A stretch of 64,000 nt of DNA from Arenibacter amylolyticus (GTDB lineage: Bacteria; Bacteroidota; Bacteroidia; Flavobacteriales; Flavobacteriaceae): NCBI RefSeq assembly GCF_002150785.1, contig NZ_MTAZ01000008.1, positions 1-64,000 of the forward strand, given 5' to 3'. Below are positions 1 through 64,000 of the stretch, in pieces (position 1 is the stretch's first letter; every line of letters begins with the position of its first letter). The translations under genes and the position numbers were made by a program. The notes under the pieces were generated by a model, which was not told where the DNA came from, made no database searches, and worked only from the letters and a program-made list of their open reading frames with translations.

Positions 1-1504
1 TCTCAAAATCGGCCTTCATAGCCTCTAGTTTCTCGGGATGGCTTTTTGCCAAATTGTTTTTTTGTCCGGGATCGTCCTTTAGATTGTAAAGTTGGTATTC
101 TGTATCCCTTCCCGTCTCTATGTTTACCAATCGCATTAGCTGGGTACCATTATGTGGTGGAATAAGCACCCAGTCTCCTTGACGGAAGGCAAAAATATTC
201 CGCTGCCCCAAAATAAGCTGCTCCCTACCCTGCTCCGATTTTCCTAAAAAGGCATCCAAGATATTCTTACTGTCTGGCGTAGCGTTCTCTTGTCCGGTAA
301 GTGCAGCAAAAGAAGCGGTAAAATCCATTTGCGATACCAAGGCATCGGAAACGCCAGGCTCAATAGTTCCTTTCCAACGCAGCATAAAAGGCACATGGGT
401 CCCTGCATCAAACAGGCTATACTTGCCTCCCCTAAGCGGACCCGCTGGGGTGTGGTTCCCGTTTTTGGTTACCGCATCATCGTGATACCCATCATCCAAC
501 ACCGGTCCGTTATCACTGGTAAAGACAACAATCGTATTTTCTGCCAACCCAAGCTCGTCCAAGGTGTCTAGGAACTGACCTACGGACCAATCTGCCTCTA
601 CAATAACATCGCCACGCGGACCCAAACCAGAGGCCCCTACAAAACGGGGATGCGGTACCCTGGGAACATGGGGCTGATGTAGGCTATAGAATAAGAAAAA
701 GGGCCTGTCCTTGTTTTCGGTCACAAACTTTATGGACTCCCTAAGGAAATCGTCGTTCATATCCTCATCTATAAACAGGGCCGATTTTCCCCCTTTCATA
801 TAGCCAATCCTGGAAATTCCATTGTGGACACTCATATCATGGCCATGGCTGGGATGCATTTTTAAGAGTTCTGGGTTTTCTTTACCCGTGGGCTCCCCTT
901 CAAAATTCTCGGTATAGCTCACCTCCAAGGGATCATCGGGCGATAGCCCTACCACCCGGTGGTTCTCTACATATACGGAGGGCACCCTATCATTGGTAGA
1001 GGCCATGATAAAAGCATGGTCAAAACCAACTTCCAAGGGGCCTGGTTTAATTTCTCCATTCCAATCCAACTCTTCACCGCCAAGGCCCAAATGCCATTTA
1101 CCTACTACCCCAGTGGTATAGCCGGCCCCTTGCAACATGGAGGGAAGGGTTTGCTTCCCAAGATCGAACAACAAGGGGGCATTGCCCGGTAAAATTTGTG
1201 CTTTGGTATGGCGAAAGGGATAGGTTCCCGCAAGTAAGGAGTACCTACTAGGGGTACAGGTGGGGGAAGTGGCATAGCCATTGGTGAATTTAATACCTTC
1301 ATTGGCAATCCTATCCATATTGGGCGTTAAGAGTTCTGTAGCCCCGTAACTACTAAGGTCCCCAAACCCTAAATCATCTGCATAGATGATTACTATATTG
1401 GGGGTTGCCGCTTTACTGGAGACCGCTCCTTCTTCCTTTTTCCCTGGTTTGCAGCCAACAACTAACAGCAGTAACACCAGGGACCATAAACTAATCACTC
1501 TCAT
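1..1504 (-). CDS. Sulfatase (arylsulfatase A-like) lipoprotein, C-terminus cut by window edge
   Basis: This type I sulfatase hydrolyses sulfate esters, probably from sulfated algal glycans or small molecules, in the periplasm or at the outer membrane. The start is the ATG whose complement lies at 1502-1504. About 501 codons are visible and the 3' end runs off the window. The N-terminus is a lipoprotein signal ending LVVGC (Cys18). Metal-binding Asp43-Asp44 follow in YADDLG. The formylglycine motif CTPSR is at residues 83-87 with Cys83 as the modified residue; GKWHLG and SDNGP motifs follow. Known families of this kind are usually 450-550 residues, so most of the protein is here. It may belong with the upstream peptidase and SusCD genes on the same strand, but hairpins separate them. 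The substrate cannot be told. Confidence 0.93.
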   Translation of the reverse strand, partial: MRVISLWSLVLLLLVVGCKPGKKEEGAVSSKAATPNIVIIYADDLGFGDLSSYGATELLTPNMDRIANEGIKFTNGYATSPTCTPSRYSLLAGTYPFRHTKAQILPGNAPLLFDLGKQTLPSMLQGAGYTTGVVGKWHLGLGGEELDWNGEIKPGPLEVGFDHAFIMASTNDRVPSVYVENHRVVGLSPDDPLEVSYTENFEGEPTGKENPELLKMHPSHGHDMSVHNGISRIGYMKGGKSALFIDEDMNDDFLRESIKFVTENKDRPFFLFYSLHQPHVPRVPHPRFVGASGLGPRGDVIVEADWSVGQFLDTLDELGLAENTIVVFTSDNGPVLDDGYHDDAVTKNGNHTPAGPLRGGKYSLFDAGTHVPFMLRWKGTIEPGVSDALVSQMDFTASFAALTGQENATPDSKNILDAFLGKSEQGREQLILGQRNIFAFRQGDWVLIPPHNGTQLMRLVNIETGRDTEYQLYNLKDDPGQKNNLAKSHPEKLEAMKADFE

Positions 1505-1639
1505 AGATCGTATTCTAATTGGTTAAAATTTGTTTGGTTTAGTTCAAAATAAGCAGACTAATCTAAGGAATTAAAATAAATCCAGTTTAAAAACCTGGTG
1601 GGGTTCAAAGTTAGTTCACAGCGGACACCCTGAATAAAC

Positions 1640-1665
1640 ACTCCCGATACTAGTTCATCGGGAGT
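1640..1665 (-). terminator. Hairpin between peptidase and sulfatase
   Basis: A 9-bp perfect stem (ACTCCCGAT/ATCGGGAGT, loop of 8) lies just downstream of the S15 peptidase on the minus strand. The T-run after it is poor, so it may be a weak terminator or an RNA-stabilising hairpin. Confidence 0.45.
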
Positions 1666-1698
1666 ATTTAAATTATATGGATTTTTTAACCTGTTAGC

Positions 1699-3576
1699 TT
1701 ATCTTATAGGTAACCGTATTTGCGAAGGATATCGTTTTGAGTGATGCACTTTGTTCCTGGCTACCACTCCTTCTGTTTCGTCAAAATTATTTCCACCGGT
1801 ATTCAAATTACGAGCAAATCGTGGAAAATTACTACTTGAAACTTCTATTCTGATGCGATGGCCCTTTTTAAAATAATTACTGGTTGCCATTGGTGTTAGA
1901 TCCACTTTGTACACCTTCCCCTCTTCCATAAACACCTCTTTATCGTATCCTTCCCTATAACGCACTCGTTGTATGGTTTCGTCCAAGTTATAGGCAGTAC
2001 CATCTGGATGCACATCAATTAGTTTAATGGTAAAATCCGTATCCTTAGCATCCGAAGAAACGAAAAGGGTAGACTCAATAAACCCGGTCACTTCTGTTCC
2101 TTCTTTAAGAACGTCCGAAGTATAAACAAGAATATCGGGGCGTTCTTCCATCTTCCGCTGATCAAATGCACCTCCTTCCACGGCATTCCCAGTGCAGCAT
2201 ACATTTCCGCCCAAAGAACTTACAGGATTCATTGGATCATAAACAAAGGAATCTGGGTTGTCTCTAGATGGTCTCTTTTTTGTTAATGTCCCACTGCCAT
2301 TAAGGGTATTTGCATTGCCATCACTGTCTAAATAATAAGTTACCATGTTCGTATCTGCTGGCGGCCACTCCTCGGCAGACTGCCATTGATTGCTACCCAT
2401 TGTATAGTATTGTACCCTAGGGGTATTTTCCTTAAAGTCGTTACTTTCTCCTTTTAGCCACAGATCCCACCAACCAAAGATCTGCTCCGCGTAATTTAAA
2501 CGGGCATCGCCAACGCTACGTTGACCAACTACCGTGTTTTCCGTAGCACGTGTAAATGCACAATGTAAGGTAGGTGCAATAACCAAATATTGATTTTCCC
2601 GGATTTGGGCGTCCTTGGAATTATTACGTACATGATTAAACAAAGCCAAATTAGGAGTGATTGAAACATCGTACCAAGAAGCAAACCAAAAACTAGGTGC
2701 ACTAATTTCCATGGTATCATGATAAAGGCCCCCTTCATACCATGCCGGATCGTTCGGTTTTCGAACTACCATTTTATCGAATATTTCTCGCTTCCCTTTG
2801 ATATTCTTTACAATATCCTTTAGCGGTAAATGCTTTAGGGCTTCAGCCATATCTATGGGTGGATTTTTAGGAGCGAGGTCATAAAATCTAGAAATTCTGA
2901 TTAAATCCTCTTGCGTAGCCCCTTCGGGGATCCGAGGTTTAAACTTATCATGTTCTACACCATATAGCCATGAGAAAAACAAAAGCTGTTCTACCCCCCC
3001 ACGATACCAGTTTCCCTGTTCCTGGATACTACCAACCGTGCCAATACCTGCCCCAAATCCCTGTGGTACCATGGCCGCATGGGAAGGATGATCAAGAGCG
3101 GACACCGCCATTTGCCACTCGGCTGTTGAAGAACAGCCATAAGTGCCTATTTTTCCATTAGACCAAGATTGATTGGCCATCCATGAAAAAGCGTCATATC
3201 CATCGGTGAGCGGAAGTCCCAAAATATCCCATTCTCCTTCGGAGAAAAACCTTCCACGCTCATTTTGTACCACATAGGCATATCCACGTTTAACCGCTTC
3301 ATAAGCTTGTTCGGCTGTTCGGGTCCGGCGTTCGCCATCTACCCATGTATTAAAATTATACGGGGTACGTGAAAAAATAATGGGCACTTTTTCCTTCGTC
3401 TTCGGCCTATAAATATCGGTGGCAAGACGTACACCATCCCGCATGGGCATCATTACCTTTTGATCTACAATAGCGATTTCATCCAGTTTTGAAAAAATGT
3501 CGGACGCCTCTTGTCCAAAAAAGATTTGAAAAGAAAATAAAAGGAAAAATACGTAAGGAATTCGATAAAGCTTCAT
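1699..3576 (-). CDS. Secreted S15 family peptidase / CocE-NonD-type hydrolase
   Basis: This is an alpha/beta hydrolase of the X-Pro dipeptidyl-peptidase (S15)/CocE family, 625 residues. It has a signal peptide to about residue 21 (IFFGQ), so it acts in the periplasm or outside. The nucleophile is in GTYGCSST (Ser149). [11 protein letters not shown] segment carries the probable catalytic Asp and APTLHC the probable His. The C-terminal third is the beta-rich PepX_C jelly-roll domain. The family includes prolyl dipeptidases, glutaryl acylases and cocaine esterase, so the substrate is not certain. It lies downstream of a SusD-SusC pair but after a terminator-like hairpin. It is plausibly the hydrolase that feeds that transporter; this is inference from position only. 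Confidence 0.88.
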
Positions 3577-3750
3577 AGGCTAAAGTTTTGCTGGTGGTTT
3601 TACCCGTCTTCACTTCCAACGGAATTGGGTGTTTTTAATTGATATATTGCGTTAAAACATTATGGCTGTAAAAGTAAATTTCCTCATTACATGAATAGAC
3701 TAATTTAAAGAAATTAAATTTCCTAAACACATATACTCCTGAAACTCCAT

Positions 3751-3781
3751 AAAAAAGCCCGACAACAATTCATCGGGCTTT
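3751..3781 (-). terminator. Rho-independent terminator of the first SusC-SusD operon
   Basis: Stem AAAGCCCGA/TCGGGCTTT (3754-3762 with 3773-3781) is followed on the minus strand by a run of six T. It lies directly after the SusD stop codon and separates the pair from the S15 gene. Confidence 0.8.
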
Positions 3782-3827
3782 AATTAGGGGCTATTTTATC
3801 CCTGTACTATTAAAATTGAAAGATGTG

Positions 3828-5159
3828 TTAATTGTTCTCGGGCAATGGTATTGGCATTACATTAAACACCTGATCTCCGACTCTATCGATAGGCAACGTA
3901 TTAGATAGTCCATAACGCCTTAAGTCGAACATCCTATGATTCTCCGACCATAGCGAATACCTACGTTGTTTAAGCAATTCTGCAGTTAGCGCCTCTACGG
4001 TCTGTGCACCTGAATAATCTGGTAGGCTGGCCGAATTACGTATTACATTAAGGGCATCTTCGGCATCCTGTAAATTATTCGCCAATATACTTGCTTCTGC
4101 ATAAACCAATATTAATTCCTCATTGCGAAGAAAATCTATAGGACTTGTATTAGATTCATACAATCGGGATTCATGGGTACCGTTAAGTTCATCTTGAGAG
4201 GTTGGATCTGGCCTTAATGCTGCCTTTGCCGCAACTCTTGCGTCTCCAGCCTCTGCCTCTGTAATCCAGCTATTATGGACTATTATCTGATCTCCATTGT
4301 TGGGCTTATCATCCGTAGAAGGAACTCTAAACACCGGGTTACTCTGGTCACCACCTCCTAAGCCAAATATGTGTTTTGGTCCCACTTCCAAGTCGCCATC
4401 AAGATCTAAATAGGAGCTTGATAAGGCCGTTAATGCGGCATTCCCATCTTTGGCGTACACTGCTGCCAACCCAGCTAGGGCCCTATTGAATTTAGCAAAG
4501 GTAGCTGGGGTGTCAAACCCGGTAAAACCAGTACTTAGTTCAAAGTCAAAGTCGCTTCCTGCATTGGAGAGATGTTGTTGGCCTTCCTCCAATAGGGAAC
4601 GGACCCTGGCCAAGCCTTCGTCGAACTCTACAATTGGCCCCAATTCGTCCGAATTGGCTACGTCTAACCGGGCCTTTCCGTACGACTTTAGAATCTGTAT
4701 CAACTCCTCAGCCATCATGGTCTTAGCAAAACCCTGATAGCCATTCCGCTCAGCCTCAGTAACTGCATCTGTATTTTCGGCCGCCTCCAACAATAAGTTT
4801 ATATTTTTTATACACCTGTAATTTCCGTTCCATGAACCTACGCTATAGAAGGAGTTATTATCTAGGGGAATACCGTCTTTTCCCAATACATCACCTGTAT
4901 TTCGGGGATCGGCATTAAATAGATACAACTCCCTTGCCATAGATCCATTAGCAGTAACTTCTGTTCCCATTCCATTACGGGAAGTAGATTCTATGGCAAC
5001 TACTAATTCGTTCAACTGTCCCTTAGAAGCTCCCTTTAGAACTCCATCGACACTAGGCCCGTTAGGATCTATTACTTCCTCGAAAGTACAAGAAACCATA
5101 AGCGAGACTATTGGAATCATGAGAACCCTGATCGCTAAATATTTTATATTATTTTTCAT
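3828..5159 (-). CDS. SusD/RagB-family outer-membrane lipoprotein
   Basis: This is the surface substrate-binding lid of a SusCD nutrient importer, 443 residues. The lipoprotein signal ends LMVSC (Cys24). The alpha-helical TPR-like core and the SusD C-terminal region are seen, including LRNEELILVYAEASILAN, the LNVIRNSA helix and the end motif LLKQRRYSLWSENHRMFDLRRYG, which are typical of the family. It starts 12 bases after the SusC stop, so the two are co-transcribed. It is shorter than many SusD proteins (about 500 residues). The ligand is unknown; the neighbouring S15 hydrolase hints at peptides or acylated substrates. Confidence 0.95.
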   Translation of the reverse strand: MKNNIKYLAIRVLMIPIVSLMVSCTFEEVIDPNGPSVDGVLKGASKGQLNELVVAIESTSRNGMGTEVTANGSMARELYLFNADPRNTGDVLGKDGIPLDNNSFYSVGSWNGNYRCIKNINLLLEAAENTDAVTEAERNGYQGFAKTMMAEELIQILKSYGKARLDVANSDELGPIVEFDEGLARVRSLLEEGQQHLSNAGSDFDFELSTGFTGFDTPATFAKFNRALAGLAAVYAKDGNAALTALSSSYLDLDGDLEVGPKHIFGLGGGDQSNPVFRVPSTDDKPNNGDQIIVHNSWITEAEAGDARVAAKAALRPDPTSQDELNGTHESRLYESNTSPIDFLRNEELILVYAEASILANNLQDAEDALNVIRNSASLPDYSGAQTVEALTAELLKQRRYSLWSENHRMFDLRRYGLSNTLPIDRVGDQVFNVMPIPLPENN

Positions 5160-5171
5160 TTTTTATTTTTT

Positions 5172-8126
5172 TTAGAAATTAACGTTTAGGCTAAAGAAAA
5201 ATTGCCGTGAACTAGGGAATGGAGCTACTTCTATACCCGTAGAAAGTCCAGAGCCCCCATTTACGGAAACCTCGGGATCGTAGCTACTATAATCGGTAAT
5301 AGTGAAAAGGTTTTTTCCCGATATTCCGAATTTAACACCCTCTACCGTACTTCCGAATACATTCTCTACCGTATTCTTTGAGAGAGAATAATGAATTGCA
5401 GCCTCACGCAATCTTAGGTACCCGGCAGGTTCCACAAAACGGATAGCATTAGCAGGCATCTCCAATCGTTCCTGACCCCTTGGGGTACCTAAATCAGGAG
5501 AAACCTGTCCTAAGTCGGTAAGAAAAGTAGATAGATTTAGGTTCTCCCCGCCATTTTTCCATTGAAATAGGAAAGACACGTCTAACTGCTTATATATTGT
5601 AAAATTATTACTCCATGCCATTTGAAAGTCGGGTTCCACATCCCCAACCTTCGTTGGCTTTGTACCAGTACCATCTAAGTTTAGGTTACCCACCAACTGG
5701 GTAGCCGACTTGCCTTCCTGAATAAAGAATGTTCCAAGTCCTAAACCAAAACCGGCGCCAGGCTGTGGAAATGCAGGTACTTCCAAACGTGTAATCTCAG
5801 AGCGGTTCCTATACCATTGAACCGCTGAATTCCAGCTAAAATTTTCATTGTCGAACACAAAAGCTTTCAAGGCTAATTCTATCCCACTATTTTTTAAATC
5901 TCCTAAGTTGGTGGTTTCCTGAGTAAATCCAGAGGAAGCGGGTAGTGCCCTCGTCAAGATTAAGTCCTTTACCTTTTTATCATAATAGGTAGCTTCTAAT
6001 GAAAGTCTATTATTGAAGAATCCAAGGTCAAAACCAAATTCCAATTCGCTCGCCGTTTCAGGTTTAACCAGGGCATCTCCCTTAATTCCCAATACAGATT
6101 GCCCAATGTTCCCCCCTATATTGCTAGCACCCAAACTAGTAAAGGTAGAACCATAATTCGCCGGACTTCCAGTTTCCCCATATGCGGCCCTTAATTTCAG
6201 CTGGGTAACAGACTCCATAGTCCAAAAATCAAAATTTGTCATATTAAGCGCTAAGGAAGCCTTTGGAAATCCATAGAACTTATTAGGATCCCCATTTCGG
6301 GTAGATTTGTCAAGTCTGTAGCCAACAGTAGCAATTATTTGATCTTGATAATTCCCCTCTATCTGACCAAAATATCCAAAATCTTTTTCCTCCGAACGAA
6401 ATTGATCGATGACCTGGTTAACGGATTGATCAACACTGGTCTGACCCGCTGCTAATAAGGAGCCTCGGCTATTTACAAGGTTAGATTCTTGATATAGGTA
6501 CGCTACACCCAATTGGGTAGTAAGATCTAGATCGCCTTCCATAGCATTACGGTTCCACACCCCAATAGCTTGCGCATTGAATTGGGTGAAATTGTTTTTG
6601 CCTACCGCTATAAAACCACCAGGTCCAGGCGGCACTTGCGACTGATGCGTTTCGGGTACATATACATTGGTTTGATTCGCTAAATAATCTAGTCCACCAC
6701 TTGTTACCAATTTTACCCTATCCCTGTCTGCACGTAAAATATGTGTATTCAACGTAATCCCCTGTACCAAACGGTCATTAGAATCATCGTTCAAAGCTTT
6801 GTCTCTCACGAAAATCGGGTTCCCAGAATAATTTGGGTTCACCGGATAATTACCATTGGCATCAGGGAATAGATTTACCCAAGGCCTAGTGAAAGCCAAG
6901 GTGTATCCGTAACTTAAACCTCCGTCGTTTTCGTTACCAGTAAAACTTCTGCTCGCATTACTTCTACTATAACTTGTGGTTGAGGTAAAATCAAAAACAT
7001 CCGAAATTTGATGGTCAATATTGGTCCTCAAGGAGAGGCGATCGAAACCAGTATTCTTTATAATACCGCTTTCGTCCCTAAAAGAGCCACCCAAATAAAA
7101 CTTGGTTTTATCACTACCACCGGTAGCACTTAATCGGGTTTCGGTTATAAAACCAGTTTCCCCGTAAATAATATCTTCAAAATCGTAAAGTTTCCCACGT
7201 TCTGCTATGGTTGCCTCATACTTTGCCCTTTCGGCCGCATTGAATACGCTTTCTACGGTATCTGCCGTCCAAGGTCGCATTCCCAAACGATTTGAAATGG
7301 TGTTTATGCCTATGTCTTGGCTGAAACTAATTTTTGTTTTTCCTGTCTTTCCACGTTTTGTGGTTATCAAAACTACCCCCGCATTTCCACGCTGTCCATA
7401 TATTGCAGCTGCTGAAGAACCCTTCAGCACTTCTATGTTTTGAATGTCGTTGGGGTCTAAATCTGCCAAACGGTTTCCAGAATTCTCCTCATTCCCACGG
7501 TTAGCACCAGAAGCAAACCGAAGCCCGGTAGGGATTTCTACGTTATTATAATAAACACCATCCACAATAATTAAGGGCTGGTTGTTGCCGTTAATCGATG
7601 ATATACCACGCAATCTTAATGCAAAACCACCCCCTGGTGCCCCTGAAGTAGAGGTTATATTTACACCTGGTATTTTTCCGTAGAGAGCGCCATCTACCGT
7701 AGACTGACTGGTAGTTCCTACTAATTCCTCGGAAGAAACCGTAGCAACCGCATTAGCCAGGTTTTCTCGTTTTACGGAACTGGCCAATCCAGTGACGACC
7801 ACCTCTTCCAGTCCGGTTGCTGACTCCTCCAGGGTAACATTAAGGCTAGTTTCGCCTGTCACCCTTACTTCTGTATTGGCATATCCAAGAGAAGAAAAGA
7901 CTAATGTTGCAGGAAAGGAACTAACCCCTATTTCAAAGTTTCCATCAAAATCCGTAGTTGTCCCTGTCGTTGTTCCTTTTACAACTACGTTTACGCCTGG
8001 CAGGGGCAATCCCTGCGTTGCTTCAGTTACGTTTCCCGTTATGGTTCCTTGTGCGGCCATGGTGATGGGGACGGCAAAAAGCACAAAAAAAAACGCACTT
8101 TTCCAAAAAGTCAATTTTAGTTTCAT
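5172..8126 (-). CDS. SusC/RagA-family TonB-linked outer-membrane transporter
   Basis: This TonB-dependent transporter of 984 residues pairs with the SusD protein that follows. It has a signal peptide (cleavage near AVPITMAAQG), then a carboxypeptidase-regulatory-like beta-sandwich (about residues 26-105, with LPGVNVVVKGT and TDFDGNFEI). The EEVVVTG TonB-box-like segment follows, then the plug with GRNGNAGVVLITTKRG-like residues (written GQRGNAGVVLITTKRG here), and a 22-strand-type barrel that ends in aromatic FFFSLNVNF. The gene is first in the operon. No clear -7 box was found in the AT-rich 386-base upstream region on this strand. Confidence 0.96.
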   Translation of the reverse strand: MKLKLTFWKSAFFFVLFAVPITMAAQGTITGNVTEATQGLPLPGVNVVVKGTTTGTTTDFDGNFEIGVSSFPATLVFSSLGYANTEVRVTGETSLNVTLEESATGLEEVVVTGLASSVKRENLANAVATVSSEELVGTTSQSTVDGALYGKIPGVNITSTSGAPGGGFALRLRGISSINGNNQPLIIVDGVYYNNVEIPTGLRFASGANRGNEENSGNRLADLDPNDIQNIEVLKGSSAAAIYGQRGNAGVVLITTKRGKTGKTKISFSQDIGINTISNRLGMRPWTADTVESVFNAAERAKYEATIAERGKLYDFEDIIYGETGFITETRLSATGGSDKTKFYLGGSFRDESGIIKNTGFDRLSLRTNIDHQISDVFDFTSTTSYSRSNASRSFTGNENDGGLSYGYTLAFTRPWVNLFPDANGNYPVNPNYSGNPIFVRDKALNDDSNDRLVQGITLNTHILRADRDRVKLVTSGGLDYLANQTNVYVPETHQSQVPPGPGGFIAVGKNNFTQFNAQAIGVWNRNAMEGDLDLTTQLGVAYLYQESNLVNSRGSLLAAGQTSVDQSVNQVIDQFRSEEKDFGYFGQIEGNYQDQIIATVGYRLDKSTRNGDPNKFYGFPKASLALNMTNFDFWTMESVTQLKLRAAYGETGSPANYGSTFTSLGASNIGGNIGQSVLGIKGDALVKPETASELEFGFDLGFFNNRLSLEATYYDKKVKDLILTRALPASSGFTQETTNLGDLKNSGIELALKAFVFDNENFSWNSAVQWYRNRSEITRLEVPAFPQPGAGFGLGLGTFFIQEGKSATQLVGNLNLDGTGTKPTKVGDVEPDFQMAWSNNFTIYKQLDVSFLFQWKNGGENLNLSTFLTDLGQVSPDLGTPRGQERLEMPANAIRFVEPAGYLRLREAAIHYSLSKNTVENVFGSTVEGVKFGISGKNLFTITDYSSYDPEVSVNGGSGLSTGIEVAPFPSSRQFFFSLNVNF

Positions 8127-8512
8127 AAGGTTTGAGTTAGTTATTTGAAGGTCAAGGTAATGAAGATTTTAAATTTTAAAAACTTTTTTTCTCTTTTTAC
8201 TTATAAAAAATTAACACATTCCTAATTATATAGGTACTTAATACCCACTTTAATAATTTAACTATCCATAAATTACACAAATCTCAACCAACTATAGTTA
8301 TACCAACATCGAAATAGGAGGCTAATTGAATATTTATACGTACAATTATAAAAAGCAGGCATGCCAAGGAGGATTTAAATAATCTAGTTATCATCCAAGA
8401 ATGTTATCTAAACTCTATACAAGTTAAGGCTTAGATAAAAATTCACCCGCAGAAATTTTAGTCGATAACCCCATTACTTCTTACATTTGCGTTTTCATAG
8501 ATCAAGTATAAC
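8127..8512. other. Divergent intergenic region, SusC / aspS
   Basis: This 386-base AT-rich gap separates two divergent genes. The only site I can support is the aspS -7 box at 8482-8489. A 10-bp palindrome AACTATAGTT lies near 8290. I saw no small gene or RNA. Confidence 0.5.
8482..8489 (+). promoter_or_regulatory. -7 promoter box of aspS
   Basis: TACATTTG matches the Bacteroidota -7 consensus TAnnTTTG exactly and lies 23 bases before the aspS ATG. No TTG is found at the expected -33 position. Confidence 0.65.
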
Positions 8513-10267
8513 ATGTATAGAAGTCATAATTGCGGGGAATTAAGGGAAGCCCATCAGAATACAGAGGTTACCCTATCAGGTTGGGTACAAACGGTAAGAG
8601 ACAAAGGATTTGTAATTTGGGCCGACCTAAGGGATCGGTACGGAATTACACAACTTATCTTTGATGAGGAGCGCTCTTCCAAAGAGATCATGGATACGGC
8701 CAAGTCCTTGGGGCGCGAATTTGTGGTTCAGGTAAAGGGTACCGTCTTAGAGCGAAGTTCCAAAAATCCTAATATCCCAACAGGTAATGTGGAGGTCTTG
8801 GTCTCGGAAATAAAAATCCTAAATAAATCCATCACCCCTCCTTTTACCATTGAGGACCAAACCGATGGTGGGGAGGATCTAAGAATGAAATACCGCTATC
8901 TAGATATTAGAAGAAACCCGGTAAAAAACAATCTCATTTTTAGGCATAAGGTAGCCATGGAAGTAAGGAAATACCTTTCCGATCAGGACTTTATAGAGGT
9001 AGAAACCCCCTATTTAATTAAATCCACTCCCGAGGGAGCTAGGGATTTTGTGGTTCCAAGCCGCATGAACCAAGGTCAATTCTACGCCCTTCCCCAGTCG
9101 CCCCAGACCTTTAAGCAATTATTGATGGTTGGCGGCATGGACAAGTACTTCCAAATTGTAAAATGTTTTAGGGACGAGGACCTTAGGGCAGACAGACAAC
9201 CAGAATTTACCCAGATAGATTGTGAAATGGCCTTTGTAGAGCAAGAAGACATCCTAAATGTCTTTGAGGGTCTTACTAAACACCTATTACAGGAAATAAA
9301 AGGGATTACCGTAGACAAATTTCCAAGGTTAACCTACGAGGAGGCCATGAGAAAATATGGTAACGACAAGCCCGATATCCGATTTGGAATGGAATTTGGC
9401 GAATTAAACGCCGTGGCCCAGCACAAGGATTTCGGAATATTTAACGAGGCCGAATTAGTGGTGGGAATTGCGGTTCCTGGTATAGCCTCCTATACTAGGA
9501 AGCAGTTAGATGCTCTAGTAGATTGGGTGCGCCGACCCCAAGTAGGTGCCAAAGGCATGGTTTATGTAAAGTACAACGAGGACGGATCCTTTAAATCTAC
9601 CGTAGACAAGTTCTTTGACCAGGAAGACCTGGCCAAGTGGGCTGAAGCTACTGGCGCAAAACCGGGCGACCTTATCTGTGTCCTTTCTGGTGATGCCAAC
9701 AAAACCAGAGCACAATTGAGTGCCCTGCGAATGGAAATGGCAGAACGCCTAAAACTTCGAAACAAAGAAGAGTTTGCCCCGCTTTGGGTGGTAGACTTCC
9801 CATTGTTGGAATTGGATGAGGAAACGGGGCGTTACCATGCCATGCACCACCCTTTTACCTCTCCTAAGCCAGGACAAATGGAACTTTTGGATACAGACCC
9901 CGGTGCGGTTAAGGCCAATGCCTACGACCTGGTATTGAACGGAAACGAAATTGGTGGAGGATCTATCCGTATCCACGATAAGCAAATACAGTCTACCATG
10001 TTTAAACACCTTGGGTTTACCCCCGAGGAGGCCAAGGCTCAGTTTGGCTTTTTAATGGACGCCTTTCAGTACGGAGCTCCCCCTCACGGTGGCTTGGCAT
10101 TTGGATTGGATAGACTGGTGGCCATATTAGGAGGGCAAGAGACCATCCGTGATTTTATCGCCTTCCCAAAAAACAATAGTGGTAGGGACGTAATGATAGA
10201 TGCCCCGGCCGCTATAGATCAGGAGCAATTAAACGAATTGTCCCTAAAATTGGATTTAAAAGCATAG
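8513..10267 (+). CDS. aspS: Aspartyl-tRNA synthetase
   Basis: This enzyme charges tRNA-Asp with aspartate in the cytoplasm. At 584 residues it is the usual bacterial length. The N-terminal OB-fold anticodon-binding domain is clear ([20 protein letters not shown]). The class II catalytic core follows, with motif 2 around [17 protein letters not shown], the bacterial GAD insertion domain in the middle, and motif 3 [17 protein letters not shown] near the C-terminus. The ATG lies 23 bases after a perfect -7 box, which supports this start. The gene is monocistronic: a strong terminator follows. Whether it is the discriminating or non-discriminating type cannot be told from the sequence by eye. Confidence 0.98.
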
Positions 10268-10319
10268 TACCGGAGAGAGCAATGGGAAAACAGCTCCACT
10301 CTTCAGCATAGATTCATTT

Positions 10320-10358
10320 AAAAAGGTTGGTAGTGCCTATGGCGCCTCCAACCTTTTT
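10320..10358 (+). terminator. Terminator of aspS
   Basis: A long GC-rich hairpin (AAAAGGTTGG.../...CCAACCTTTTT with further pairing inside) ends in a T5 run 53 bases after the aspS stop. Confidence 0.85.
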
Positions 10359-10360
10359 AC

Positions 10361-10379
10361 TATCTTAACCGTTAAGATA
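10361..10379. promoter_or_regulatory. 19-bp perfect palindrome upstream of the ClC gene
   Basis: TATCTTAAC-C-GTTAAGATA is a perfect 9-1-9 inverted repeat 55 bases before the ClC start codon and just after the aspS terminator. It has the size and symmetry of an operator for a dimeric regulator. The regulator is unknown. Confidence 0.4.
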
Positions 10380-10433
10380 TTATAAAGCCATTAAAGTTCT
10401 TTAGCAAGGGTTATAATAAGCATAGTTGACAAT

Positions 10434-12242
10434 ATGGTGTCCCATAAAAACACTTTCTTTAGAAAATTCCTAAGATGGAGATATCGAAATATTTCCGAAA
10501 AGAATTTTATTATCATCTTGGGGGTAATTGTCGGTTTACTGGCTGGTTTGGCTTCCGTTACCATTAAAAACCTCACCTTTAGCGTAGCATCCTTGTTTGA
10601 GCAAGGGATCGTTTTCTCCCAAAACCAACTGTATTTCATTCTGCCCTTTATTGGCCTCCTCTTGGTTTTTTTGGTAAAGAAGCTACTTTTTCGCAATGGA
10701 TTTCGCCCCCCAATACCGTCCTTTCTAAAAAGAGCCATCCCCACTTTATTATACGCGCTGCTAAGACAGAACGGAATGCTTTCTTATAAACTAATCTACC
10801 ACCCTATAATTATGGCGCCACTTACCGTAGGGTTTGGGGGATCTGTGGGATTGCTGGGGCCGGCCATTACATCGGGATCGGCCATAAGCTCTAATCTGGG
10901 CCGTTTGTTGCACGTAGATAGTAAAACACGGACGCTGCTTATCGCCTGTGCCACCTCCGGGGCCGTGGCCTCAATGTTTAAAACTCCTATTGCCGCCTTG
11001 GTACTGGCCATAGAACTCTTTAGTCTAGACCTCACTTTTGCCTCCCTCTTACCCCTGTTAATGGCGTCCATTTCCTCGGTGCTAACGTCCTATTTTTTTC
11101 TAGGCGATGAAACTATCTTTAGCTTCAATATCGTAGACAAATTTGTCATCAACGATGCTGCGCCCTATATCCTCTTAGGCGTGGGAACTGGAATTGGCTC
11201 TATTTATTTTACCAAGATTTACTTTGCCGTCTATGCCTTTTTCGATCAATTTAAAACCCCCTTCCTAAAAGTCCTTGTTGGCGGACTTATTATTGGGGTG
11301 ATGTTGTATTTTATCCCCCCCTTATACGGGGAGGGACTGAGTTTTACCAAGGATTTGTTCGATGGAAACCATTTGCATGCCTTGGGAACCACCCCTTTTG
11401 ACGATGTTATTGATAATATCTGGGTAGTCATTGCCCTTTTGGTGGGCTTTACCATTTTTAAAGCCTTTGCCATGACCATTACCTTTGCCGCGGGAGGAGT
11501 AGGCGGGGTCATTATTCCTACTATGGTGATGGGAAGCGCCCTAGGTAATGTAGTCGCCAAAATCCTCAATAATTTAGGGCTGGGAATAACGGTATCCGAA
11601 GCCAATTTTACCTTGGTGGGCATGGCCGGACTAATAGCAGGGGTAATCCACGCGCCTTTAACAGCCATCTTCCTTATCGCGGAAATTACTGGGGGTTATG
11701 ATCTTTTTATTCCCCTTATGATCACCGTTGCCATTTCCTATTTTATTACCAAACAGGTTATGGAACACACCATTTACACCAAGGAATTAGCAGAGCGGGG
11801 CGATCTGCTAACCCATGATCAGGATCAAAATGTGCTTACCCTTATGAAATTGGAAAGGGTGATAGAAAAAAACTTTATACCGGTACACCCAGAAATGACC
11901 TTGGGAGAAATGCTGCACAATTGCGTTACCAAATCTACCCGAAACCTTTACCCGGTGATAGACGATAACCAAATTCTGGTGGGCATTGTACTCTTGGACG
12001 ACATTCGAAAATTTATGTTCGACGCCTCTTTGTACGACAGCATGAAGGTGGAAGATTTTATGCACAATCCGCCTGAACATATTATTTTTGAAAAAGATAA
12101 TATGAAGACGGTCATGAAAAAGTTTCAACATTCGGAAGCTTGGAACCTCCCCGTCATAAAGGACGGAAAGTACCTGGGCTTTGTTTCCAAGTCTAAACTA
12201 TTAACGGCCTACCGCAGAAAATTGATTAATTTTACAAGATAA
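10434..12242 (+). CDS. ClC-family chloride channel/transporter with C-terminal CBS pair, lacking the gating glutamate
   Basis: This inner-membrane protein of 602 residues has the ClC fold, with about 10-12 hydrophobic segments to residue 435. A pair of CBS domains follows (about 460-598; PVHPEMTLGEML, PVIDDNQILVGIV, PVIKDGKYLGFVSKSKLL). The helix-F filter motif, GREGP in E. coli ClcA and GLEGP/GLEAP in many Bacteroidota, reads GLLGP here (residues 139-143). Leu141 (codon 10854-10856) therefore sits where the gating/coupling Glu should be. The GSGIP/HGIP motif reads KRAIP, and GIFAP reads GGVIIP. In known families, loss of this Glu uncouples Cl-/H+ exchange or leaves the channel open. Transport activity is therefore an inference. 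It shares an operon with the small gene 12 bases downstream. Confidence 0.85.
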   Translation: MVSHKNTFFRKFLRWRYRNISEKNFIIILGVIVGLLAGLASVTIKNLTFSVASLFEQGIVFSQNQLYFILPFIGLLLVFLVKKLLFRNGFRPPIPSFLKRAIPTLLYALLRQNGMLSYKLIYHPIIMAPLTVGFGGSVGLLGPAITSGSAISSNLGRLLHVDSKTRTLLIACATSGAVASMFKTPIAALVLAIELFSLDLTFASLLPLLMASISSVLTSYFFLGDETIFSFNIVDKFVINDAAPYILLGVGTGIGSIYFTKIYFAVYAFFDQFKTPFLKVLVGGLIIGVMLYFIPPLYGEGLSFTKDLFDGNHLHALGTTPFDDVIDNIWVVIALLVGFTIFKAFAMTITFAAGGVGGVIIPTMVMGSALGNVVAKILNNLGLGITVSEANFTLVGMAGLIAGVIHAPLTAIFLIAEITGGYDLFIPLMITVAISYFITKQVMEHTIYTKELAERGDLLTHDQDQNVLTLMKLERVIEKNFIPVHPEMTLGEMLHNCVTKSTRNLYPVIDDNQILVGIVLLDDIRKFMFDASLYDSMKVEDFMHNPPEHIIFEKDNMKTVMKKFQHSEAWNLPVIKDGKYLGFVSKSKLLTAYRRKLINFTR

Positions 12243-12254
12243 TTACCCCATATC

Positions 12255-12506
12255 ATGAAATACCTTATCGTCCTAGTGCTGCTTGCATCCCTAGCCTCAA
12301 TTATTTACGGCTTCACCATTCAGGAAACCGATGTAATTTTTGCCAATAAATGCATTGGTTTTGGCACAGTAGGCATTTTTTTAATTGCCATGCCCCTATT
12401 TCTTATAAAAGTTAGCAAAGGCAAAAACATGAAGGATTATATGCTGAACGAGGAGAACATACGAAAAATGCAGGGAAAGGATAAAAAACAAGAGAAAAAG
12501 GAATAA
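12255..12506 (+). CDS. Small two-helix membrane protein
   Basis: This 83-residue protein is not recognised by family name. Two hydrophobic helices (about residues 1-20 and 33-54) are followed by a charged, Lys-rich cytoplasmic tail (KGKNMKDYMLNEENIRKMQGK). It starts 12 bases after the ClC gene on the same strand, so the two are very likely co-transcribed. Small proteins of this shape are common in Flavobacteriaceae with no known role. A function as a ClC partner is speculation. Confidence 0.75.
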   Translation: MKYLIVLVLLASLASIIYGFTIQETDVIFANKCIGFGTVGIFLIAMPLFLIKVSKGKNMKDYMLNEENIRKMQGKDKKQEKKE

Positions 12507-12588
12507 GCTACCGGCAGCCCCCATTTTATTGCATTTTCAAAAAACTATAAGTAGCGAGTACGGCCTTTAGTCCAGTCGTGGTCCTACA

Positions 12589-13038
12589 CTAATTAAGGTT
12601 TCTTCTCTGAATAAAGAAGCGCTTTAAGATTTCCGAAGCCTCTTCTTCCATAACACCACCTACCACGGTTGTTTTAGGGTGTAGTTTCGTATTCATGGTC
12701 TTAAATCCCCTGTCCATATCCCTAGCCCCATATACAATCTTGGAAATCTGACTCCAGTATAGGGCCCCCGCACACATTTGGCAGGGCTCTAAGGTTACAT
12801 ACAAGGTACAATCCTGCAGGTATTTCCCTCCCAAGAAATTGGAAGCGGCCGTAATGGCCTGCATCTCGGCATGGGCAGTAACATCTACCAACTGCTCGGT
12901 TAAATTGTGTCCGCGGGCAATGATCCTATTATTAACTACCACAACCGCACCTACAGGAATCTCCCCTTTTTCAAAAGCCATCTCCGCCTCCTGTAAGGCT
13001 TTCTTCATAAAGTAAGTATCGTCAAAGGGCGTTATCAT
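12589..13038 (-). CDS. tadA: tRNA-specific adenosine deaminase
   Basis: This cytidine-deaminase-fold enzyme of 149 residues converts adenosine to inosine at the wobble position (A34) of tRNA-Arg(ACG). The zinc site is complete: HAEMQAI, with His as ligand and Glu as proton shuttle, and PCQMCAGAL with the two Cys ligands. The length and the MKKALQEAEMAFEKGEIPVGAVVV start are typical of TadA. It is divergent from dxs. A possible -7 box (TACTATTG on the minus strand, one mismatch) lies about 20 bases before the start. A guanine deaminase would be the main alternative, but the PCxMC motif and size favour TadA. Confidence 0.93.
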   Translation of the reverse strand: MITPFDDTYFMKKALQEAEMAFEKGEIPVGAVVVVNNRIIARGHNLTEQLVDVTAHAEMQAITAASNFLGGKYLQDCTLYVTLEPCQMCAGALYWSQISKIVYGARDMDRGFKTMNTKLHPKTTVVGGVMEEEASEILKRFFIQRRNLN

Positions 13039-13307
13039 AGTCCGGTTTTTAGACTACAATAGTAATCAATAATTAAATTCAATGTAAAGTAAAACCCAAT
13101 TTATCCCTTAACTCAATTCCTTCAAAACCGCATTTCTACACTTCAAGAAGAAAAAACCAATGCTACTACAAAAAGATAAAACGGCGATGTACCTTGCCAT
13201 CCCCTTGCCCTGCATTCCTCTAAAATGATTTTACCCTTCCCTAGGTCAATAATCCCATAATGCACCATTCGTAGCGCTCTAATGCAACAAGGGATACCTA
13301 AAAACCT

Positions 13308-13315
13308 TAGTTTTG
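13308..13315 (+). promoter_or_regulatory. -7 promoter box of dxs
   Basis: TAGTTTTG matches TAnnTTTG exactly, 18 bases before the ATG at 13333. It lies downstream of the in-frame ATG at 13282, which is the main reason for rejecting that longer start. Confidence 0.6.
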
Positions 13316-13332
13316 TACTTTATCTTTATTAC

Positions 13333-15111
13333 ATGTCGAAAGCTATATTACCACATATCAACGATCCGCACGACCTTCGGCAAAGAAGCTTGGAAGAATT
13401 GCCCCAATTGGCCAAGGAATTGCGAAGTTTCATAATAGACATTGTAGCCACCAAAGAAGGGCATCTTGGGGCCAGCTTAGGCGTTGTAGAGCTTACTATT
13501 GCCCTACATTATGTATTTAACACCCCCTATGACAAACTTATATGGGATGTTGGCCATCAAGCCTACGGACACAAGATACTTACTGGCCGAAGGGATGTTT
13601 TTCACACCAACAGACAACTAGGAGGTATTAGTGGATTCCCTCATCGGGAAGAAAGTGAATATGATGCATTTGGCACCGGGCATAGCTCCACCTCTATCTC
13701 GGCCATCTTGGGTATGGCCATGGCCTCCCATTTAAAAGGGGAAAAAGACAAGCAGCATATTGCTGTGATTGGGGATGCCTCCATTGCCAGCGGAATGGCT
13801 TTTGAAGGACTAAATCACGCAGGGGATACCAATCCTAATATTCTTATCGTATTAAATGACAATGCCATTGGCATAGATCCCAGCGTTGGGGCCCTAAAAA
13901 AATACCTAACCAATGTAAAGAAGGGCACAGCCAAGGATGAGAATCTTTTTGAGTGTTTAAACTTTAACTATACCGGACCTATAGACGGCCATAACCTCCC
14001 GCTTTTGATTAAAGAATTGGAGCGACTTAAATCTGTGCCAGGTCCTAAATTATTACACTTGATAACCACTAAAGGCAAGGGACTAAAAAAGGCGGAAGAA
14101 AACCAAGTGGTATACCATGCCCCGGGAAAATTTGATAGTATCACCGGCGACCTTTTACCCAAGGCCAATAAAATGGAACCGCCAAAGTATCAGGATGTAT
14201 TTGGATATACCCTAGTTGAACTGGCCAAAAAAAACCCCAGGATTGTAGGGATTACCCCTGCAATGCCTACGGGTAGCTCTTTAAAGTATATGATGGACCG
14301 GTTGCCGGAGAGGGCCTTTGATGTGGGTATTGCCGAACAACACGCTGTAACCATGGCTGCGGGTATGGCCGCAGAAGGAATGGTTCCCTTTTGCAATATA
14401 TACGCTACCTTTTTACAACGGGCCTATGATCAGGTAATACACGATGTGGCCCTACAAAATCTCCCCGTCATCTTCTGTCTGGACAGGGCCGGAATAGTGG
14501 GTCAGGATGGTGCCACTCATCACGGGCTGTTCGATATGGCCCAACTAAGAACCATCCCAAACCTAATTGTTTTTGCACCGATGAACGAGTTGGAGCTAAG
14601 GGATATTATGTACACTGCCCAATTGGGGCTACCACATCCCATTGCCATCAGATACCCCAGGGGCAGAGGAGTGGTATTGGATTGGAAACGCAAATTTTCT
14701 AAAATCCCTATAGGAAAGGCAGAAGAACTGCAAAAGGGCACGAAAATTGCTGTATTGTCAATCGGCCATATCGGAAATATGGTGGCCGACCTATTGCCAA
14801 CCTTAAAAAATAAAAATGAAATTGGCCATTACAATATGCGATTTGTAAAACCATTGGACCAAGATATGTTACAGACCATATTCCAGGACTACACCCATAT
14901 CATTACGATAGAGGACGGGTGTAGTGCCGGAGGTTTCGGCAGTGCCATTGTGGAATATGCCAACGAAGTAAATTGTGGGATCCCTATTCGCGTAATGGGG
15001 GTCCCCGATAAGTTTCTAGAACATGGAACCGTGGAAGAACTACATCATATTGCCCAAATAGATAAACAAGCCCTAAGAAAACAAATTAATAATCTATTGA
15101 ACATCGTTTAA
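13333..15111 (+). CDS. dxs: 1-deoxy-D-xylulose-5-phosphate synthase
   Basis: This thiamine-diphosphate enzyme condenses pyruvate and glyceraldehyde 3-phosphate in the first step of the MEP isoprenoid pathway. It has 592 residues from the chosen ATG. The ThDP/Mg site is GDASIASGMAFEGLNHAG...NDN, here with GDA for the more usual GDG. DVGHQAYGHKILTGR, GHSSTSISAILG, RAGIVGQDGATHHGLFD and the transketolase C-terminal domain are all present. An in-frame ATG at 13282 would add 17 residues, but it lies upstream of the -7 box at 13308-13315, so I chose 13333. The stop is followed one base later by the DUF3078 gene, giving a two-gene operon. Confidence 0.97.
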   Translation: MSKAILPHINDPHDLRQRSLEELPQLAKELRSFIIDIVATKEGHLGASLGVVELTIALHYVFNTPYDKLIWDVGHQAYGHKILTGRRDVFHTNRQLGGISGFPHREESEYDAFGTGHSSTSISAILGMAMASHLKGEKDKQHIAVIGDASIASGMAFEGLNHAGDTNPNILIVLNDNAIGIDPSVGALKKYLTNVKKGTAKDENLFECLNFNYTGPIDGHNLPLLIKELERLKSVPGPKLLHLITTKGKGLKKAEENQVVYHAPGKFDSITGDLLPKANKMEPPKYQDVFGYTLVELAKKNPRIVGITPAMPTGSSLKYMMDRLPERAFDVGIAEQHAVTMAAGMAAEGMVPFCNIYATFLQRAYDQVIHDVALQNLPVIFCLDRAGIVGQDGATHHGLFDMAQLRTIPNLIVFAPMNELELRDIMYTAQLGLPHPIAIRYPRGRGVVLDWKRKFSKIPIGKAEELQKGTKIAVLSIGHIGNMVADLLPTLKNKNEIGHYNMRFVKPLDQDMLQTIFQDYTHIITIEDGCSAGGFGSAIVEYANEVNCGIPIRVMGVPDKFLEHGTVEELHHIAQIDKQALRKQINNLLNIV

Positions 15112-15112
15112 C

Positions 15113-16255
15113 ATGCGCAGTAAATTTAGCTTCATTATCCTTTTGTTTCTATGTATCATTCCTCTAAACGCACAAGTAGCACCTACCCAAAAAACAGCAT
15201 CGGACACGCTTAGGGTATCGCCTATCCCGGTAGATACCATGAGGATAGACACTATGCGCGTAGACACCATAGTGATAAGAACACTGCACCAAAAAATTAA
15301 AAACGTTGCACGCGGGGCTAATTTAAGCGGACCGGTCATTACCTTTAATAAAACAAAGGCCTTAGACGAGGAGTACCGCCCCTTTAGGATTCCCTCTTTT
15401 TGGGATAAGGAAAACAAGCTGAGCGTAAATTTTAACGAGGTAGCTTTTATCAATTGGAATGCCGGGGGAAACAATTCCGTATCGGCCCTAGCAAACATAA
15501 AGTTTCTACGTAACTATAAATTCAGGTACGTAAAATGGGACAACTTATTGGAACTCCGTTACGGTTTAAACTCACAGGAGAAGCAAAAATTGAGAAAAAC
15601 GGACGATGCGATCCGCATCAGCACCAACTTTGCCTATAGACGGGATACCATAAGCAACTGGTACTACTCTATAAGGGCAAACTTTAGAACTCAATTCTCT
15701 AACGGTTACAAATACCCCAACAGGGACAATCCCATCTCGAGGTTTATGGCCCCGGGCTACGGATTTATTGGTGCGGGAACCTCATACATCCCCGAAGGAA
15801 AGAAATTTGACCTCTACCTCTCCCCCTTTACGCAAAAGGCAACTTTTGTATTGGATCAGGAATTGGCAGATAGGGGATCTTTTGGAGTAGAACGGGCGCA
15901 ATACGATGCGGAAGGAAATAAAATAAAAGATGGAGAAAACGTCATCATGGAATTTGGTATTCTAGTGACGAATAACTGGGAGACCGAAATTTTTGAAAAC
16001 GTATTATTAAAACATCGTTTAAGCCTATATACGGACTACCTCAACAGCTTTGGAAATGTGGATATTGACTCGGAACTCAATATCTCCCTAAAGGTCAATA
16101 AAAATATAACAACCAATTTGGGGACCCATATAATTTATGACGACGATATTAAATTTGACCCTATAAAAGCGGATGATGGGACCATTATAAGTGATGGCAC
16201 CCCAAAAATTCAGTTTAAACAGCTCTTTGGGGTGGGCATCAATTATAATTTTTAA
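15113..16255 (+). CDS. DUF3078 family outer-membrane beta-barrel-like protein
   Basis: This 380-residue protein has a signal peptide (FIILLFLCIIPLNAQ) and a Thr/Asp-rich linker with repeated DTMRIDTMRVDT. A long beta-strand-rich region carries alternating aromatic residues and ends GVGINYNF, a barrel-like terminal strand. It resembles DUF3078 proteins of flavobacteria, which are often near dxs and dgt. The function is unknown; the outer membrane is the likely place. It is translationally coupled to dxs (one base between stop and start) and converges with dgt six bases after its end. Confidence 0.85.
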   Translation: MRSKFSFIILLFLCIIPLNAQVAPTQKTASDTLRVSPIPVDTMRIDTMRVDTIVIRTLHQKIKNVARGANLSGPVITFNKTKALDEEYRPFRIPSFWDKENKLSVNFNEVAFINWNAGGNNSVSALANIKFLRNYKFRYVKWDNLLELRYGLNSQEKQKLRKTDDAIRISTNFAYRRDTISNWYYSIRANFRTQFSNGYKYPNRDNPISRFMAPGYGFIGAGTSYIPEGKKFDLYLSPFTQKATFVLDQELADRGSFGVERAQYDAEGNKIKDGENVIMEFGILVTNNWETEIFENVLLKHRLSLYTDYLNSFGNVDIDSELNISLKVNKNITTNLGTHIIYDDDIKFDPIKADDGTIISDGTPKIQFKQLFGVGINYNF

Positions 16256-16261
16256 ACAGGG

Positions 16262-17605
16262 CTACAGCTGCTTCCCCATAATCTTGTTGTGGATGTGTAC
16301 GGCGGCACTGTCCGAAAGACTGGCCACATAGCAGCAGGCATTCAATAATATATTATAAATAGATCCCTCGGTATCTCGGTACAACTCTGGCAGGGTAGAA
16401 AGTATCAAGGCGTCGTAATTGGACCTTTTATTTTCTTTCTGCCTCATTAAAGCGGTGGTATAAACTTCCAAAATGTCCGAGATAATCTTGTACCCAGCAA
16501 TTTCCTTTTCTATAACTTCCTGTGACTGATATACCTTGTCTTTACTTATGGATAAAATATCTTGAATTTGCGCTTTAAACTTACTTTTCTCCAATAAGGA
16601 AACGCTAAACTCCCCTTTTAAAATAGCGTCTTCGTTGGCAATAAAAGTAGCTATGGCATCAGAAATTAAGGTGTTTATGGCCAATGCCCGCAAATAACTC
16701 ATACGATCTTCCATATAGACCAACTCGTTATATTTCTTGACGTTGATGCTGTCTTTTACCAATTTAATCAGATATTCCAAGGCAAAATCCTCTGGAATTA
16801 ACCCTAGGTTAATCCCATCTTCGAAGTCTATAATGGTATAGCAAATATCATCTGCAGCCTCCACCAAATAAGTTAAGGGATGCCTACAATAGCCAATATC
16901 ACCACTTTGGGAAGTTGAAAGCAACCCCAATTCTGCGGCTACTTGTTTAAAGGAATCCACATCTGTCTGAAAAACCCCAAATTTTTTATCCGCTATATGC
17001 TTGGTGGGCTTTTTGGGCAGTGATTCCTTGGGATATTTCATAAAGGCGCCCAGGGTAGCATAACTAAGTCGCAAACCGCCTTCTACACCTTTTCTAGATT
17101 CGGTTAACAATTTATATCCATTAGCATTCCCTTCAAACTCCAAGATATCCTGATACTCCTTATCGCTAAGTTGCTCCTTAAAACGATGACCGTTCCCATT
17201 CTTAAAATACTCCCCAATGGCCTTTTCGCCACTATGCCCAAAGGGAGGATTCCCTATGTCGTGGGCCAAGGCTGCCGCTGCTACAATAGCTCCAAAGTCG
17301 TTAAACCTATACCCATGAATCTCACTTAAATAAGGGTGTTTCTCCAATACTTTTTTCCCAGCAATTCGCCCCAAGCTTCTGCCCACCACGGAAACCTCCA
17401 AGCTGTGGGTTAGGCGGGTGTGCACAAAATCTGTCTTGGACAAGGGGATTACCTGGGTCTTGTCCTGCAGGCTCCTAAAAGCCGCAGAAAAAATAACCCG
17501 ATCATAATCTACTTCGAACCCCAAACGGGTTTCATCCTGTTCTTTTCGCAATCTTTTACTGGTATCCCCAAATCGTCTCAGAGAGAGTAATTGTTCCCAT
17601 TTCAT
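16262..17605 (-). CDS. dgt: Deoxyguanosinetriphosphate triphosphohydrolase-like HD protein
   Basis: This HD-superfamily dNTPase cleaves dGTP, and perhaps other dNTPs, to the nucleoside and tripolyphosphate. It is cytoplasmic and 447 residues long. The metal-binding residues are seen as His67 in RLTHSLEVS, His115-Asp116 in AHDIGNPPFGHSGE, and a later Asp in EAADDICYTIIDFEDG. The HPLTYLVEAADDICY block is typical of the family. It converges with the DUF3078 gene with almost no spacer and is divergent from the phosphate porin. No clear -7 box was found for it. Confidence 0.95.
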   Translation of the reverse strand: MKWEQLLSLRRFGDTSKRLRKEQDETRLGFEVDYDRVIFSAAFRSLQDKTQVIPLSKTDFVHTRLTHSLEVSVVGRSLGRIAGKKVLEKHPYLSEIHGYRFNDFGAIVAAAALAHDIGNPPFGHSGEKAIGEYFKNGNGHRFKEQLSDKEYQDILEFEGNANGYKLLTESRKGVEGGLRLSYATLGAFMKYPKESLPKKPTKHIADKKFGVFQTDVDSFKQVAAELGLLSTSQSGDIGYCRHPLTYLVEAADDICYTIIDFEDGINLGLIPEDFALEYLIKLVKDSINVKKYNELVYMEDRMSYLRALAINTLISDAIATFIANEDAILKGEFSVSLLEKSKFKAQIQDILSISKDKVYQSQEVIEKEIAGYKIISDILEVYTTALMRQKENKRSNYDALILSTLPELYRDTEGSIYNILLNACCYVASLSDSAAVHIHNKIMGKQL

Positions 17606-17815
17606 AGTACATAATTAAAACCCGCAAGATACATTTTTCAGGAATGGCCTTCCCACCAAACCTCCCCCAAATTCTCTTAGCCCCCTATTTTGCTTAACCA
17701 TTCCTTAATCCCAACTTTACATTCGTCACAAAAGGATTTCCTAATTTAGCAGTTGTTTATAAACAACCTTGTTTCATTATTTTGTTAGTTTTTGTCGACT
17801 ATAATCTTGAAACTC

Positions 17816-17841
17816 AGCTACCTTTGGCCAAGGTAGCTTTT
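17816..17841 (+). terminator. Hairpin with T-run in the dgt/porin intergenic region
   Basis: Stem AGCTACCTT/AAGGTAGCT with a 5-base loop is followed by TTTT. No gene runs into it on the plus strand, so it would end a leader or small RNA that starts upstream (near 17730-17790), or act as an insulator. Confidence 0.55.
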
Positions 17842-17867
17842 CTATTTAAACTAAAATTGTTCTTCAG

Positions 17868-17885
17868 TTAACGTTAAATTAACGT
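17868..17885 (+). promoter_or_regulatory. Pho-box-like direct repeat upstream of the porin
   Basis: TTAACGT-TAAA-TTAACGT is two identical 7-mers with a period of 11 bases, the architecture of PhoB boxes. It ends about 10 bases before a -7-like TAATTTG (17895-17901). That places it over the -33 region, as in promoters activated by PhoB. Confidence 0.5.
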
Positions 17886-17929
17886 ACAATCCTGTAATTT
17901 GCAGTCGACAAAAACTAATGATTACACTT

Positions 17930-19126
17930 ATGAAACAATTAGCATGTTTGCTATTTATTCTATTATTGGCACCCGTATATTCCCAAACCGAAGCCCCGGA
18001 GTTTGGTAAGGGATTATTAAATCTGGTGGGGAAGGATAGCAGTTGGACGATGAACCTTGCCACCCGATTTCAGTTTTTGACCACCACTACTTGGGATCAA
18101 AACGCCGATGACAAATGGGCAGATCCCCATACCACGGCCTTGGTCCGCAGGGCACGATTAAAATTTAAGGGATATGCCTATTCCCCAAAACTAAAGTACA
18201 AGGTAGAACTAGGACTATCTAACCGAGATATGTCCGGAGCCTCCATTTACACGAGCAATGCCCCTAGATTTATTCTAGATGCCTTTGTTATGTGGAATTT
18301 CTATGAAAACTTTGAATTGTGGATTGGGCAGACCAAGTTACCCGGCAATATGGAACGGGTAATATCTTCCGGGAACCTACAACAGGTAGACCGATCGCGC
18401 TTAAACAGTAGGTTCACTTTAGATAGGGAAACAGGAATACAGCTTAGGCACCAATTCTACCTCTTCAACAATTTCTTGATTCGCGAAAGGTTTGCACTAT
18501 CCCAAGGGGAAGGCAGAAATGTCACCAATGGCAATATAGGAGGCGCCCAATTTACCAGTCGTTTAGAACTACTCCCTTTTGGTGAGTTTACCAAAGGAGG
18601 GGAATATTCCGGAGCCGATATGGCCCGTGAAGAAAGTCCAAAGCTTATGCTTGCAGCTACCTATGACCATAACAAAAATGCGGTTAAGACTAGAAGCAAT
18701 CAGGGGAGTTATATGACCAATGATATTGGATTCCATCATACGGATATAAATACCGTTTTTGTGGATGCCATGTTCAAATACCAGGGCTTCTCCTTTATGG
18801 GGGAATACGCCCATAGAACTGCCAAAGATCCCATCGCAAAAAATTCTGATGGCAGTCTAACAGGAGATATTGTACAAGTGGGCGATGGCCTCAACCTACA
18901 GTCGGGCTACCTTTTTAACAATAACTGGGAGGTTTCCGGTAGGTATACCCATATCGCCTTAGACAAGCTTATAACAGGCAATCCTAAAGAAAATCAATAT
19001 ACCTTAGGCCTTTCCAAGTACATAGTGGGCCATAAATTAAAAGTTCAGACAGATCTAAGCTATATGTCGGTAAATGGAGGAACCGATGAATTAATGTATA
19101 GATTACAGTTCGATATACATTTTTAA
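17930..19126 (+). CDS. Phosphate-selective porin OprO/OprP-like
   Basis: This outer-membrane beta-barrel of 398 residues has a signal peptide (MKQLACLLFILLLAPVYSQ). Its strand pattern is that of the Porin_O_P family: LARRARLKFKGYAYSPKLKYKVELGLSNRD-like opening strands, with LVRRARLKFKGYAYSPKLKY seen here, and a barrel-closing LMYRLQFDIHF end. In this family it passes phosphate or polyphosphate. An in-frame ATG at 17918 adds MITL, but 17930 gives a cleaner signal peptide and leader. The Pit transporter follows 74 bases later with its own promoter. Both have 11-bp TAAC repeats upstream, so the pair is probably induced by phosphate starvation. Confidence 0.9.
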   Translation: MKQLACLLFILLLAPVYSQTEAPEFGKGLLNLVGKDSSWTMNLATRFQFLTTTTWDQNADDKWADPHTTALVRRARLKFKGYAYSPKLKYKVELGLSNRDMSGASIYTSNAPRFILDAFVMWNFYENFELWIGQTKLPGNMERVISSGNLQQVDRSRLNSRFTLDRETGIQLRHQFYLFNNFLIRERFALSQGEGRNVTNGNIGGAQFTSRLELLPFGEFTKGGEYSGADMAREESPKLMLAATYDHNKNAVKTRSNQGSYMTNDIGFHHTDINTVFVDAMFKYQGFSFMGEYAHRTAKDPIAKNSDGSLTGDIVQVGDGLNLQSGYLFNNNWEVSGRYTHIALDKLITGNPKENQYTLGLSKYIVGHKLKVQTDLSYMSVNGGTDELMYRLQFDIHF

Positions 19127-19133
19127 CCAATAA

Positions 19134-19151
19134 CATAACCTTTTCATAACA
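19134..19151 (+). promoter_or_regulatory. Pho-box-like direct repeat upstream of the Pit transporter
   Basis: CATAACC-TTTT-CATAACA is again two 7-mers with a period of 11 bases sharing a TAAC core with the porin site. It ends about 21 bases before the -7-like box GATATTTG (19172-19179; one mismatch to TAnnTTTG). That is one helical turn further than at the porin. Confidence 0.42.
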
Positions 19152-19200
19152 TTAGTGACCAATTCACTTTGGATATTTGCAAACATTTATCTTAACAACT

Positions 19201-21468
19201 ATGGATGATATTTACTTTTTGATGATAATAGCCCTTGTCTTTTTGGCAATTGCCGATTTGATAGTAGGGGTGAGCAATGATGCAGTGAACTTTTTAAACT
19301 CTGCCATTGGTTCTAAAGCGATTTCTTTTAGGACTATTATGGTGGTAGCGAGCATTGGAATTGCCGTAGGGGCCATTTTCTCCTCAGGAATGATGGAGGT
19401 AGCCCGAAAGGGGATCTTTAATCCCAGCGAGTTTATGTTTAACGAGATTATGATCATTTTTATGGCGGTCATGATTACAGACATCCTACTGTTAGACTTC
19501 TTTAATACCATAGGGATGCCCACTTCCACTACGGTTTCTATCGTATTTGAACTATTGGGGGCCTCGGTAGCCATGGCGCTTATAAAAATAGGGGCCGCTT
19601 CTGGAAGCTATGTGGAAGTATTCAACTACATTAATACCTCCAAAGCCACAGAAATTATCCTGGGAATTCTGCTCTCGGTGGTCATCGCATTCTCGGTGGG
19701 TGCCTTTGTACAGTATATTTCCCGCTTATTGCTCTCCTTTAATTTTAGGAGAAAGGCAAAATGGATAGGCGCCTTATTTGCCGGAACAGCACTAACGGCC
19801 ATTACCTACTTTATATTGATCAAAGGATTAAAGGGTGCTTCCTTTGTAAGCGACAGTGTATTAGAATTTACCCAAAACCACACTGCAGGCATTATAATTG
19901 GGAGCCTTGCGTTATGGTCCCTAATTTCTTACCTATTAACTGCCTTCTTTAAATACGACAGTTACAAACTTATTATTATTGCAGGTACCTTTGCCCTAGC
20001 GCTTGCCTTTGCGGGGAACGACTTGGTGAACTTTATTGGGGTACCAATAGCCGCTTGGCAATCTTTTGAGGCTTGGCAGGCATCTGGAATAGCGGCCGAT
20101 CAATTTAATATGGGTATTCTTGCCAACAAGGTTGCTACCCCTACCTACCTCTTGTTCGGGGCAGGAATAACAATGGTGCTTACCCTTTGGTTTTCTAAAA
20201 AGGCGCGCTATGTTACCCAAACAGAAATTAACCTATCCCGTGAAGGGGAATCCAAAGAGCGTTTTCAACCCAACTTTTTGTCAAGAAGTATTGTAAGGGG
20301 AGCCATGCTAATATCTGCCGGTGCAGATGCTATTACACCTGCTTCCTTAAAGAAAAAAATTGATGCCAATTTTGAGAAGCCAGTCATAGCCCTTTCTAAG
20401 GATAAGACCTTTGAGATGCCCGCTTTCGATATTATTAGGGCAGCGGTAAACCTTATGGTAGCCGGGGTATTAATCTCCATTGCAACCTCTTACAAATTAC
20501 CGTTATCTACTACTTACGTAACCTTTATGGTGGCCATGGGTACTTCCTTGGCCGATAGGGCGTGGGGTGCAGAAAGTGCTGTTTACCGGGTTGCCGGAGT
20601 ACTAAATGTAATTGGCGGTTGGTTTTTTACTGCATTGATGGCATTCGTCTCAGCGGCGGTCATCGCTTACCTAATCAATATTCACGTCCCTTCTATGCTG
20701 GCCATCCTATTGTTGATTGCGGTACTTTTATTGGTTCGCAACTATATTTCCCACAACAAAAAATCCAAGGAAATTAGTGCTGAGGATAGCTTGAGAAAAG
20801 CGGAAAGCAGCTCTATACAAGGAGTTATTGAAGAAAGTGCCAATAATATATCTAATGTTGCCAAAAGAGGTAATAAGATATACACCAATACCATCAACGG
20901 TTTAGCAAAGCAAGATTTAGACTTGCTTAAGAAAAACAAGAAGCAGGTGGTAAAACTATCCAACGAGGTAGATGAATTAAGAGACCACATCTTCTTCTTC
21001 ATTAAAAACCTAGATGAGGCAAGTGTTGGTGCAAGTAACTTCTACATTAATATTTTAGGTTATTTACAGGATATGACCCAATCCCTGGAGTACCTGTCCA
21101 AGATTAGCCACAAGCACATCAACAACAACCACAAGAAGTTGAAGTACAACCAGATAAAGGAAATTAAGGAAATAGATCAGAAGTTAGACTTATTGCTTAG
21201 CGAGACCAAGGAAGCTTTTGAAACCCGTAATTTCACCCAGATAGGATCTATATTAGGTAGTAAGCAGACGCTGTTAGATATGGTCTCCCAGAAGATTGAA
21301 AAACAGATCGCAAGGACTCGTACAGAAGAATCGAGCCCCAAGAACACTACCCTTTACTTTACCATTCTCTTGGAAACAAAGGATTTTATAAACGCCACTA
21401 TGAATTTATTGGAATTATACTACCAAGAACATGACAGTACGGTGAAGCCCGCCAAAGTAGAAGTGTAG
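19201..21468 (+). CDS. Inorganic phosphate transporter, Pit family, fused to a PhoU-like domain
   Basis: This inner-membrane Pit-type phosphate:cation symporter has 755 residues. The two halves of the PHO4 domain are seen, with signatures GVSNDAVNFLNSAIGSKAIS near residue 25 and GNDLVNFIGVPIAA in the second half, and about 12 membrane helices. After residue 515 comes a soluble helical region of about 230 residues (AESSSIQGVIEESANNIS onward) that resembles PhoU/DUF47 coiled helices. It probably senses or regulates transport. A TTG at 19177 opens the frame earlier but lies inside the probable -7 box, so I chose the ATG at 19201. A strong terminator follows. Confidence 0.93.
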   Translation: MDDIYFLMIIALVFLAIADLIVGVSNDAVNFLNSAIGSKAISFRTIMVVASIGIAVGAIFSSGMMEVARKGIFNPSEFMFNEIMIIFMAVMITDILLLDFFNTIGMPTSTTVSIVFELLGASVAMALIKIGAASGSYVEVFNYINTSKATEIILGILLSVVIAFSVGAFVQYISRLLLSFNFRRKAKWIGALFAGTALTAITYFILIKGLKGASFVSDSVLEFTQNHTAGIIIGSLALWSLISYLLTAFFKYDSYKLIIIAGTFALALAFAGNDLVNFIGVPIAAWQSFEAWQASGIAADQFNMGILANKVATPTYLLFGAGITMVLTLWFSKKARYVTQTEINLSREGESKERFQPNFLSRSIVRGAMLISAGADAITPASLKKKIDANFEKPVIALSKDKTFEMPAFDIIRAAVNLMVAGVLISIATSYKLPLSTTYVTFMVAMGTSLADRAWGAESAVYRVAGVLNVIGGWFFTALMAFVSAAVIAYLINIHVPSMLAILLLIAVLLLVRNYISHNKKSKEISAEDSLRKAESSSIQGVIEESANNISNVAKRGNKIYTNTINGLAKQDLDLLKKNKKQVVKLSNEVDELRDHIFFFIKNLDEASVGASNFYINILGYLQDMTQSLEYLSKISHKHINNNHKKLKYNQIKEIKEIDQKLDLLLSETKEAFETRNFTQIGSILGSKQTLLDMVSQKIEKQIARTRTEESSPKNTTLYFTILLETKDFINATMNLLELYYQEHDSTVKPAKVEV

Positions 21469-21490
21469 GCTTCCCAATTTTAAATCAAAA

Positions 21491-21530
21491 AGGCAACCTG
21501 TGCAAGCTTAGCATGGGTTGCCTTTTTTTT
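21491..21530 (+). terminator. Terminator of the Pit gene
   Basis: AGGCAACC pairs with GGTTGCCT and is followed by a T8 run, 22 bases after the stop codon. Confidence 0.9.
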
Positions 21531-21884
21531 ATCAACTTCTCTACAGTCCCCCTTTTTTCTTTCTTTGTTTCTAGAAAACTCCAACCAGTCTATACCTTAT
21601 ATAAAATCCTTTTGAGTATAATGGCAGGTTTCTCCTAAACCACCCGCCACTTTTCCCTATATCCTAACTCCGATTACCAACCACAAGTCCCTCCTTAACA
21701 TTCCCTCAGTATTTTTAAACAATACCTCCGATTACAGCAATAATCCTATTATCTATCCGCAACATTCTCATTATTGGAGTCAAAAAAATACAAAAAAGTG
21801 AAAAAATAATATTGCCGTATTAAATCTTTTTCTAACTTCACTTAGTCTTAATTATTTGTTAAAAACTAAAACCAACCACACCCA
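21531..21884. other. Intergenic region before the M14/SusCD operon
   Basis: This is 354 bases of AT-rich sequence. It must hold the operon promoter, but no clean TAnnTTTG was found; TTATTTG at about 21853 is the nearest candidate. No small gene or structured RNA was seen. Confidence 0.4.
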
Positions 21885-23132
21885 ATGTACTCAAGACCAG
21901 CTTTTAACAAAGTAGTTGTAGCAATTATTGCATTGGCGACCCTTACCAACTGCTCGGGCCCCAAACGAATAAAATTCCCAGAGCCGGTAGATACTGAAAC
22001 CAGGCCAATTACCTATCAAAAAAAGCAGTTGTTAGCAATACCTGAGCTGGGGCTGTATTTGGACAACACTTTTGCTGGGGCAAGACTCAATGGATTTCAA
22101 AAAACCAATGATTCTACCATCACCCTATATATTCAACCAGAAAACCAACCTATAAACAATAGTCCCTATTATGCATTTAAAACATGGGCAGACCATCAAA
22201 AACCGGTCTACTTTACCTTTCATTACCCAAAGGGATATAAACATCGGTACATCCCAAAACTTAAACAAAACGGAGCACCATGGACCATAGTAGATTCGTC
22301 CCAGTACTCCTTTAGGGATTCTATTTTCACCCTTAAAGTGAAGGTATCCCCAGACACCACACTTATCGCCGCACAAGAAATCTATAACAGTAAGCTTACC
22401 AAGGACTGGTATACGGGGCTGGCAAATACAAACCCCACCGCGGTACGTTTAAAAAGTGCAGGAAGCACCCCAGGAAATAGAGACATCCCCTATCTAGATC
22501 TCTACCAAGGCAGTGCTAAGGGAAAAGACGTTGTAATACTTATAACACGGCAGCACCCACCAGAGGTCACCGGGTTTATGGCCTTTCAAAGTTTTTTGGA
22601 AACCATTTTAGACCATTCTGCCCTTTCCAAGTCCTTCCTAAACAAGTATCGGGTCATGGCCTTTCCCATTATGAATCCCGATGGGGTAGACCTAGGCCAC
22701 TGGAGACATAATGCCGGCGGGGTAGATTTAAATAGGGACTGGTCCAAATACCGACAACCAGAGATAAGACAGGTAGTCTCTACCATTGAGGAAGTCCTAA
22801 AAAAAGACCAAGGAAAGGTACTTCTGGGTCTCGATTTCCACTCCACCTGGTATGATGTATTTTATACCAATGACCAGCGGGAAGGCACTACCATTCCCAA
22901 TTTTCTACCACAGTGGTTTGCTGGTTTGGAAAATAACATTCCCAATTATACGGTAAATGAAAAAAGTAGCACCAGCACCAAGCCAGTATCCAAGGGCTGG
23001 TTTTTAAACAGATTTAAGGCTATAGGAATCACTTATGAAATTGGGGATGATACCCCACGGGACTTTATCGCCTTAAAGGGTAGGGTATCTGCCCAGGAAA
23101 TGATGAGAATACTAGTAAACATGAATAACTAA
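21885..23132 (+). CDS. M14 family zinc carboxypeptidase lipoprotein
   Basis: This exopeptidase of the carboxypeptidase A/M14 fold has 415 residues and is membrane-anchored by a lipoprotein signal (LTNC, Cys23). Zinc ligands are seen as His and Glu in RQHPPEVTGF and His in LLGLDFHSTWYD. The substrate-binding motif HNAGGVDLNRDW is present, and the catalytic Glu lies in ITYEIGDDTPRDF. Residues 25-200 form an N-terminal beta-rich region typical of flavobacterial M14 proteins. It is the first gene of an operon with SusC (10 bases downstream) and SusD, which points to trimming peptides at the cell surface before uptake. Confidence 0.9.
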   Translation: MYSRPAFNKVVVAIIALATLTNCSGPKRIKFPEPVDTETRPITYQKKQLLAIPELGLYLDNTFAGARLNGFQKTNDSTITLYIQPENQPINNSPYYAFKTWADHQKPVYFTFHYPKGYKHRYIPKLKQNGAPWTIVDSSQYSFRDSIFTLKVKVSPDTTLIAAQEIYNSKLTKDWYTGLANTNPTAVRLKSAGSTPGNRDIPYLDLYQGSAKGKDVVILITRQHPPEVTGFMAFQSFLETILDHSALSKSFLNKYRVMAFPIMNPDGVDLGHWRHNAGGVDLNRDWSKYRQPEIRQVVSTIEEVLKKDQGKVLLGLDFHSTWYDVFYTNDQREGTTIPNFLPQWFAGLENNIPNYTVNEKSSTSTKPVSKGWFLNRFKAIGITYEIGDDTPRDFIALKGRVSAQEMMRILVNMNN

Positions 23133-23142
23133 AACCATTTCA

Positions 23143-26100
23143 ATGAAAAAACAATTAATTTTTCTAATCGCTACACTATTCCTTGTAGGACTGGGCCAGG
23201 CCCAAGTGACCGTAACAGGAAATGTAGGTGATGGAGCAGGCCCCCTACCTGGGGCATCCATCATTATTAAAGGCACCGACCAAGGGACCACCAGTGACTT
23301 TGATGGAAATTATTCCATTGATGCAGCAACAGGGGATATCCTGCTCTTCTCCTATGTGGGTTACAAATCCCAGGAAATTGCCGTTGGAACCAACACCACT
23401 ATCAATGTGGTATTACAGGAAGATGCACAAGCCTTGGACGAGGTAGTGGTATCCGTACTGGGATTTAAGGAAAAACGGGACAATGTGGCCTCTACCTATT
23501 CGGTTATTGGAGCAGAAAGCGCCCTGCGCTCTAAGGAACCCACCTTGGTAAACAGTTTGGCCGGGAAGGCTGCAGGTTTAAGCATAACAGGCACCAGTGC
23601 CGATCCTGGTGCAGGATCTACCATACAGATCCGAGGGGTGAGTTCCATTAATGGGAGTGCGCCGCTTATTGTAGTAGACGGTATTCCCATTAACAATAGC
23701 AATTTGGAAGGCTTGGGGAGTGATTCGGACGGTGGAGTATCCCAGCAATCGCGTTTAAACGACATTAACCCAGACGACATAGAATCTATCCAAGTCTTTA
23801 AAGGGGCCTCCGCAGGTGCCATTTACGGCTCTAGGGCGCTAGGTGGAGTGATAGTGATCACCACCAAAAGGGGAAAAGAAGGAAAGATGGCGGTTTCTTT
23901 GAGCTCTTCGGTCTCTATTGATAAAATAAATAGAAGGCACCCCTTACAGAAAAGTTTTGGACAAGGATCCAATGGCAACTATAGCCCAACCAGTGCCAAC
24001 TCTTGGGGCGATCGTATCTCGGACCGGTCTGGAGCAGCCGATGTATTGGACACTAGCGGTCAATATTTTGAGGCACAGGACGGCACCTTATATTACCCCA
24101 TCACCCAAAAGAATAGCAACGCCATCTATTCCGATAGGAATTTTGACAGGGTATTCAATGATGGAATCGCCCAGGACATTAAGCTCAATGTTTCCGGTGG
24201 TAGTGAACGCGCCACCTTTTACTTTAGCGTTTCCCATTTAAACCAGGAGGGAATCATAAAAGCCTCGGATTATTACAAGAATACTTTTACCATTGGAAAT
24301 ACGTATAAGTTTAATGATTGGCTAAGCTCCTCGGCCAAGGTTTCCTATACCAACAGCAAATCCAACAGAATACAACAAGGCTCCAACACAGCTGGTATCT
24401 ACTTGGGATTGTTACGCACCCCACCAGATTTTGATATTTCGGACTACATAGGCACTTATTATGACAGCAACGGGAATCCGGTACCGCTTCGCCACCGATC
24501 CTATAGAAGATATTTAGGAAATACCCAAAATCCCACGTACAACAACCCCTTATGGACGGTGAACGAAGTAACTAGTGAAACCGCAGTAGACCGCGTCTTT
24601 GGTTCCGTTGATTTTAATATCAAGGCCACTCCTTGGTTAGCCTTTATTCTACGGGGCGGCCTGGACACCTACAATGATGATCGGGTATATTTCTTCCCTA
24701 TGTTTTCGGCAGATGGAGCCAATAACGGGAGGTACCAAAACGAAATTTTCAACAATACGGAGATATCCGCCGATCTTATCTCCATGCTAAATTTTTCCCT
24801 AGGGGATAAAATAACGAATAAAACCACCTTTGGCGCTGCCATAAACGATAGGGACAGAAAGCAGTTGTATGTAGAGGCAATCGATTTCCTCTACAACAGC
24901 CGACTACAAAATCCGTCCATAGCCGCCAACAAGGATGTTATAGAAAGGAAAACCAAAATAAGAAACGTACGCTTTTATGGGCAGACCAGTTTTGACTATG
25001 ACGATCTGTTAAACCTAAATTTGGGACTTACCCATGAGGACGCTTCTTCCAGTTCCGAAGCATTGGTTTACCCCAGTGCAGAATTGGGCTTTAAATGGAG
25101 TAACTTACTTAACCTAGAACCTAGTAGCGCCCTTTCTTTTGCCAAGCTTAGATTGGCCTATGGAGAGGTAGGATTGGCACCCGATGCCCATGGTTGGGAA
25201 ACTGGGTACGAGACCGCCACCTACTCTTCCTATTCCGATGGTATTTCCCTTACTGCCTTTGGTGGGGGCTTTAGATTGAATGACGACCAGGGAAATCCAC
25301 TGCTGAAATTTGAAAGAAAGAAGGAGTACGAATTGGGAATGGATCTTCGTTTCTTTAGAAATCGCATACGCCTATCCGGAACCTATTATTACAATGAGAC
25401 CAATGACATGATCTTGAACCTAGACCTTAACCCCTCCTCTGGCTTTGACACCTTCTCCGGGAACGTAGCTTCCTTGGAGAATAGGGGGTATGAAGTGGAA
25501 TTTGACTATAATTTCCTGAAAAAAGAGCACCTTTCCCTCAGTATCTACGGGAACGTCTTTGGCAATAAAAATGAAGTAACAGACCTGGGAGGAGTTGCTT
25601 CCGTAGACCTCACCCCAGGATCTTCCATTAAATCCAGCGCCGTATTGGGAGAGCCCTTGGGCGTTCTCTTGGGAAGTGCGGCCCTAAAAAATCCGGATGG
25701 TAGTCTAAACCTGGATGAAAACGGTTTTCCGCAGTTAGATACCTCTGGGGATAAGGTGCTGGGCGACCCCAACCCGGATTGGCGTGGCGCTGCAGGGCTA
25801 CGTGCAAATTGGAAAGGCCTATCCCTTAATGTATTGTTCGAAACCAGTCAGGGTAATGATATAGGGGAAAGGACAAAGTATGTTCTATACGGTTTTGGTA
25901 CCCATGCAGATGTTGGCAACGACGTTACCCTTTCCCAAAACCTACTGAATGCGGACGGGGACCTTATAACGGCCGGAAGCACGGTACGGGGCAATGTAAT
26001 GGACTTTGGCGGCGGGCCGGTACTATTGGACCAAAGCTGGTATACCTCCCTGGGAGGAGGCTTTGGAGGGTCTGTAATTAACGAGTTTGCCATAGGCGAT

Positions 26101-26343
26101 GCCAGCTGGACCAGATTAAGGGAACTAAGCCTAGCCTATAGCCTGGAGGGCGACTTAATGAAGCGGATAGGACTGGAATCCGTACAGTTCTCCCTCACGG
26201 GAAGGAACATTGCCTTGTGGACCAAGGTTAAGGGGATAGACCCAGATGTAAATCAGTTTGGTGCAGGCGTGGGAAAAGGCCTGGATTACTTTACCAACCC
26301 TAGCTCTAAATCTGTGGTTATTGGAATTAATATTAATTATTAA
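23143..26343 (+). CDS. SusC/RagA-family TonB-linked outer-membrane transporter
   Basis: This TonB-dependent SusC protein has 1066 residues and a signal peptide ending GLGQAQ. A carboxypeptidase-regulatory-like domain (about residues 22-95, LPGASIIIKGTDQGT, SDFDGNYSI) is followed by LDEVVVSVLGF and a plug domain with VDGIPINNSN and GSRALGGVIVITTKRG. The large barrel ends SSKSVVIGININY. It lies between the M14 peptidase and its SusD partner, so the cargo is probably oligopeptides. This is inference from context, since SusC barrels do not reveal their ligand by sequence. Confidence 0.96.
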   Translation: MKKQLIFLIATLFLVGLGQAQVTVTGNVGDGAGPLPGASIIIKGTDQGTTSDFDGNYSIDAATGDILLFSYVGYKSQEIAVGTNTTINVVLQEDAQALDEVVVSVLGFKEKRDNVASTYSVIGAESALRSKEPTLVNSLAGKAAGLSITGTSADPGAGSTIQIRGVSSINGSAPLIVVDGIPINNSNLEGLGSDSDGGVSQQSRLNDINPDDIESIQVFKGASAGAIYGSRALGGVIVITTKRGKEGKMAVSLSSSVSIDKINRRHPLQKSFGQGSNGNYSPTSANSWGDRISDRSGAADVLDTSGQYFEAQDGTLYYPITQKNSNAIYSDRNFDRVFNDGIAQDIKLNVSGGSERATFYFSVSHLNQEGIIKASDYYKNTFTIGNTYKFNDWLSSSAKVSYTNSKSNRIQQGSNTAGIYLGLLRTPPDFDISDYIGTYYDSNGNPVPLRHRSYRRYLGNTQNPTYNNPLWTVNEVTSETAVDRVFGSVDFNIKATPWLAFILRGGLDTYNDDRVYFFPMFSADGANNGRYQNEIFNNTEISADLISMLNFSLGDKITNKTTFGAAINDRDRKQLYVEAIDFLYNSRLQNPSIAANKDVIERKTKIRNVRFYGQTSFDYDDLLNLNLGLTHEDASSSSEALVYPSAELGFKWSNLLNLEPSSALSFAKLRLAYGEVGLAPDAHGWETGYETATYSSYSDGISLTAFGGGFRLNDDQGNPLLKFERKKEYELGMDLRFFRNRIRLSGTYYYNETNDMILNLDLNPSSGFDTFSGNVASLENRGYEVEFDYNFLKKEHLSLSIYGNVFGNKNEVTDLGGVASVDLTPGSSIKSSAVLGEPLGVLLGSAALKNPDGSLNLDENGFPQLDTSGDKVLGDPNPDWRGAAGLRANWKGLSLNVLFETSQGNDIGERTKYVLYGFGTHADVGNDVTLSQNLLNADGDLITAGSTVRGNVMDFGGGPVLLDQSWYTSLGGGFGGSVINEFAIGDASWTRLRELSLAYSLEGDLMKRIGLESVQFSLTGRNIALWTKVKGIDPDVNQFGAGVGKGLDYFTNPSSKSVVIGININY

Positions 26344-26354
26344 AAATATTAGCG

Positions 26355-27752
26355 ATGAAAAAATATATAAAACAGCTAGTGAGCATAACATTGCTTCTAT
26401 CCCTTGTAGGCTGCGAAAGTTATTTGGATGTAAACGAGGATCCCAATGTAGCCACCGATGTCCCGCCAGAACTACTCCTAAAGGGTATGGAGCTGGCCAA
26501 TGTACAGATCCAATCCGGACACCTCATGAGAATTTCCCAATTTTGGACGGGCCAGATGAGGGGTGTGGACAACCTCTATGGTAGAATCAACGATTATATT
26601 ATCTCTCCCGAAGATTCTAACGGCATATGGGCTTTTATGTACCACGGAGTGATGACCCAAAACGACATCATTCAGGAAACCTCCAATGACAACCTTTTAA
26701 AAGGAATTTCCAATATTCTGGAGGCACATGCCATAGGTAGTTTTACCTCCATGTTTGGAGATGTTCCCTATAGCGAAGTAGGCGTAGCAGAAAATCCAAT
26801 TTTTGACGGACAGCAAGCAGTGCTGCAGGCGGCACAATCCGTCTTAAACACTGCTATTTCCCAATTAAACATGGTACCAGAGTCCAGAAGATTTCAGGAT
26901 GACATCTTTTTGGGAGGAAATCCAAAGGCATGGATACAAGTAGCCCACAGCTTAAAGGCGCGTTATTTTTTAATGACAAGACAATACGACCAGGCCTATC
27001 AAAGTGCGCTGTTAGGCGTGCAATCTGCGGAAAACTCCCTACGGTATGCCGCAGCGTACAGTGATTACGGTTCCACGGATGAGAATAGTAGCCTCTACAA
27101 CCTAATTTTGAGAGGAAGTAGGGCGGGCGACCTTACATCCAATGGTTCATTTCTACAGGACTTGCTGGATAAAGACAACCCCAATTCCCGGAACAATCCC
27201 AAGACTGATGAAAGTAGAAGGCGCGATTATCTTATTCTGGATAATGCCGCAATTAATGACAACAGACTAAGCGCCGCACATGCCACCATGCCCTTGGTGA
27301 CCTATGAGGAAAATTTAATGATCCTAGCGGAAACCGCTTATAGAACGGTGAGTTTTGAGGAGGCTCTAGGCCATTTAAACACCTTAAGACAGTATTTAAA
27401 TACCGGCAATGCCTTTAAAGGAGATCCCGGCCTAACCTTTCAATACGATGCCTATGTTGCGGCCGATTTTGATGCCGGTGGCATGATGAACTCAGACAAT
27501 ATAGAGGCAGGAAAGGCCCTTTTACGCGAAATTATGGAGGAAAAATACGTAACGGGCTTTGGCACCTTAACTCCTTTTGATGATTTTAGACGCATACGGA
27601 CTACCGATCCGGATATCGCCATGCCGCTTCCTATAAATGCAGGCAATGCTTATCCAGAAAGGTTTTTAATTGCACAGGACGAGATCGATGGGAATCCCAA
27701 TGCCCCAAGCCCCATACCAGACCTTTTCCAAAAAACTTCGCTAAATCAGTAA
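26355..27752 (+). CDS. SusD-like (SusD/RagB, SusD-like_2 type) lipoprotein
   Basis: This 465-residue surface lipoprotein (lipobox LVGC, Cys20) partners the SusC 12 bases upstream. The opening CESYLDVNEDPNVATDVPPELLLKGME and the EAHAIGSFTSMFGDVPYSE segment are characteristic of the SusD-like_2 subgroup, which is common in peptide-type Sus operons. The helical TPR core follows, with LMILAETAYRTVSFEEALGHLNTLR. A perfect terminator ends the three-gene operon. Confidence 0.94.
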   Translation: MKKYIKQLVSITLLLSLVGCESYLDVNEDPNVATDVPPELLLKGMELANVQIQSGHLMRISQFWTGQMRGVDNLYGRINDYIISPEDSNGIWAFMYHGVMTQNDIIQETSNDNLLKGISNILEAHAIGSFTSMFGDVPYSEVGVAENPIFDGQQAVLQAAQSVLNTAISQLNMVPESRRFQDDIFLGGNPKAWIQVAHSLKARYFLMTRQYDQAYQSALLGVQSAENSLRYAAAYSDYGSTDENSSLYNLILRGSRAGDLTSNGSFLQDLLDKDNPNSRNNPKTDESRRRDYLILDNAAINDNRLSAAHATMPLVTYEENLMILAETAYRTVSFEEALGHLNTLRQYLNTGNAFKGDPGLTFQYDAYVAADFDAGGMMNSDNIEAGKALLREIMEEKYVTGFGTLTPFDDFRRIRTTDPDIAMPLPINAGNAYPERFLIAQDEIDGNPNAPSPIPDLFQKTSLNQ

Positions 27753-27770
27753 CCAAAAAAGTAGAACCTA

Positions 27771-27807
27771 AAAGGCTCCCAAAACCTAGGTTTTGGGAGC
27801 CTTTTTA
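27771..27807 (+). terminator. Terminator of the M14-SusC-SusD operon
   Basis: A perfect hairpin (AAAGGCTCCCAAAACC with its reverse complement, minimal loop) ends in T5, 18 bases after the SusD stop. Confidence 0.92.
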
Positions 27808-27864
27808 TTATGGTTGATAGGAATAGAATACCTTTTCCGGAGGTTGTTTAGCTCGCTGCTACGC

Positions 27865-28455
27865 CTAGCGATAAAAATTCATATGATCGATATATTTCCA
27901 AACAGCTTCAGTTAGCATAGGCCGTATATTTTTACCCTCTTTTATTTGTTTACGAATAAAGGTAGAGGATATCTCCATAATGGGAGCTGCAATATGATGT
28001 ATCTTGGGATGTCCCTGAAATTGAGTATCCGTTTTCCCTTCAGAAACTCTTGGATAAACATAGATGTCGTGATTCTCCAGAATAACCTCATAGTTTTTCC
28101 ATTTATGGAACCCTTTTAGGTTATCCTCGCCCATAATAAGGGAAAAGTGATATTTATCCCCGTACTTTTCGGATATATGAGCCAGGGTATGCACGGTATA
28201 ATTAGGCTGCGGTAGATTAAACTCGATATCGCTGGGCCGCAATTTGGGATAATCGGTAACTGCCTCATAGATCAATTGGTACCGATGGTGGTTCTCCAAT
28301 AAGGTCTTTTTGGTTTTAAATGGACTTTGGGGGGTAATTACAAACCACACCTCATCCAAATCCGAAAATTCTGCCATATGGTTCGCAATTACCATATGGC
28401 CTATATGTATGGGGTTGAACGTCCCAAAAAACAAACCCACCCGTTTCTGTTTCAT
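27865..28455 (-). CDS. nadD: Nicotinate-nucleotide adenylyltransferase
   Basis: This enzyme makes deamido-NAD from nicotinate mononucleotide and ATP in NAD synthesis. It has 196 residues, the usual size. The nucleotidyltransferase motif GTFNPIHIGH is at residues 11-20 and the C-terminal ISSTFIRKQI motif is present. It is the third gene of a minus-strand group, yicC-gmk-nadD, an arrangement common in Flavobacteriia. The gap to gmk is 72 bases with no terminator that I can see. Confidence 0.96.
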   Translation of the reverse strand: MKQKRVGLFFGTFNPIHIGHMVIANHMAEFSDLDEVWFVITPQSPFKTKKTLLENHHRYQLIYEAVTDYPKLRPSDIEFNLPQPNYTVHTLAHISEKYGDKYHFSLIMGEDNLKGFHKWKNYEVILENHDIYVYPRVSEGKTDTQFQGHPKIHHIAAPIMEISSTFIRKQIKEGKNIRPMLTEAVWKYIDHMNFYR

Positions 28456-28527
28456 GTGTGCTATAAGTCCTTTATCATTTTAAAATAACCGTTTATACCC
28501 TCTCCAGTACTAACAGTACTGAGTAAT

Positions 28528-29115
28528 CTATGTAGCTTTTGGGGTTACCCCTACAAAATCGGCCACCAACTGATGTGCTTCCTCCAACGCTACCTCTAGG
28601 TCGTAATTCTTTATAATACGGTCAAATTGTGGTGCCGTTGCCAGTTCTACAGAAGCCTTGGCAACTCGCATATTAATTTTGTCCTCGGATTCCGTACTTC
28701 GTTTCTTTAACCTTATTTTTAGTTCATCCACGCTAGGGGGCTTCACAAAAACGGCAAGGGTCTGTTCCGGGAACTTCTTTTTAATCCGTAAGCCCCCTAC
28801 CACATCAATATCAAAGATTACATTCTTTCCTTCGGCCCAGAGACGCTCTACCTCACTCTTTAGGGTACCGTAAAAGTTATCTCGGTATACCTCTTCCCAT
28901 TCCAAAAAATTGTCCTCCTTTATATGTTGCTTAAACTCGGACAAGTCCATAAAATAATAATGCTCCCCGTGTTTCTCCTCACCTCGCCTTGGTCTGGAGG
29001 TGGCAGATATGGAAAAAGCCAAATTAAGTTCTGGTTGCTTTAAAAGATGTTTTACTATAGTAGTCTTACCACTCCCGGATGGTGCTGAAAATATAATTAA
29101 CTTTCCTCCTTTCAT
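28528..29115 (-). CDS. gmk: Guanylate kinase
   Basis: This 195-residue cytoplasmic enzyme phosphorylates GMP to GDP. The P-loop SAPSGSGKTTIV is at about residues 10-21. The GMP-binding block SATSRPRRGEEKHGEHYYF and the DIDVVGG motif are intact. Its start overlaps the yicC stop by one base, so the two are co-transcribed and coupled. Nothing unusual was seen. Confidence 0.98.
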   Translation of the reverse strand: MKGGKLIIFSAPSGSGKTTIVKHLLKQPELNLAFSISATSRPRRGEEKHGEHYYFMDLSEFKQHIKEDNFLEWEEVYRDNFYGTLKSEVERLWAEGKNVIFDIDVVGGLRIKKKFPEQTLAVFVKPPSVDELKIRLKKRSTESEDKINMRVAKASVELATAPQFDRIIKNYDLEVALEEAHQLVADFVGVTPKAT

Positions 29116-29972
29116 TATAATACGTTGAGCATTTGTTCCTTAATTTTTTCCAATTCGTCTTTCATCTGCACCACCAACTGTTGCATGGGCGCAAAGTTAG
29201 CCTTGGACCCAATGGTGTTTATTTCCCTACCGATTTCTTGTCCAATAAAGGCTAATTTTTTACCGTTAGAATCCACAGAATTAAGGGTAGTAGTAAAATA
29301 ATCCAAGTGGTTTTGCAATCTTACCTTTTCTTCGGTAATATCATATTTCTCCAAATAATAGATCAACTCCTGCTCAAAGCGATTGGCATCTACATTTTCC
29401 TTTATATCTGCAATCGCCTTCTCCAATCGCTCCCTAACGGTTTGCAATCTATCCTTATCCATTTCCGTGACCTGGGAAAGCAACTCCTTTAAATTGGTGA
29501 TACGGGCTTCAAAATCGTTTTCCAAGACCCTTCCTTCCTCCGTTCTAAAGGCATTAATTTCCTTTAAGGCCAAGACCAATCCCTCTTTTATAACCTTAAA
29601 CTCTTCTTCATCTATATCTTCCCTTTCCGTTTTCATGGTATCGGGCATACGCATTGCGATTTCCAACAATGCCATATCATTTCCAGGTACAATTCCACCT
29701 AACTGCTGCATATACTGCTTCACTACGGCCTCATTAACCACCGAAGAAGTCTCTACACCCGTGTTTTCAACATATAGACCAAAGTCTACCTTCCCTCTCA
29801 CTAGTGAACTAGCGATGGTTTTACGCAGCTCTAATTCCTTTTCCCGGTAAGCCGAAGGAATCCTGGTGTTTAAATCTAGACTTTTGCTGTTAAGGGATTT
29901 GATCTCTATGGTGATCTTTTTGGATGGAAGTTGTATCACATGCTTCCCAAAACCCGTCATGGATTGAATCAT
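29115..29972 (-). CDS. YicC/YloC-family endoribonuclease
   Basis: This 285-residue protein opens with the family signature MIQSMTGFGK and IEIKSLNSKSLDLNTR. It ends with the DUF1732 block, including GKKLAFIGQEIGREINTIGSKANFAPMQ and the basic/acidic C-terminal helix. YicC family members are endoribonucleases that act on structured RNAs. The next gene is gmk, as in many bacteria. A perfect -7 box lies 20 bases upstream of the start. Confidence 0.95.
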   Translation of the reverse strand: MIQSMTGFGKHVIQLPSKKITIEIKSLNSKSLDLNTRIPSAYREKELELRKTIASSLVRGKVDFGLYVENTGVETSSVVNEAVVKQYMQQLGGIVPGNDMALLEIAMRMPDTMKTEREDIDEEEFKVIKEGLVLALKEINAFRTEEGRVLENDFEARITNLKELLSQVTEMDKDRLQTVRERLEKAIADIKENVDANRFEQELIYYLEKYDITEEKVRLQNHLDYFTTTLNSVDSNGKKLAFIGQEIGREINTIGSKANFAPMQQLVVQMKDELEKIKEQMLNVL

Positions 29973-29992
29973 AAAATAAATTTAAATTTTGA

Positions 29993-30000
29993 CAAATGTA
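29993..30000 (-). promoter_or_regulatory. -7 promoter box of yicC-gmk-nadD
   Basis: CAAATGTA on the plus strand is TACATTTG on the minus strand, a perfect TAnnTTTG, 20 bases upstream of the yicC ATG. Confidence 0.65.
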
Positions 30001-30446
30001 ATCAAATTAGATTTTTCACCCTCCATTCCAGGGTATAATCAAGGATTGTGCTACTTGTGATACGTCTATCACATGGAACGCTAACAGCCCTATAGATTAT
30101 GCTTTTAGCAGATTTACAGGGATACCTGGGGGGACCTTCACAAATGCCGTTAGACGCTACCCTCCAAATTTGCCCCACAGAAGCAATGGTAGGTACAGGG
30201 CATAAGACTATTAGAAGTAATAACACATACTAAAGCAAAGTAGGTACCTAGGCATGAACAACCTGAAGCACCCACTTCACCTATAACCACTTAAATTCTA
30301 TACTTATACAAGTCGTTAGGAGGCTAGCGACTTGTAGTATTTTGACCATTATTTGGGAAGGAGCTTTTTACAGCATAACTTTATTTACACTTGTCGGCTA
30401 TCAAAAAAGCCTAGTTGTTGCTATAAAAAGCTCCCTTATAATTGAA
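30001..30446. repeat. Intergenic region with two hairpins
   Basis: Two inverted repeats are seen. TACAAGTCG/CGACTTGTA (30307-30315 with 30328-30336) has extra inner pairing. A 16-base arm pair, 30360-30375 with 30419-30434 (GGAGCTTTTTAcAGCA, one mismatch), begins 13 bases after the DUF1080 stop on the minus strand and probably ends that operon. A short reading frame (30002-30226, minus) is treated as a finding, not as a gene. Confidence 0.55.
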
Positions 30447-31277
30447 TTACAATTCCCTAACCCAAATATTTCTAAAACTTACCCTACTGTTATCCCCATG
30501 GTCTTGTAGTCTTAGGGGGCCTTTTCCATGTGGTGGATTTTTAGGCCATCCCACATAAGGAGTAGTTCCCTTTATCTCTACATGGTCTTGTATCACCACC
30601 CCGTTGTGGATAACGGTAATAGTGCCAGATTTTGTTTTATCGCCCTGCTCATTAAATTCCGGAGCATGGTAGATGATATCATAACTATTCCACTCCCCAC
30701 TAGGTACCGATGCCATGGCTAGGGGCGTATGTTGTTTATAAATGGAGCCTACTTGCCCGTTTACATAGGTGTCATTATCGTTATTATCCAATATTTGAAC
30801 CTCATACAAGCCTTGTAAAAACACCCCACTATTGCCCCTACTCTGTTTTTCACCCTGGATATCCTTGGGAGATTTCCACTCTAGGTGCAATTGAATGCTT
30901 CCAAAATCCTGAACGGTCTGAATGTCCCCAGTTTTATCGGCAACCGTCATGCTCCCATCCGAATTCACGTGCCATTTGGCTTTGGAGCCATCCTTGGTAC
31001 TCACCCAATTATCTAAGTTATCGCCATCAAAAAGCACAATGGCATCACTTGGGGGCTCTAGAAAAGCAGGGGTAGACTTTACCACAGGGGGTATAGGCTT
31101 GTACACTTCCGTTTCTTCGGGTGTGGTAGGCTCGGCACCCTTATATTCCTCATGAACCACTCGCTCATTGGATTGCATATTAGATGCAATGGGTTCCATG
31201 GCATCTACCGTTACCTTTTCCTTGCAGGCGACGGAAAGCAATAAAAAAAGTGGGATATACGTAAAAGTAAGTTTCAT
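30447..31277 (-). CDS. DUF1080 (3-keto-disaccharide hydrolase family) lipoprotein
   Basis: This 276-residue lipoprotein (signal ending LLLSVAC, Cys18) has a low-complexity linker followed by one DUF1080 domain (about residues 75-276). The domain has a jelly-roll lectin-like fold with LFDGDNLDNWVS, HLEWKSP, SRGNSGVFLQG, YEVQILDN and the end RLQDHGDNSRVSFRNIWVREL. DUF1080 proteins of Bacteroides have been shown to cleave 3-keto-glucosides. That makes this the likely periplasmic cleavage enzyme of the surrounding oxidative sugar cluster. It is a tandem paralogue of the next gene (19 bases apart), probably with different aglycone preference. Confidence 0.9.
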   Translation of the reverse strand: MKLTFTYIPLFLLLSVACKEKVTVDAMEPIASNMQSNERVVHEEYKGAEPTTPEETEVYKPIPPVVKSTPAFLEPPSDAIVLFDGDNLDNWVSTKDGSKAKWHVNSDGSMTVADKTGDIQTVQDFGSIQLHLEWKSPKDIQGEKQSRGNSGVFLQGLYEVQILDNNDNDTYVNGQVGSIYKQHTPLAMASVPSGEWNSYDIIYHAPEFNEQGDKTKSGTITVIHNGVVIQDHVEIKGTTPYVGWPKNPPHGKGPLRLQDHGDNSRVSFRNIWVREL

Positions 31278-31296
31278 AAAAGTATGGTTATTTGAC

Positions 31297-32067
31297 TTAG
31301 TCCAAAGATTTGATCTTTATATTTCTATAGGCAACGATATCTCCATGGTCTTGCAGACCAATTTTTCCGGTTGGATATTTCCCAAAATGATCGGAGCCCT
31401 TAAATTTGGATTTATCCACTAAGGCTTCCCATCCTTCCCCATTTACCGGGAAGTTAATAATCTCCTTGCCATTGAGGACCACACTGCCTTCATTGGTTTT
31501 GTGGTTTACTGTAAGCACGCAGGTATTCCATTCCCCAGCCGGCTTGGTAACATCTTCACTAGGCCCAACCATATCGTACAAAGCGCCTGCCTGACGGATA
31601 GGTCCGTTTTTGGCATCGGGGTGTTTTTTATTGTCCAAGACTTGAATCTCTGGTCCAGAAAGGTAGGCCTCGTTCAAGCTCTCTATTTCTTTCACTCCCC
31701 AAAAGATTCCGCTATTTCCCCCTTCAGAGATTCTCCACTCTAGGGAAAGAACAAAATTGGTAAAGCTCTCCTTGGTCACTAGGTTATACTTCTCCCCTTT
31801 TTTACGCTCTTTAGGCGGATAGAACACCATTGCGTTATCCTCTATTTTCCAAGCCTCACCAACGCCTTCTTCTAAATATCGCTTCCAAGAATCAAAATTG
31901 GTCCCGTCAAAAAGCACCTGCCATTCTCCCGAGTTTTCGGATGCACTGGCAGCTGTTTCCGTATTTGTAGTGACGTCCGAATCTGGCAACGCCCCGTCTT
32001 TTTCCTTTTTTTCCTTGCAGCCCATCACCAAAACAGCAATTAAGGCAGTATATAATAAGTTTTTCAT
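31297..32067 (-). CDS. DUF1080 (3-keto-disaccharide hydrolase family) lipoprotein, second copy
   Basis: This 256-residue protein has its start set at the ATG at 32065-32067, because this gives a clean lipoprotein signal (MKNLLYTALIAVLVMGC, Cys17). The longer frame to 32130 begins with a basic, non-signal stretch that lies in a hairpin. The DUF1080 domain covers about residues 50-256, with LFDGTNFDSWKRYL, LSLEWRISEGGNSGIFWGV, EIQVLDNKKHPD and IGLQDHGDIVAYRNIKIKSLD. It lies between its paralogue and a cytoplasmic TIM-barrel isomerase on the same strand. The same reaction class is inferred, hydrolysis or elimination of 3-keto-glycosides in the periplasm. Confidence 0.9.
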   Translation of the reverse strand: MKNLLYTALIAVLVMGCKEKKEKDGALPDSDVTTNTETAASASENSGEWQVLFDGTNFDSWKRYLEEGVGEAWKIEDNAMVFYPPKERKKGEKYNLVTKESFTNFVLSLEWRISEGGNSGIFWGVKEIESLNEAYLSGPEIQVLDNKKHPDAKNGPIRQAGALYDMVGPSEDVTKPAGEWNTCVLTVNHKTNEGSVVLNGKEIINFPVNGEGWEALVDKSKFKGSDHFGKYPTGKIGLQDHGDIVAYRNIKIKSLD

Positions 32068-32096
32068 AGGTAGATTTTTATAAGTTTTTAATGACC

Positions 32097-32134
32097 CTAT
32101 GTAAACTCGCCTAGCGGCAATGAAGTTCACATAG
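32097..32134 (-). terminator. Hairpin between isomerase and DUF1080 genes
   Basis: CTATGTaAACT pairs with AGTTcACATAG (11-base arms, one mismatch). It lies 34 bases after the isomerase stop and before the DUF1080 start. Only a weak T-rich stretch follows, so it may act as an attenuator or processing site. Confidence 0.4.
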
Positions 32135-32167
32135 CTTTATTCGCATCCCGAATATATTCCGATACGA

Positions 32168-33220
32168 TTATAGTCCCAATATTTGTTTAAGCATTTCTTT
32201 GTCTGTTTTGGCTCCTGCAAAATCATCAAATGTTTTTTCGGTGGCCTCAATAATATGGTCTTGGATGAATTTAGCACCTTCCCTTGCTCCTTGCTCTGGA
32301 CTTTTTATACAGCATTCCCACTCCATTACTGCCCACACATCACATCCGTACTGGGTAAGTTTGGAAAAAATGGTTTTAAAATCTATCTGTCCATCCCCCA
32401 AGGAACGGTATCTCCCAGCTCGATTTCCCCAATCGTTATAGCCCCCGAACATACCTTTCTTTCCTGTAGGGTTAAATTCGGAATCCTTCACGTGGAACGA
32501 TTTTATAAACTCGTGGTAGTGGTCTATATACGCGATATAGTCTAGTTGCTGAAGCACAAAATGACTTGGATCGTAAAGTATATTTACCCTTTTATGGTTT
32601 CCGGTAGCTGCCAAAAAGCGCTCAAAGGTATCCCCATCGTGAAGGTCTTCCCCTGGATGGATCTCATAACAGACGTCTACCCCCTCCTTATCAAAGTGGT
32701 TAAGAATGGGAAGCCATCTATTGGCCAATTCCTCAAAGCCCATTTCCACCAAACCGGCAGGGCGCTGTGGCCAAGGGTGCATGGTATGCCATAATAGGGA
32801 TCCGGAAAAAGTAGCATGCGCTTTTAATCCCAACCTACGGCTGGCGGTTGCCGCCTTTTTCACTCTATCTATTGCCCATTCTGTACGAGCTTTGGGGTTA
32901 TTCCTCATGTTCTCTGGCGCAAAACTATCGAACATCGTGTCATAGGCAGGATGTACTGCTACCAATTGCCCCTGCAAATGCGTAGACAATTCGGTAATTT
33001 CCAACCCATAGGAGTTGATCTTTCCTTTAAGCTCGTCACAATAAGTCTGACTCTCTGCTGCCTTATCTAGGTCTATCAGAAAATCTACCCAGGTAGGTAT
33101 CTGTATTCCCTTATACCCCAGATCGGATGCCCATTTACATATACCATCCAAAGAATTGAACGGCGCTTTTTCATCTATAAATTGTGCCAAAAATACGGCT
33201 GGCCCCTTAATTGTTTTCAT
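32168..33220 (-). CDS. Cytoplasmic sugar phosphate isomerase/epimerase-like TIM barrel (AP endonuclease 2 family)
   Basis: This 350-residue xylose-isomerase-like TIM barrel has no signal peptide, so it is cytoplasmic. The metal-site residues are placed in CYEIHPGEDLHDG (Glu), LYDPSHFVLQ (Asp/His), FIKSFHVKDSEF (His) and VMEWECCIK (Glu), with a GDGQIDF loop typical of the family. Such enzymes isomerise or epimerise keto sugars, and some act in 3-keto-glucose metabolism. It is followed by two DUF1080 lipoproteins on the same strand. It is the only one of the three barrels in this region that stays in the cytoplasm, which suggests it works on the imported sugar. Confidence 0.88.
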   Translation of the reverse strand: MKTIKGPAVFLAQFIDEKAPFNSLDGICKWASDLGYKGIQIPTWVDFLIDLDKAAESQTYCDELKGKINSYGLEITELSTHLQGQLVAVHPAYDTMFDSFAPENMRNNPKARTEWAIDRVKKAATASRRLGLKAHATFSGSLLWHTMHPWPQRPAGLVEMGFEELANRWLPILNHFDKEGVDVCYEIHPGEDLHDGDTFERFLAATGNHKRVNILYDPSHFVLQQLDYIAYIDHYHEFIKSFHVKDSEFNPTGKKGMFGGYNDWGNRAGRYRSLGDGQIDFKTIFSKLTQYGCDVWAVMEWECCIKSPEQGAREGAKFIQDHIIEATEKTFDDFAGAKTDKEMLKQILGL

Positions 33221-33685
33221 GTATATTTATCTATAATTAATTGTTTCCAAAAGCATTGAAGCGAATATGTCCCTTAAGTGAATAATAAGGATGCAACCCA
33301 ATAAGCTCCCTAATTTACTTCTTAACGCACATCTCCACGATCCAATAATGAGTTTGCCAACATTTCCTTCCGCCTATTTTCTCTTCCCTCTTTATTGTTC
33401 TTATCAACTATTAAATTGCCTTTTTAGGTTAATATATTTAATATTTTAACCCTATATTTAAAGAACAATAAACAATTGTTTCGCCAAAGCGAAGTCATAA
33501 ATATAAGGAAACCCCAAGAATAATCAGAATAATAAAGCATGGAATCAACCAACGATAAAAGTCGGCTTAACACCCACCATGGAAACCAACAGGGTCTTCA
33601 CAACAACAACCTCCCCCATTAAACTGAACAACAAGACTTTAACTACCTAGGGAGTAAGCGCAATTTATCGGTGAAATAAAAAGAA
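33221..33685. other. Intergenic region with a 12-bp inverted repeat
   Basis: This 465-base gap separates divergent genes. TTTATTGTTCTT (33391-33402) and its exact reverse complement (33461-33472) flank a second AT-rich imperfect palindrome (GGTTAA...TTAACC, 33428-33452). These may be regulator sites for the isomerase/DUF1080 genes. No convincing gene was seen; plus-strand frames of 27 and 47 codons look random. Confidence 0.4.
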
Positions 33686-33688
33686 GTG

Positions 33689-34156
33689 ATGCATACAACG
33701 ATGGAAAATAGATCAGCTAGAAATTTATGGGAAACCTTTGTGGAAGCCCATCCAGAATTTGCCGGTTTGGAAGCAGAGGGCACCCTTCAATTTTTTGAAA
33801 ACGAACAGGACGCCGACAGGCACGCCTCTTTAGTACTCAATCACGGCAAAACAGCTACTTCGTACTCCTTAGTGGGACTACAATGTAGGCAGGAGTCATT
33901 GCCAAAAACCGGATCGTTTTTAATTGTAGTCGATGGCCGGGGCAGCGCCCAATGTGTAGTGCAAATTACGGGCTTCACGCTAAAACCGTGGTACAGTATT
34001 ACAGCGGACCATAGCAGGCGCGAAGGATTTAGCTCCCTTGAGGAATGGAAAAAGACCTATTGGGATTATTTTTCCGAAGAACTAGCGCACCATGGCCGCT
34101 CCCCACAGGAAAGCATGATTATAGTCTGTGTAAATTTCGAAAAAATATATGGGTAA
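33689..34156 (+). CDS. ASCH domain protein
   Basis: This 155-residue cytoplasmic protein matches the ASCH fold (PUA-like RNA-binding superfamily), with NLWETFVEAHPEF, LVLNHGKTATSYS, GSFLIVVDGRGSAQCVVQITG and the late EGFSSLEEWKKTYWDYF segment. Some ASCH proteins are N4-acetylcytidine amidohydrolases, others are thought to bind RNA. The start is not certain: GTG 33686, ATG 33689 and ATG 33701 are all in frame. It is the only plus-strand gene between the two minus-strand halves of the sugar cluster and shows no link to sugar metabolism. A bidirectional terminator separates it from the dehydrogenase. Confidence 0.8.
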   Translation: MHTTMENRSARNLWETFVEAHPEFAGLEAEGTLQFFENEQDADRHASLVLNHGKTATSYSLVGLQCRQESLPKTGSFLIVVDGRGSAQCVVQITGFTLKPWYSITADHSRREGFSSLEEWKKTYWDYFSEELAHHGRSPQESMIIVCVNFEKIYG

Positions 34157-34177
34157 GCGCACAAGTTTGCACAAAAA

Positions 34178-34206
34178 AAAGGCTGCCTAGTTTGGCAGCC
34201 TTTTTT
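34178..34206. terminator. Bidirectional terminator
   Basis: AAAGGCTGCC/GGCAGCCTTTTTT hairpin has an A-run on one side and a T-run on the other. It serves both the ASCH gene (plus) and the convergent Gfo/Idh/MocA gene (minus). Confidence 0.9.
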
Positions 34207-34225
34207 GGTTTTTGAGTGGTAATCC

Positions 34226-35362
34226 TTATTTAAGATCTACCCAAACATTTCCTTTTTTATTAGATTCCACGGTACTTTCTATAAAATCCATTCCACGGAC
34301 CGCATCCAACATTGGAGGGAACTCTCCATCATTGTATTCTTCTCCGCGGATAGCCCTAGCTACCCCTTTATAGATATTACCCATAGCATCGAATATTCCT
34401 TCTGGATGCCCTGGAGGTAACTTAGTACCGTCTAAGGACAGTTCAGAGTTATAGGCGTGTCCTGGTTTAAAAATCTGCAAGGGCTCCGTATCGCTCTGTA
34501 CCTTCAGGTAATTTGGATTCTCCTGCTCCCATCTTAATCCGCCTTTGTCCCCGTAGATGGCAATGGCAAGACCATTCTCTTCTCCGGTGGCAACCTGACT
34601 AGCACGTACAATTCCCTTTACATGCTTGTCCATACGCACTAAAATAGTACCATCTACATCCATTTGATTATCATCGTACAGATAATTAAAGTCGGCCAAA
34701 ATAGACTTTATTCTCAATCCGGTGGTATACTCCACCATATTAAAGGCATGCACCCCAATATCTGCAATACAGGAACTGATACCTGCTTTTTTAGGATCTA
34801 AGCGCCAAACAGTGGATCGCTTTTCCTTATCGTGGATAATAGAATTTATCCATCCCTGATAATAACGCACATCTACCTTATGGACTTTTCCAATGGCTCC
34901 TGCCTTAATCATTTCTCGCATCTGACGCACCATAGGATACCCCGTATAGGTGTGGGTAATAGCCAATATAGCGTTGGTTTTTGCCTGGGCCTCCTGTAAA
35001 ACTAGCGCCTCCTCATAGGTGGTGGTAAAAGGCTTTTCACAAATTACATGAAAACCGTTCTCCAATAATTTTTTGGCCATTGGAAAATGCAGGAAATTTG
35101 GTGTAAGAATAGAACATACCTGGATACGCTCTTCCTTGGGCAATTTTAATTCTTCCTCCACCAAGGTGTCAAAATCCTTATAAATCCTATTGGTAGGAAT
35201 ATCTATCTCCCTGGCAAAGGCAAGACTCTCTTCGTGGTTGGGGTTAAAAACCGCTCCCACAATTTCATAATTATCATACATTTGAGAAGCTACCCGGTGC
35301 AATATTCCGATAAGGGAATCGCCCCCTCCTCCTAAAATACCTAATCTTATTTTTTTAGCCAT
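34226..35362 (-). CDS. Gfo/Idh/MocA family oxidoreductase, cytoplasmic
   Basis: This NAD(P)-dependent sugar dehydrogenase has 378 residues and no signal peptide. The Rossmann motif is LGILGGGGDSLIG (residues 6-18). The EKP motif is in HVICEKPFTTTYEEA, where the Lys is catalytic in the family. The C-terminal alpha/beta domain has SSCIADIGVHAFNMVEY, with an Asp and His pair in the substrate site. Members convert keto sugars and alcohols at one carbon. In this cluster it could reduce an imported 3-keto sugar. It is followed upstream by the NupG-like permease gene 18 bases away, so the two form one transcription unit. Confidence 0.92.
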   Translation of the reverse strand: MAKKIRLGILGGGGDSLIGILHRVASQMYDNYEIVGAVFNPNHEESLAFAREIDIPTNRIYKDFDTLVEEELKLPKEERIQVCSILTPNFLHFPMAKKLLENGFHVICEKPFTTTYEEALVLQEAQAKTNAILAITHTYTGYPMVRQMREMIKAGAIGKVHKVDVRYYQGWINSIIHDKEKRSTVWRLDPKKAGISSCIADIGVHAFNMVEYTTGLRIKSILADFNYLYDDNQMDVDGTILVRMDKHVKGIVRASQVATGEENGLAIAIYGDKGGLRWEQENPNYLKVQSDTEPLQIFKPGHAYNSELSLDGTKLPPGHPEGIFDAMGNIYKGVARAIRGEEYNDGEFPPMLDAVRGMDFIESTVESNKKGNVWVDLK

Positions 35363-35380
35363 ATGATTATTTTTACTGAT

Positions 35381-36610
35381 TTATTCTTTATACTCAACTT
35401 CTTCGTTCTTAAAAAATATGGTGAACAAGATCATCACCCCAAATGCAAAAATAGCAGGAAAGGTCCAAATATCAACCCAGCTATGCACTCCTTCTTCTAT
35501 AATATAACTATCGGTAATTTCTCCTGCAACCCAGAACCCTATCAACATACCCACTCCGTAGGTAGCCAAGGTAATTAGGCCTTGTGCGGCACTTTTATAT
35601 CTTTCTCCTGCCTTGGAATCCGTATAGATCTGCCCGGAAACAAAGAAGAAATCATAACAAATTCCGTGTAACGCAATTCCTATAAGCAACATATACGCTT
35701 GGTCTCCCGCATCCCCAAAGGCAAATAACAAATACCGAACGGTCCATGCCAACATTCCGGCAATAAGCGTCTTCTTAATTCCAAACCTCTTAAAAAAGTA
35801 AGGAAGTAATAACATAAACAATACTTCCGACGCCTGTCCGATGGTCATTTTCCCAGTAGGGTTTTCCATCCCAATTTCGGATAAGAAAGGGTTGGCATTT
35901 TGATAGTAAAACGCAAGCGGAATACATATTAAAATAGAAGAGACGAAGAAAATTAAAAAGTTTCTATCCTTTAATAGTTTTAAGGCATCCAACCCCAAAA
36001 TTTCGGATAGGGAAGGCTTTTCGTTCTTATTAACTTTTGGGGGCGTTTTTGGTAAGGTAAAACTGAAAAGCCCCAACACGGCCGAAGCAATAGCTACCAT
36101 TAGGAAGGTATTCCTTAACATCCCCGCTTCCCTAGCGGCTTCGGAATCCCACACAAACACATAACTAATAACCAAACCTGCAACAATCCACCCTATGGTA
36201 CCAAAAACACGAACAAAGGAGAATTCCTTGGCCGGATTTTTCATTTGGTTAAAGGAAATGGAGTTCACCAACGCCAAGGTAGGCATATAGACGATCATAT
36301 ACCCCAGCACATAGGGATAAAAAGAAGCAAAGTCTACCGACGTATACATTTGATACATCAATACCGCCCCCAACAAATGCAGAATCCCCAGGATACGTTC
36401 CGCATTAAAATACCTATCTGCAATTAGACCGATAATAAACGGCGCAATTATGGCCCCCCAGCTCTGTGTGGAAAATGCCATGGCCGTTTCGGCACCAGTG
36501 GCGTTGAGATTATTGCCCAAAAAGGTGCCCAAGGTAACAAACCAGCCTCCCCAGATAAAAAACTCCAGGAACATCATAAAAGAGAGCTGTGACTTAATTC
36601 TTAAATTCAT
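35381..36610 (-). CDS. Nucleoside permease NupG-like MFS transporter
   Basis: This inner-membrane symporter of 409 residues has about 12 helices. It resembles the NupG/XapB nucleoside:H+ symporter family (opening LSFMMFLEFFIWGGWFVTLGTFL and the IIAPFIIGLIADRYFNAERIL loop). In Bacteroidota, relatives commonly sit in sugar-oxidation clusters. The most likely cargo here is therefore a free (keto-)sugar rather than a nucleoside; that is inference from context. The gene is next to the Gfo/Idh/MocA dehydrogenase that would act on the imported product. Confidence 0.87.
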   Translation of the reverse strand: MNLRIKSQLSFMMFLEFFIWGGWFVTLGTFLGNNLNATGAETAMAFSTQSWGAIIAPFIIGLIADRYFNAERILGILHLLGAVLMYQMYTSVDFASFYPYVLGYMIVYMPTLALVNSISFNQMKNPAKEFSFVRVFGTIGWIVAGLVISYVFVWDSEAAREAGMLRNTFLMVAIASAVLGLFSFTLPKTPPKVNKNEKPSLSEILGLDALKLLKDRNFLIFFVSSILICIPLAFYYQNANPFLSEIGMENPTGKMTIGQASEVLFMLLLPYFFKRFGIKKTLIAGMLAWTVRYLLFAFGDAGDQAYMLLIGIALHGICYDFFFVSGQIYTDSKAGERYKSAAQGLITLATYGVGMLIGFWVAGEITDSYIIEEGVHSWVDIWTFPAIFAFGVMILFTIFFKNEEVEYKE

Positions 36611-36736
36611 ACGTTAATATTTATTAATTTAAATGACGGTCTTAATTTGCCCGCGTCTAACTGCATAGGTTAAACCGGGCTATGGCTGGTTAATTATGGT
36701 CCAGGCATGCACGCTCCCCTCCCTATGGAAGCCACC

Positions 36737-36791
36737 TCTTTAAAACCAAAGAGCGCAATGACCGTTTACGAACTATAATTCAGGTCATTGC
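36737..36791 (-). repeat. Two hairpins between isomerase and permease genes
   Basis: GCAATGACC (36755-36763) pairs with GGTCATTGC (36783-36791). Next to it CTCTTT/AAAGAG forms a small stem at about 36737-36754. They lie 67 bases after the isomerase stop on the minus strand with no clear T-run. This may be an attenuator or a processing site. Confidence 0.4.
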
Positions 36792-36858
36792 ACTCCTTAA
36801 ATTTTATTTTGGTTGCGAACAAACCCCTTAACGGAGTCTACATACCTACTAGGAGTGC

Positions 36859-37848
36859 TTAATTAAGCTCACTCCCTGCTTTTATAAGCAGATCCCTAGT
36901 GGCCAATATACCTTCTTCTTCACTTAATTCACCACCTTCGTACTCTACACCAATATACCCGGTATAGCCAGCATCCTTCACTATCTTCAAAATTCTGCGA
37001 TAGTCAAGATTTCTCTCGTTCCCCTCCTCGTCAAAAACGTTGGACTTGGCACTTACCGCTAGGGCATGTGGCATTAGTTCTTTCATTCCCTTGTAAGGAT
37101 CGTACATGTCGGCACATCCAGAAGCAGTTCTTTCGATACAGAAATTTCCAAAATCTGGAAGTGTTCCACAGTTTTCCATACCAACTTTGGTCATTACCTC
37201 GGCCAATAAAGCCCCATTGGAAGAAAGTCCGCCATGGTTCTCTACCAGCACGTTGATGTTCTTATCTTTAGCATAAGTAGCCAATTGGGTAAGTCCGTCT
37301 ACAGAACTAGCTACCCACTCTTCGGGATCGTTGCTTCCAGCAAGATTTACCCTAATAGCATGGCAACCCATGGCTGCAGCAGCATCTACCCACTTGTAAT
37401 GATTTTCTACTGCCGCTTTTCTCTCTGCCGCATCCGGTGTAGCCAAATTACCTTGACCATCTATCATAATCAGCAGGTTCTTTAAACCGTACTTTTCACT
37501 TAGCTCATTATTTTTTGCAACAAAGGCATCCATCGCCTCTTGGGAGAAATTGGATTTTTTCAATTCATCATAATACAATCCGCTTACATACTCCAAACCA
37601 GAAAACCCCCATTCCTTCGCTTTTTCGGCAAAAGAGTAAGGATCTACTCCTTCGTTTCTGATCATTCTGTGCATTGACCATTGTGCTAAGGAAAGTTTAA
37701 AGAATGGCTCTTCGGAGCTAGCGGTCGCCGCTACGCTCTCCGTATCCTTTGCCTGTTCTTTTGGAGCATCTTTACAAGATAGCATCCCTACGAACAATAA
37801 TGCCATCACTAATTTAAACCCATTGAGCTTCAAGTTTTTACCTTTCAT
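36859..37848 (-). CDS. Lipoprotein sugar isomerase/epimerase-like TIM barrel
   Basis: This 329-residue xylose-isomerase-like TIM barrel carries an unusual N-terminal lipoprotein signal (MALLFVGMLSC, Cys25). It is therefore outside the inner membrane, unlike normal sugar phosphate isomerases. Probable metal ligands are Glu in NINVLVENHGG, Asp in LPDFGNFC, and Glu in YIGVEYEGGELSEEE near the end. It is divergent from the GMC oxidoreductase over a 135-base promoter region. An exported enzyme of this fold next to an exported sugar oxidase and DUF1080 proteins fits a periplasmic step on a non-phosphorylated keto sugar or keto-glycoside. Confidence 0.88.
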   Translation of the reverse strand: MKGKNLKLNGFKLVMALLFVGMLSCKDAPKEQAKDTESVAATASSEEPFFKLSLAQWSMHRMIRNEGVDPYSFAEKAKEWGFSGLEYVSGLYYDELKKSNFSQEAMDAFVAKNNELSEKYGLKNLLIMIDGQGNLATPDAAERKAAVENHYKWVDAAAAMGCHAIRVNLAGSNDPEEWVASSVDGLTQLATYAKDKNINVLVENHGGLSSNGALLAEVMTKVGMENCGTLPDFGNFCIERTASGCADMYDPYKGMKELMPHALAVSAKSNVFDEEGNERNLDYRRILKIVKDAGYTGYIGVEYEGGELSEEEGILATRDLLIKAGSELN

Positions 37849-37884
37849 TTTCTTTTATTATATTAAATTTAAGATTCATCGATA

Positions 37885-37900
37885 ACTACAACGTTGTAGT
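37885..37900. promoter_or_regulatory. Perfect 16-bp palindrome with AACGTT core (LacI-type operator candidate)
   Basis: ACTACAACGTTGTAGT is perfectly symmetrical with the central CpG step favoured by LacI/GalR regulators. It lies in the divergent region between the lipoprotein isomerase (37 bases before its start) and the GMC gene (83 bases before its start). It could control both arms of the cluster. No LacI-family gene is in the window. Confidence 0.55.
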
Positions 37901-37946
37901 ACCGATCTATTAACAAATACAAGGTTTAAATGTAGAAAATTAATTC

Positions 37947-37954
37947 TATATTTA
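37947..37954 (+). promoter_or_regulatory. Possible -7 box of the GMC operon
   Basis: TATATTTA has one mismatch to TAnnTTTG and lies 29 bases before the GMC ATG. On the other strand TGTATTTG (37914-37921, read on minus; one mismatch) may serve the isomerase. Confidence 0.4.
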
Positions 37955-37983
37955 ACAACTATATTAAACAAACAATTTTCCAG

Positions 37984-39696
37984 ATGAGCAAATTTTATTA
38001 TAACGAAGAGCAAGAGTCTTACGACGCTATCGTCGTAGGTACGGGGATTAGCGGAGGTTGGGCTGCTAAGGAGCTGTGCGAGAACGGACTTAAAACACTG
38101 GTGTTGGAAAGAGGGAGAATGGTCAATCACATTGAGGATTACACCACGGCAAATATGGACACTTGGGATTTTCCAAACAATGGGGAACTGACCCCCGAGG
38201 AAAAGGCCAAGCAACTTAAACAAGCCCGTACCGGTTATACGGTAAAGAAACCACACAACCATTGGTTTGTCAATGATTTGGAACACCCTTACAATGAAAC
38301 CAAGCGATTCGACTGGATGCGGGGCTACCATGTTGGGGGGCGTTCCCTCACCTGGGGAAGACATAGTTACCGCTGGTCGGACATCGATTTTGAAGCCAAT
38401 AAGAAGGATGGCATTGCCGTGGATTGGCCCGTTAGATACAAGGATATTGCCCCTTGGTACGACAAGGTGGAATCTTATATAGGCGTCTGTGGTGAAAACC
38501 TGGGCTTGCCGCAACTTCCGGATGGCCAGTTTTTGCCCATGATGGATTTAAACTGTGTAGAACAACACTTTAGGGAAAAAGTTGCCGAAAATTTTGACGG
38601 CAGAGTGGTCACTGCAGGTAGGGTGGCGCATATTACGGGCGACAAAGAGTTTGAAGGCCGTACTAAATGTCAGTTTAGAAACAGATGTATACGAGGTTGT
38701 CCTTTTGGCGCCTATTTCAGTAGTAATTCCTCTACGCTTCCGGCAGCCGAACGCACCGGAAATCTAACCTTAAGACCAGATTCCATCGTTACCGAGGTAA
38801 TCTACGATCCCAATACCAAGAAGGCCAGTGGGGTAAAGGTTATTGATAGAGTGACCAAGGAGACCTATGAGTTTAAAGCCAAGGTGATCTTCCTTTGTGC
38901 TTCGGCCATAGCCTCTACCGCCATATTAATGCAATCCAAATCGGACCGCTTCCCCAATGGACTGGGGAACGATTCGGACCAATTGGGAAGAAACATTATG
39001 GACCACCATTTAGGTGTTGGAGCAAGCGGTAAATTTGATGGATTTGACGATAAATACTATAAGGGTAGAAAACCAAACGGCATTTATATTCCAAGATTCA
39101 AGAATCTAGGGGGAAAATCCAATGCCAAGGATTATATCCGTGGTTTTGGTTACCAAGGAGGTGCCAGCAGGGGGAACTGGGAAGAAACCATCGCCGAGGT
39201 TTCCCACGGTAAAGATTTAAAGGAAGCCATTTTGAAGCCAGGGGGCTGGACCTTTGGAATGATGGGCTTTGGAGAAGTACTTCCCTACGAGGACAACCGT
39301 ATGACCTTAGATTACGATAAGCTGGATGGATGGGGCCTACCCACCGTTACTTTTGACGCGGAGTTTAAGGAGAACGAGTGGAATATGCGTAAGGAAATGA
39401 AGGAGCAGGCCGTAGAAATGCTAACCAAAGCGGGGCTGCGGGATGTACAATCGTACGACAACCCGGGAGCGCTAGGGCTGGGCATCCATGAAATGGGAAC
39501 CGCCAGGATGGGCAGGGACCCAAAAACATCGGTGTTAAACGGCCACAACCAAATACATGCCGTTCCCAATGTATACGTAACGGACGGGTCTTTTATGACT
39601 TCTGCAAGTTGTGTAAACCCCTCTTTAACCTATATGGCCTTTACGGCCAGGGCTGCTAACCACGCCGCCCAAGAACTTAAAAAAGGAAATCTATAA
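37984..39696 (+). CDS. GMC-family FAD sugar oxidoreductase with three-Cys iron-sulfur motif
   Basis: This 570-residue glucose-methanol-choline family flavoprotein has the FAD-binding fold YDAIVVGTGISGGWAAKEL at residues 13-31. A Cys-rich segment TKCQFRNRCIRGCPFGA has Cys229, Cys235 and Cys239, which align in spacing with the [3Fe-4S] ligands of bacterial FAD-dependent glucose dehydrogenase. The C-terminal active-site HEMGTARMG and the closing SCVNPSLTYMAFTARAANHAA are intact. It has no signal peptide. In this enzyme group the catalytic subunit is exported through the Tat path by its small partner, encoded by the next gene (1-base overlap). Relatives oxidise glucosides at C3, the likely first step of this cluster. 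Confidence 0.92.
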   Translation: MSKFYYNEEQESYDAIVVGTGISGGWAAKELCENGLKTLVLERGRMVNHIEDYTTANMDTWDFPNNGELTPEEKAKQLKQARTGYTVKKPHNHWFVNDLEHPYNETKRFDWMRGYHVGGRSLTWGRHSYRWSDIDFEANKKDGIAVDWPVRYKDIAPWYDKVESYIGVCGENLGLPQLPDGQFLPMMDLNCVEQHFREKVAENFDGRVVTAGRVAHITGDKEFEGRTKCQFRNRCIRGCPFGAYFSSNSSTLPAAERTGNLTLRPDSIVTEVIYDPNTKKASGVKVIDRVTKETYEFKAKVIFLCASAIASTAILMQSKSDRFPNGLGNDSDQLGRNIMDHHLGVGASGKFDGFDDKYYKGRKPNGIYIPRFKNLGGKSNAKDYIRGFGYQGGASRGNWEETIAEVSHGKDLKEAILKPGGWTFGMMGFGEVLPYEDNRMTLDYDKLDGWGLPTVTFDAEFKENEWNMRKEMKEQAVEMLTKAGLRDVQSYDNPGALGLGIHEMGTARMGRDPKTSVLNGHNQIHAVPNVYVTDGSFMTSASCVNPSLTYMAFTARAANHAAQELKKGNL

Positions 39697-40343
39697 TGGA
39701 TAGAAGAAAAGCATTACGGAACATGGGGCTGTCACTAGGATACGTAGTGGCCACCCCCACATTATTGACCCTAGTACAAAGCTGTAAACAAGATACCGCC
39801 TTGGTATGGACCCCAGACTTCCTAAGTAAGGAAGAGGGGACGGTACTCACCACTTTGGTAGACATCATTCTTCCAAAAACGGACACGCCTTCGGCCTCCG
39901 AAGTGCAGGTGCATCTTTTTATTGATCGCTTTGCAAACGAAATTATGGAGCCCGAACAAAAGGAACTCCTTAAAATGAGCATGGGCAAGTTTATAGACAA
40001 AGCCCTAGCGGATTCTGGAAAAACCAGTAAGGACAACCTTACCGCCGAAGATTTAGAACCGGTATTGGCTGCTGCACTCAGCACTTCCAAAGAAGAGCAG
40101 GCTAAATATTTTGAATTGATCTCTGCCTATACCGAGGCCGTTCGGGAACAAAAAACCGCTTCCTTAGACGACGAAGTATCCAGGTTTGCCTTTGCCAACA
40201 ATTTACGAGGGTTAACCATTTGGGGGTATAAGACCTCCGAATATGTAGGGGAAAACGTGCTGGCATATATGCCTGTTCCAGGTGAGTATATCGCTTGCGG
40301 AGACTTAGAGGAATTAACCGGTGGCAAAGCATGGTCGCTCTAA
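39696..40343 (+). CDS. Gluconate 2-dehydrogenase subunit 3-like (small Tat subunit)
   Basis: This 215-residue small subunit partners the GMC oxidoreductase. The N-terminus has twin arginines (MDRRKALRNMG) and a hydrophobic stretch ending LVQSC (Cys30), so it may be a Tat-exported lipoprotein. The helical Gluconate_2-dh3 domain follows, with TTLVDIILPKTDTPSASEVQVHLFIDRF and the final GYKTSEYVGENVLAYMPVPGEYIACG. It helps the larger subunit fold and leave the cell. Related enzymes carry a third, cytochrome c subunit; none is encoded in the next gene here, so the electron acceptor is open. Confidence 0.9.
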   Translation: MDRRKALRNMGLSLGYVVATPTLLTLVQSCKQDTALVWTPDFLSKEEGTVLTTLVDIILPKTDTPSASEVQVHLFIDRFANEIMEPEQKELLKMSMGKFIDKALADSGKTSKDNLTAEDLEPVLAAALSTSKEEQAKYFELISAYTEAVREQKTASLDDEVSRFAFANNLRGLTIWGYKTSEYVGENVLAYMPVPGEYIACGDLEELTGGKAWSL

Positions 40344-40356
40344 AATATATTGCAAA

Positions 40357-41274
40357 TTGAGAAGAAGAGATTTTATACAAAAAACCGCCCTCAGCAGTGG
40401 GGCGGTTACCTTAGGGGGATCCTTAGCTTACGGTTCCCCGTTTGGCCAAGGACAAAATAAACATACGTTTAACCTTAAATACGCCCCACACTTTGGCATG
40501 TTCAGGAACGTTGCTGGCAACGATCCCATTGACCAATTGCATTTCATGGCCGAGCAGGGTTTTACCGCGCTGGAAGACAATGGAATGATGGGTAGGGATG
40601 TGGCCCTACAAACCAAGATTGGGGATACCCTGGCAAAGCTTAATATGACCATGGGAGTTTTTGTAATAGACAAAGGAGGCAACATGGCCAATACTTTGGC
40701 GGCCGGCAAAAAGGAAAATGTAGATATTTTTCTGGATGGCTGTAGAAGGGCGGTAGAGGTTGCCAAACGCGTTAATGCCAAATGGATGACCGTAGTTCCT
40801 GGCGCCTATGACCGAAGCCTTCCCATAGGAATACAGAATGCCAATGTAATTGAAGCCCTAAGAAAAGGCGCCGAAATACTGGAGCCCCATGGTTTGGTGA
40901 TGGTATTGGAACCTCTTTCAGATTCTCCGGACCTTCACTTACAGACTTCAGAACAAACCTATTTAATCTGTAAAGGAGTAAACAGTCCCTCCTGTAAAAT
41001 TCTGTACGACATATATCATATGCAGAAGAATGAAGGCCACCTCATCCACAATATGAATCTTACCTGGGATGAAATTGCCTATATTCAGGTAGGCGATAAT
41101 CCTGGCCGAAAAGAGCCTACCACTGGGGAAATCAATTATAAAAATGTCTTTAAATACTTATATGATAAAGGATTTAAAGGAGTGGTTGGTATGGAACACG
41201 GCAACTCCAGACCCAACAAGGAAGGGGACCTAGCCGTAATCAATGCGTATAAAGAGGTAGACAACTTCTTATAA
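40357..41274 (+). CDS. Tat-exported hydroxypyruvate isomerase-like TIM barrel
   Basis: This xylose-isomerase-like TIM barrel of 305 residues is placed with TTG 40357 as start. That choice gives MRRRDFIQKTALSSGAVTLG, a textbook Tat signal, 13 bases after the previous stop. The longer GTG 40321 overlaps the previous gene. The metal-site motifs of hydroxypyruvate isomerases are seen: VLEPLSDSPDLHL (Glu), KILYDIYHMQKNEGHLI (Asp/His), IQVGDNPGRKEPTTGEINY and GMEHGNS (Glu). It is the third barrel of the region and the second that is exported. The protein is thus likely periplasmic and acts on an unphosphorylated sugar. It ends the GMC operon. Confidence 0.87.
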   Translation: MRRRDFIQKTALSSGAVTLGGSLAYGSPFGQGQNKHTFNLKYAPHFGMFRNVAGNDPIDQLHFMAEQGFTALEDNGMMGRDVALQTKIGDTLAKLNMTMGVFVIDKGGNMANTLAAGKKENVDIFLDGCRRAVEVAKRVNAKWMTVVPGAYDRSLPIGIQNANVIEALRKGAEILEPHGLVMVLEPLSDSPDLHLQTSEQTYLICKGVNSPSCKILYDIYHMQKNEGHLIHNMNLTWDEIAYIQVGDNPGRKEPTTGEINYKNVFKYLYDKGFKGVVGMEHGNSRPNKEGDLAVINAYKEVDNFL

Positions 41275-41371
41275 ACCTGCAACCATACTGTTAACTAAGG
41301 TTTTTTAGAAAGGACTCCCTGAATGGCGATAATATGCTAGCAGCTGTGCCACATGAAGCGACGAAGAAAAC

Positions 41372-41410
41372 AAAGGACATGGAATACAGCAATTGTATTC
41401 CATGTCCTTT
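41372..41410. terminator. Long perfect hairpin after the GMC operon
   Basis: A 16-bp perfect stem (AAAGGACATGGAATAC with its reverse complement, 7-base loop) lies 97 bases after the last gene. It ends TTT and begins AAA, so it can terminate in both directions. Confidence 0.75.
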
Positions 41411-41470
41411 GTTATCACACTATATGAGATTGTTTTTAAATGCTCCTAGGAGGGACTGTCCATACCGTTC

Positions 41471-41534
41471 AGGTGAGCTTGCCCGAACTTGTCTAGGCGG
41501 GCTTGCCCGAACTGAATAGGCGGGCTTGCCCTGA
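41471..41534. repeat. Three tandem GC-rich units AGGCGGGCTTGCCCGAAC
   Basis: Three copies start at 41471 (AGGTGAGCTTGCCCGAAC), 41495 (AGGCGGGCTTGCCCGAAC) and 41518 (AGGCGGGCTTGCCCTGA), 24 and 23 bases apart. Each contains an inner GGGCTTGCCC self-complementary core. The GC content is far above the surroundings. With only three units and no spacers of CRISPR size, this is an intergenic repeat, perhaps from a dispersed REP-like family. Confidence 0.7.
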
Positions 41535-41885
41535 GGTAATTGACTTTAGGAGCCCTAAAAAGTTAAGTCCCTATTTTAATAATACGCCAAAACGTACGAC
41601 CCAATTAATGCAAAGTAGTTATGAATTACCAGCATGGTTTTTCCTTGCGTTAGGTAGTTCCCCCGAAACCCATTCACAAGAAAAATTCCAATACCGACGG
41701 GTTAGTCGTGATTATCAATCCTACTAAACATTGGCGGTAGTGTAGAAACTACAACCTGTTCAAAATTCAATGAACAGACCCCGAATTGGATCGCACTTTA
41801 TTTGGCTGTATTAAGTCTTATTTAAATAGTTAAATTCCGTAGCTTATTTACGTTTTTCTATAGCTGAATGCCCCAGAAACCACCC

Positions 41886-42056
41886 TTATCTTTTCCAGTC
41901 CTCCTCATTCGTTCTAAGTTCAGCCAAATCCGCCGGACTCTCCATTTCGCTATGTGTGGCAATCTGTTCCTCCGAACTCATAGTTTCCTCGTCCGCTGCA
42001 ACGGCAATAAATAGTGCTAACAGCAATCCAATAAAAAAAAACACACATTTTCTCAT
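41886..42056 (-). CDS. Small secreted or membrane peptide, 56 residues
   Basis: This reading frame begins ATG at 42054-42056 and ends TAA at 41886-41888. The N-terminus is a good signal peptide (MRKCVFFFIGLLLALFIAVAA). A very acidic, hydrophilic mature part follows (DEETMSSEEQIATHSEMES, then PADLAELRTNEEDWKR). Such a sharp hydrophobic/acidic contrast is not expected by chance. Three Phe codons in the signal form a run of nine T, a possible slippage site. It lies alone in the gap between the GMC operon and the LytTR regulator, divergent from the latter. No family is recognised and the role is unknown. Confidence 0.6.
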   Translation of the reverse strand: MRKCVFFFIGLLLALFIAVAADEETMSSEEQIATHSEMESPADLAELRTNEEDWKR

Positions 42057-42370
42057 CACCCTAAAATTTTAAATACCTAGGTTACACATTAAAGATTTAA
42101 AGGGGATTGGGGAACATCAAATTTATAGGAAACATCCAGTTAAAATCTAACATATTGTATAGTTGGTATAGTATCCTGTATGAATGGTAAGAGCGTTTAA
42201 AAAACTCCCGAAATGCCTATGATGGCTATACTAATAGAGATCGGCAATGTATTAGAATCCTTCCCAATCTTACCCCTTTTCTTGCCATTTACACTCGAAA
42301 CAAATCCATTGATACAAAACTTGCTTATCAAGTAGACAATGGATTATAATTTAACTATCTTACCTTGGTT
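42057..42370. other. Regulatory gap before the LytTR gene
   Basis: This 314-base region contains a two-part inverted repeat at 42303-42345: AATCCATTG with CAATGGATT, enclosing ACTTG/CAAGT. It ends 26 bases before the regulator start. No gene was seen here. Confidence 0.5.
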
Positions 42371-43105
42371 ATGTTAGAAGCGGTATTAGTAGACGACGAA
42401 ATTAAAGCACTCCAAAGTCTTTCTTGGGAGCTCACCAATTTCAGCAATGATATTAAGGTGATAGCCTCCTTTACAGATCCTTTTGAGGCACTGGAGTATT
42501 TACAGCATTATACTCCAGACTGCTTGTTTTTGGATATTGAGATGCCCACTATGGACGGATTTCAATTTATCCAAAAACTTCAAAACAGGGATTTCCCTGT
42601 GGTCATTACCACCGCCTACAACCAATACGCCATTAAGGCCCTTAAACACGAGGCAATAGACTACTTACTAAAGCCTATTGATACGGACGATTTAAACTTG
42701 ACCATAGCCAAGATCAGAAAGTTTAACGACAAAAATGATACCTATTCCAAATTGGAAAAAGTATTGTTGAAATTTAATTCAGATTCGCAGCACAGGAAAA
42801 TAACCATCAACACAGATGGGAAATTATTATTTTTAGAAAGCGATGAAATTCTCTACGCAGAATCAGATGGGAATTACAGCACCCTATTTTTAAGTGACGG
42901 CCAGAAAATTCTGTTGACAAAAAAACTGAAAGAGGTAAATGAACTTTTGCCGAAGGATACTTTTTTTAGGATTCACAATTCGTTCATCATCAATATGCAC
43001 AAGATAAAAGAATTCATAAAAACCGACGGCTATGTTATTCTTCAATCCAATCACAAAATTCCAGTATCAAGACAAAAAAAGTCGGATTTTCTGGATTTAA
43101 TTTAG
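42371..43105 (+). CDS. LytTR-family response regulator
   Basis: This 244-residue regulator has a receiver domain (residues 1-120) with acidic pocket Asp8-Asp9, phosphoacceptor Asp55 in LFLDIEMPTMDGF, and Lys in YLLKPIDTDD. A LytTR DNA-binding domain follows (about 140-244; ILYAESDGNYSTLFL, FFRIHNSFIINMHKIKEF). The ATG at 42371 is preferred over the TTG at 42365 because VDDE then lies at the usual distance from the N-terminus. The sensor kinase gene follows after 23 bases, so they form one two-component operon. Confidence 0.95.
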   Translation: MLEAVLVDDEIKALQSLSWELTNFSNDIKVIASFTDPFEALEYLQHYTPDCLFLDIEMPTMDGFQFIQKLQNRDFPVVITTAYNQYAIKALKHEAIDYLLKPIDTDDLNLTIAKIRKFNDKNDTYSKLEKVLLKFNSDSQHRKITINTDGKLLFLESDEILYAESDGNYSTLFLSDGQKILLTKKLKEVNELLPKDTFFRIHNSFIINMHKIKEFIKTDGYVILQSNHKIPVSRQKKSDFLDLI

Positions 43106-43128
43106 TTTAACCACAAAAATCCAATTTT

Positions 43129-45093
43129 TTGAAGTTGGCCATTTCCCATAAATACGCACCGTTAACTATTAAGTCACGCTTATTTTGGGCACTGCTTGTG
43201 TGTTTAACTCCTCTTACATCCTTCTCCCAAGAGGTGCCAGAATCCTTTAAAAAACGTAGCGATAGCCTAATCCAAGCAGCACCAACCACCTACCAACAGT
43301 TAGATAAGGTACTGAGACCCTATAGGACCGACACCATTTACATGCGCTATTTCAGTAAGGCCGCTGCCCATAAGCAATATTATGATGGTGAAGCCTACGC
43401 CCTTAATCAATTGGGACGAAAATACAGGGAAATTGCCCTTTTCCCCAAGGCCATTGCCCTCCACACACAAGCCCTGCAGGCGGCAGTAAAGGCAGATAAC
43501 TTGGAGTTTAGGGTCTACAGCCTAAACATGCTGGGGGTAATTTACCGGAAAAGCGATGCCATAAAAATTGCCCTAGATTACCACCAAGAGGCCTTGGACC
43601 TAGCATACACTGCTCAAAATCCCTCCATGGGCATTAAAAGAAGCATCAATGTTTCCTTAAACAGCATTGGCAATCTTTACCAAACCTTAAGACAGTACGA
43701 TATAGCCATCGCGCAGTACAAAAAATCCATGGCCCTAGAAAGGGAGCTAAACAATAAGTTGGGCTTGGCTATAAACTATCAAAACATTGGGGATTGCCTA
43801 GAAGAACAAGGGCAACTAGCAGACGCCCTTCACCACTATAGAACCTCCTTGGAATACAATAACGAAATTAACAATGATAAGGGATTAATTATTTGCAAAA
43901 ACAGCATCGCCCAAGTATATATAAAACAAAACAAACCCGAGGACGCCCTTTCCATTCTAGAGCCCAATCTATTGGCAGCGGAGGAAATTGGAAATAGGTT
44001 TATTGCCACCTCCATCAACCTTAATATAGGATGGGCACTTTTAAAACTTAAGCAGTACGCAAAAGCCCAGGAATACCTTAACAAAGGTCTGGAAATGGCC
44101 CAAACCCATCACCTACCCAGCTTTATCTCCAAGGCTTTTACCCTATTATCGGAATTAGCCACCCATAAAGCAAATTATAAAGATGCCCTGGTATATTATC
44201 AAAAGGCAGAAAGCCTAAATGTTGCCATCAATAGTGAGGTGAACCGTAAATATATTTACGATCTCATCATAAAGTATGAAACGGAGAAAAAGAATAATGA
44301 AATATTGAATTTAGCGAGCGAAAATCTCGAAATAAACCACCGACTAAGGAGAAACAAAAACATGCTCCTCATAGGTTCCTTGGGAATGGCCCTATTCACC
44401 TTTCTTTTATACATCCTTTACCGCCAGAAGGAACTGAAAAGTGAAAAAAAGATCCTTACCCTGGAGCAAAGCATGCTACGCAGCCAGATGAATCCTCACT
44501 TTTTGTTCAACTCCCTAAACTCCATCAAGTTATATATTATTAACAACGAGAAGAAAAATGCCGTTCACTACCTAAATAAGTTTTCCAAATTGGTGCGTAA
44601 AATCCTAGAAGCCTCTTCGGTAAAGGAAATCTCACTTTTTGATGAGCTAGAGACCATAGAGCTCTATATGAACATTGAAAACATCCGTTTTTCCAATGAA
44701 ATAAATTTCTCCATCACCATAGAAGACCCCATCGACCCGCATACCGTGAAAATTCCATCTTTAATATTGCAACCCTTTCTGGAAAATGCGATATGGCACG
44801 GGCTCTCTACCAAAGAAGGCGAAAAAAACATAGATCTAAGAGTAAGTAGGGAAGACAACCACTACATACAAATAACCATTACAGATAACGGCGTAGGTCG
44901 TAAAGCTTCCGAAAGACTAAAGAAAAATAAGGTTCTGAAAGGAAAATCCGTGGGAATAGACATTACCAAAGAGCGCTTGGCAAACTTTTCCAAAGATTTT
45001 GAACACAATTTTCAGGTAGAAATTATAGATCTATATGATGACAATAAGCAAGCCTTGGGCACGCGAGTAGTACTCCACATCCCTACGACTTAG
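43129..45093 (+). CDS. LytS/YehU-type sensor histidine kinase with TPR sensor region
   Basis: This 654-residue kinase probably starts at TTG 43129, or at TTG 43135, because only these give the signal peptide (LFWALLVCLTPLTSFSQ). A periplasmic region of about 400 residues consists of TPR repeats (for example LGLAINYQNIGDCLEEQGQLADALHHY). One membrane helix follows at about 415-435 (NMLLIGSLGMALFTFLLYILY), then a His_kinase domain with PHFLFN (His457) and an HATPase with ENAIWHGL and TDNGVGR. Periplasmic TPRs suggest sensing of a peptide or protein. It is paired with the LytTR regulator just upstream. The 3' end overlaps the convergent DUF3109 gene by 11 bases. Confidence 0.93.
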   Translation: MKLAISHKYAPLTIKSRLFWALLVCLTPLTSFSQEVPESFKKRSDSLIQAAPTTYQQLDKVLRPYRTDTIYMRYFSKAAAHKQYYDGEAYALNQLGRKYREIALFPKAIALHTQALQAAVKADNLEFRVYSLNMLGVIYRKSDAIKIALDYHQEALDLAYTAQNPSMGIKRSINVSLNSIGNLYQTLRQYDIAIAQYKKSMALERELNNKLGLAINYQNIGDCLEEQGQLADALHHYRTSLEYNNEINNDKGLIICKNSIAQVYIKQNKPEDALSILEPNLLAAEEIGNRFIATSINLNIGWALLKLKQYAKAQEYLNKGLEMAQTHHLPSFISKAFTLLSELATHKANYKDALVYYQKAESLNVAINSEVNRKYIYDLIIKYETEKKNNEILNLASENLEINHRLRRNKNMLLIGSLGMALFTFLLYILYRQKELKSEKKILTLEQSMLRSQMNPHFLFNSLNSIKLYIINNEKKNAVHYLNKFSKLVRKILEASSVKEISLFDELETIELYMNIENIRFSNEINFSITIEDPIDPHTVKIPSLILQPFLENAIWHGLSTKEGEKNIDLRVSREDNHYIQITITDNGVGRKASERLKKNKVLKGKSVGIDITKERLANFSKDFEHNFQVEIIDLYDDNKQALGTRVVLHIPTT

Positions 45094-45655
45094 TATGCTC
45101 CTTGGCTACTTCCTCCAATTCTGCATACCATTTTTCGCCAAATTTCCTGATTAGTCCGTCCTTTACAAACTTGTAAATGGGCACTTGCAATTCGCTTCCC
45201 AATGAACAGGCCGCATCACAAATTTCCCATCTGTGGTAGTTTATGGCCGTAATTTCGGAATATTCCATTACCCGTATGGGGTATAAATGGCAAGAAACCG
45301 GCTTTTTAAACTTCGTTGCACCTTCTTCATACGCCTTTTCAATACCACATTTTGCAGTACCGTTTTCCGTAAATATAGCATAGGCACACTCACTTCCATT
45401 TACCAACGGAGTCTCCCAGCCCCCATCCTCTCCCTTAATAAAGGCACCTTGCTTTTCAATTTCGGCGATCCCTTCGGGTCTTAGAAATGGTTTAATATCC
45501 TGATAGATATCTACCAGCACTTCGGTCTCCCCCTCCTCCAAGGGCGCCCCCGCTTCTCCATCAACACAGCAGGCTCCCTTGCAAGCTGCAAGATTGCACA
45601 CAAAATCATTCTCTATGATCTCTTCCGATACTATTGTTTTCCCCAGTTGGAACAT
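45083..45655 (-). CDS. DUF3109 family Cys-rich protein
   Basis: This 190-residue cytoplasmic protein belongs to DUF3109, a family related to YkgJ-type Cys cluster proteins. Cysteines are seen in DFVCNLAACKGACC, SECAYAIF, AKCGIEK, VSCHLYPIRV and WEICDAACSLG, suitable to bind a metal or Fe-S cluster. The biochemical role is unknown. A perfect -7 box (TATATTTG on the minus strand) lies 17 bases before the start. It shares a divergent promoter region with marC and overlaps the kinase end. Confidence 0.9.
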   Translation of the reverse strand: MFQLGKTIVSEEIIENDFVCNLAACKGACCVDGEAGAPLEEGETEVLVDIYQDIKPFLRPEGIAEIEKQGAFIKGEDGGWETPLVNGSECAYAIFTENGTAKCGIEKAYEEGATKFKKPVSCHLYPIRVMEYSEITAINYHRWEICDAACSLGSELQVPIYKFVKDGLIRKFGEKWYAELEEVAKEHTKS

Positions 45656-45672
45656 ACCTCAAAATTAAACCA

Positions 45673-45680
45673 CAAATATA
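45673..45680 (-). promoter_or_regulatory. -7 promoter box of the DUF3109 gene
   Basis: CAAATATA on the plus strand reads TATATTTG on the minus strand, a perfect TAnnTTTG 17 bases before the start. Confidence 0.65.
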
Positions 45681-45715
45681 CCCCTTTACATGGATAATTT
45701 CGTTTGAATTAAACG

Positions 45716-45733
45716 TAGATTTGCAGCTGCAAA
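45716..45733 (+). promoter_or_regulatory. -7 box of marC overlapped by a 14-bp palindrome
   Basis: TAGATTTG (45716-45723) is a perfect -7 box. TTTGCAGCTGCAAA (45720-45733) is a perfect palindrome that overlaps it and covers the expected transcription start, a position suited to a repressor. Confidence 0.5.
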
Positions 45734-45773
45734 CCAAAAAGGGTTTTGTACAACAATTAGCATGCTGTTTTAA

Positions 45774-46352
45774 ATGAGCTTACATTTTAATTTTAGGGAA
45801 ATCCTTACAGCCAGTATGGTCCTTTTTGCGGTTATAGATATCGTAGGAAGCATACCTATTATTATCAACTTACGAAATAAGGTAGGTCATATACAATCTG
45901 GAAAAGCCAGTTTGGTCTCTGCCCTGATTATGATTGCCTTTTTATTTGTGGGTGAAGAAATTTTGAAATTAATTGGCATTGACATCAATTCCTTTGCCGT
46001 AGCAGGTTCCTTTGTAATTTTCTTTTTGGCCCTGGAGATGGTTTTGGGCATCACCCTCTATAGAGACGATCACCCAGAAAGCGCCTCCATTGTCCCCATT
46101 GCCTTCCCCTTAATCGCTGGGGCTGGAACGGTTACCACCTTACTATCGCTGCGGGCGGAATACTATGTAGAGAATATCATTGTAGCCATTATAATAAATG
46201 TTATTTTTGTTTACATTGTATTAAGATCCTCTCAAAGAATAGAGAGGATATTAGGTAAAAATGGACTTAATGTTATCCGTAAAATATTTGGTGTGATTTT
46301 ATTGGCCATCGCCGTAAAGCTCTTTACAGCAAACATTAACCAGTTATTTTAG
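45774..46352 (+). CDS. MarC family integral membrane protein
   Basis: This 192-residue protein has six predicted helices and the MarC/UPF0056 signatures FAVIDIVGSIPIIINLR, LAIVPIAFPLIAGAGTVTT (here SIVPIAFPLIAGAGTVTT) and the late IRKIFGVILLAIAVKLF. The family is found in the inner membrane with no settled function; E. coli MarC is not itself a drug efflux pump. A small membrane protein gene follows 22 bases later and is probably co-transcribed. Confidence 0.93.
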   Translation: MSLHFNFREILTASMVLFAVIDIVGSIPIIINLRNKVGHIQSGKASLVSALIMIAFLFVGEEILKLIGIDINSFAVAGSFVIFFLALEMVLGITLYRDDHPESASIVPIAFPLIAGAGTVTTLLSLRAEYYVENIIVAIIINVIFVYIVLRSSQRIERILGKNGLNVIRKIFGVILLAIAVKLFTANINQLF

Positions 46353-46374
46353 GGAGCGTTAGAAAATTGATCTG

Positions 46375-46575
46375 ATGAACAAAATATTATTAGGAGTACT
46401 TATCGTATTGGGCTTGGCCCTTATTATCTTTAATATAACCATGGTAGATTTTGACGCACCTTTGGAAGGTGACAGCATAATTGCCTTGATCGGAATTGTG
46501 GCATCGTTATGCGCCATCGCATTATTGGTTATTTATTCGATCTCCAAAAAGATTGAAAAGAAAATGAAGGAGTAA
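46375..46575 (+). CDS. Small two-helix membrane protein
   Basis: This 66-residue protein has one helix at residues 3-24, a short acidic loop (DFDAPLEGDS), a second helix at 34-55 and a Lys-rich tail (SKKIEKKMKE). It follows marC by 22 bases. Similar small proteins accompany membrane protein genes in Flavobacteriaceae. No family name or function is known to me. Confidence 0.75.
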   Translation: MNKILLGVLIVLGLALIIFNITMVDFDAPLEGDSIIALIGIVASLCAIALLVIYSISKKIEKKMKE

Positions 46576-46666
46576 CACACTCCTTCCCTTTTAGAGTCCG
46601 TGGCAACCCTGCCGGTAAGCACTACTACTGAGGCTTTTTTTTATACCATAGGAACCAATTTATTAT

Positions 46667-48304
46667 TTATTCTACCTCTAGGTTTTTATCCGTAAGAACC
46701 GTGGTGTTTTGGCCGCTCCCATCGCTGTTTGCCCCATCCAGCTCCAGCACCTTAAGCACCATATCATCGGTACCGCTGAGTATTTTGGCATGGGCATTCG
46801 CATCGAAAAGCTGGGCTGCCAAGGCCGCCTTTAAGTATGTTTTAATACTTTCCTCGTGGGCGTAAAAGTCTATATTGATGCTTTTGGAAAAATAGGTGAC
46901 AAAATTTTCAAAGAAGATATCGTCTACCACATACTCTTCTATAAAGGATTCTTTATTGAAGCGATCAAAATATTCCCGGTGTTCATCGAGATAGGTAAAT
47001 ACGAAAAACGGGATAAACTGGAAATTCATACTGGCAATCGCCTCCGACTCATTGGAGCCAATGGGCACAAAAACATCTGGAATTATTCCCCCGCCACCAT
47101 AAACCACTTTCCCCTTTGGGGTTTTAAACTTTAGGGAATCGGCCACCTTAATACTATCTACGGAAAGCAACTCACCGTTATGGTAGCGGTCCATAAATTT
47201 TTGGTAGTAATCCCGATTTCCATTTTCGTAGGATTTCTGTATAGAACGCCCAGTAGGGGTGTAGTATCTGGATACTGTTAATCGTACGACCGACCCATCA
47301 CCCAGATCCATTTCGCGCTGTACCAGTCCTTTGCCAAACGACCGGCGACCTACTATGGTCCCAATATCATTATCCTGTAGGGAACCTGCAATAATTTCAC
47401 TCGCCGATGCAGACTTCTCATTAATCAGCACATAGACCGGTTTATTCTTAAAATGTCCCTTACCAGTAGCAAATACACTGTCTATTTTCCCCCTTTTGTT
47501 CTTGGTAAATAAAATCAGCTTGCCTTCGGACAAAAATTCATCAGCCATTTTCTCGGCAATCCCTAAATAACCACCCGGATTATCCCTGAGGTCTAGGGTT
47601 AGTTTTTTAGCTCCCATGGCCTCCAGTTGGCGCAGGGCTTTCTTAAACTCTCTATAGGTAGACTCTGCAAATCTATTTACTTTTAAATACCCCATATCTG
47701 GAGTAAGCATAAAATAAGACTCAACGCTTTTAATGGGTACCACGTCTCGCTCTACAACTACCTTAAAGAGTTTATCCTCTTTTTTTCTATACACTTGTAA
47801 TTCTACCGGACTCCCCTTTTTCCCTTTCAATTTTTTTACCACCTCGTCATTAGGGACTCCCAAACCAAACAAGGTATCCCCATCGGCCATAAGGATGCGG
47901 TCTCCCTGCTGAATACCTTTTAGATAACTAGGACCATCCTCTACCGGTCGGATTACCGAAATAGTATCTTTGTACATATAAAAATTTACCCCGATCCCCA
48001 CAAAATCGCCCTTCATATTCTCGGAAACCTTCGTCATATCCCTTTTGGGAATATAAACGGAATGCGGATCCAATTTTTCAAGGATATTATTGACGGTTAC
48101 ATCTACAATACTATCGGTATTTACCTCGTCTACATACTCATAATCTATAAAGTCTATCAGCCTATTGAGCTTGTCTTTATTGGAGTTTTTGGTAAAAAGC
48201 TTTTTGGAAGAATCATTAAAGTGCAGTTTTCCACCAATAAAAATACCAATGGCCAATGCCAAGGCAATGATGGTGGGCCATATAAAGGTATTTCTGCGCT
48301 TCAT
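46667..48304 (-). CDS. S41 family C-terminal processing peptidase
   Basis: This Ser/Lys protease of 545 residues is anchored by one N-terminal helix (FIWPTIIALALAIGIFIGG) with the rest in the periplasm. A PDZ domain (about residues 95-185, with YLKGIQQGDRILMADGDTLFG) is followed by the Tsp/CtpA catalytic core. The nucleophile is in NEKSASASEIIAGSLQD and the Lys in GRRSFGKGLVQ. A helical C-terminal extension of about 150 residues follows. It probably trims or degrades periplasmic proteins. The dCMP deaminase gene lies 11 bases upstream on the same strand, so they share a transcript, an order common in Flavobacteriia. Confidence 0.95.
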   Translation of the reverse strand: MKRRNTFIWPTIIALALAIGIFIGGKLHFNDSSKKLFTKNSNKDKLNRLIDFIDYEYVDEVNTDSIVDVTVNNILEKLDPHSVYIPKRDMTKVSENMKGDFVGIGVNFYMYKDTISVIRPVEDGPSYLKGIQQGDRILMADGDTLFGLGVPNDEVVKKLKGKKGSPVELQVYRKKEDKLFKVVVERDVVPIKSVESYFMLTPDMGYLKVNRFAESTYREFKKALRQLEAMGAKKLTLDLRDNPGGYLGIAEKMADEFLSEGKLILFTKNKRGKIDSVFATGKGHFKNKPVYVLINEKSASASEIIAGSLQDNDIGTIVGRRSFGKGLVQREMDLGDGSVVRLTVSRYYTPTGRSIQKSYENGNRDYYQKFMDRYHNGELLSVDSIKVADSLKFKTPKGKVVYGGGGIIPDVFVPIGSNESEAIASMNFQFIPFFVFTYLDEHREYFDRFNKESFIEEYVVDDIFFENFVTYFSKSINIDFYAHEESIKTYLKAALAAQLFDANAHAKILSGTDDMVLKVLELDGANSDGSGQNTTVLTDKNLEVE

Positions 48305-48315
48305 TTCTTAAATTC

Positions 48316-48768
48316 TTATAGGGTATTTACGATTTCTGGCATCTGAATAAGCTCTACCCCCGCCTTTTTCAAAAACTGTATACCAGCATCATCTTTGTAC
48401 GCCTTTTGATATACTACACGTTTTATGCCAGATTGGTGAATTAATTTACTGCATTCCTTACAGGGCGAGAGGGTAATATACAGGGTGGCCCCTTCGCAAG
48501 ATTGCGTAGAGGCGGCTACTTTAGAAATAGCATTTGCCTCGGCGTGCAATACATACCATTTGGTATATCCTTCTTCGTCCTCACAAATATTCTCAAATCC
48601 GGTAGGGGTGCCGTTATAACCATCCGAGATGATCATCCTATCCTTTACAATTATTGCCCCCACCTGTTTTCGCTCGCAATAGGAGAGTTTCCCCCACTCG
48701 CTCGCCATACGCAAATACGCTCTATCGTATTTTTCTTGCTTGCGTTCCTTCATTGTAATTATATCCAC
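48316..48768 (-). CDS. Deoxycytidylate deaminase
   Basis: This 150-residue zinc enzyme (145 from the second ATG at 48753) converts dCMP to dUMP for thymidylate synthesis. The zinc site is complete: His-Ala-Glu in LHAEANAISKV and PCKECSKLIHQ. The ERKQVGAIIVKDRMIISDGYNGTP segment is diagnostic for the dCMP deaminase/ComEB group. It is co-transcribed with the S41 peptidase downstream. No promoter box was found. Confidence 0.94.
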   Translation of the reverse strand: MDIITMKERKQEKYDRAYLRMASEWGKLSYCERKQVGAIIVKDRMIISDGYNGTPTGFENICEDEEGYTKWYVLHAEANAISKVAASTQSCEGATLYITLSPCKECSKLIHQSGIKRVVYQKAYKDDAGIQFLKKAGVELIQMPEIVNTL

Positions 48769-49315
48769 TTAAATTATCTTCCTTACAACTAAGACTCCTG
48801 CAGACTACTTCAATTTATTTTGCAGTTGCCATGAACCCATAAAGGAAAAGTTGATTTACTGGGTGGAAAATCCTTCCCACACTCAAAATTAATGCATTTT
48901 ATGAATTAATGGTTTTAATTACCGTTAAGGTTTATAAAATTCCTGTCAACCGAAAATAGTAGCATCCATAGACACTGGATCAATTACCTCCATACTGAAG
49001 AATATTTGATTAAAAAGAACCTGTTTAAACTTTATTGTTTTCTGAAACACTTCTACTAACAACAAAAGGTAATTCTTCGCTAAAAATGCCACGTTCAGGC
49101 CGGGAAAACTGGAAATACCTAAGTGCTCCCAAACCCTATAAAGGATCTAATCCAAACTGGGGAAACTACGCATCCTCCTTCGCTCCAAAAAATCAAATCA
49201 GGGCTTAAAACACCATCCTTTTATTGACTGAAAATCGCGTTTTCACCTTTTTATAGGCACCACTTCGGGGATCCCCAATTGGGTAATTTATTCATAACCA
49301 GCCCCTCTAAATTTA

Positions 49316-49338
49316 TTATTTATAATTATTCTAAATAA
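49316..49338. promoter_or_regulatory. Iron-box-like 23-bp palindrome before the siderophore receptor
   Basis: A 23-base near-perfect inverted repeat with arms TTATTTAtAAT and ATTcTAAATAA around a single T has one mismatched pair. The 7-1-7 layout and AT content match Fur-type boxes. It lies just upstream of the -33 region of the receptor promoter. Confidence 0.5.
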
Positions 49339-49362
49339 TTTTAAAATAAAAAACAGCCGCTT

Positions 49363-49370
49363 TATATTTG
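49363..49370 (+). promoter_or_regulatory. -7 promoter box of the siderophore receptor
   Basis: TATATTTG matches TAnnTTTG exactly, 29 bases before the ATG. An 18-base palindrome with one mismatched pair (ACcTAATTT/AAATTAaGT, 49373-49390) follows it at once, over the transcription start, and may be a second operator. Confidence 0.6.
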
Positions 49371-49399
49371 CCACCTAATTTAAATTAAGTCTAAATAAG

Positions 49400-51784
49400 A
49401 TGTATAATAAATCATTGCTCCTACTCGCCGCATTTTGCCTTCAATGGGGATTTGCGCAAGAAGGAAAAATAAGCGGAAAAGTATTAAACTCGGACCAGGA
49501 TGCTATTTCCTATGCCTCGGTAATATTGGAGCCGGCTTCCATTGGAACGGCAGCAGATGAAAACGGGAATTTTTCCATAAACCATCTAAATCCAGGGCAG
49601 CACACCCTTAAAATAAGCTCTGTTGGCTATCAACCTCTATTAAAAACAATAACCCTTGGAGAAAACGAAACCGTGGAACTAGTAGTTAGTCTCAGGGACG
49701 GCATGGAATTAGACCAGGTAGAAGTATTTGGGAACCGCTATGAGCATCCAGACAAAATAGAGGCCCTTACCAGACTACCCCTAGCCCCATACGAACAAAT
49801 ACAAAGTATCTCTATAATCTCCCAAAAACTGATAGAACAACAAGGGAATCTCACCATCTCCGATGCTACCAAAAACGTTCCAGGGGTATATACCTTTGCA
49901 ACCTACGGCAACAAAAGGGAAAGCATGTCCTCTAGAGGTTTTAGAGGGATCCCCATACTTAAAAATGGGGTTCGGGTACATTCCGATTTTAGAGGGGTAG
50001 GGATTTTAACCGATATGCAAGGTGTAGACAATATTCAGGTGCTAAAAGGCGCTACTGCCATCACCCAGGGTGTTGCCACCGATTTGGGAAGCCCTGGAGG
50101 GGTTATCAACATCGTAACCAAAACCCCTATATATCAGTTTGGAGGTAATATTTCCTTACGCTTAGGCAGCTTTGGACAAGCAAGAACCACCTTTGATGTT
50201 TACGGCCCCTTAAACGAGAAGAAGGATCTAGCCTTTAGAATAAACGGGGCCCTTGAGCGCTCCGATAGCTTTAGAAAAGGTGTGGGCTCGGAAAGATTCT
50301 ACATCAACCCATCCCTAGAATGGCGTATAGACGACAACACCACCCTTAGCATGGAAATGGATTATATGGATGATAGCAGAACCCCGGATGTAGGTACGGT
50401 AAACTTAAATGAAAATGATATCAATGCCATTTACAATATGCCATACCACCGGTTTCTGGGGTATAAGAACGACAAATCCATCACTCAAAACTCTACCTAC
50501 GCCCTTAGATTTAAGCGCAACCTCAGCGAAAAACTAAGCCTACAGGCCGCCTATTACAAATCCAGTTTGGATCTGGATGATAAGGGAGCAAGTTTGGGCA
50601 ATGTGGTAGCCGATGACAACGGAACCCCCCAATACGAATTGCGAAAAAGGGGATATTCCGTTTCAACCAGAAAAGACAACAACAGCGTTTTACAATTTGA
50701 TCTGGTGGGAAACAAATTAAAGACTGGAGGCATTAGCCACACTTTTCAGGTCGGATTTGATTACAGGACCACTTCCTTTAATACGTTTAACCAAAGCGTT
50801 GCAACCGTAGATACCATCAATGTATTTACAGGGATAAGCAATACTTTGCCAGGGGCGTTGGCTTTCGGAGCCGCCAATGAAGCTGGGTCTTCCTCTAGAT
50901 CTATTGGATTTGTTGCCCAGGATGTTATCACCTTAAACTCCTGGTTAAAAACATTTTTAGGGGTACGCTATAGTACCACACAAAGCAGTACTGCAACTGA
51001 AACTACCAATAGCAATGCCTTTAATCCGCTTTTTGGACTTGTTTTACAACCCGTAAATAACCTGAATGTTTTTGCCTCCTATACCAATAGCTCCTACCCA
51101 AGAACCGCAACCCGTTTAGACGTGGAAGGAAAGGAATTAGGAAATGAGCGTTTTGACCAATTGGAAGCGGGTATAAAAACGAATTGGTTGGATAACAGAC
51201 TAAGATTCAATTTCACCTTCTTTAAAATTAACAATAAGAATATAAATCTTGCCGTTTACGATGAAAACTGGGTTGCCACAGGTTTCTATGAAAAAGGCGG
51301 GAACGACGAGCGAAAAGGGATAGAAGTAGAACTTACCGGAAGGATCCTAGATAGGCTAGAGGTTATTACAGGCTACTCGTATATCGATGCACAGTACAAA
51401 GAACACAATGCCTATGTTTTTGGTTCTTCTCCGCTAAACACTCCTAAACACACCTTTAACGCTTATGCCAATTATGGTTTTAAAGGAAGGTTAAACGGCC
51501 TATTTCTAGGTGCGGGAGCCTACTATACCGGGGAAAGACCTATTAACGATTGGAGCTCGGGAGCCATCACCCATGAAGGGATAGTTCCTAACCAAAAACC
51601 TTTTGATGTAGCGGCCTATACTATGGTGAATGCCCAGGTATCGTATCAATTGGACCAACATTGGAACTTTAGGTTCCTAGTGAACAATGTATTGGATGAA
51701 ATTGGGTACAATGCCTACCGCACCAGGTACATAAACCAAACCGATCCTAGAAATTTTGCAGGGGTAATTACGTATTCCTTCTAA
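49400..51784 (+). CDS. TonB-dependent siderophore receptor
   Basis: This 794-residue outer-membrane receptor has a signal peptide (LLLLAAFCLQWGFAQ) and an N-terminal carboxypeptidase-regulatory-like domain (about 22-100). The plug carries TKNVPGVYTFATYGNKRES, MSSRGFRGIPILKNGVR and ATDLGSPGGVINIVTKTP. The FhuA/FecA-type barrel ends RNFAGVITYSF. The plug signature is that of the siderophore receptor subfamily, so ferric siderophores are the expected cargo. Iron control is suggested by the palindromes upstream, and the PepSY gene downstream is a common partner. A terminator or attenuator separates the two. Confidence 0.93.
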   Translation: MYNKSLLLLAAFCLQWGFAQEGKISGKVLNSDQDAISYASVILEPASIGTAADENGNFSINHLNPGQHTLKISSVGYQPLLKTITLGENETVELVVSLRDGMELDQVEVFGNRYEHPDKIEALTRLPLAPYEQIQSISIISQKLIEQQGNLTISDATKNVPGVYTFATYGNKRESMSSRGFRGIPILKNGVRVHSDFRGVGILTDMQGVDNIQVLKGATAITQGVATDLGSPGGVINIVTKTPIYQFGGNISLRLGSFGQARTTFDVYGPLNEKKDLAFRINGALERSDSFRKGVGSERFYINPSLEWRIDDNTTLSMEMDYMDDSRTPDVGTVNLNENDINAIYNMPYHRFLGYKNDKSITQNSTYALRFKRNLSEKLSLQAAYYKSSLDLDDKGASLGNVVADDNGTPQYELRKRGYSVSTRKDNNSVLQFDLVGNKLKTGGISHTFQVGFDYRTTSFNTFNQSVATVDTINVFTGISNTLPGALAFGAANEAGSSSRSIGFVAQDVITLNSWLKTFLGVRYSTTQSSTATETTNSNAFNPLFGLVLQPVNNLNVFASYTNSSYPRTATRLDVEGKELGNERFDQLEAGIKTNWLDNRLRFNFTFFKINNKNINLAVYDENWVATGFYEKGGNDERKGIEVELTGRILDRLEVITGYSYIDAQYKEHNAYVFGSSPLNTPKHTFNAYANYGFKGRLNGLFLGAGAYYTGERPINDWSSGAITHEGIVPNQKPFDVAAYTMVNAQVSYQLDQHWNFRFLVNNVLDEIGYNAYRTRYINQTDPRNFAGVITYSF

Positions 51785-51815
51785 GCGATCAACCAATTGT
51801 TTATAATCTATTAGA

Positions 51816-51843
51816 GTTGCGGGGTGTTACCCCGCAACTTTTT
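51816..51843 (+). terminator. Terminator/attenuator between receptor and PepSY gene
   Basis: GTTGCGGGG/CCCCGCAAC, a 9-bp GC-rich stem with a 5-base loop, is followed by T5. It lies between two functionally linked genes, so partial read-through would give less PepSY protein than receptor. Confidence 0.88.
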
Positions 51844-51861
51844 CCCTAAAATGGTGTTTCA

Positions 51862-53001
51862 ATGGTAAAAAAGAAATCGGCCAACCTAAGAAAGTTTATC
51901 AACGACATTCATTTGTGGTTAGGCCTTTTCAGCGGGATTATTCTATTTATTATTTGCGCTACAGGAACCATCCTTACCTATGAAAAGGAAATTAAAGCCC
52001 TTTTTGCACAAGACCCCCAAGTGACGGCCATTGGCAAAAAACATTCCTTGGATGAGTTGGTGGTGATTTTAAAGGCCCACACCAAGGGGCTGGTCAGCAG
52101 GGTTAGTATTGAGGAACACCCAGAGGCCCCCTATGCATTTGTTGTAAAAAAAGATCCTAAGGAAAAAAGGGGAAGCACCTATTTTATGGATCCCTATACC
52201 GGAGAAATTTTACATAACAAACAAAATCCGGCAGATGGCTTTATGCTGACCATATTTAAAATGCACCGTTGGCTGCTTTTGGATATTCCCTATGGAAGAC
52301 CTATCGTTGGAATTGCTACCATCATTTTTATTATCCTAAGCATTAGCGGTCTAATACTATGGTTTCCTAAAAGACTAAGGTGGAAAAATTTAAAAACGGG
52401 GTTCAAAATAAAAACCTCCGCCAATTGGAAACGCATTAACCACGATCTTCACAATACCCTAGGATTTTACGCCTGTGCTTTTTTATTGATCATGGGCATT
52501 ACCGGCCTATGCTGGTCTTTTGAAGGTTACCGCGAAGGCTTGGGCAAGCTGCTTGGCACCCCCATTTTTGGGAGGAACAATAGTAAGTTACAGCACCATC
52601 CCCCTAAGAAAGAAGCCCCTGCCATCAATTATGAAGACGCCCTCATCCTGCTAAATGAGAAACTGCCCTACAACGGAAAAGTCACTATGTATTTTCCAAC
52701 CGAAAAAACCCCCTATTACACCCTTAGCAAATACGATGAAACTAGCTGGATGCCCTCCGCCTCAGATACCTATCTGATAGATCGCTATGGGAACACCCTT
52801 CAGGAAGATCTTTTCAGCAACAAACCGTTTAATGTTAAGCTTGCCAGCCTGATTAAACCCTTGCATACGGGAGAGATCTTTGGAGGCTTCTCCAAGTTCA
52901 TCTACTTTTTGGCTTGTCTTATCGGTACCAGCCTGCCCATTACAGGGACACTCATTTGGTTTAATAAGTTAAAAAAGAAAAAGGGTTCAAAAAGGTGCTA
53001 G
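51862..53001 (+). CDS. PepSY-associated TM helix protein (possible ferric-siderophore reductase)
   Basis: This 379-residue inner-membrane protein has four helix regions (about 21-42, 143-168, 196-218 and 345-367) and a PepSY-type periplasmic domain. Conserved His residues flank the helices: DIHLWLGL, FKMHRWLLL, INHDLHNTLGF and KPLHTGEIFGG. These are suitable heme ligands. In the family, some members reduce ferric siderophores at the inner membrane. The gene follows the siderophore receptor, which supports that role; it is inference. Confidence 0.88.
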   Translation: MVKKKSANLRKFINDIHLWLGLFSGIILFIICATGTILTYEKEIKALFAQDPQVTAIGKKHSLDELVVILKAHTKGLVSRVSIEEHPEAPYAFVVKKDPKEKRGSTYFMDPYTGEILHNKQNPADGFMLTIFKMHRWLLLDIPYGRPIVGIATIIFIILSISGLILWFPKRLRWKNLKTGFKIKTSANWKRINHDLHNTLGFYACAFLLIMGITGLCWSFEGYREGLGKLLGTPIFGRNNSKLQHHPPKKEAPAINYEDALILLNEKLPYNGKVTMYFPTEKTPYYTLSKYDETSWMPSASDTYLIDRYGNTLQEDLFSNKPFNVKLASLIKPLHTGEIFGGFSKFIYFLACLIGTSLPITGTLIWFNKLKKKKGSKRC

Positions 53002-53286
53002 ACCCTAAATCAGAAATTAAGAATTGTACTAAAACGCCATTGTAATGGTAAAAACAAAAGGCAATAGCGAGGATTTACCGGATACTACTATGAATTGCTA
53101 CCCAACTTAGTTGGACAGGAGATTCAAAAAAAAATGGTATTGATTTAAGCCCCCTTAAATGTATAAGCTACTTCAACTGCAAGCCTAGCCTACCAAATAA
53201 TTGCACCTCATATTCAACCAGGAACGCTTCTACCTACACCCCTTATGCAATCCCAAACCATAAGGGATTTAAGGGGCAGGTACCTA

Positions 53287-54030
53287 CTACAAGCCTCTTT
53301 CCTGCTGAATGGTCTCGTAAGCCTTCTGAACTTCCTTAAACTTCTCTTCGGCTCCTTTTTTAATGGCTTCGTTTTGGGTATTTACCCTATCTGGGTGGTA
53401 TTTTTTAGCCATGGCTCTATACGCTTTTTTAACCTCCTCGTCCGTGGCCGATTTATTTATCTCTAGAATTTTATAGGCGGTATCGGCCGATTTTATAAAC
53501 ATGGCCTTAATACTTTCAAAATCGCCCATACTCACTCTAAAATACCCGGCAATTTCCCTGATTTTATCAATTTCGGCCTGCCGAACCGTTCCATCTGCTT
53601 GGGCAATTCCAAAAAGGAAATGCAATAATTGCAATCGCACCTCATACCGGGTACGCTGATTTAAAAACGTACAGATTTTTTCTGCCGAAACCTCCCTCTT
53701 CTTAACCACCTCGTTAAAGGTCCTAAAAATGGCATTGGCCTTGTCTTTTCCATAGGCACCAACAAAGTACTGACGCACATAATCCATTTCGCGCTGACTC
53801 ACCACTCCGTCTGCTTTAATCACTATAGAGCAGAGCGACAATAGGTGAAGCTCAAAATCTTCCGGACTTACAGATTGCCTAGTGAAGTCTTGAAATACGG
53901 ATCGGCCCCCCGAACTGCCCTTATTATTAACGCCGTCTATAAAACTACCAATAAAATATCCTAATATGGCTCCGGGAAACCTAAACAAATAAAACCCCAA
54001 TATGGCGGCAATCCATTTTATCATCTTCAC
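53287..54030 (-). CDS. TerB-DnaJ domain co-chaperone (DjlA-like)
   Basis: This 247-residue protein has an N-terminal hydrophobic segment ([33 protein letters not shown]), a TerB-like helical domain (about 60-165, [31 protein letters not shown]) and a C-terminal J domain (about 180-247). The J domain has [20 protein letters not shown] and the catalytic HPD in KKYHPDRV. The J domain stimulates DnaK. The arrangement is that of membrane-anchored DjlA. It is a single gene on the minus strand, convergent with the PepSY gene over a 285-base gap that shows only small palindromes. Confidence 0.93.
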
Positions 54031-54117
54031 GTAAATTTGGGCAAAGATATAATTTTACCATAGAACGGAAGGTTTAATGAAAAGTTAAGGTATTCTAATG
54101 GAGTGCACGAAAATGGT

Positions 54118-54125
54118 TATCTTTG
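54118..54125 (+). promoter_or_regulatory. -7 promoter box of the bacilliredoxin gene
   Basis: TATCTTTG is a perfect TAnnTTTG 35 bases before ATG 54161. It lies inside the longer frame that opens at 54098, which argues against that start. Confidence 0.6.
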
Positions 54126-54160
54126 AGGCACTTATTAATAATCATACAAAAATAACATAT

Positions 54161-54571
54161 ATGTATCCTGCAGAATTAGTAAAACCGATGAGAGAAGACT
54201 TAGCATCAGCTGGGTTTGAAGAACTATATACCGCGGAGGCAGTGGAAAAGGCCATCAATAAAGAGGGAACCATTTTAGTAGTGGTGAACTCCGTATGTGG
54301 TTGTGCCGCAGCTAATGCCAGACCGGCCGCAAAAATGAGCCTTCAAAATGCAAAAAAACCTACCCAATTGGCTACGGTATTTGCTGGAGTAGACAAGGAA
54401 GCAGTAGATGCTGCTAGGAATCTAATGGTTCCCTTCCCCCCATCTTCTCCAAGTATGGCTTTGTTTAAAGATGGAGAGTTAGTCCATATGATAGAGCGCC
54501 ATCATATTGAAGGTAGACCTGCAGAAGTTATCGCAGAGAACCTAATGGAGGCTTACAATGAATTTTGCTAA
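54161..54571 (+). CDS. Bacilliredoxin, BrxA/BrxB (YphP/YqiW) family
   Basis: This 136-residue cytoplasmic thioredoxin-fold protein opens MYPAELVKPMREDL, the exact family-type start. The ATG at 54161 is preferred over 54098 because the -7 box lies in between. The active site is VNSVCGCAAANARPA with Cys46-Gly-Cys48, the CGC motif of bacilliredoxins. They remove bacillithiol from S-bacillithiolated proteins or act as thiol isomerases. The FPPSSPSMALFKDGELVHMIERHHIEG block is also characteristic. A terminator follows. Confidence 0.94.
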   Translation: MYPAELVKPMREDLASAGFEELYTAEAVEKAINKEGTILVVVNSVCGCAAANARPAAKMSLQNAKKPTQLATVFAGVDKEAVDAARNLMVPFPPSSPSMALFKDGELVHMIERHHIEGRPAEVIAENLMEAYNEFC

Positions 54572-54611
54572 CCCCATGGCTCTAAAATAAGCACTCAGAA
54601 AAATTTAATTC

Positions 54612-54640
54612 AAAAACCGCTTTGTAATAGGGCGGTTTTT
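54612..54640 (+). terminator. Terminator of the bacilliredoxin gene
   Basis: AAAAACCGC/GCGGTTTTT stem with a T-rich tail. The TATTTTTG at 54641-54648, partly in this tail, also matches a -7 box, but it lies only 4 bases before the plsC ATG. Confidence 0.85.
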
Positions 54641-54652
54641 TATTTTTGTAAG

Positions 54653-55384
54653 ATGCAAAAAATAATCGCATACCCCCTATCCCTACTATACCTGATCCTA
54701 TTTGGAGCAACCCTGCTCCTGTTTCACCCTATACAATGGATCTGTTTTAATTGGTTTGGCTATGAGGCCCATCGAAAAAGTGTGGCCCTTCTAAACCTTT
54801 GCCTAATACGTTGCACCCATGTGCTGGGCACCACCTACTCCTTTAACAATCCCCAAACCATCCCCACGGATAGACCCACTATTTTGGTTTTAAATCACCA
54901 GAGTATGCACGACATATCCCCCATTGTTTGGTTTATGAGAAAGCATCATCCCAAATTTGTCAGTAAGATAGAACTGGGAAAAGGCATTCCCAGTGTATCC
55001 TATAACTTAAGACATGGAGGTTCTGTACTAATCAATAGAAAAGATAGCAGGCAATCCCTTGCCCAAATTGCCAAACTGGGCAAATACATAGAAAAGCACA
55101 AGCGGGCTGCCGTCATATTCCCCGAGGGTACCCGAAGTAAAACTGGCGAACCTAAGAAATTTCATACCACCGGTCTAAAAGTGCTTATCAAAAAAGCACC
55201 CTCTGCCTTAATAGTACCCATTAGTATTAACAACTCCTGGAAGATGTTGAAATACGGCAAATTCCCCTACGGTCTTGGGAACCACCTGCGCTTTGAGGTA
55301 CACCCACCCATGGAAATTACGGATAATATAGACGAACTTCTCGCGGAAGTAGAGCAGACCATTACCCAACATATAAAAAACTAA
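54653..55384 (+). CDS. plsC: 1-acyl-sn-glycerol-3-phosphate acyltransferase
   Basis: This inner-membrane acyltransferase of 243 residues adds the second acyl chain to make phosphatidate. One or two N-terminal helices are followed by the PlsC core: LNHQSMHDIS (His-x4-Asp), GSVLINRKD and FPEGTRSKTGEPKKF. The C-terminal VPISINNSWKMLKYGKFP is also typical. The HD hydrolase starts two bases after its stop, so they are co-transcribed. Some members prefer lysolipids other than LPA. Confidence 0.94.
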   Translation: MQKIIAYPLSLLYLILFGATLLLFHPIQWICFNWFGYEAHRKSVALLNLCLIRCTHVLGTTYSFNNPQTIPTDRPTILVLNHQSMHDISPIVWFMRKHHPKFVSKIELGKGIPSVSYNLRHGGSVLINRKDSRQSLAQIAKLGKYIEKHKRAAVIFPEGTRSKTGEPKKFHTTGLKVLIKKAPSALIVPISINNSWKMLKYGKFPYGLGNHLRFEVHPPMEITDNIDELLAEVEQTITQHIKN

Positions 55385-55386
55385 TA

Positions 55387-56043
55387 ATGACCCGTACAGA
55401 AATTGTTGAGGAAACCATCAACTTTGTTAAGGAAGCGATGCAGGGAGCCGAAGGCGGACACGACTGGTTTCATATTCAGCGTGTTTTTAAAAATTCCCTC
55501 CTAATCGCCAAGGATGAGAAAGTGGATGTTTTGGTCGTGAGTCTGGCGGCTTTGTTGCACGATATTGCCGATTCAAAATTCCATGAGGGGGACGAATCCA
55601 TTGGTCCCAAGATGGCGAAGGCATTTCTACAAACCTTACCCCTAAAGGAAGCGACCATTGAGCATGTTATAAAAATTGTAGAAAACGCTTCCTTTTCCGC
55701 TAGCCTAAATCCCAACCAGGTGTTTACCTCCAAGGAATTGGAGGTGGTACAGGATGCAGACCGTTTAGATGCCATTGGCGCCATTGGCATTGCCCGTGCA
55801 TTTAATTATGGCGGATTTAAAAACAGGGAAATGTATAATCCTGAAATTGCCCCCAACCTAAAAATGACCAAGGCGGAATATAAAAAATCCAACGCCCCGA
55901 CCATCAATCATTTTTACGAAAAATTACTGCTCTTAAAGGAAAAGATGAATACGGACACCGGAAAACGATTGGCTGAAGAGCGACATCAGTTTATGCTTCA
56001 ATATTTGGAGCAGTTTTATAAGGAATGGAACGGCAAGGCATAA
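55387..56043 (+). CDS. HD domain phosphohydrolase (YedJ-like)
   Basis: This 218-residue cytoplasmic HD-superfamily protein carries the metal-binding set His in GGHDWFHIQRV, His-Asp in AALLHDIADSKFHEGDE, and Asp in VVQDADRLDAIGAIGIARAF. This is the pattern of YedJ-like phosphohydrolases. The substrate is unknown; nucleotides are likely. It is coupled to plsC by a two-base spacer. Its end is 90 bases before the exported oxidoreductase. Confidence 0.92.
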   Translation: MTRTEIVEETINFVKEAMQGAEGGHDWFHIQRVFKNSLLIAKDEKVDVLVVSLAALLHDIADSKFHEGDESIGPKMAKAFLQTLPLKEATIEHVIKIVENASFSASLNPNQVFTSKELEVVQDADRLDAIGAIGIARAFNYGGFKNREMYNPEIAPNLKMTKAEYKKSNAPTINHFYEKLLLLKEKMNTDTGKRLAEERHQFMLQYLEQFYKEWNGKA

Positions 56044-56133
56044 GCCAATCAACCACCTTACTTCCTATTTATTAGAGTTTCTAGGCTATTTTTTTTGTAT
56101 CTTATACTGTATTTACCCTAAAACGGACATGAG

Positions 56134-57558
56134 ATGCAACGAAGAAAGTTTATGAAAAACGTAGCGGCCACCTCAGCCGCATTTACCATTGTCCCCAGTT
56201 TTGTTTTGGGGAAACAACACATTCCCCCTAGCGATACCCTTTACATGGCCGCTTTTGGGGTAGGCGGTAGGGGAGTAGAAGTACTAAAGGGACTCCATAA
56301 CACCAATAAAGTAAAGTTTGTTGCCCTCTGTGATGTAGATGATAGATTGGCTGCTGATTCCTATAAAAAATACCCCAAGGCGAAACGATTTAAGGATTTT
56401 AGAAAGGTTTACGACACGCAGCTCAGTCAAGTAGATGCCATTATGGTGGCTACGCCAGACCATATGCACGCCCGCATTGCCTTGCCTTTTATGAAGGCTA
56501 AAAAGCATGCCTATATAGAAAAGCCACTTACCCATAATATAAAGGAAGCACGACTCTTAACACGGGTGGCTAAAGAGAATTCCCTGGTGACCCAAATGGG
56601 AAATCAAGGTGCCTCCAGCGATGGAAGCAGGGAAGCCAGGGAATGGGTAGATGCCGGGGTTATAGGGAAGGTAACCCAGGTAGACTGTTGGACCAACCGC
56701 CCTGTATGGCCCCAGGGAATCCCCGCACCCACGGAAAAGCATAAAATTCCAAAAGGAGTGGATTGGGATCTTTGGCTAGGGGTGGCCGCCATGCGTCCCT
56801 ATAATCATGCCTATTTACCTTTTAAATGGCGCGGTTGGTGGGATTTTGGTACAGGAGCCCTAGGGGATATGGGATGCCACATTATGGAAACTCCCTTTAG
56901 TGTGTTGGAGCTGGGCTACCCTACAGAGGCCGAAGCCAGTTGTACCACCAATTGGGTGGACGATTTTGTGGAGGCCGATTATAGCGCTTCCTGCCCCTCA
57001 TCTTCCATAGTGCGACTCAAATTTAACACCCAAAAGCATGGGGAGCTTAGGTTAAACTGGTATGATGGCGGACTCTTGCCCGACCTGCCCGACAGCTTAA
57101 AAGACGGGGAACCCATTGGCGATGCCGGAGGTGGCTCCATTTTTTATGGAACCCGTGGCATTTTAATATGCGACACCTATTCTAGAAATGCCCGAATACT
57201 CCCCTCTAGCACAATGAAGATATTTCAACCGCCAAAACCCTATTTAAACAGAATAACGAACGGTATAAACGGACACCAGCGCAATTTTGTGGAGGCCTGT
57301 CTGAACGGCACCCCAACCTCTTCCGATTTTAATCGTGCCGGCCCACTTACCGAGGCTGTCCTTATGGGCAACCTGGCCATTAGGGCCTTTCAATACAAAA
57401 ACTATAAACCTGGTAAAAAAGCGGGCGATTGGGATCCGTTTGACTATCCCGGCCGAAGAAAAATACATTGGGACGGAGAAAATATGCGGGTAACCAACTT
57501 CGAAAAAGCCAATGATTGGGTACAGGGCAGTTACCGGGAGGGTTGGGAGCTGACATAA
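56134..57558 (+). CDS. Tat-exported Gfo/Idh/MocA family oxidoreductase
   Basis: This 474-residue dehydrogenase has an N-terminal Tat signal (MQRRKFMKNVAATSAAF, cleavage near FVLG). The Rossmann domain has AFGVGGRGVEVL, and Lys is in KKHAYIEKPLTHNIKEA. A C-terminal region of about 250 residues follows, with WWDFGTGALGDMGCHIMETPF. The bound nucleotide must be carried through in the folded state. Such exported members are common in Bacteroidota and act on sugars or glycosides in the periplasm; some are NAD-recycling glycosidases. It is not next to the sugar cluster at 30-41 kb, but the reaction type could fit it. Confidence 0.93.
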   Translation: MQRRKFMKNVAATSAAFTIVPSFVLGKQHIPPSDTLYMAAFGVGGRGVEVLKGLHNTNKVKFVALCDVDDRLAADSYKKYPKAKRFKDFRKVYDTQLSQVDAIMVATPDHMHARIALPFMKAKKHAYIEKPLTHNIKEARLLTRVAKENSLVTQMGNQGASSDGSREAREWVDAGVIGKVTQVDCWTNRPVWPQGIPAPTEKHKIPKGVDWDLWLGVAAMRPYNHAYLPFKWRGWWDFGTGALGDMGCHIMETPFSVLELGYPTEAEASCTTNWVDDFVEADYSASCPSSSIVRLKFNTQKHGELRLNWYDGGLLPDLPDSLKDGEPIGDAGGGSIFYGTRGILICDTYSRNARILPSSTMKIFQPPKPYLNRITNGINGHQRNFVEACLNGTPTSSDFNRAGPLTEAVLMGNLAIRAFQYKNYKPGKKAGDWDPFDYPGRRKIHWDGENMRVTNFEKANDWVQGSYREGWELT

Positions 57559-57600
57559 AATAGCCTATTTTCGTACTCCTAATTAAGCATCCACAACAAT

Positions 57601-58872
57601 ATGCAGCCAGAAGCGTATTTAAGCAATCTGATAGGGCCCTATATGCTTGGAGTCCTTGTGAGTTTGGCGATTGGACTAATCCTAGGGTTAGAGAGGGAGT
57701 ACGACAAACTGAAGGGCGTTACAGGCTTTGCCGGTATTAGGACCTTTCCCCTTGTTACCATTCTGGGATTTACCTTGGGAAATTTAACGGATTCCTTTTC
57801 CCATTGGCTGCCCATTGTAGGATTTGGCACATTGATTCTATTTCTAGGTATTGGCCAAATCATAAAATCTAGGATGGAAATTAGCTTGGGGGTCACTACC
57901 AACCTTGCTTTGATCGCTGCCTTTGTATTGGGCTTAATGGTTTCTGAGGAATGGTATAGAGACTCCGTGGCTACAGCTGTTATTTTGGTAACCCTGCTCT
58001 CCCTAAAGACCACTTTTAGATCCATTATTAAAAACATTACGCATCAGGAGCTTTTTGCTTTTATAAAGTTTGTTATTCTGGCTCTTTTGATATTGCCCTT
58101 CTTACCCAACAGGGATTATGGAGCCAATAATTTGTTGAATCCGTTCGAAATCGGGTCCATTGTAGTAATTGTATCCTTCCTAAATTTTATAGGCTACTTT
58201 CTGGTAAAATTTGTGGGATCTAGGAAAGGGATTTTATTGACCGCTATTTTAGGCGGACTCATTTCCAGTACGGCAGTGACATGGAATTATGCTGCCAAGA
58301 GTAAGTCTAACCCAGAATTATCCAGGGAATACAGTGCGGGCATCATCATTGCATCGGCTATTATGTTTCCACGTTTGGCCCTGCTAGCAACCATCTTTAA
58401 TTCGGATATGTTACACTATTTGGCAATCCCCCTTACCCTATTAACCTTAATCTGTCTTATTCCCAGCGTACTGTTGATAAAAAAAGGTTCGGGCAAGGCC
58501 GCTACCGAAATAGATTTGGGCAACCCCCTCAATATTGTGAATGCACTTGGATTTGCGGTGATGTATGTGATAATCCTTTATGCCGTACACTTTGGGAATG
58601 CTTACTTTGGTGAAAGCGGATTGTATTATTCTGCCCTTATCGCAGGTTTGGCAGATACCACCGCCATCACTATTAGCATGGCCAACTTTGGCTTGGAGGC
58701 TGCTTACCTTAAACTATCCTCCCTCGTTATTATTGCCGCTACCCTTAGTAACACCTTGGTAAAACTAGGGATTGCCTATTCTAGGGGATCTAGGGCCACA
58801 GGAAAGTGGGTGGGGTATATTTTTGGTGCCGTTATCTTGGTGGGTACCCTTTATATAGCACTTCTAGGGTAA
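57601..58872 (+). CDS. MgtC/SapB-DUF4010 membrane protein
   Basis: This 423-residue inner-membrane protein has an N-terminal MgtC-like part (residues 10-150, with LAIGLILGLEREYDKLKG and GFAGIRTFPLVTILGFTLG) and a C-terminal DUF4010 part (about 180-400; GGLISSTAVTWNYAAKS, SALIAGLADTTAITISMAN). About 12 helices are likely. The two domains together are a known architecture with an unknown transport role. It starts 42 bases after the oxidoreductase; a shared transcript is possible. Confidence 0.92.
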   Translation: MQPEAYLSNLIGPYMLGVLVSLAIGLILGLEREYDKLKGVTGFAGIRTFPLVTILGFTLGNLTDSFSHWLPIVGFGTLILFLGIGQIIKSRMEISLGVTTNLALIAAFVLGLMVSEEWYRDSVATAVILVTLLSLKTTFRSIIKNITHQELFAFIKFVILALLILPFLPNRDYGANNLLNPFEIGSIVVIVSFLNFIGYFLVKFVGSRKGILLTAILGGLISSTAVTWNYAAKSKSNPELSREYSAGIIIASAIMFPRLALLATIFNSDMLHYLAIPLTLLTLICLIPSVLLIKKGSGKAATEIDLGNPLNIVNALGFAVMYVIILYAVHFGNAYFGESGLYYSALIAGLADTTAITISMANFGLEAAYLKLSSLVIIAATLSNTLVKLGIAYSRGSRATGKWVGYIFGAVILVGTLYIALLG

Positions 58873-58907
58873 TAGATTGCCATCTACACCCCTAATTACA
58901 ACGGGCC

Positions 58908-59108
58908 ATGGAATTAAAATTTTCCATAAAAAAATCTCCTTCCCATGATCATGGAAAGGAGATGGATATGTTACGTACCGCAGGGCAAGTTCATGACCCA
59001 GCAGATGTGGAAACTGCCCGTTTGCATTTCTACACCCACCTCAACGGGCAGGTAAGCGTGCAAGCCTTAATTCCCACTTATTTGAAGAGTAACAGGAATT
59101 ATAATTAA
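58908..59108 (+). CDS. Small hypothetical protein, 66 residues
   Basis: This frame opens 35 bases after the MgtC/DUF4010 gene on the same strand and converges with the DsbA-like gene, with a 4-base overlap of the stop codons. It is hydrophilic with several His residues (SPSHDHGKEMDMLRTAG, DVETARLHFYTHLNGQ) and no membrane helix. I do not recognise the family. The composition is plausible for a real protein, but the support is position and frame only. Confidence 0.4.
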   Translation: MELKFSIKKSPSHDHGKEMDMLRTAGQVHDPADVETARLHFYTHLNGQVSVQALIPTYLKSNRNYN

Positions 59109-59800
59109 TTACACTCTCCGTCTACACTACAGCTACCATCGGATTTTACCTCCAAGGCCTCCTCTTGCTGATTTTCATATGACTTCTCCAAGGCTTCCAA
59201 AAATACTTCGGAAGGTTGTGCTCCAGAAATACCAAACTTATTGTTTACCACAAAATAAGGGACGCCGCCAATTCCCAAGTTGCGGGCCTCCATTTGGTCT
59301 TGCCTTACCTCATAAGTAAAATCATCCGATTCTAACATGGCACGTACTTCCGCTCCATCCAATCCCTTGGATTCGGCAAGGTTTACCAAAAAACCTATAT
59401 CGTCTATGTTTTCACCTTTTACCAAATGTGCCTCCAAAAGGGCCTCCTTTAAATTATCTACCTCAATTTTTCCCTTGGCAAAATGCAAGAGTCGGTGCGC
59501 TTTTAAGGAATTTGCAGGTACGGATTGGGCAAGATCAAAGTTAATACCTACCGCTTTAGCCATTTGTACTGCCCCGTTAAACATTTGCATTGCCTGCTCT
59601 CGCTCTACACCCTTGGATTCACAGAAATGATCAATGGCACTAATATCTGTACGGGTCTGCATAGTGGGATCCAATTCAAAACTCTTCCACTCTAGCTTCA
59701 CTTTATCCTTATACTTAAATTTATCCAGCGCCGATTCAAAATTCCTTTTTCCAATATAACAAAAGGGACACCGTATGTCCGACCAAATACTTATTTCCAT
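59105..59800 (-). CDS. DsbA family oxidoreductase (FrnE-like)
   Basis: This 231-residue thioredoxin-superfamily protein lacks a signal peptide, so it is cytoplasmic. The active site CPFC is at residues 11-14 (SDIRCPFCYIGKRNFE). The helical insert and the cis-Pro loop GIGGVPYFVVNNKFGISGAQP near residue 180 are FrnE-like. Extra Cys residues (GSCSVDGEC) end the protein. Related FrnE proteins are linked to oxidative and metal stress. Its start lies only 4 bases after a small upstream frame behind the DtxR-family regulator. Confidence 0.93.
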   Translation of the reverse strand: MEISIWSDIRCPFCYIGKRNFESALDKFKYKDKVKLEWKSFELDPTMQTRTDISAIDHFCESKGVEREQAMQMFNGAVQMAKAVGINFDLAQSVPANSLKAHRLLHFAKGKIEVDNLKEALLEAHLVKGENIDDIGFLVNLAESKGLDGAEVRAMLESDDFTYEVRQDQMEARNLGIGGVPYFVVNNKFGISGAQPSEVFLEALEKSYENQQEEALEVKSDGSCSVDGECN

Positions 59801-59804
59801 ATGC

Positions 59805-59960
59805 TTACTTTATTAAATTTATAAACCAATTGGTATTTTTGGCACTAACACCTATGTACCAAACAATAGGTTCGTTTAAACGGTAAAACCTTACAAAGAT
59901 TCCCTCGAAAAGGTGGTACATCGCTTGGACCAAGCAAAGGGCAATCCCAATGAATCCCAA
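59805..59960 (-). CDS. Possible 51-residue membrane-associated peptide between dtxR-like and dsbA-like genes
   Basis: A TTG-started frame (59958-59960) begins 8 bases after the regulator stop and ends TAA 4 bases before the DsbA-like ATG. It fills the gap almost exactly. The product is hydrophobic at the N-terminus (MGFIGIALCLVQAMYHLFEG) and ends KNTNWFINLIK. No family is recognised. The non-ATG start and lack of homology information keep this uncertain; tight spacing is the main support. Confidence 0.35.
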   Translation of the reverse strand: MGFIGIALCLVQAMYHLFEGIFVRFYRLNEPIVWYIGVSAKNTNWFINLIK

Positions 59961-59968
59961 CCCAGCCC

Positions 59969-60628
59969 CTACTCCGTTTGGGAAACCAGGAGTTTTGCCG
60001 CAACAGCCTGACTGAGTACTACGTTCTTGTGCTTGCCATAAGATACGGTGACACTTCGATCGAATGCCTCAATTTGATTTATGGTAATTTCCAGGCCCAA
60101 ACTTATTTCCTTCTTGTTTAAAAACATTAAAAATTCCTTACCGCTGCTTCGCAAGGCATTCAAGACCACCGTTTGGCCTTCTTCCATTTGGGAAAGCATT
60201 TGATAATTATTATCTAAAAAATTTCCTTCCCTATCCGGAATAGGAGAGCCATGGGGATCCTTGGTGGGAAAATCCAACAACTCATCCATCCTATCAAAGA
60301 AGGCGTCCGACTTTAAATGCTCTATCTGTTCGGCTATCTGATGTACTTCTTCCCAACCAAACCCCATAATTTCGGTAAGGAACATCTCGGACAAACGGTG
60401 CTTTCTAATAACCTTGGCAGCCTCCCTCTCCCCATCTTCGGTAAGGGTTATGGGCTTGTACCTTACATAGGTTACCCAGCCCTGCTTCTCCATTTTCTTG
60501 ATCATTTCGTTTACCGTAGGCTTACTAACCTCCAAGCGCTGCCCCAATTCCGTTAAGGAAATCTCAGGATTTTTTAAGTGTAGGTGGTACAGGGCCTTTA
60601 AATAATTCTCCGTTGTTTGTGAAGGCAT
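59969..60628 (-). CDS. DtxR/MntR-family metal-dependent transcriptional regulator
   Basis: This 219-residue repressor has an N-terminal winged helix (LTELGQRLEVSKPTVNEMIKKMEKQGWV), a metal-binding dimerisation domain and a C-terminal FeoA/SH3-like domain (about 150-215). Metal ligands by alignment are His77, Glu81, Glu100, Glu103 and His104. Glu100 replaces DtxR Cys102, as in MntR, but Asn8 replaces MntR Asp8 (DtxR Met10), so Mn versus Fe is open. It is divergent from the di-heme/Rieske/porin operon over a 97-base gap with a perfect palindrome, its probable binding site. A minus-strand -7-like box (TATCTTTA, 60644-60651) lies 15 bases upstream. Confidence 0.93.
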   Translation of the reverse strand: MPSQTTENYLKALYHLHLKNPEISLTELGQRLEVSKPTVNEMIKKMEKQGWVTYVRYKPITLTEDGEREAAKVIRKHRLSEMFLTEIMGFGWEEVHQIAEQIEHLKSDAFFDRMDELLDFPTKDPHGSPIPDREGNFLDNNYQMLSQMEEGQTVVLNALRSSGKEFLMFLNKKEISLGLEITINQIEAFDRSVTVSYGKHKNVVLSQAVAAKLLVSQTE

Positions 60629-60671
60629 TTCAATAGTTTACCGTAAAGATAGAAATATTTAAAATTAATTC

Positions 60672-60701
60672 TTGTTAGGTGCTCCTAACTTTATATATTT
60701 G
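60672..60701 (+). promoter_or_regulatory. Complete promoter with DtxR-type operator in the spacer
   Basis: TTG (60672-60674), a 19-base spacer and TATATTTG (60694-60701) make a perfect Bacteroidota promoter 24 bases before the di-heme gene. GTTAGG-TGCT-CCTAAC (60674-60689) is a perfect inverted repeat inside it and shares the TTAGG/CCTAA half-site with DtxR boxes. Binding there would block this promoter and also cover the -33 zone of the divergent regulator gene. Confidence 0.7.
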
Positions 60702-60725
60702 CATGTCTAACTAAATTATAGGTCA

Positions 60726-61925
60726 ATGCTAAAATCCAGTTTTAAAGTCTTAATCCTGATCCTAATAGGATTGATCGTGCTTTCATGTGAAGACATTCTT
60801 CCCTCAGCACCCATGGAATCCGAGTTGTTGGATGGCCCCATGGAAGGATTAACCCATGCGCAAAGCGCACAATTTATTCGCGGCGATGTTGCTTTTAACG
60901 ACGAGCTTTTCCATTCCGGAAATGGACTTGGCCCCCTATTCGTAGCCACTAGCTGTGTTAGTTGCCATGCGGGGGATGGGAAGGGCTTACCTTCTACCTC
61001 CCTAACTCGTTTTGGACAAATAGACGCTACCGGCAATAAGTTCTTGCATTTGGGCGGACCCCAATTACAAAACCGTGCCCTCCCAGGATACACTCCAGAA
61101 ACTATTCCGGAGGGAGCTACCTATTCGGTTTTTACCCCGCCAGCGGTTACCGGACTTGGATTTCTTCAATATGTAACGGACGAAGACATCCTTGCGCTAG
61201 CCGACCCCGATGATCTGGACGACGATGGTATTTCCGGGGTGCCCAATTGGGATTACATCAGGGATTTTACCATCCCCCGTCCCGATGCCATCACCAGGGA
61301 CGGAAAGTATATTCACCGTTTTGGAAAAAAAGCTTCGGTATACGATCTCTTAGAGCAAACCGTTGACGCCTACAACCAAGACATGGGAATCAACTCGATC
61401 TTTGACCCCATTGACACTTTTTCTGGTTTATCCATAGATCCAGAAATTTCCCAACAAACCATTAGAGACGTCGTTTTTTACCTAGAGACCTTAAAAGCAC
61501 CCATTCCCAGAGATCAGGATGATCCACAGGTGCAGCAGGGGAAAGCAATTTTCTCACAAATACAGTGTGCCTCTTGCCATTTACCGGAAATGAAAACAGG
61601 ATACTCCCCCATAGAGGCATTATCCTATAAAACCTTCCACCCCTATACCGATTTATTACTACACGATATGGGACCAGAACTGGACGATGGTTACACCGAA
61701 GGAAGTGCACTTACCTCAGAATGGCGTACTGCCCCTTTATGGGGGTTGGGACTATCCAAGAATTCTCAAGGGGGACATTACTTTTTAATGCACGACGGCA
61801 GGGCCAGAAGTATAGAAGAGGCCATTCTACTCCATGGGGGAGAGGCTGAGAACAGTAAAAATCTTTACGTTGGCCTGGACCAATCTGAAAAAGAAGACCT
61901 AATTAAATTTTTGGAAAGCTTATGA
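60726..61925 (+). CDS. Di-heme oxidoreductase, DUF1111/COG3488 family, lipoprotein
   Basis: This 399-residue lipoprotein (signal ending IVLSC, Cys21) has two c-type heme motifs: CVSCH (Cys77-His81) in ATSCVSCHAGDGKG, and CASCH in IQCASCHLPEM in the second half. It is related to the MauG/cytochrome c peroxidase superfamily and to the so-called thiol oxidoreductases. In other bacteria the family is encoded with imelysin-type iron-regulated proteins. Here a Rieske protein follows with a 4-base overlap. The protein sits in the periplasm or on a membrane and passes electrons to or from its partners. Control by the divergent DtxR-family regulator is inferred from the operator. Confidence 0.92.
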   Translation: MLKSSFKVLILILIGLIVLSCEDILPSAPMESELLDGPMEGLTHAQSAQFIRGDVAFNDELFHSGNGLGPLFVATSCVSCHAGDGKGLPSTSLTRFGQIDATGNKFLHLGGPQLQNRALPGYTPETIPEGATYSVFTPPAVTGLGFLQYVTDEDILALADPDDLDDDGISGVPNWDYIRDFTIPRPDAITRDGKYIHRFGKKASVYDLLEQTVDAYNQDMGINSIFDPIDTFSGLSIDPEISQQTIRDVVFYLETLKAPIPRDQDDPQVQQGKAIFSQIQCASCHLPEMKTGYSPIEALSYKTFHPYTDLLLHDMGPELDDGYTEGSALTSEWRTAPLWGLGLSKNSQGGHYFLMHDGRARSIEEAILLHGGEAENSKNLYVGLDQSEKEDLIKFLESL

Positions 61926-62362
61926 CAATGCATAGAAAGGATTTTATAAAAACCTGCGGACTAGCTTGCTTAGGGGCTACTTCTGTAGGTATGTTATTGC
62001 AAAGCTGCGTGGCTACCAAAAACATTACAGCTCCCATAGATGGAGATCAATTAGTGATTTCTAAGGCCGACTTTGCAAAAAATAAGGGCCATTACAATTA
62101 TATAGTGGTTAGCAATACCAGACTACAATACCCTATTGCTCTATTTCGCTTCTCAGAGGAGAATTATACCGCCCTGTACCTCCAATGTACCCACCAAGGG
62201 AATGAGTTAAATGCCTATGGAGACAAACTGGTTTGTTCTGCCCACGGGAGTGAATTTGACAATAAGGGCAAGGTGACCAATGGTCCTGCCACGGAAGCAC
62301 TGAGATCCTTTCCTGTAAAGGTTTTACAGGAAAATATCCATGTATCCTTAAGCGCGGCATAA
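61922..62362 (+). CDS. Rieske [2Fe-2S] lipoprotein
   Basis: This 146-residue exported protein has an N-terminal MHRKDFIKTCGLACLGAT stretch ending MLLQSC (Cys29). It is Tat-like but lacks a true twin Arg, and resembles a lipoprotein. The Rieske ligands are Cys89 and His91 in LQCTHQGNEL and Cys105 and His108 in LVCSAHGSEFD. The 13-residue gap between the two boxes is that of small standalone Rieske proteins. It overlaps the di-heme gene by 4 bases (ATGA), so the two are coupled and likely exchange electrons. An ATG 6 bases later is a possible start. Confidence 0.93.
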   Translation: MTMHRKDFIKTCGLACLGATSVGMLLQSCVATKNITAPIDGDQLVISKADFAKNKGHYNYIVVSNTRLQYPIALFRFSEENYTALYLQCTHQGNELNAYGDKLVCSAHGSEFDNKGKVTNGPATEALRSFPVKVLQENIHVSLSAA

Positions 62363-62456
62363 ACAAGATCGAGATAAAACATACCATAAAATTGACCGGT
62401 CCCACGAATTCTTCAAAGGATTTCGTTAAAGTAGGAACCACCATAAATCGCAACAG

Positions 62457-63680
62457 ATGAAACAATTAATTACCCTATTACTTTTATTAATAGCAGGGAT
62501 GGCCCAGGCCCAAATAGATACCACTCTTTTACAAATCAATAAAACGGACAGCACCCAACAGGGATTGAATATGGATGCCGTTTACGATAGGCCTTTTCTA
62601 AACTTAGGTAAATTGCCCGTCTCCGTGGGCGGGTATATGGAAGCCAACTGGCAATATATGGGTACCGAAGGCATTACGGAAGGACACGAATTTCAAATGA
62701 GGAGAATGACCCTCTTTGTGTCGTCTACCATCGGGAAAAAATTAAAATTTATGAGTGAGATCGAATTTGAGGAAGGCGGAAACCATATTGCGATTGAATT
62801 CGCTTCCTTGGATGTAGAATTCCACCCCTTGTTCAATCTCCGCGGAGGAATCATTATGAATCCGATTGGGGCTTTTAACCAAAATCACGACGGCCCCAAA
62901 TGGGAGTTTACCGATAGGCCCATTTCCGCTACCCAAATGCTTCCTTCTACCTGGAGCAATGCTGGTTTTGGACTCTTTGGTAAAACCTATAAAGGGGATT
63001 GGATGTTAGGCTATGAAGCCTACCTAAGCGGAGGGTTTGACCATACTATTATAGACAACGACCAAAACAGGACCTATTTGCCCGCCTCCAAAGCCAATTT
63101 TGCTAGATTTGAAGAAAGTGCTAGCGGTACCCCCTTAACCACAGGGAAAGTGGCAGTACGTCACAATAATTTTGGAGAGCTAGGTTTGTCCTATATGGGC
63201 GGTATTTACAACACCTTTGAAGACGATGGAGCAGCAGTAGACGAAAAGAGAAGACTTCAGGTGTTCGCCATAGATTATAACCACACCCTTCCCAAATGGA
63301 ACACTTTTATCACCGGCGAATGGGCATGGATAAACGTAGATATTCCTAACAACTATACCCAGTTCTACGGGAACAAACAGCAGGGAGGGTTTGTAGACGT
63401 AGTACAACCATTGATCAGTAAAAAAATGTTGGGGTGGGAAAAGGCATCCCTCAACTTGGCCTGTAGATTGGAATATGTGGATTGGAATGTAGGCACCTTC
63501 CAAGAAACCGGCTATACTATTGGGGACCACTTGTGGAGCGTAATGCCCGCCATTAGCTTTAGGCCCTCGCAACAGACCGTATTCCGCCTTAATTATCGCA
63601 TACAGCAGCAAGTTGATGTACATAATAATCCTGCAGAAAAAACAGCAGGAATTAGTTTGGGACTTTCCACTTATTTCTAG
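62457..63680 (+). CDS. Outer-membrane porin-like beta-barrel protein
   Basis: This 407-residue protein has a signal peptide (LITLLLLLIAGMAQAQ). It then alternates strand-like segments (SVGGYMEANWQYMG, HEFQMRRMTLFVSSTIGKKLKFMSEIEFEE) and ends TAGISLGLSTYF, typical of an OprO/P-like porin. The gene follows the Rieske gene by 94 bases with no terminator, so it may be the third gene of the operon. The cargo is unknown; a metal complex or redox-active compound would fit the context. Confidence 0.82.
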   Translation: MKQLITLLLLLIAGMAQAQIDTTLLQINKTDSTQQGLNMDAVYDRPFLNLGKLPVSVGGYMEANWQYMGTEGITEGHEFQMRRMTLFVSSTIGKKLKFMSEIEFEEGGNHIAIEFASLDVEFHPLFNLRGGIIMNPIGAFNQNHDGPKWEFTDRPISATQMLPSTWSNAGFGLFGKTYKGDWMLGYEAYLSGGFDHTIIDNDQNRTYLPASKANFARFEESASGTPLTTGKVAVRHNNFGELGLSYMGGIYNTFEDDGAAVDEKRRLQVFAIDYNHTLPKWNTFITGEWAWINVDIPNNYTQFYGNKQQGGFVDVVQPLISKKMLGWEKASLNLACRLEYVDWNVGTFQETGYTIGDHLWSVMPAISFRPSQQTVFRLNYRIQQQVDVHNNPAEKTAGISLGLSTYF

Positions 63681-63798
63681 GTAGACCTTAGAAAGAAAGT
63701 CCTTAAAACCTGGACATGGGATCCTAATTTCCATGATTTTAATGAATCGGTATTAGCTGCTACAAATTAAGAGGTTAGACATCCTTCCTTTTTAAGGC

Positions 63799-63806
63799 TA
63801 TCTTTG
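63799..63806 (+). promoter_or_regulatory. -7 promoter box of the last regulator gene
   Basis: TATCTTTG is a perfect TAnnTTTG, 70 bases before the ATG at 63877. Confidence 0.5.
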
Positions 63807-63876
63807 GGCAGAGGGAAGAATAGCTACCCGTAACTGAGAAATATTCCCTACGGTATAAAAAACCAATTAGGAGCCC

Positions 63877-64000
63877 ATGAAAATTTTAATTATAGAGGAC
63901 GACCATACCCTTAGCCAGAATATAGGCGAGGCCCTGAAAGCAGAGTCCATGGTGGTCCAAGTGGTCTATGACGGACTCTTGGCAGAACGCATGCTTAAGA
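63877..64000 (+). CDS. OmpR-type response regulator, 5' part only
   Basis: The frame opens ATG at 63877 and runs off the window after 41 codons. The start MKILIIEDDHTLSQNIGEAL carries the acidic pair (Glu8-Asp9, Asp10) of receiver domains and continues AESMVVQVVYDG. It is most like the OmpR/PhoB or QseB group, but the DNA-binding domain is outside the window. A histidine kinase is likely to follow. Confidence 0.8.
   Translation, partial: MKILIIEDDHTLSQNIGEALKAESMVVQVVYDGLLAERMLK

Follow-up and report, generated by a model that had tools for sequence, protein, structure and literature searches.

A gene cluster of Arenibacter amylolyticus that probably encodes a two-compartment oxidation and elimination route for glycosides

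Layout of the cluster

The window analysed was a stretch of 64,000 nucleotides (NCBI RefSeq assembly GCF_002150785.1, contig NZ_MTAZ01000008.1, positions 1-64,000) from Arenibacter amylolyticus, probably a marine bacterium, in which the cluster spans positions 30447-41274. All nine genes named by the original prediction, which had been made from the letters of the DNA and proposed an oxidative 3-keto-sugar pathway, were found where it had placed them. An ASCH-domain gene (33686-34156, + strand; PF04266, 61.8 bits), missing from that prediction, lies amid the nine. The gap at 33221-33685 was searched for a second, lost GMC gene, with no match there. All export signals were assigned from motifs rather than by a predictor.

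Two DUF1080 proteins, D1 (30447-31277, - strand) and D2 (31297-32130, - strand), belong to different subfamilies and scored 138.7 and 159.5 bits, respectively, against PF06439 (3keto-disac_hyd; curated cut-off 26.8). Their N-termini are lipobox-like by eye (SVACK and VMGCK), in agreement with their prediction as lipoproteins. D1 is 52-53% identical to GMC-adjoining DUF1080 proteins of Catenovulum and Palleronia; D2 has 3h3l as its best solved relative (E 6.6e-38) and is 37% identical to the DUF1080 protein of a Pseudoalteromonas cluster. By family, both are candidate cleavers of 3-keto-glycosides.

Three xylose-isomerase-like TIM barrels (PF01261) carry three different addresses, as had been proposed: HYD (32168-33220, - strand) has no signal and is assigned to the cytoplasm, LTIM (36859-37848, - strand) is lipoprotein-like, and TTIM (40321-41274, + strand; 100.4 bits) has a Tat-type start. 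The Gfo/Idh/MocA oxidoreductase GFO (34226-35362, - strand; PF01408 and PF22725), a putative 3-keto-sugar reductase, is likewise without a signal and assigned to the cytoplasm. Its best solved relative is 3v5n (E 5e-87), and its best NCBIfam match is levoglucosan dehydrogenase (NF052479) at 88.6 bits, below the cut-off of 650. Assignment of GFO as BT2158-like was rejected on the NCBIfam cut-offs (BT_2158, 33.9 of 750 bits; BT_2159, 17.8 of 650). The NupG-like permease (35381-36610, - strand; PF03825, 386.9 bits) is an MFS protein of the nucleoside:H+ symporter family, and could import the cleavage product. Its family is named for nucleosides, which counts against a sugar-import reading.

The GMC complex and its electron acceptor

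The catalytic GMC flavoprotein (37984-39696, + strand; PF00732 and PF05199) has no signal of its own and adjoins GMCS (39696-40343, + strand; PF13618, Gluconate_2-dh3 family, 98.0 bits), the predicted Tat partner; the subunit pair of GlycDH/LacABC-type enzymes is thus present. An RR pair stands near the start of GMCS in 75 of 76 sequences, the window's included, and in the window a possible lipobox (VQSC) comes after the RR; GMCS is perhaps a Tat-lipoprotein. The three-cysteine motif seen in GMC by the original prediction (C229-x5-C235-x3-C239) is invariant in 8/8 aligned sequences, the window's among them, and is presumably an Fe-S motif as in FAD glucose and fructose dehydrogenases. The large subunits of fructose and glucose dehydrogenase, which do not act at C3, are the closest solved relatives of GMC, and its match to glycoside 3-oxidase 7qf8 is at only 1e-12; both points count against the oxidation at C3 that we infer for it.

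The third LacABC component is a c-type cytochrome subunit. No c-type cytochrome gene was found beside GMC in the window, where the nearest plausible CxxCH frame lies ~20 kb off (60711-61922). Mono-heme lipoproteins, alike by eye, were found near GMC in 10 of the 80 loci compared (chosen as the best from at least 591), and two clear homologues and one partial homologue are encoded elsewhere in the A. amylolyticus genome.

Conservation and co-occurrence of the gene set

The GMC scan confirmed at least 591 stretches, of which the best 80 make up the GMC-centred loci. Close relatives therefore dominate this set, and some of its loci stop at contig ends. Families were counted with custom profiles (at least 150 bits; GMCS, at least 60), and plasmid loci (L122-L125 and L159-L161) were kept outside the locus counts. 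Within ~10 kb, 34 of these 80 loci hold DUF1080, HYD, GFO, MFS, LTIM, GMC and GMCS, that is 7 of 8 families, and the set recurs in Flavobacteriaceae. By family, the same 80 loci gave 74 for GMCS, 53 for LTIM, 52 for GFO, 51 for DUF1080, 49 for HYD, 43 for MFS, 26 for ASCH and 22 for TTIM. Conservation of this kind argues that the grouping is not due to chance. In the literature available to the search, no paper on the joint gene set was found.

The original prediction staked itself on co-occurrence of these families, and they do co-occur. Among 148 Bacteroidota genomes (A. amylolyticus included; counts uncorrected for kinship), HYD was found in 33, GMC in 44 and GFO in 48; all 33 HYD genomes have both GMC and GFO, and HYD lies within 20 kb of GFO in 31 of them.

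HYD and the chemistry of cleavage

HYD is a homologue of 2-hydroxy-3-keto-glucal hydratase, and the same activity is likely for it: it is 65% identical over its full length (350 aa) to PDB 8ro4, which bears that name, and shares with it the motifs CYE.HPGED, ILYDPSHF, FHVKD and EWEC. It is also the best-conserved member of the cluster (76-93% identity with a median of 87 over 45 loci, in which GMC has a median of 75). The match to 8ro4, taken with the presence of GMC and GFO in every HYD genome, points to a probable chemistry of oxidation, beta-elimination, hydration and reduction. Since HYD is a hydratase homologue, the cut itself is probably a beta-elimination to 2-hydroxy-3-keto-glucal rather than hydrolysis alone.

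HYD was ruled out as an isomerase or as IolE by the curated scores together with the 8ro4 match. The same data bear on a cyclitol or inositol-like catabolism, in which GMC would oxidise a cyclitol outside, HYD would act as a dehydratase of the IolE type and GFO as a dehydrogenase of the inositol type, and the TIM barrels would be isomerases of that route. Matches were indeed obtained between HYD and the IolE myo-inosose dehydratase model TIGR04379 (5.6e-16), between GFO and IolG (6.2e-14), and between the IolO epimerase model and both LTIM (6.9e-6) and TTIM (7.6e-12), but the scores fall far below the curated cut-offs (IolE, 58.9 of 290 bits; IolG, 51.6 of 355) and HYD is 65% identical to 8ro4. 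DUF1080 proteins are not known to take part in the inositol route, and we regard this explanation as very improbable.

The exported TIM barrels

LTIM is 50% identical to 4ovx, a structure without an assigned function. Below 4ovx in its fold list, C-glycoside deglycosidases take ranks 2-7, namely DgpB-C complexes and the C-glucosyl deglycosidase CGD (TM 0.62-0.66); sugar epimerases follow from rank 16, and the isomerase Art22 is also close. In profile searches, the deglycosidase matches lie mostly over the C-terminal part. An alignment of the window protein with 49 of 51 listed sequences (L055 and L093 were left out) showed E203, H205, D232, S266, K268 and E302 invariant in 50/50, and the strand 5 motif (Glu or His, x, catalytic His) kept as E203-N-H205 in 50/50. 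At the position of the seventh-strand metal-binding His of C-glycoside deglycosidases and OGE/CGE, all 50 sequences have serine (Ser266), and in view of this LTIM was not filed as a member of the OGE/CGE beta-eliminases. A plain lipobox expression performed poorly on LTIM (23/53, 25/50), so the aligned Cys25 column was used instead; it holds cysteine in 47/50 sequences, as in a lipoprotein.

OGE-like TIM barrels occur in 11 of 33 HYD-centred loci (32 genomes, that of A. amylolyticus not among these), with RR near the start in 14/14 copies. Across 81 HYD loci, 48 have LTIM only, 11 OGE only, 1 both and 21 neither; LTIM and OGE are near-exclusive (Fisher p 9e-5, uncorrected for kinship). By fold and by this distribution, LTIM may fill the slot of the AtOGE eliminase. 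Against this, LTIM was also met apart from the set: of the 30 genomes that have it among the 148 of Bacteroidota, 12 lack HYD and 5 lack GMC, and in the 18 with both LTIM and HYD the two lie within 20 kb of each other only 6 times. A Pontibacter plasmid carries LTIM with no cluster partner nearby.

TTIM has 3ngf and 1k77 as its closest solved relatives, then D-tagatose 3-epimerases and YcjR, a 3-keto-D-glucoside 4-epimerase (E 3.8e-12 by profile search); against hydroxypyruvate isomerase (TIGR03234) it scored 114.2 bits, below the cut-off of 353. RR is present in 22/22 aligned sequences, and the true start of TTIM may lie inside the annotated reading frame. The original prediction had both exported TIM barrels as epimerases or isomerases. 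For TTIM, given its nearness to hydroxypyruvate isomerase-like proteins and ketose 3-epimerases, such a role is possible; LTIM, nearest in fold to C-glycoside deglycosidases with epimerases close behind, does not require it, since OGE-like TIM barrels with export-type N-termini occur in similar clusters.

In a rival, hydrolytic scheme, the DUF1080 lipoproteins would hydrolyse 3-keto-glycosides outside, and the 3-keto-sugar would be taken up for reduction by GFO. The exported TIM barrels would be epimerases acting between 3-keto-galactose and 3-keto-glucose, and HYD would do no more than salvage eliminated sugar. The Pfam name of DUF1080 (3-keto-disaccharide hydrolase), the TTIM match to YcjR and the sugar epimerases near LTIM by fold all speak for it, as does the proposal that CCNA_01705 is a periplasmic 3'-ketolactose hydrolase (PMC9007349). 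Against it stands HYD, which is better conserved than any other member and, across the 148 genomes, always accompanied by GMC and GFO; this would be odd for a salvage enzyme. The presence of OGE-like TIM barrels in clusters of this kind elsewhere also speaks against it. We hold the hydrolytic scheme to be unlikely.

Split loci and plasmid clusters

No DUF1080, LTIM, TTIM or OGE gene was found near HYD in 10 of the 33 HYD-centred loci (9 genomes). When these genomes were searched with PF06439 and PF01261 and their GMC regions inspected, GMC and GMCS were found elsewhere: 7 genomes have an exported-type TIM barrel next to the pair, and 2 have a DUF1080 gene there, one of these a contig-end fragment. 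Loci lacking a cutter were therefore dropped as counter-evidence. With HYD apart from GMC and cutter in these nine genomes, gene arrangement mirrors the compartments.

Of five plasmid HYD regions examined, four (Croceicoccus, Ketogulonicigenium, Palleronia and Pseudoalteromonas) carry HYD, Gfo, GMC and GMCS, with HYD proteins 58-69% identical to that of the window; a Phyllobacterium plasmid has HYD and Gfo with no GMC nearby. Sugar ABC transporters in three of the proteobacterial regions would suit import of whole 3-keto-glycosides and cleavage inside, with the exported TIM barrels and DUF1080 lipoproteins left to another pathway. The OGE-type TIM barrels of the Ketogulonicigenium and Palleronia clusters, however, have Sec-like signals (that of Ketogulonicigenium matches the known eliminase AtOGE, 8bvk, at E 1.5e-94), and the window cluster is without a cytoplasmic cleaver candidate; whole import is improbable.

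Proposed pathway

We think it probable that the cluster encodes a glycoside route of oxidation, beta-elimination, hydration and reduction split over two compartments, and from the features above we infer its activities, substrate and direction of transport. GMC, exported by its Tat partner, would oxidise a glycoside at C3 outside the inner membrane, and a c-type cytochrome encoded outside the cluster would accept the electrons. Periplasmic cleavage of the 3-keto-glycoside would fall to the DUF1080 lipoproteins, to LTIM (in place of the OGE eliminase that other bacteria have) or to both. Elimination would yield 2-hydroxy-3-keto-glucal, which would enter the cell by the NupG-like permease, be hydrated by HYD to 3-keto-glucose in the cytoplasm and be reduced by GFO to glucose. 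TTIM could be accessory, perhaps an epimerase admitting other sugar configurations. The frame of the original prediction (outside oxidation, exported cleavage, uptake and cytoplasmic reduction by GFO) fits the evidence. What changes is the identity of HYD as a hydratase homologue and, with it, the probable nature of the cut, and also the reading of the exported TIM barrels, for which an epimerase role is no longer required.

More tentatively, LTIM could represent a new family of outward-facing inner-membrane lipoprotein lyases whose cleavage of 3-keto-glycosides dispenses with the usual four-ligand metal site and which replaced OGE in Flavobacteriaceae, with imported 2-hydroxy-3-keto-glucal as the link between periplasmic and cytoplasmic halves that some genomes encode separately; this is a possibility we put forward with the balance leaning against it. 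The two-compartment route as a whole offers a role open to experiment for exported xylose-isomerase-like proteins, which recur in Bacteroidota and are named by fold only. If true, one oxidise-then-eliminate route would be common to many bacteria, the outer cutting enzymes being interchangeable and the cytoplasmic pair of hydratase and reductase constant.

Comparison with known systems

In the Bacteroides pathway of the BT2156-BT2160 type, DUF1080, TIM-barrel and Gfo enzymes act on 3-keto-glycosides; oxidation there is by Gfo-type enzymes, whereas the window has a GMC complex instead. DgpB-C and CGD have the closest functionally characterised fold to LTIM and share its Glu-x-His, but in LTIM the seventh-strand His is missing, the cluster encodes no small partner subunit for it, and its N-terminus is that of a lipoprotein.

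Three further systems are close. In A. tumefaciens a single operon holds GlycDH, AtOGE, AtHYD and Gfo; oxidation, beta-elimination, hydration and reduction were proposed for it, with the role of AtHYD termed preliminary. GlycDH was co-expressed with a protein bearing a Tat signal, and this pair came from Rhizobium sp. GIN611 (PMC10628242). The window shares with that operon a GMC-type oxidase with a Tat-signal partner, a hydratase homologue, a Gfo protein and a TIM-barrel cleaver candidate; it differs in having an MFS permease and in the OGE slot, which a lipoprotein TIM barrel from a different family and DUF1080 lipoproteins seem to occupy. The main text of that paper does not use the word "periplasm" (PMC10628242). 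LacABC-type dehydrogenases lie near DUF1080 in Caulobacter and in lactose users such as Indibacter and Algoriphagus; the section on these systems does not settle what becomes of 3-ketogalactose, and it mentions neither a hydratase nor an eliminase (PMC9007349). The levoglucosan pathway of Bacillus smithii likewise runs through oxidation, elimination, hydration and reduction, but starts with levoglucosan dehydrogenase where the window has an exported GMC complex (PMC7676230). The cluster arranges in a new way a pathway of which the pieces were known before.

Gene content and conservation of the cluster

The cluster (30447 to 41274) contained, in order, D1 and D2 (DUF1080 lipoproteins), HYD (a TIM barrel without signal), an ASCH-domain gene, GFO (Gfo/Idh/MocA), the MFS permease, LTIM (a lipoprotein TIM barrel, 36859-37848) and, on the plus strand, the flavoprotein GMC, its partner GMCS (Gluconate_2-dh3 family) and TTIM (a Tat-type TIM barrel). 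The original prediction had listed these genes correctly, omitting only the ASCH gene (33686-34156), which lies inside the cluster on the strand opposite to its neighbours. The genome as a whole carried 18 DUF1080 stretches.

Named genomes were scanned by GMC alignment, and the best 80 of at least 591 GMC-centred loci were analyzed. These 80 held GMCS in 74, LTIM in 53, GFO in 52, DUF1080 in 51, HYD in 49, MFS in 43, ASCH in 26 and TTIM in 22. DUF1080, HYD, GFO, MFS, LTIM, GMC and GMCS were present together in 34/80, with TTIM in addition in 11 of those 34. The window's gene order was retained in many of the closest loci, and the nearest named loci among the 80 came mostly from Flavobacteriaceae, e.g., the marine Flagellimonas, Maribacter and Cellulophaga. 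GMC was found at 80-96% identity in 12/12 other same-genus genomes compared and in 1/8 genomes of the order that belong to other families.

At least two GMC genes occurred in 24 of these best 80 loci; the second copy (66-71% identical) adjoined ASCH in ~20 of the 24, between HYD and GFO where both were in view. The window gap at 33221-33685 had no match to this second copy. A broken GMC paralogue with internal stops was present in one same-genus genome (G011:C23:83642-84687). The cluster is followed (42365-45093) by two proteins assigned by eye, one response-regulator-like and the other a TPR, sensor-kinase-like protein; at ≥70% they recurred in 13/80 and 9/80 of the same loci, respectively, and could regulate the cluster. 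A second Gfo/Idh/MocA protein was encoded at 56134-57558, and its homologues near HYD loci had RR-type starts (9/9).

The hydratase homologue and a proposed beta-elimination

HYD shared 65% identity across 350 residues with PDB 8ro4, an entry named 2-hydroxy-3-keto-glucal hydratase, which we take to be AtHYD of Agrobacterium; the IolE model scored 58.9 against a cut-off of 290. Of the cluster members HYD was the best conserved (76-93%, median 87, 45 loci), and four proteobacterial plasmid clusters carried versions 58-69% identical to the window's. The main rival to an eliminative cut is hydrolysis of 3-keto-glycosides outside by DUF1080 proteins, because Pfam and PMC9007349 treat these proteins as hydrolases. 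A hydratase of this kind would be expected where 2-hydroxy-3-keto-glucal is produced, and this would mean that beta-elimination breaks the glycoside bond.

Across 148 Bacteroidota genomes, own included, HYD was found in 33, GMC in 44, GFO in 48, LTIM in 30 and TTIM in 19. All 33 HYD genomes also had GMC and GFO (chance expectation 9.8 and 10.7, kinship ignored), with GFO within 20 kb of HYD in 31/33 and GMC in 20/33. On the same basis, again ignoring kinship, LTIM shared 18 genomes with HYD against 6.7 expected, and TTIM shared 12 with HYD against 4.2; the two genes of the pair lay no more than 20 kb apart in 6 and 4 genomes, respectively. HYD was absent from 12 of the 30 LTIM genomes. Among plasmids, one from Phyllobacterium carried HYD and Gfo with no GMC near, one from Pontibacter carried LTIM with no cluster partner near, and the GMC of a Pseudoalteromonas cluster was only 33% identical to the window's.

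The exported TIM barrels

By titles and abstract starts, the literature searched assigned no role to exported TIM barrels of such clusters. The closest solved relative of LTIM was 4ovx (50%), a structure without assigned function, followed by DgpC-type C-glycoside deglycosidases at low similarity, mainly over the C-terminal part; the isomerase Art22 matched most of its length (4.8e-8). The AlphaFold2 model (mean pLDDT 90.3) ranked 4ovx, DgpB-C complexes and Microbacterium CGD first by fold (TM 0.62-0.66 for DgpB-C/CGD); sugar epimerases began at rank 16, and their E values were some hundred times weaker than that of the second-ranked structure. By profile alignment, E203, H205, D232 and E302 (ORF numbering) fell on the ligand and catalytic positions of the eliminases OGE and CGE, described in PMC10628242. 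These residues, S266 and K268 were invariant in 50/50 aligned LTIM sequences. LTIM differs from the eliminases in one defining feature, the strand-7 His, which is replaced by S266. Two cysteines (positions 236 and 244, numbering one below the ORF's) were also invariant in 50/50 and, by profile alignment, are missing from 4ovx; as a pair they could form a disulfide, which would fit export.

Across 81 HYD loci, LTIM and OGE were nearly mutually exclusive (LTIM only 48, OGE only 11, both 1, neither 21). LTIM loci came mostly from close relatives of the window and OGE loci mostly did not, so this exclusion may reflect descent. We take LTIM as a candidate functional counterpart of the OGE found elsewhere, at roughly even odds.

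TTIM matched the hydroxypyruvate isomerase-like structures 3ngf and 1k77, followed by ketose 3-epimerases and the 3-keto-glucoside 4-epimerase YcjR (model mean pLDDT 82.3). E197, D230 and E292 were conserved in 22/22 sequences and Q256 in 19/22, with His there in 3/22. TTIM is plausibly an epimerase or isomerase; given its relatives beside GMC genes, a role as cutter is possible.

The oxidase

GMC carried the three-Cys motif. Its nearest solved relatives were fructose and glucose dehydrogenase large subunits (~1e-34 to 1e-40), whereas the glycoside 3-oxidase PsG3Ox (7qf8; PMC10646112) matched at 1e-12; oxidation at C3 is therefore inferred from context. The window's GMC had no adjoining cytochrome gene. 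Mono-heme lipoproteins, alike by eye, lay near GMC in 10 of the best 80 of at least 591 GMC-centred loci, and the own genome encoded homologues away from the cluster (two clear, one partial).

Location of the cut

The TIM barrel of a Ketogulonicigenium cluster matched AtOGE (8bvk) at E 1.5e-94 and had a Sec-like signal, as did a 57% relative in Palleronia. In Bacteroidota, 11/33 HYD-centred loci contained OGE-like TIM barrels bearing a YHNH motif, and all 14 of these copies had RR near the start.

Ten of the 33 HYD-centred loci (9 genomes) had no DUF1080, LTIM, TTIM or OGE within ~10 kb of HYD; GFO was near in 8/10. In 9/9 of these genomes GMC lay elsewhere, with a gene for a TIM barrel or a DUF1080 protein beside it. 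One GMC region per genome was inspected: all nine held GMC and GMCS. Six of them also had a TTIM-like TIM barrel whose start showed an RR or RK motif; another had an LTIM homologue carrying RR plus a lipobox-like Cys, another a DUF1080 protein whose start was signal-like, and the last no more than a fragment of a DUF1080 gene at the contig end. With cutter candidates beside GMC and apart from HYD, the oxidase and putatively exported cutter of the outer half appear, judged by motifs, to be encoded separately in some genomes from the inner half, which comprises the hydratase and in most cases the reductase. We take this division as support for oxidation and cutting outside, followed by hydration and reduction inside.

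In a plasmid cluster of Catenovulum from algae (L161:3019-10243), adjoining a sulfatase and GH43, DUF1080, GMC and GMCS were accompanied by a PVC-type heme protein and by a TIM barrel of Tat type that was 44% identical to TTIM; this stretch had no HYD.

Comparison with Agrobacterium

According to PMC10628242, A. tumefaciens encodes GlycDH, AtOGE, AtHYD and a Gfo in one operon; for co-expression of GlycDH with a Tat-signal protein, the Rhizobium sp. GIN611 versions of both were used. The same paper terms the AtHYD evidence preliminary. The order of steps that we propose for the window's cluster would be the one proposed there for A. tumefaciens.
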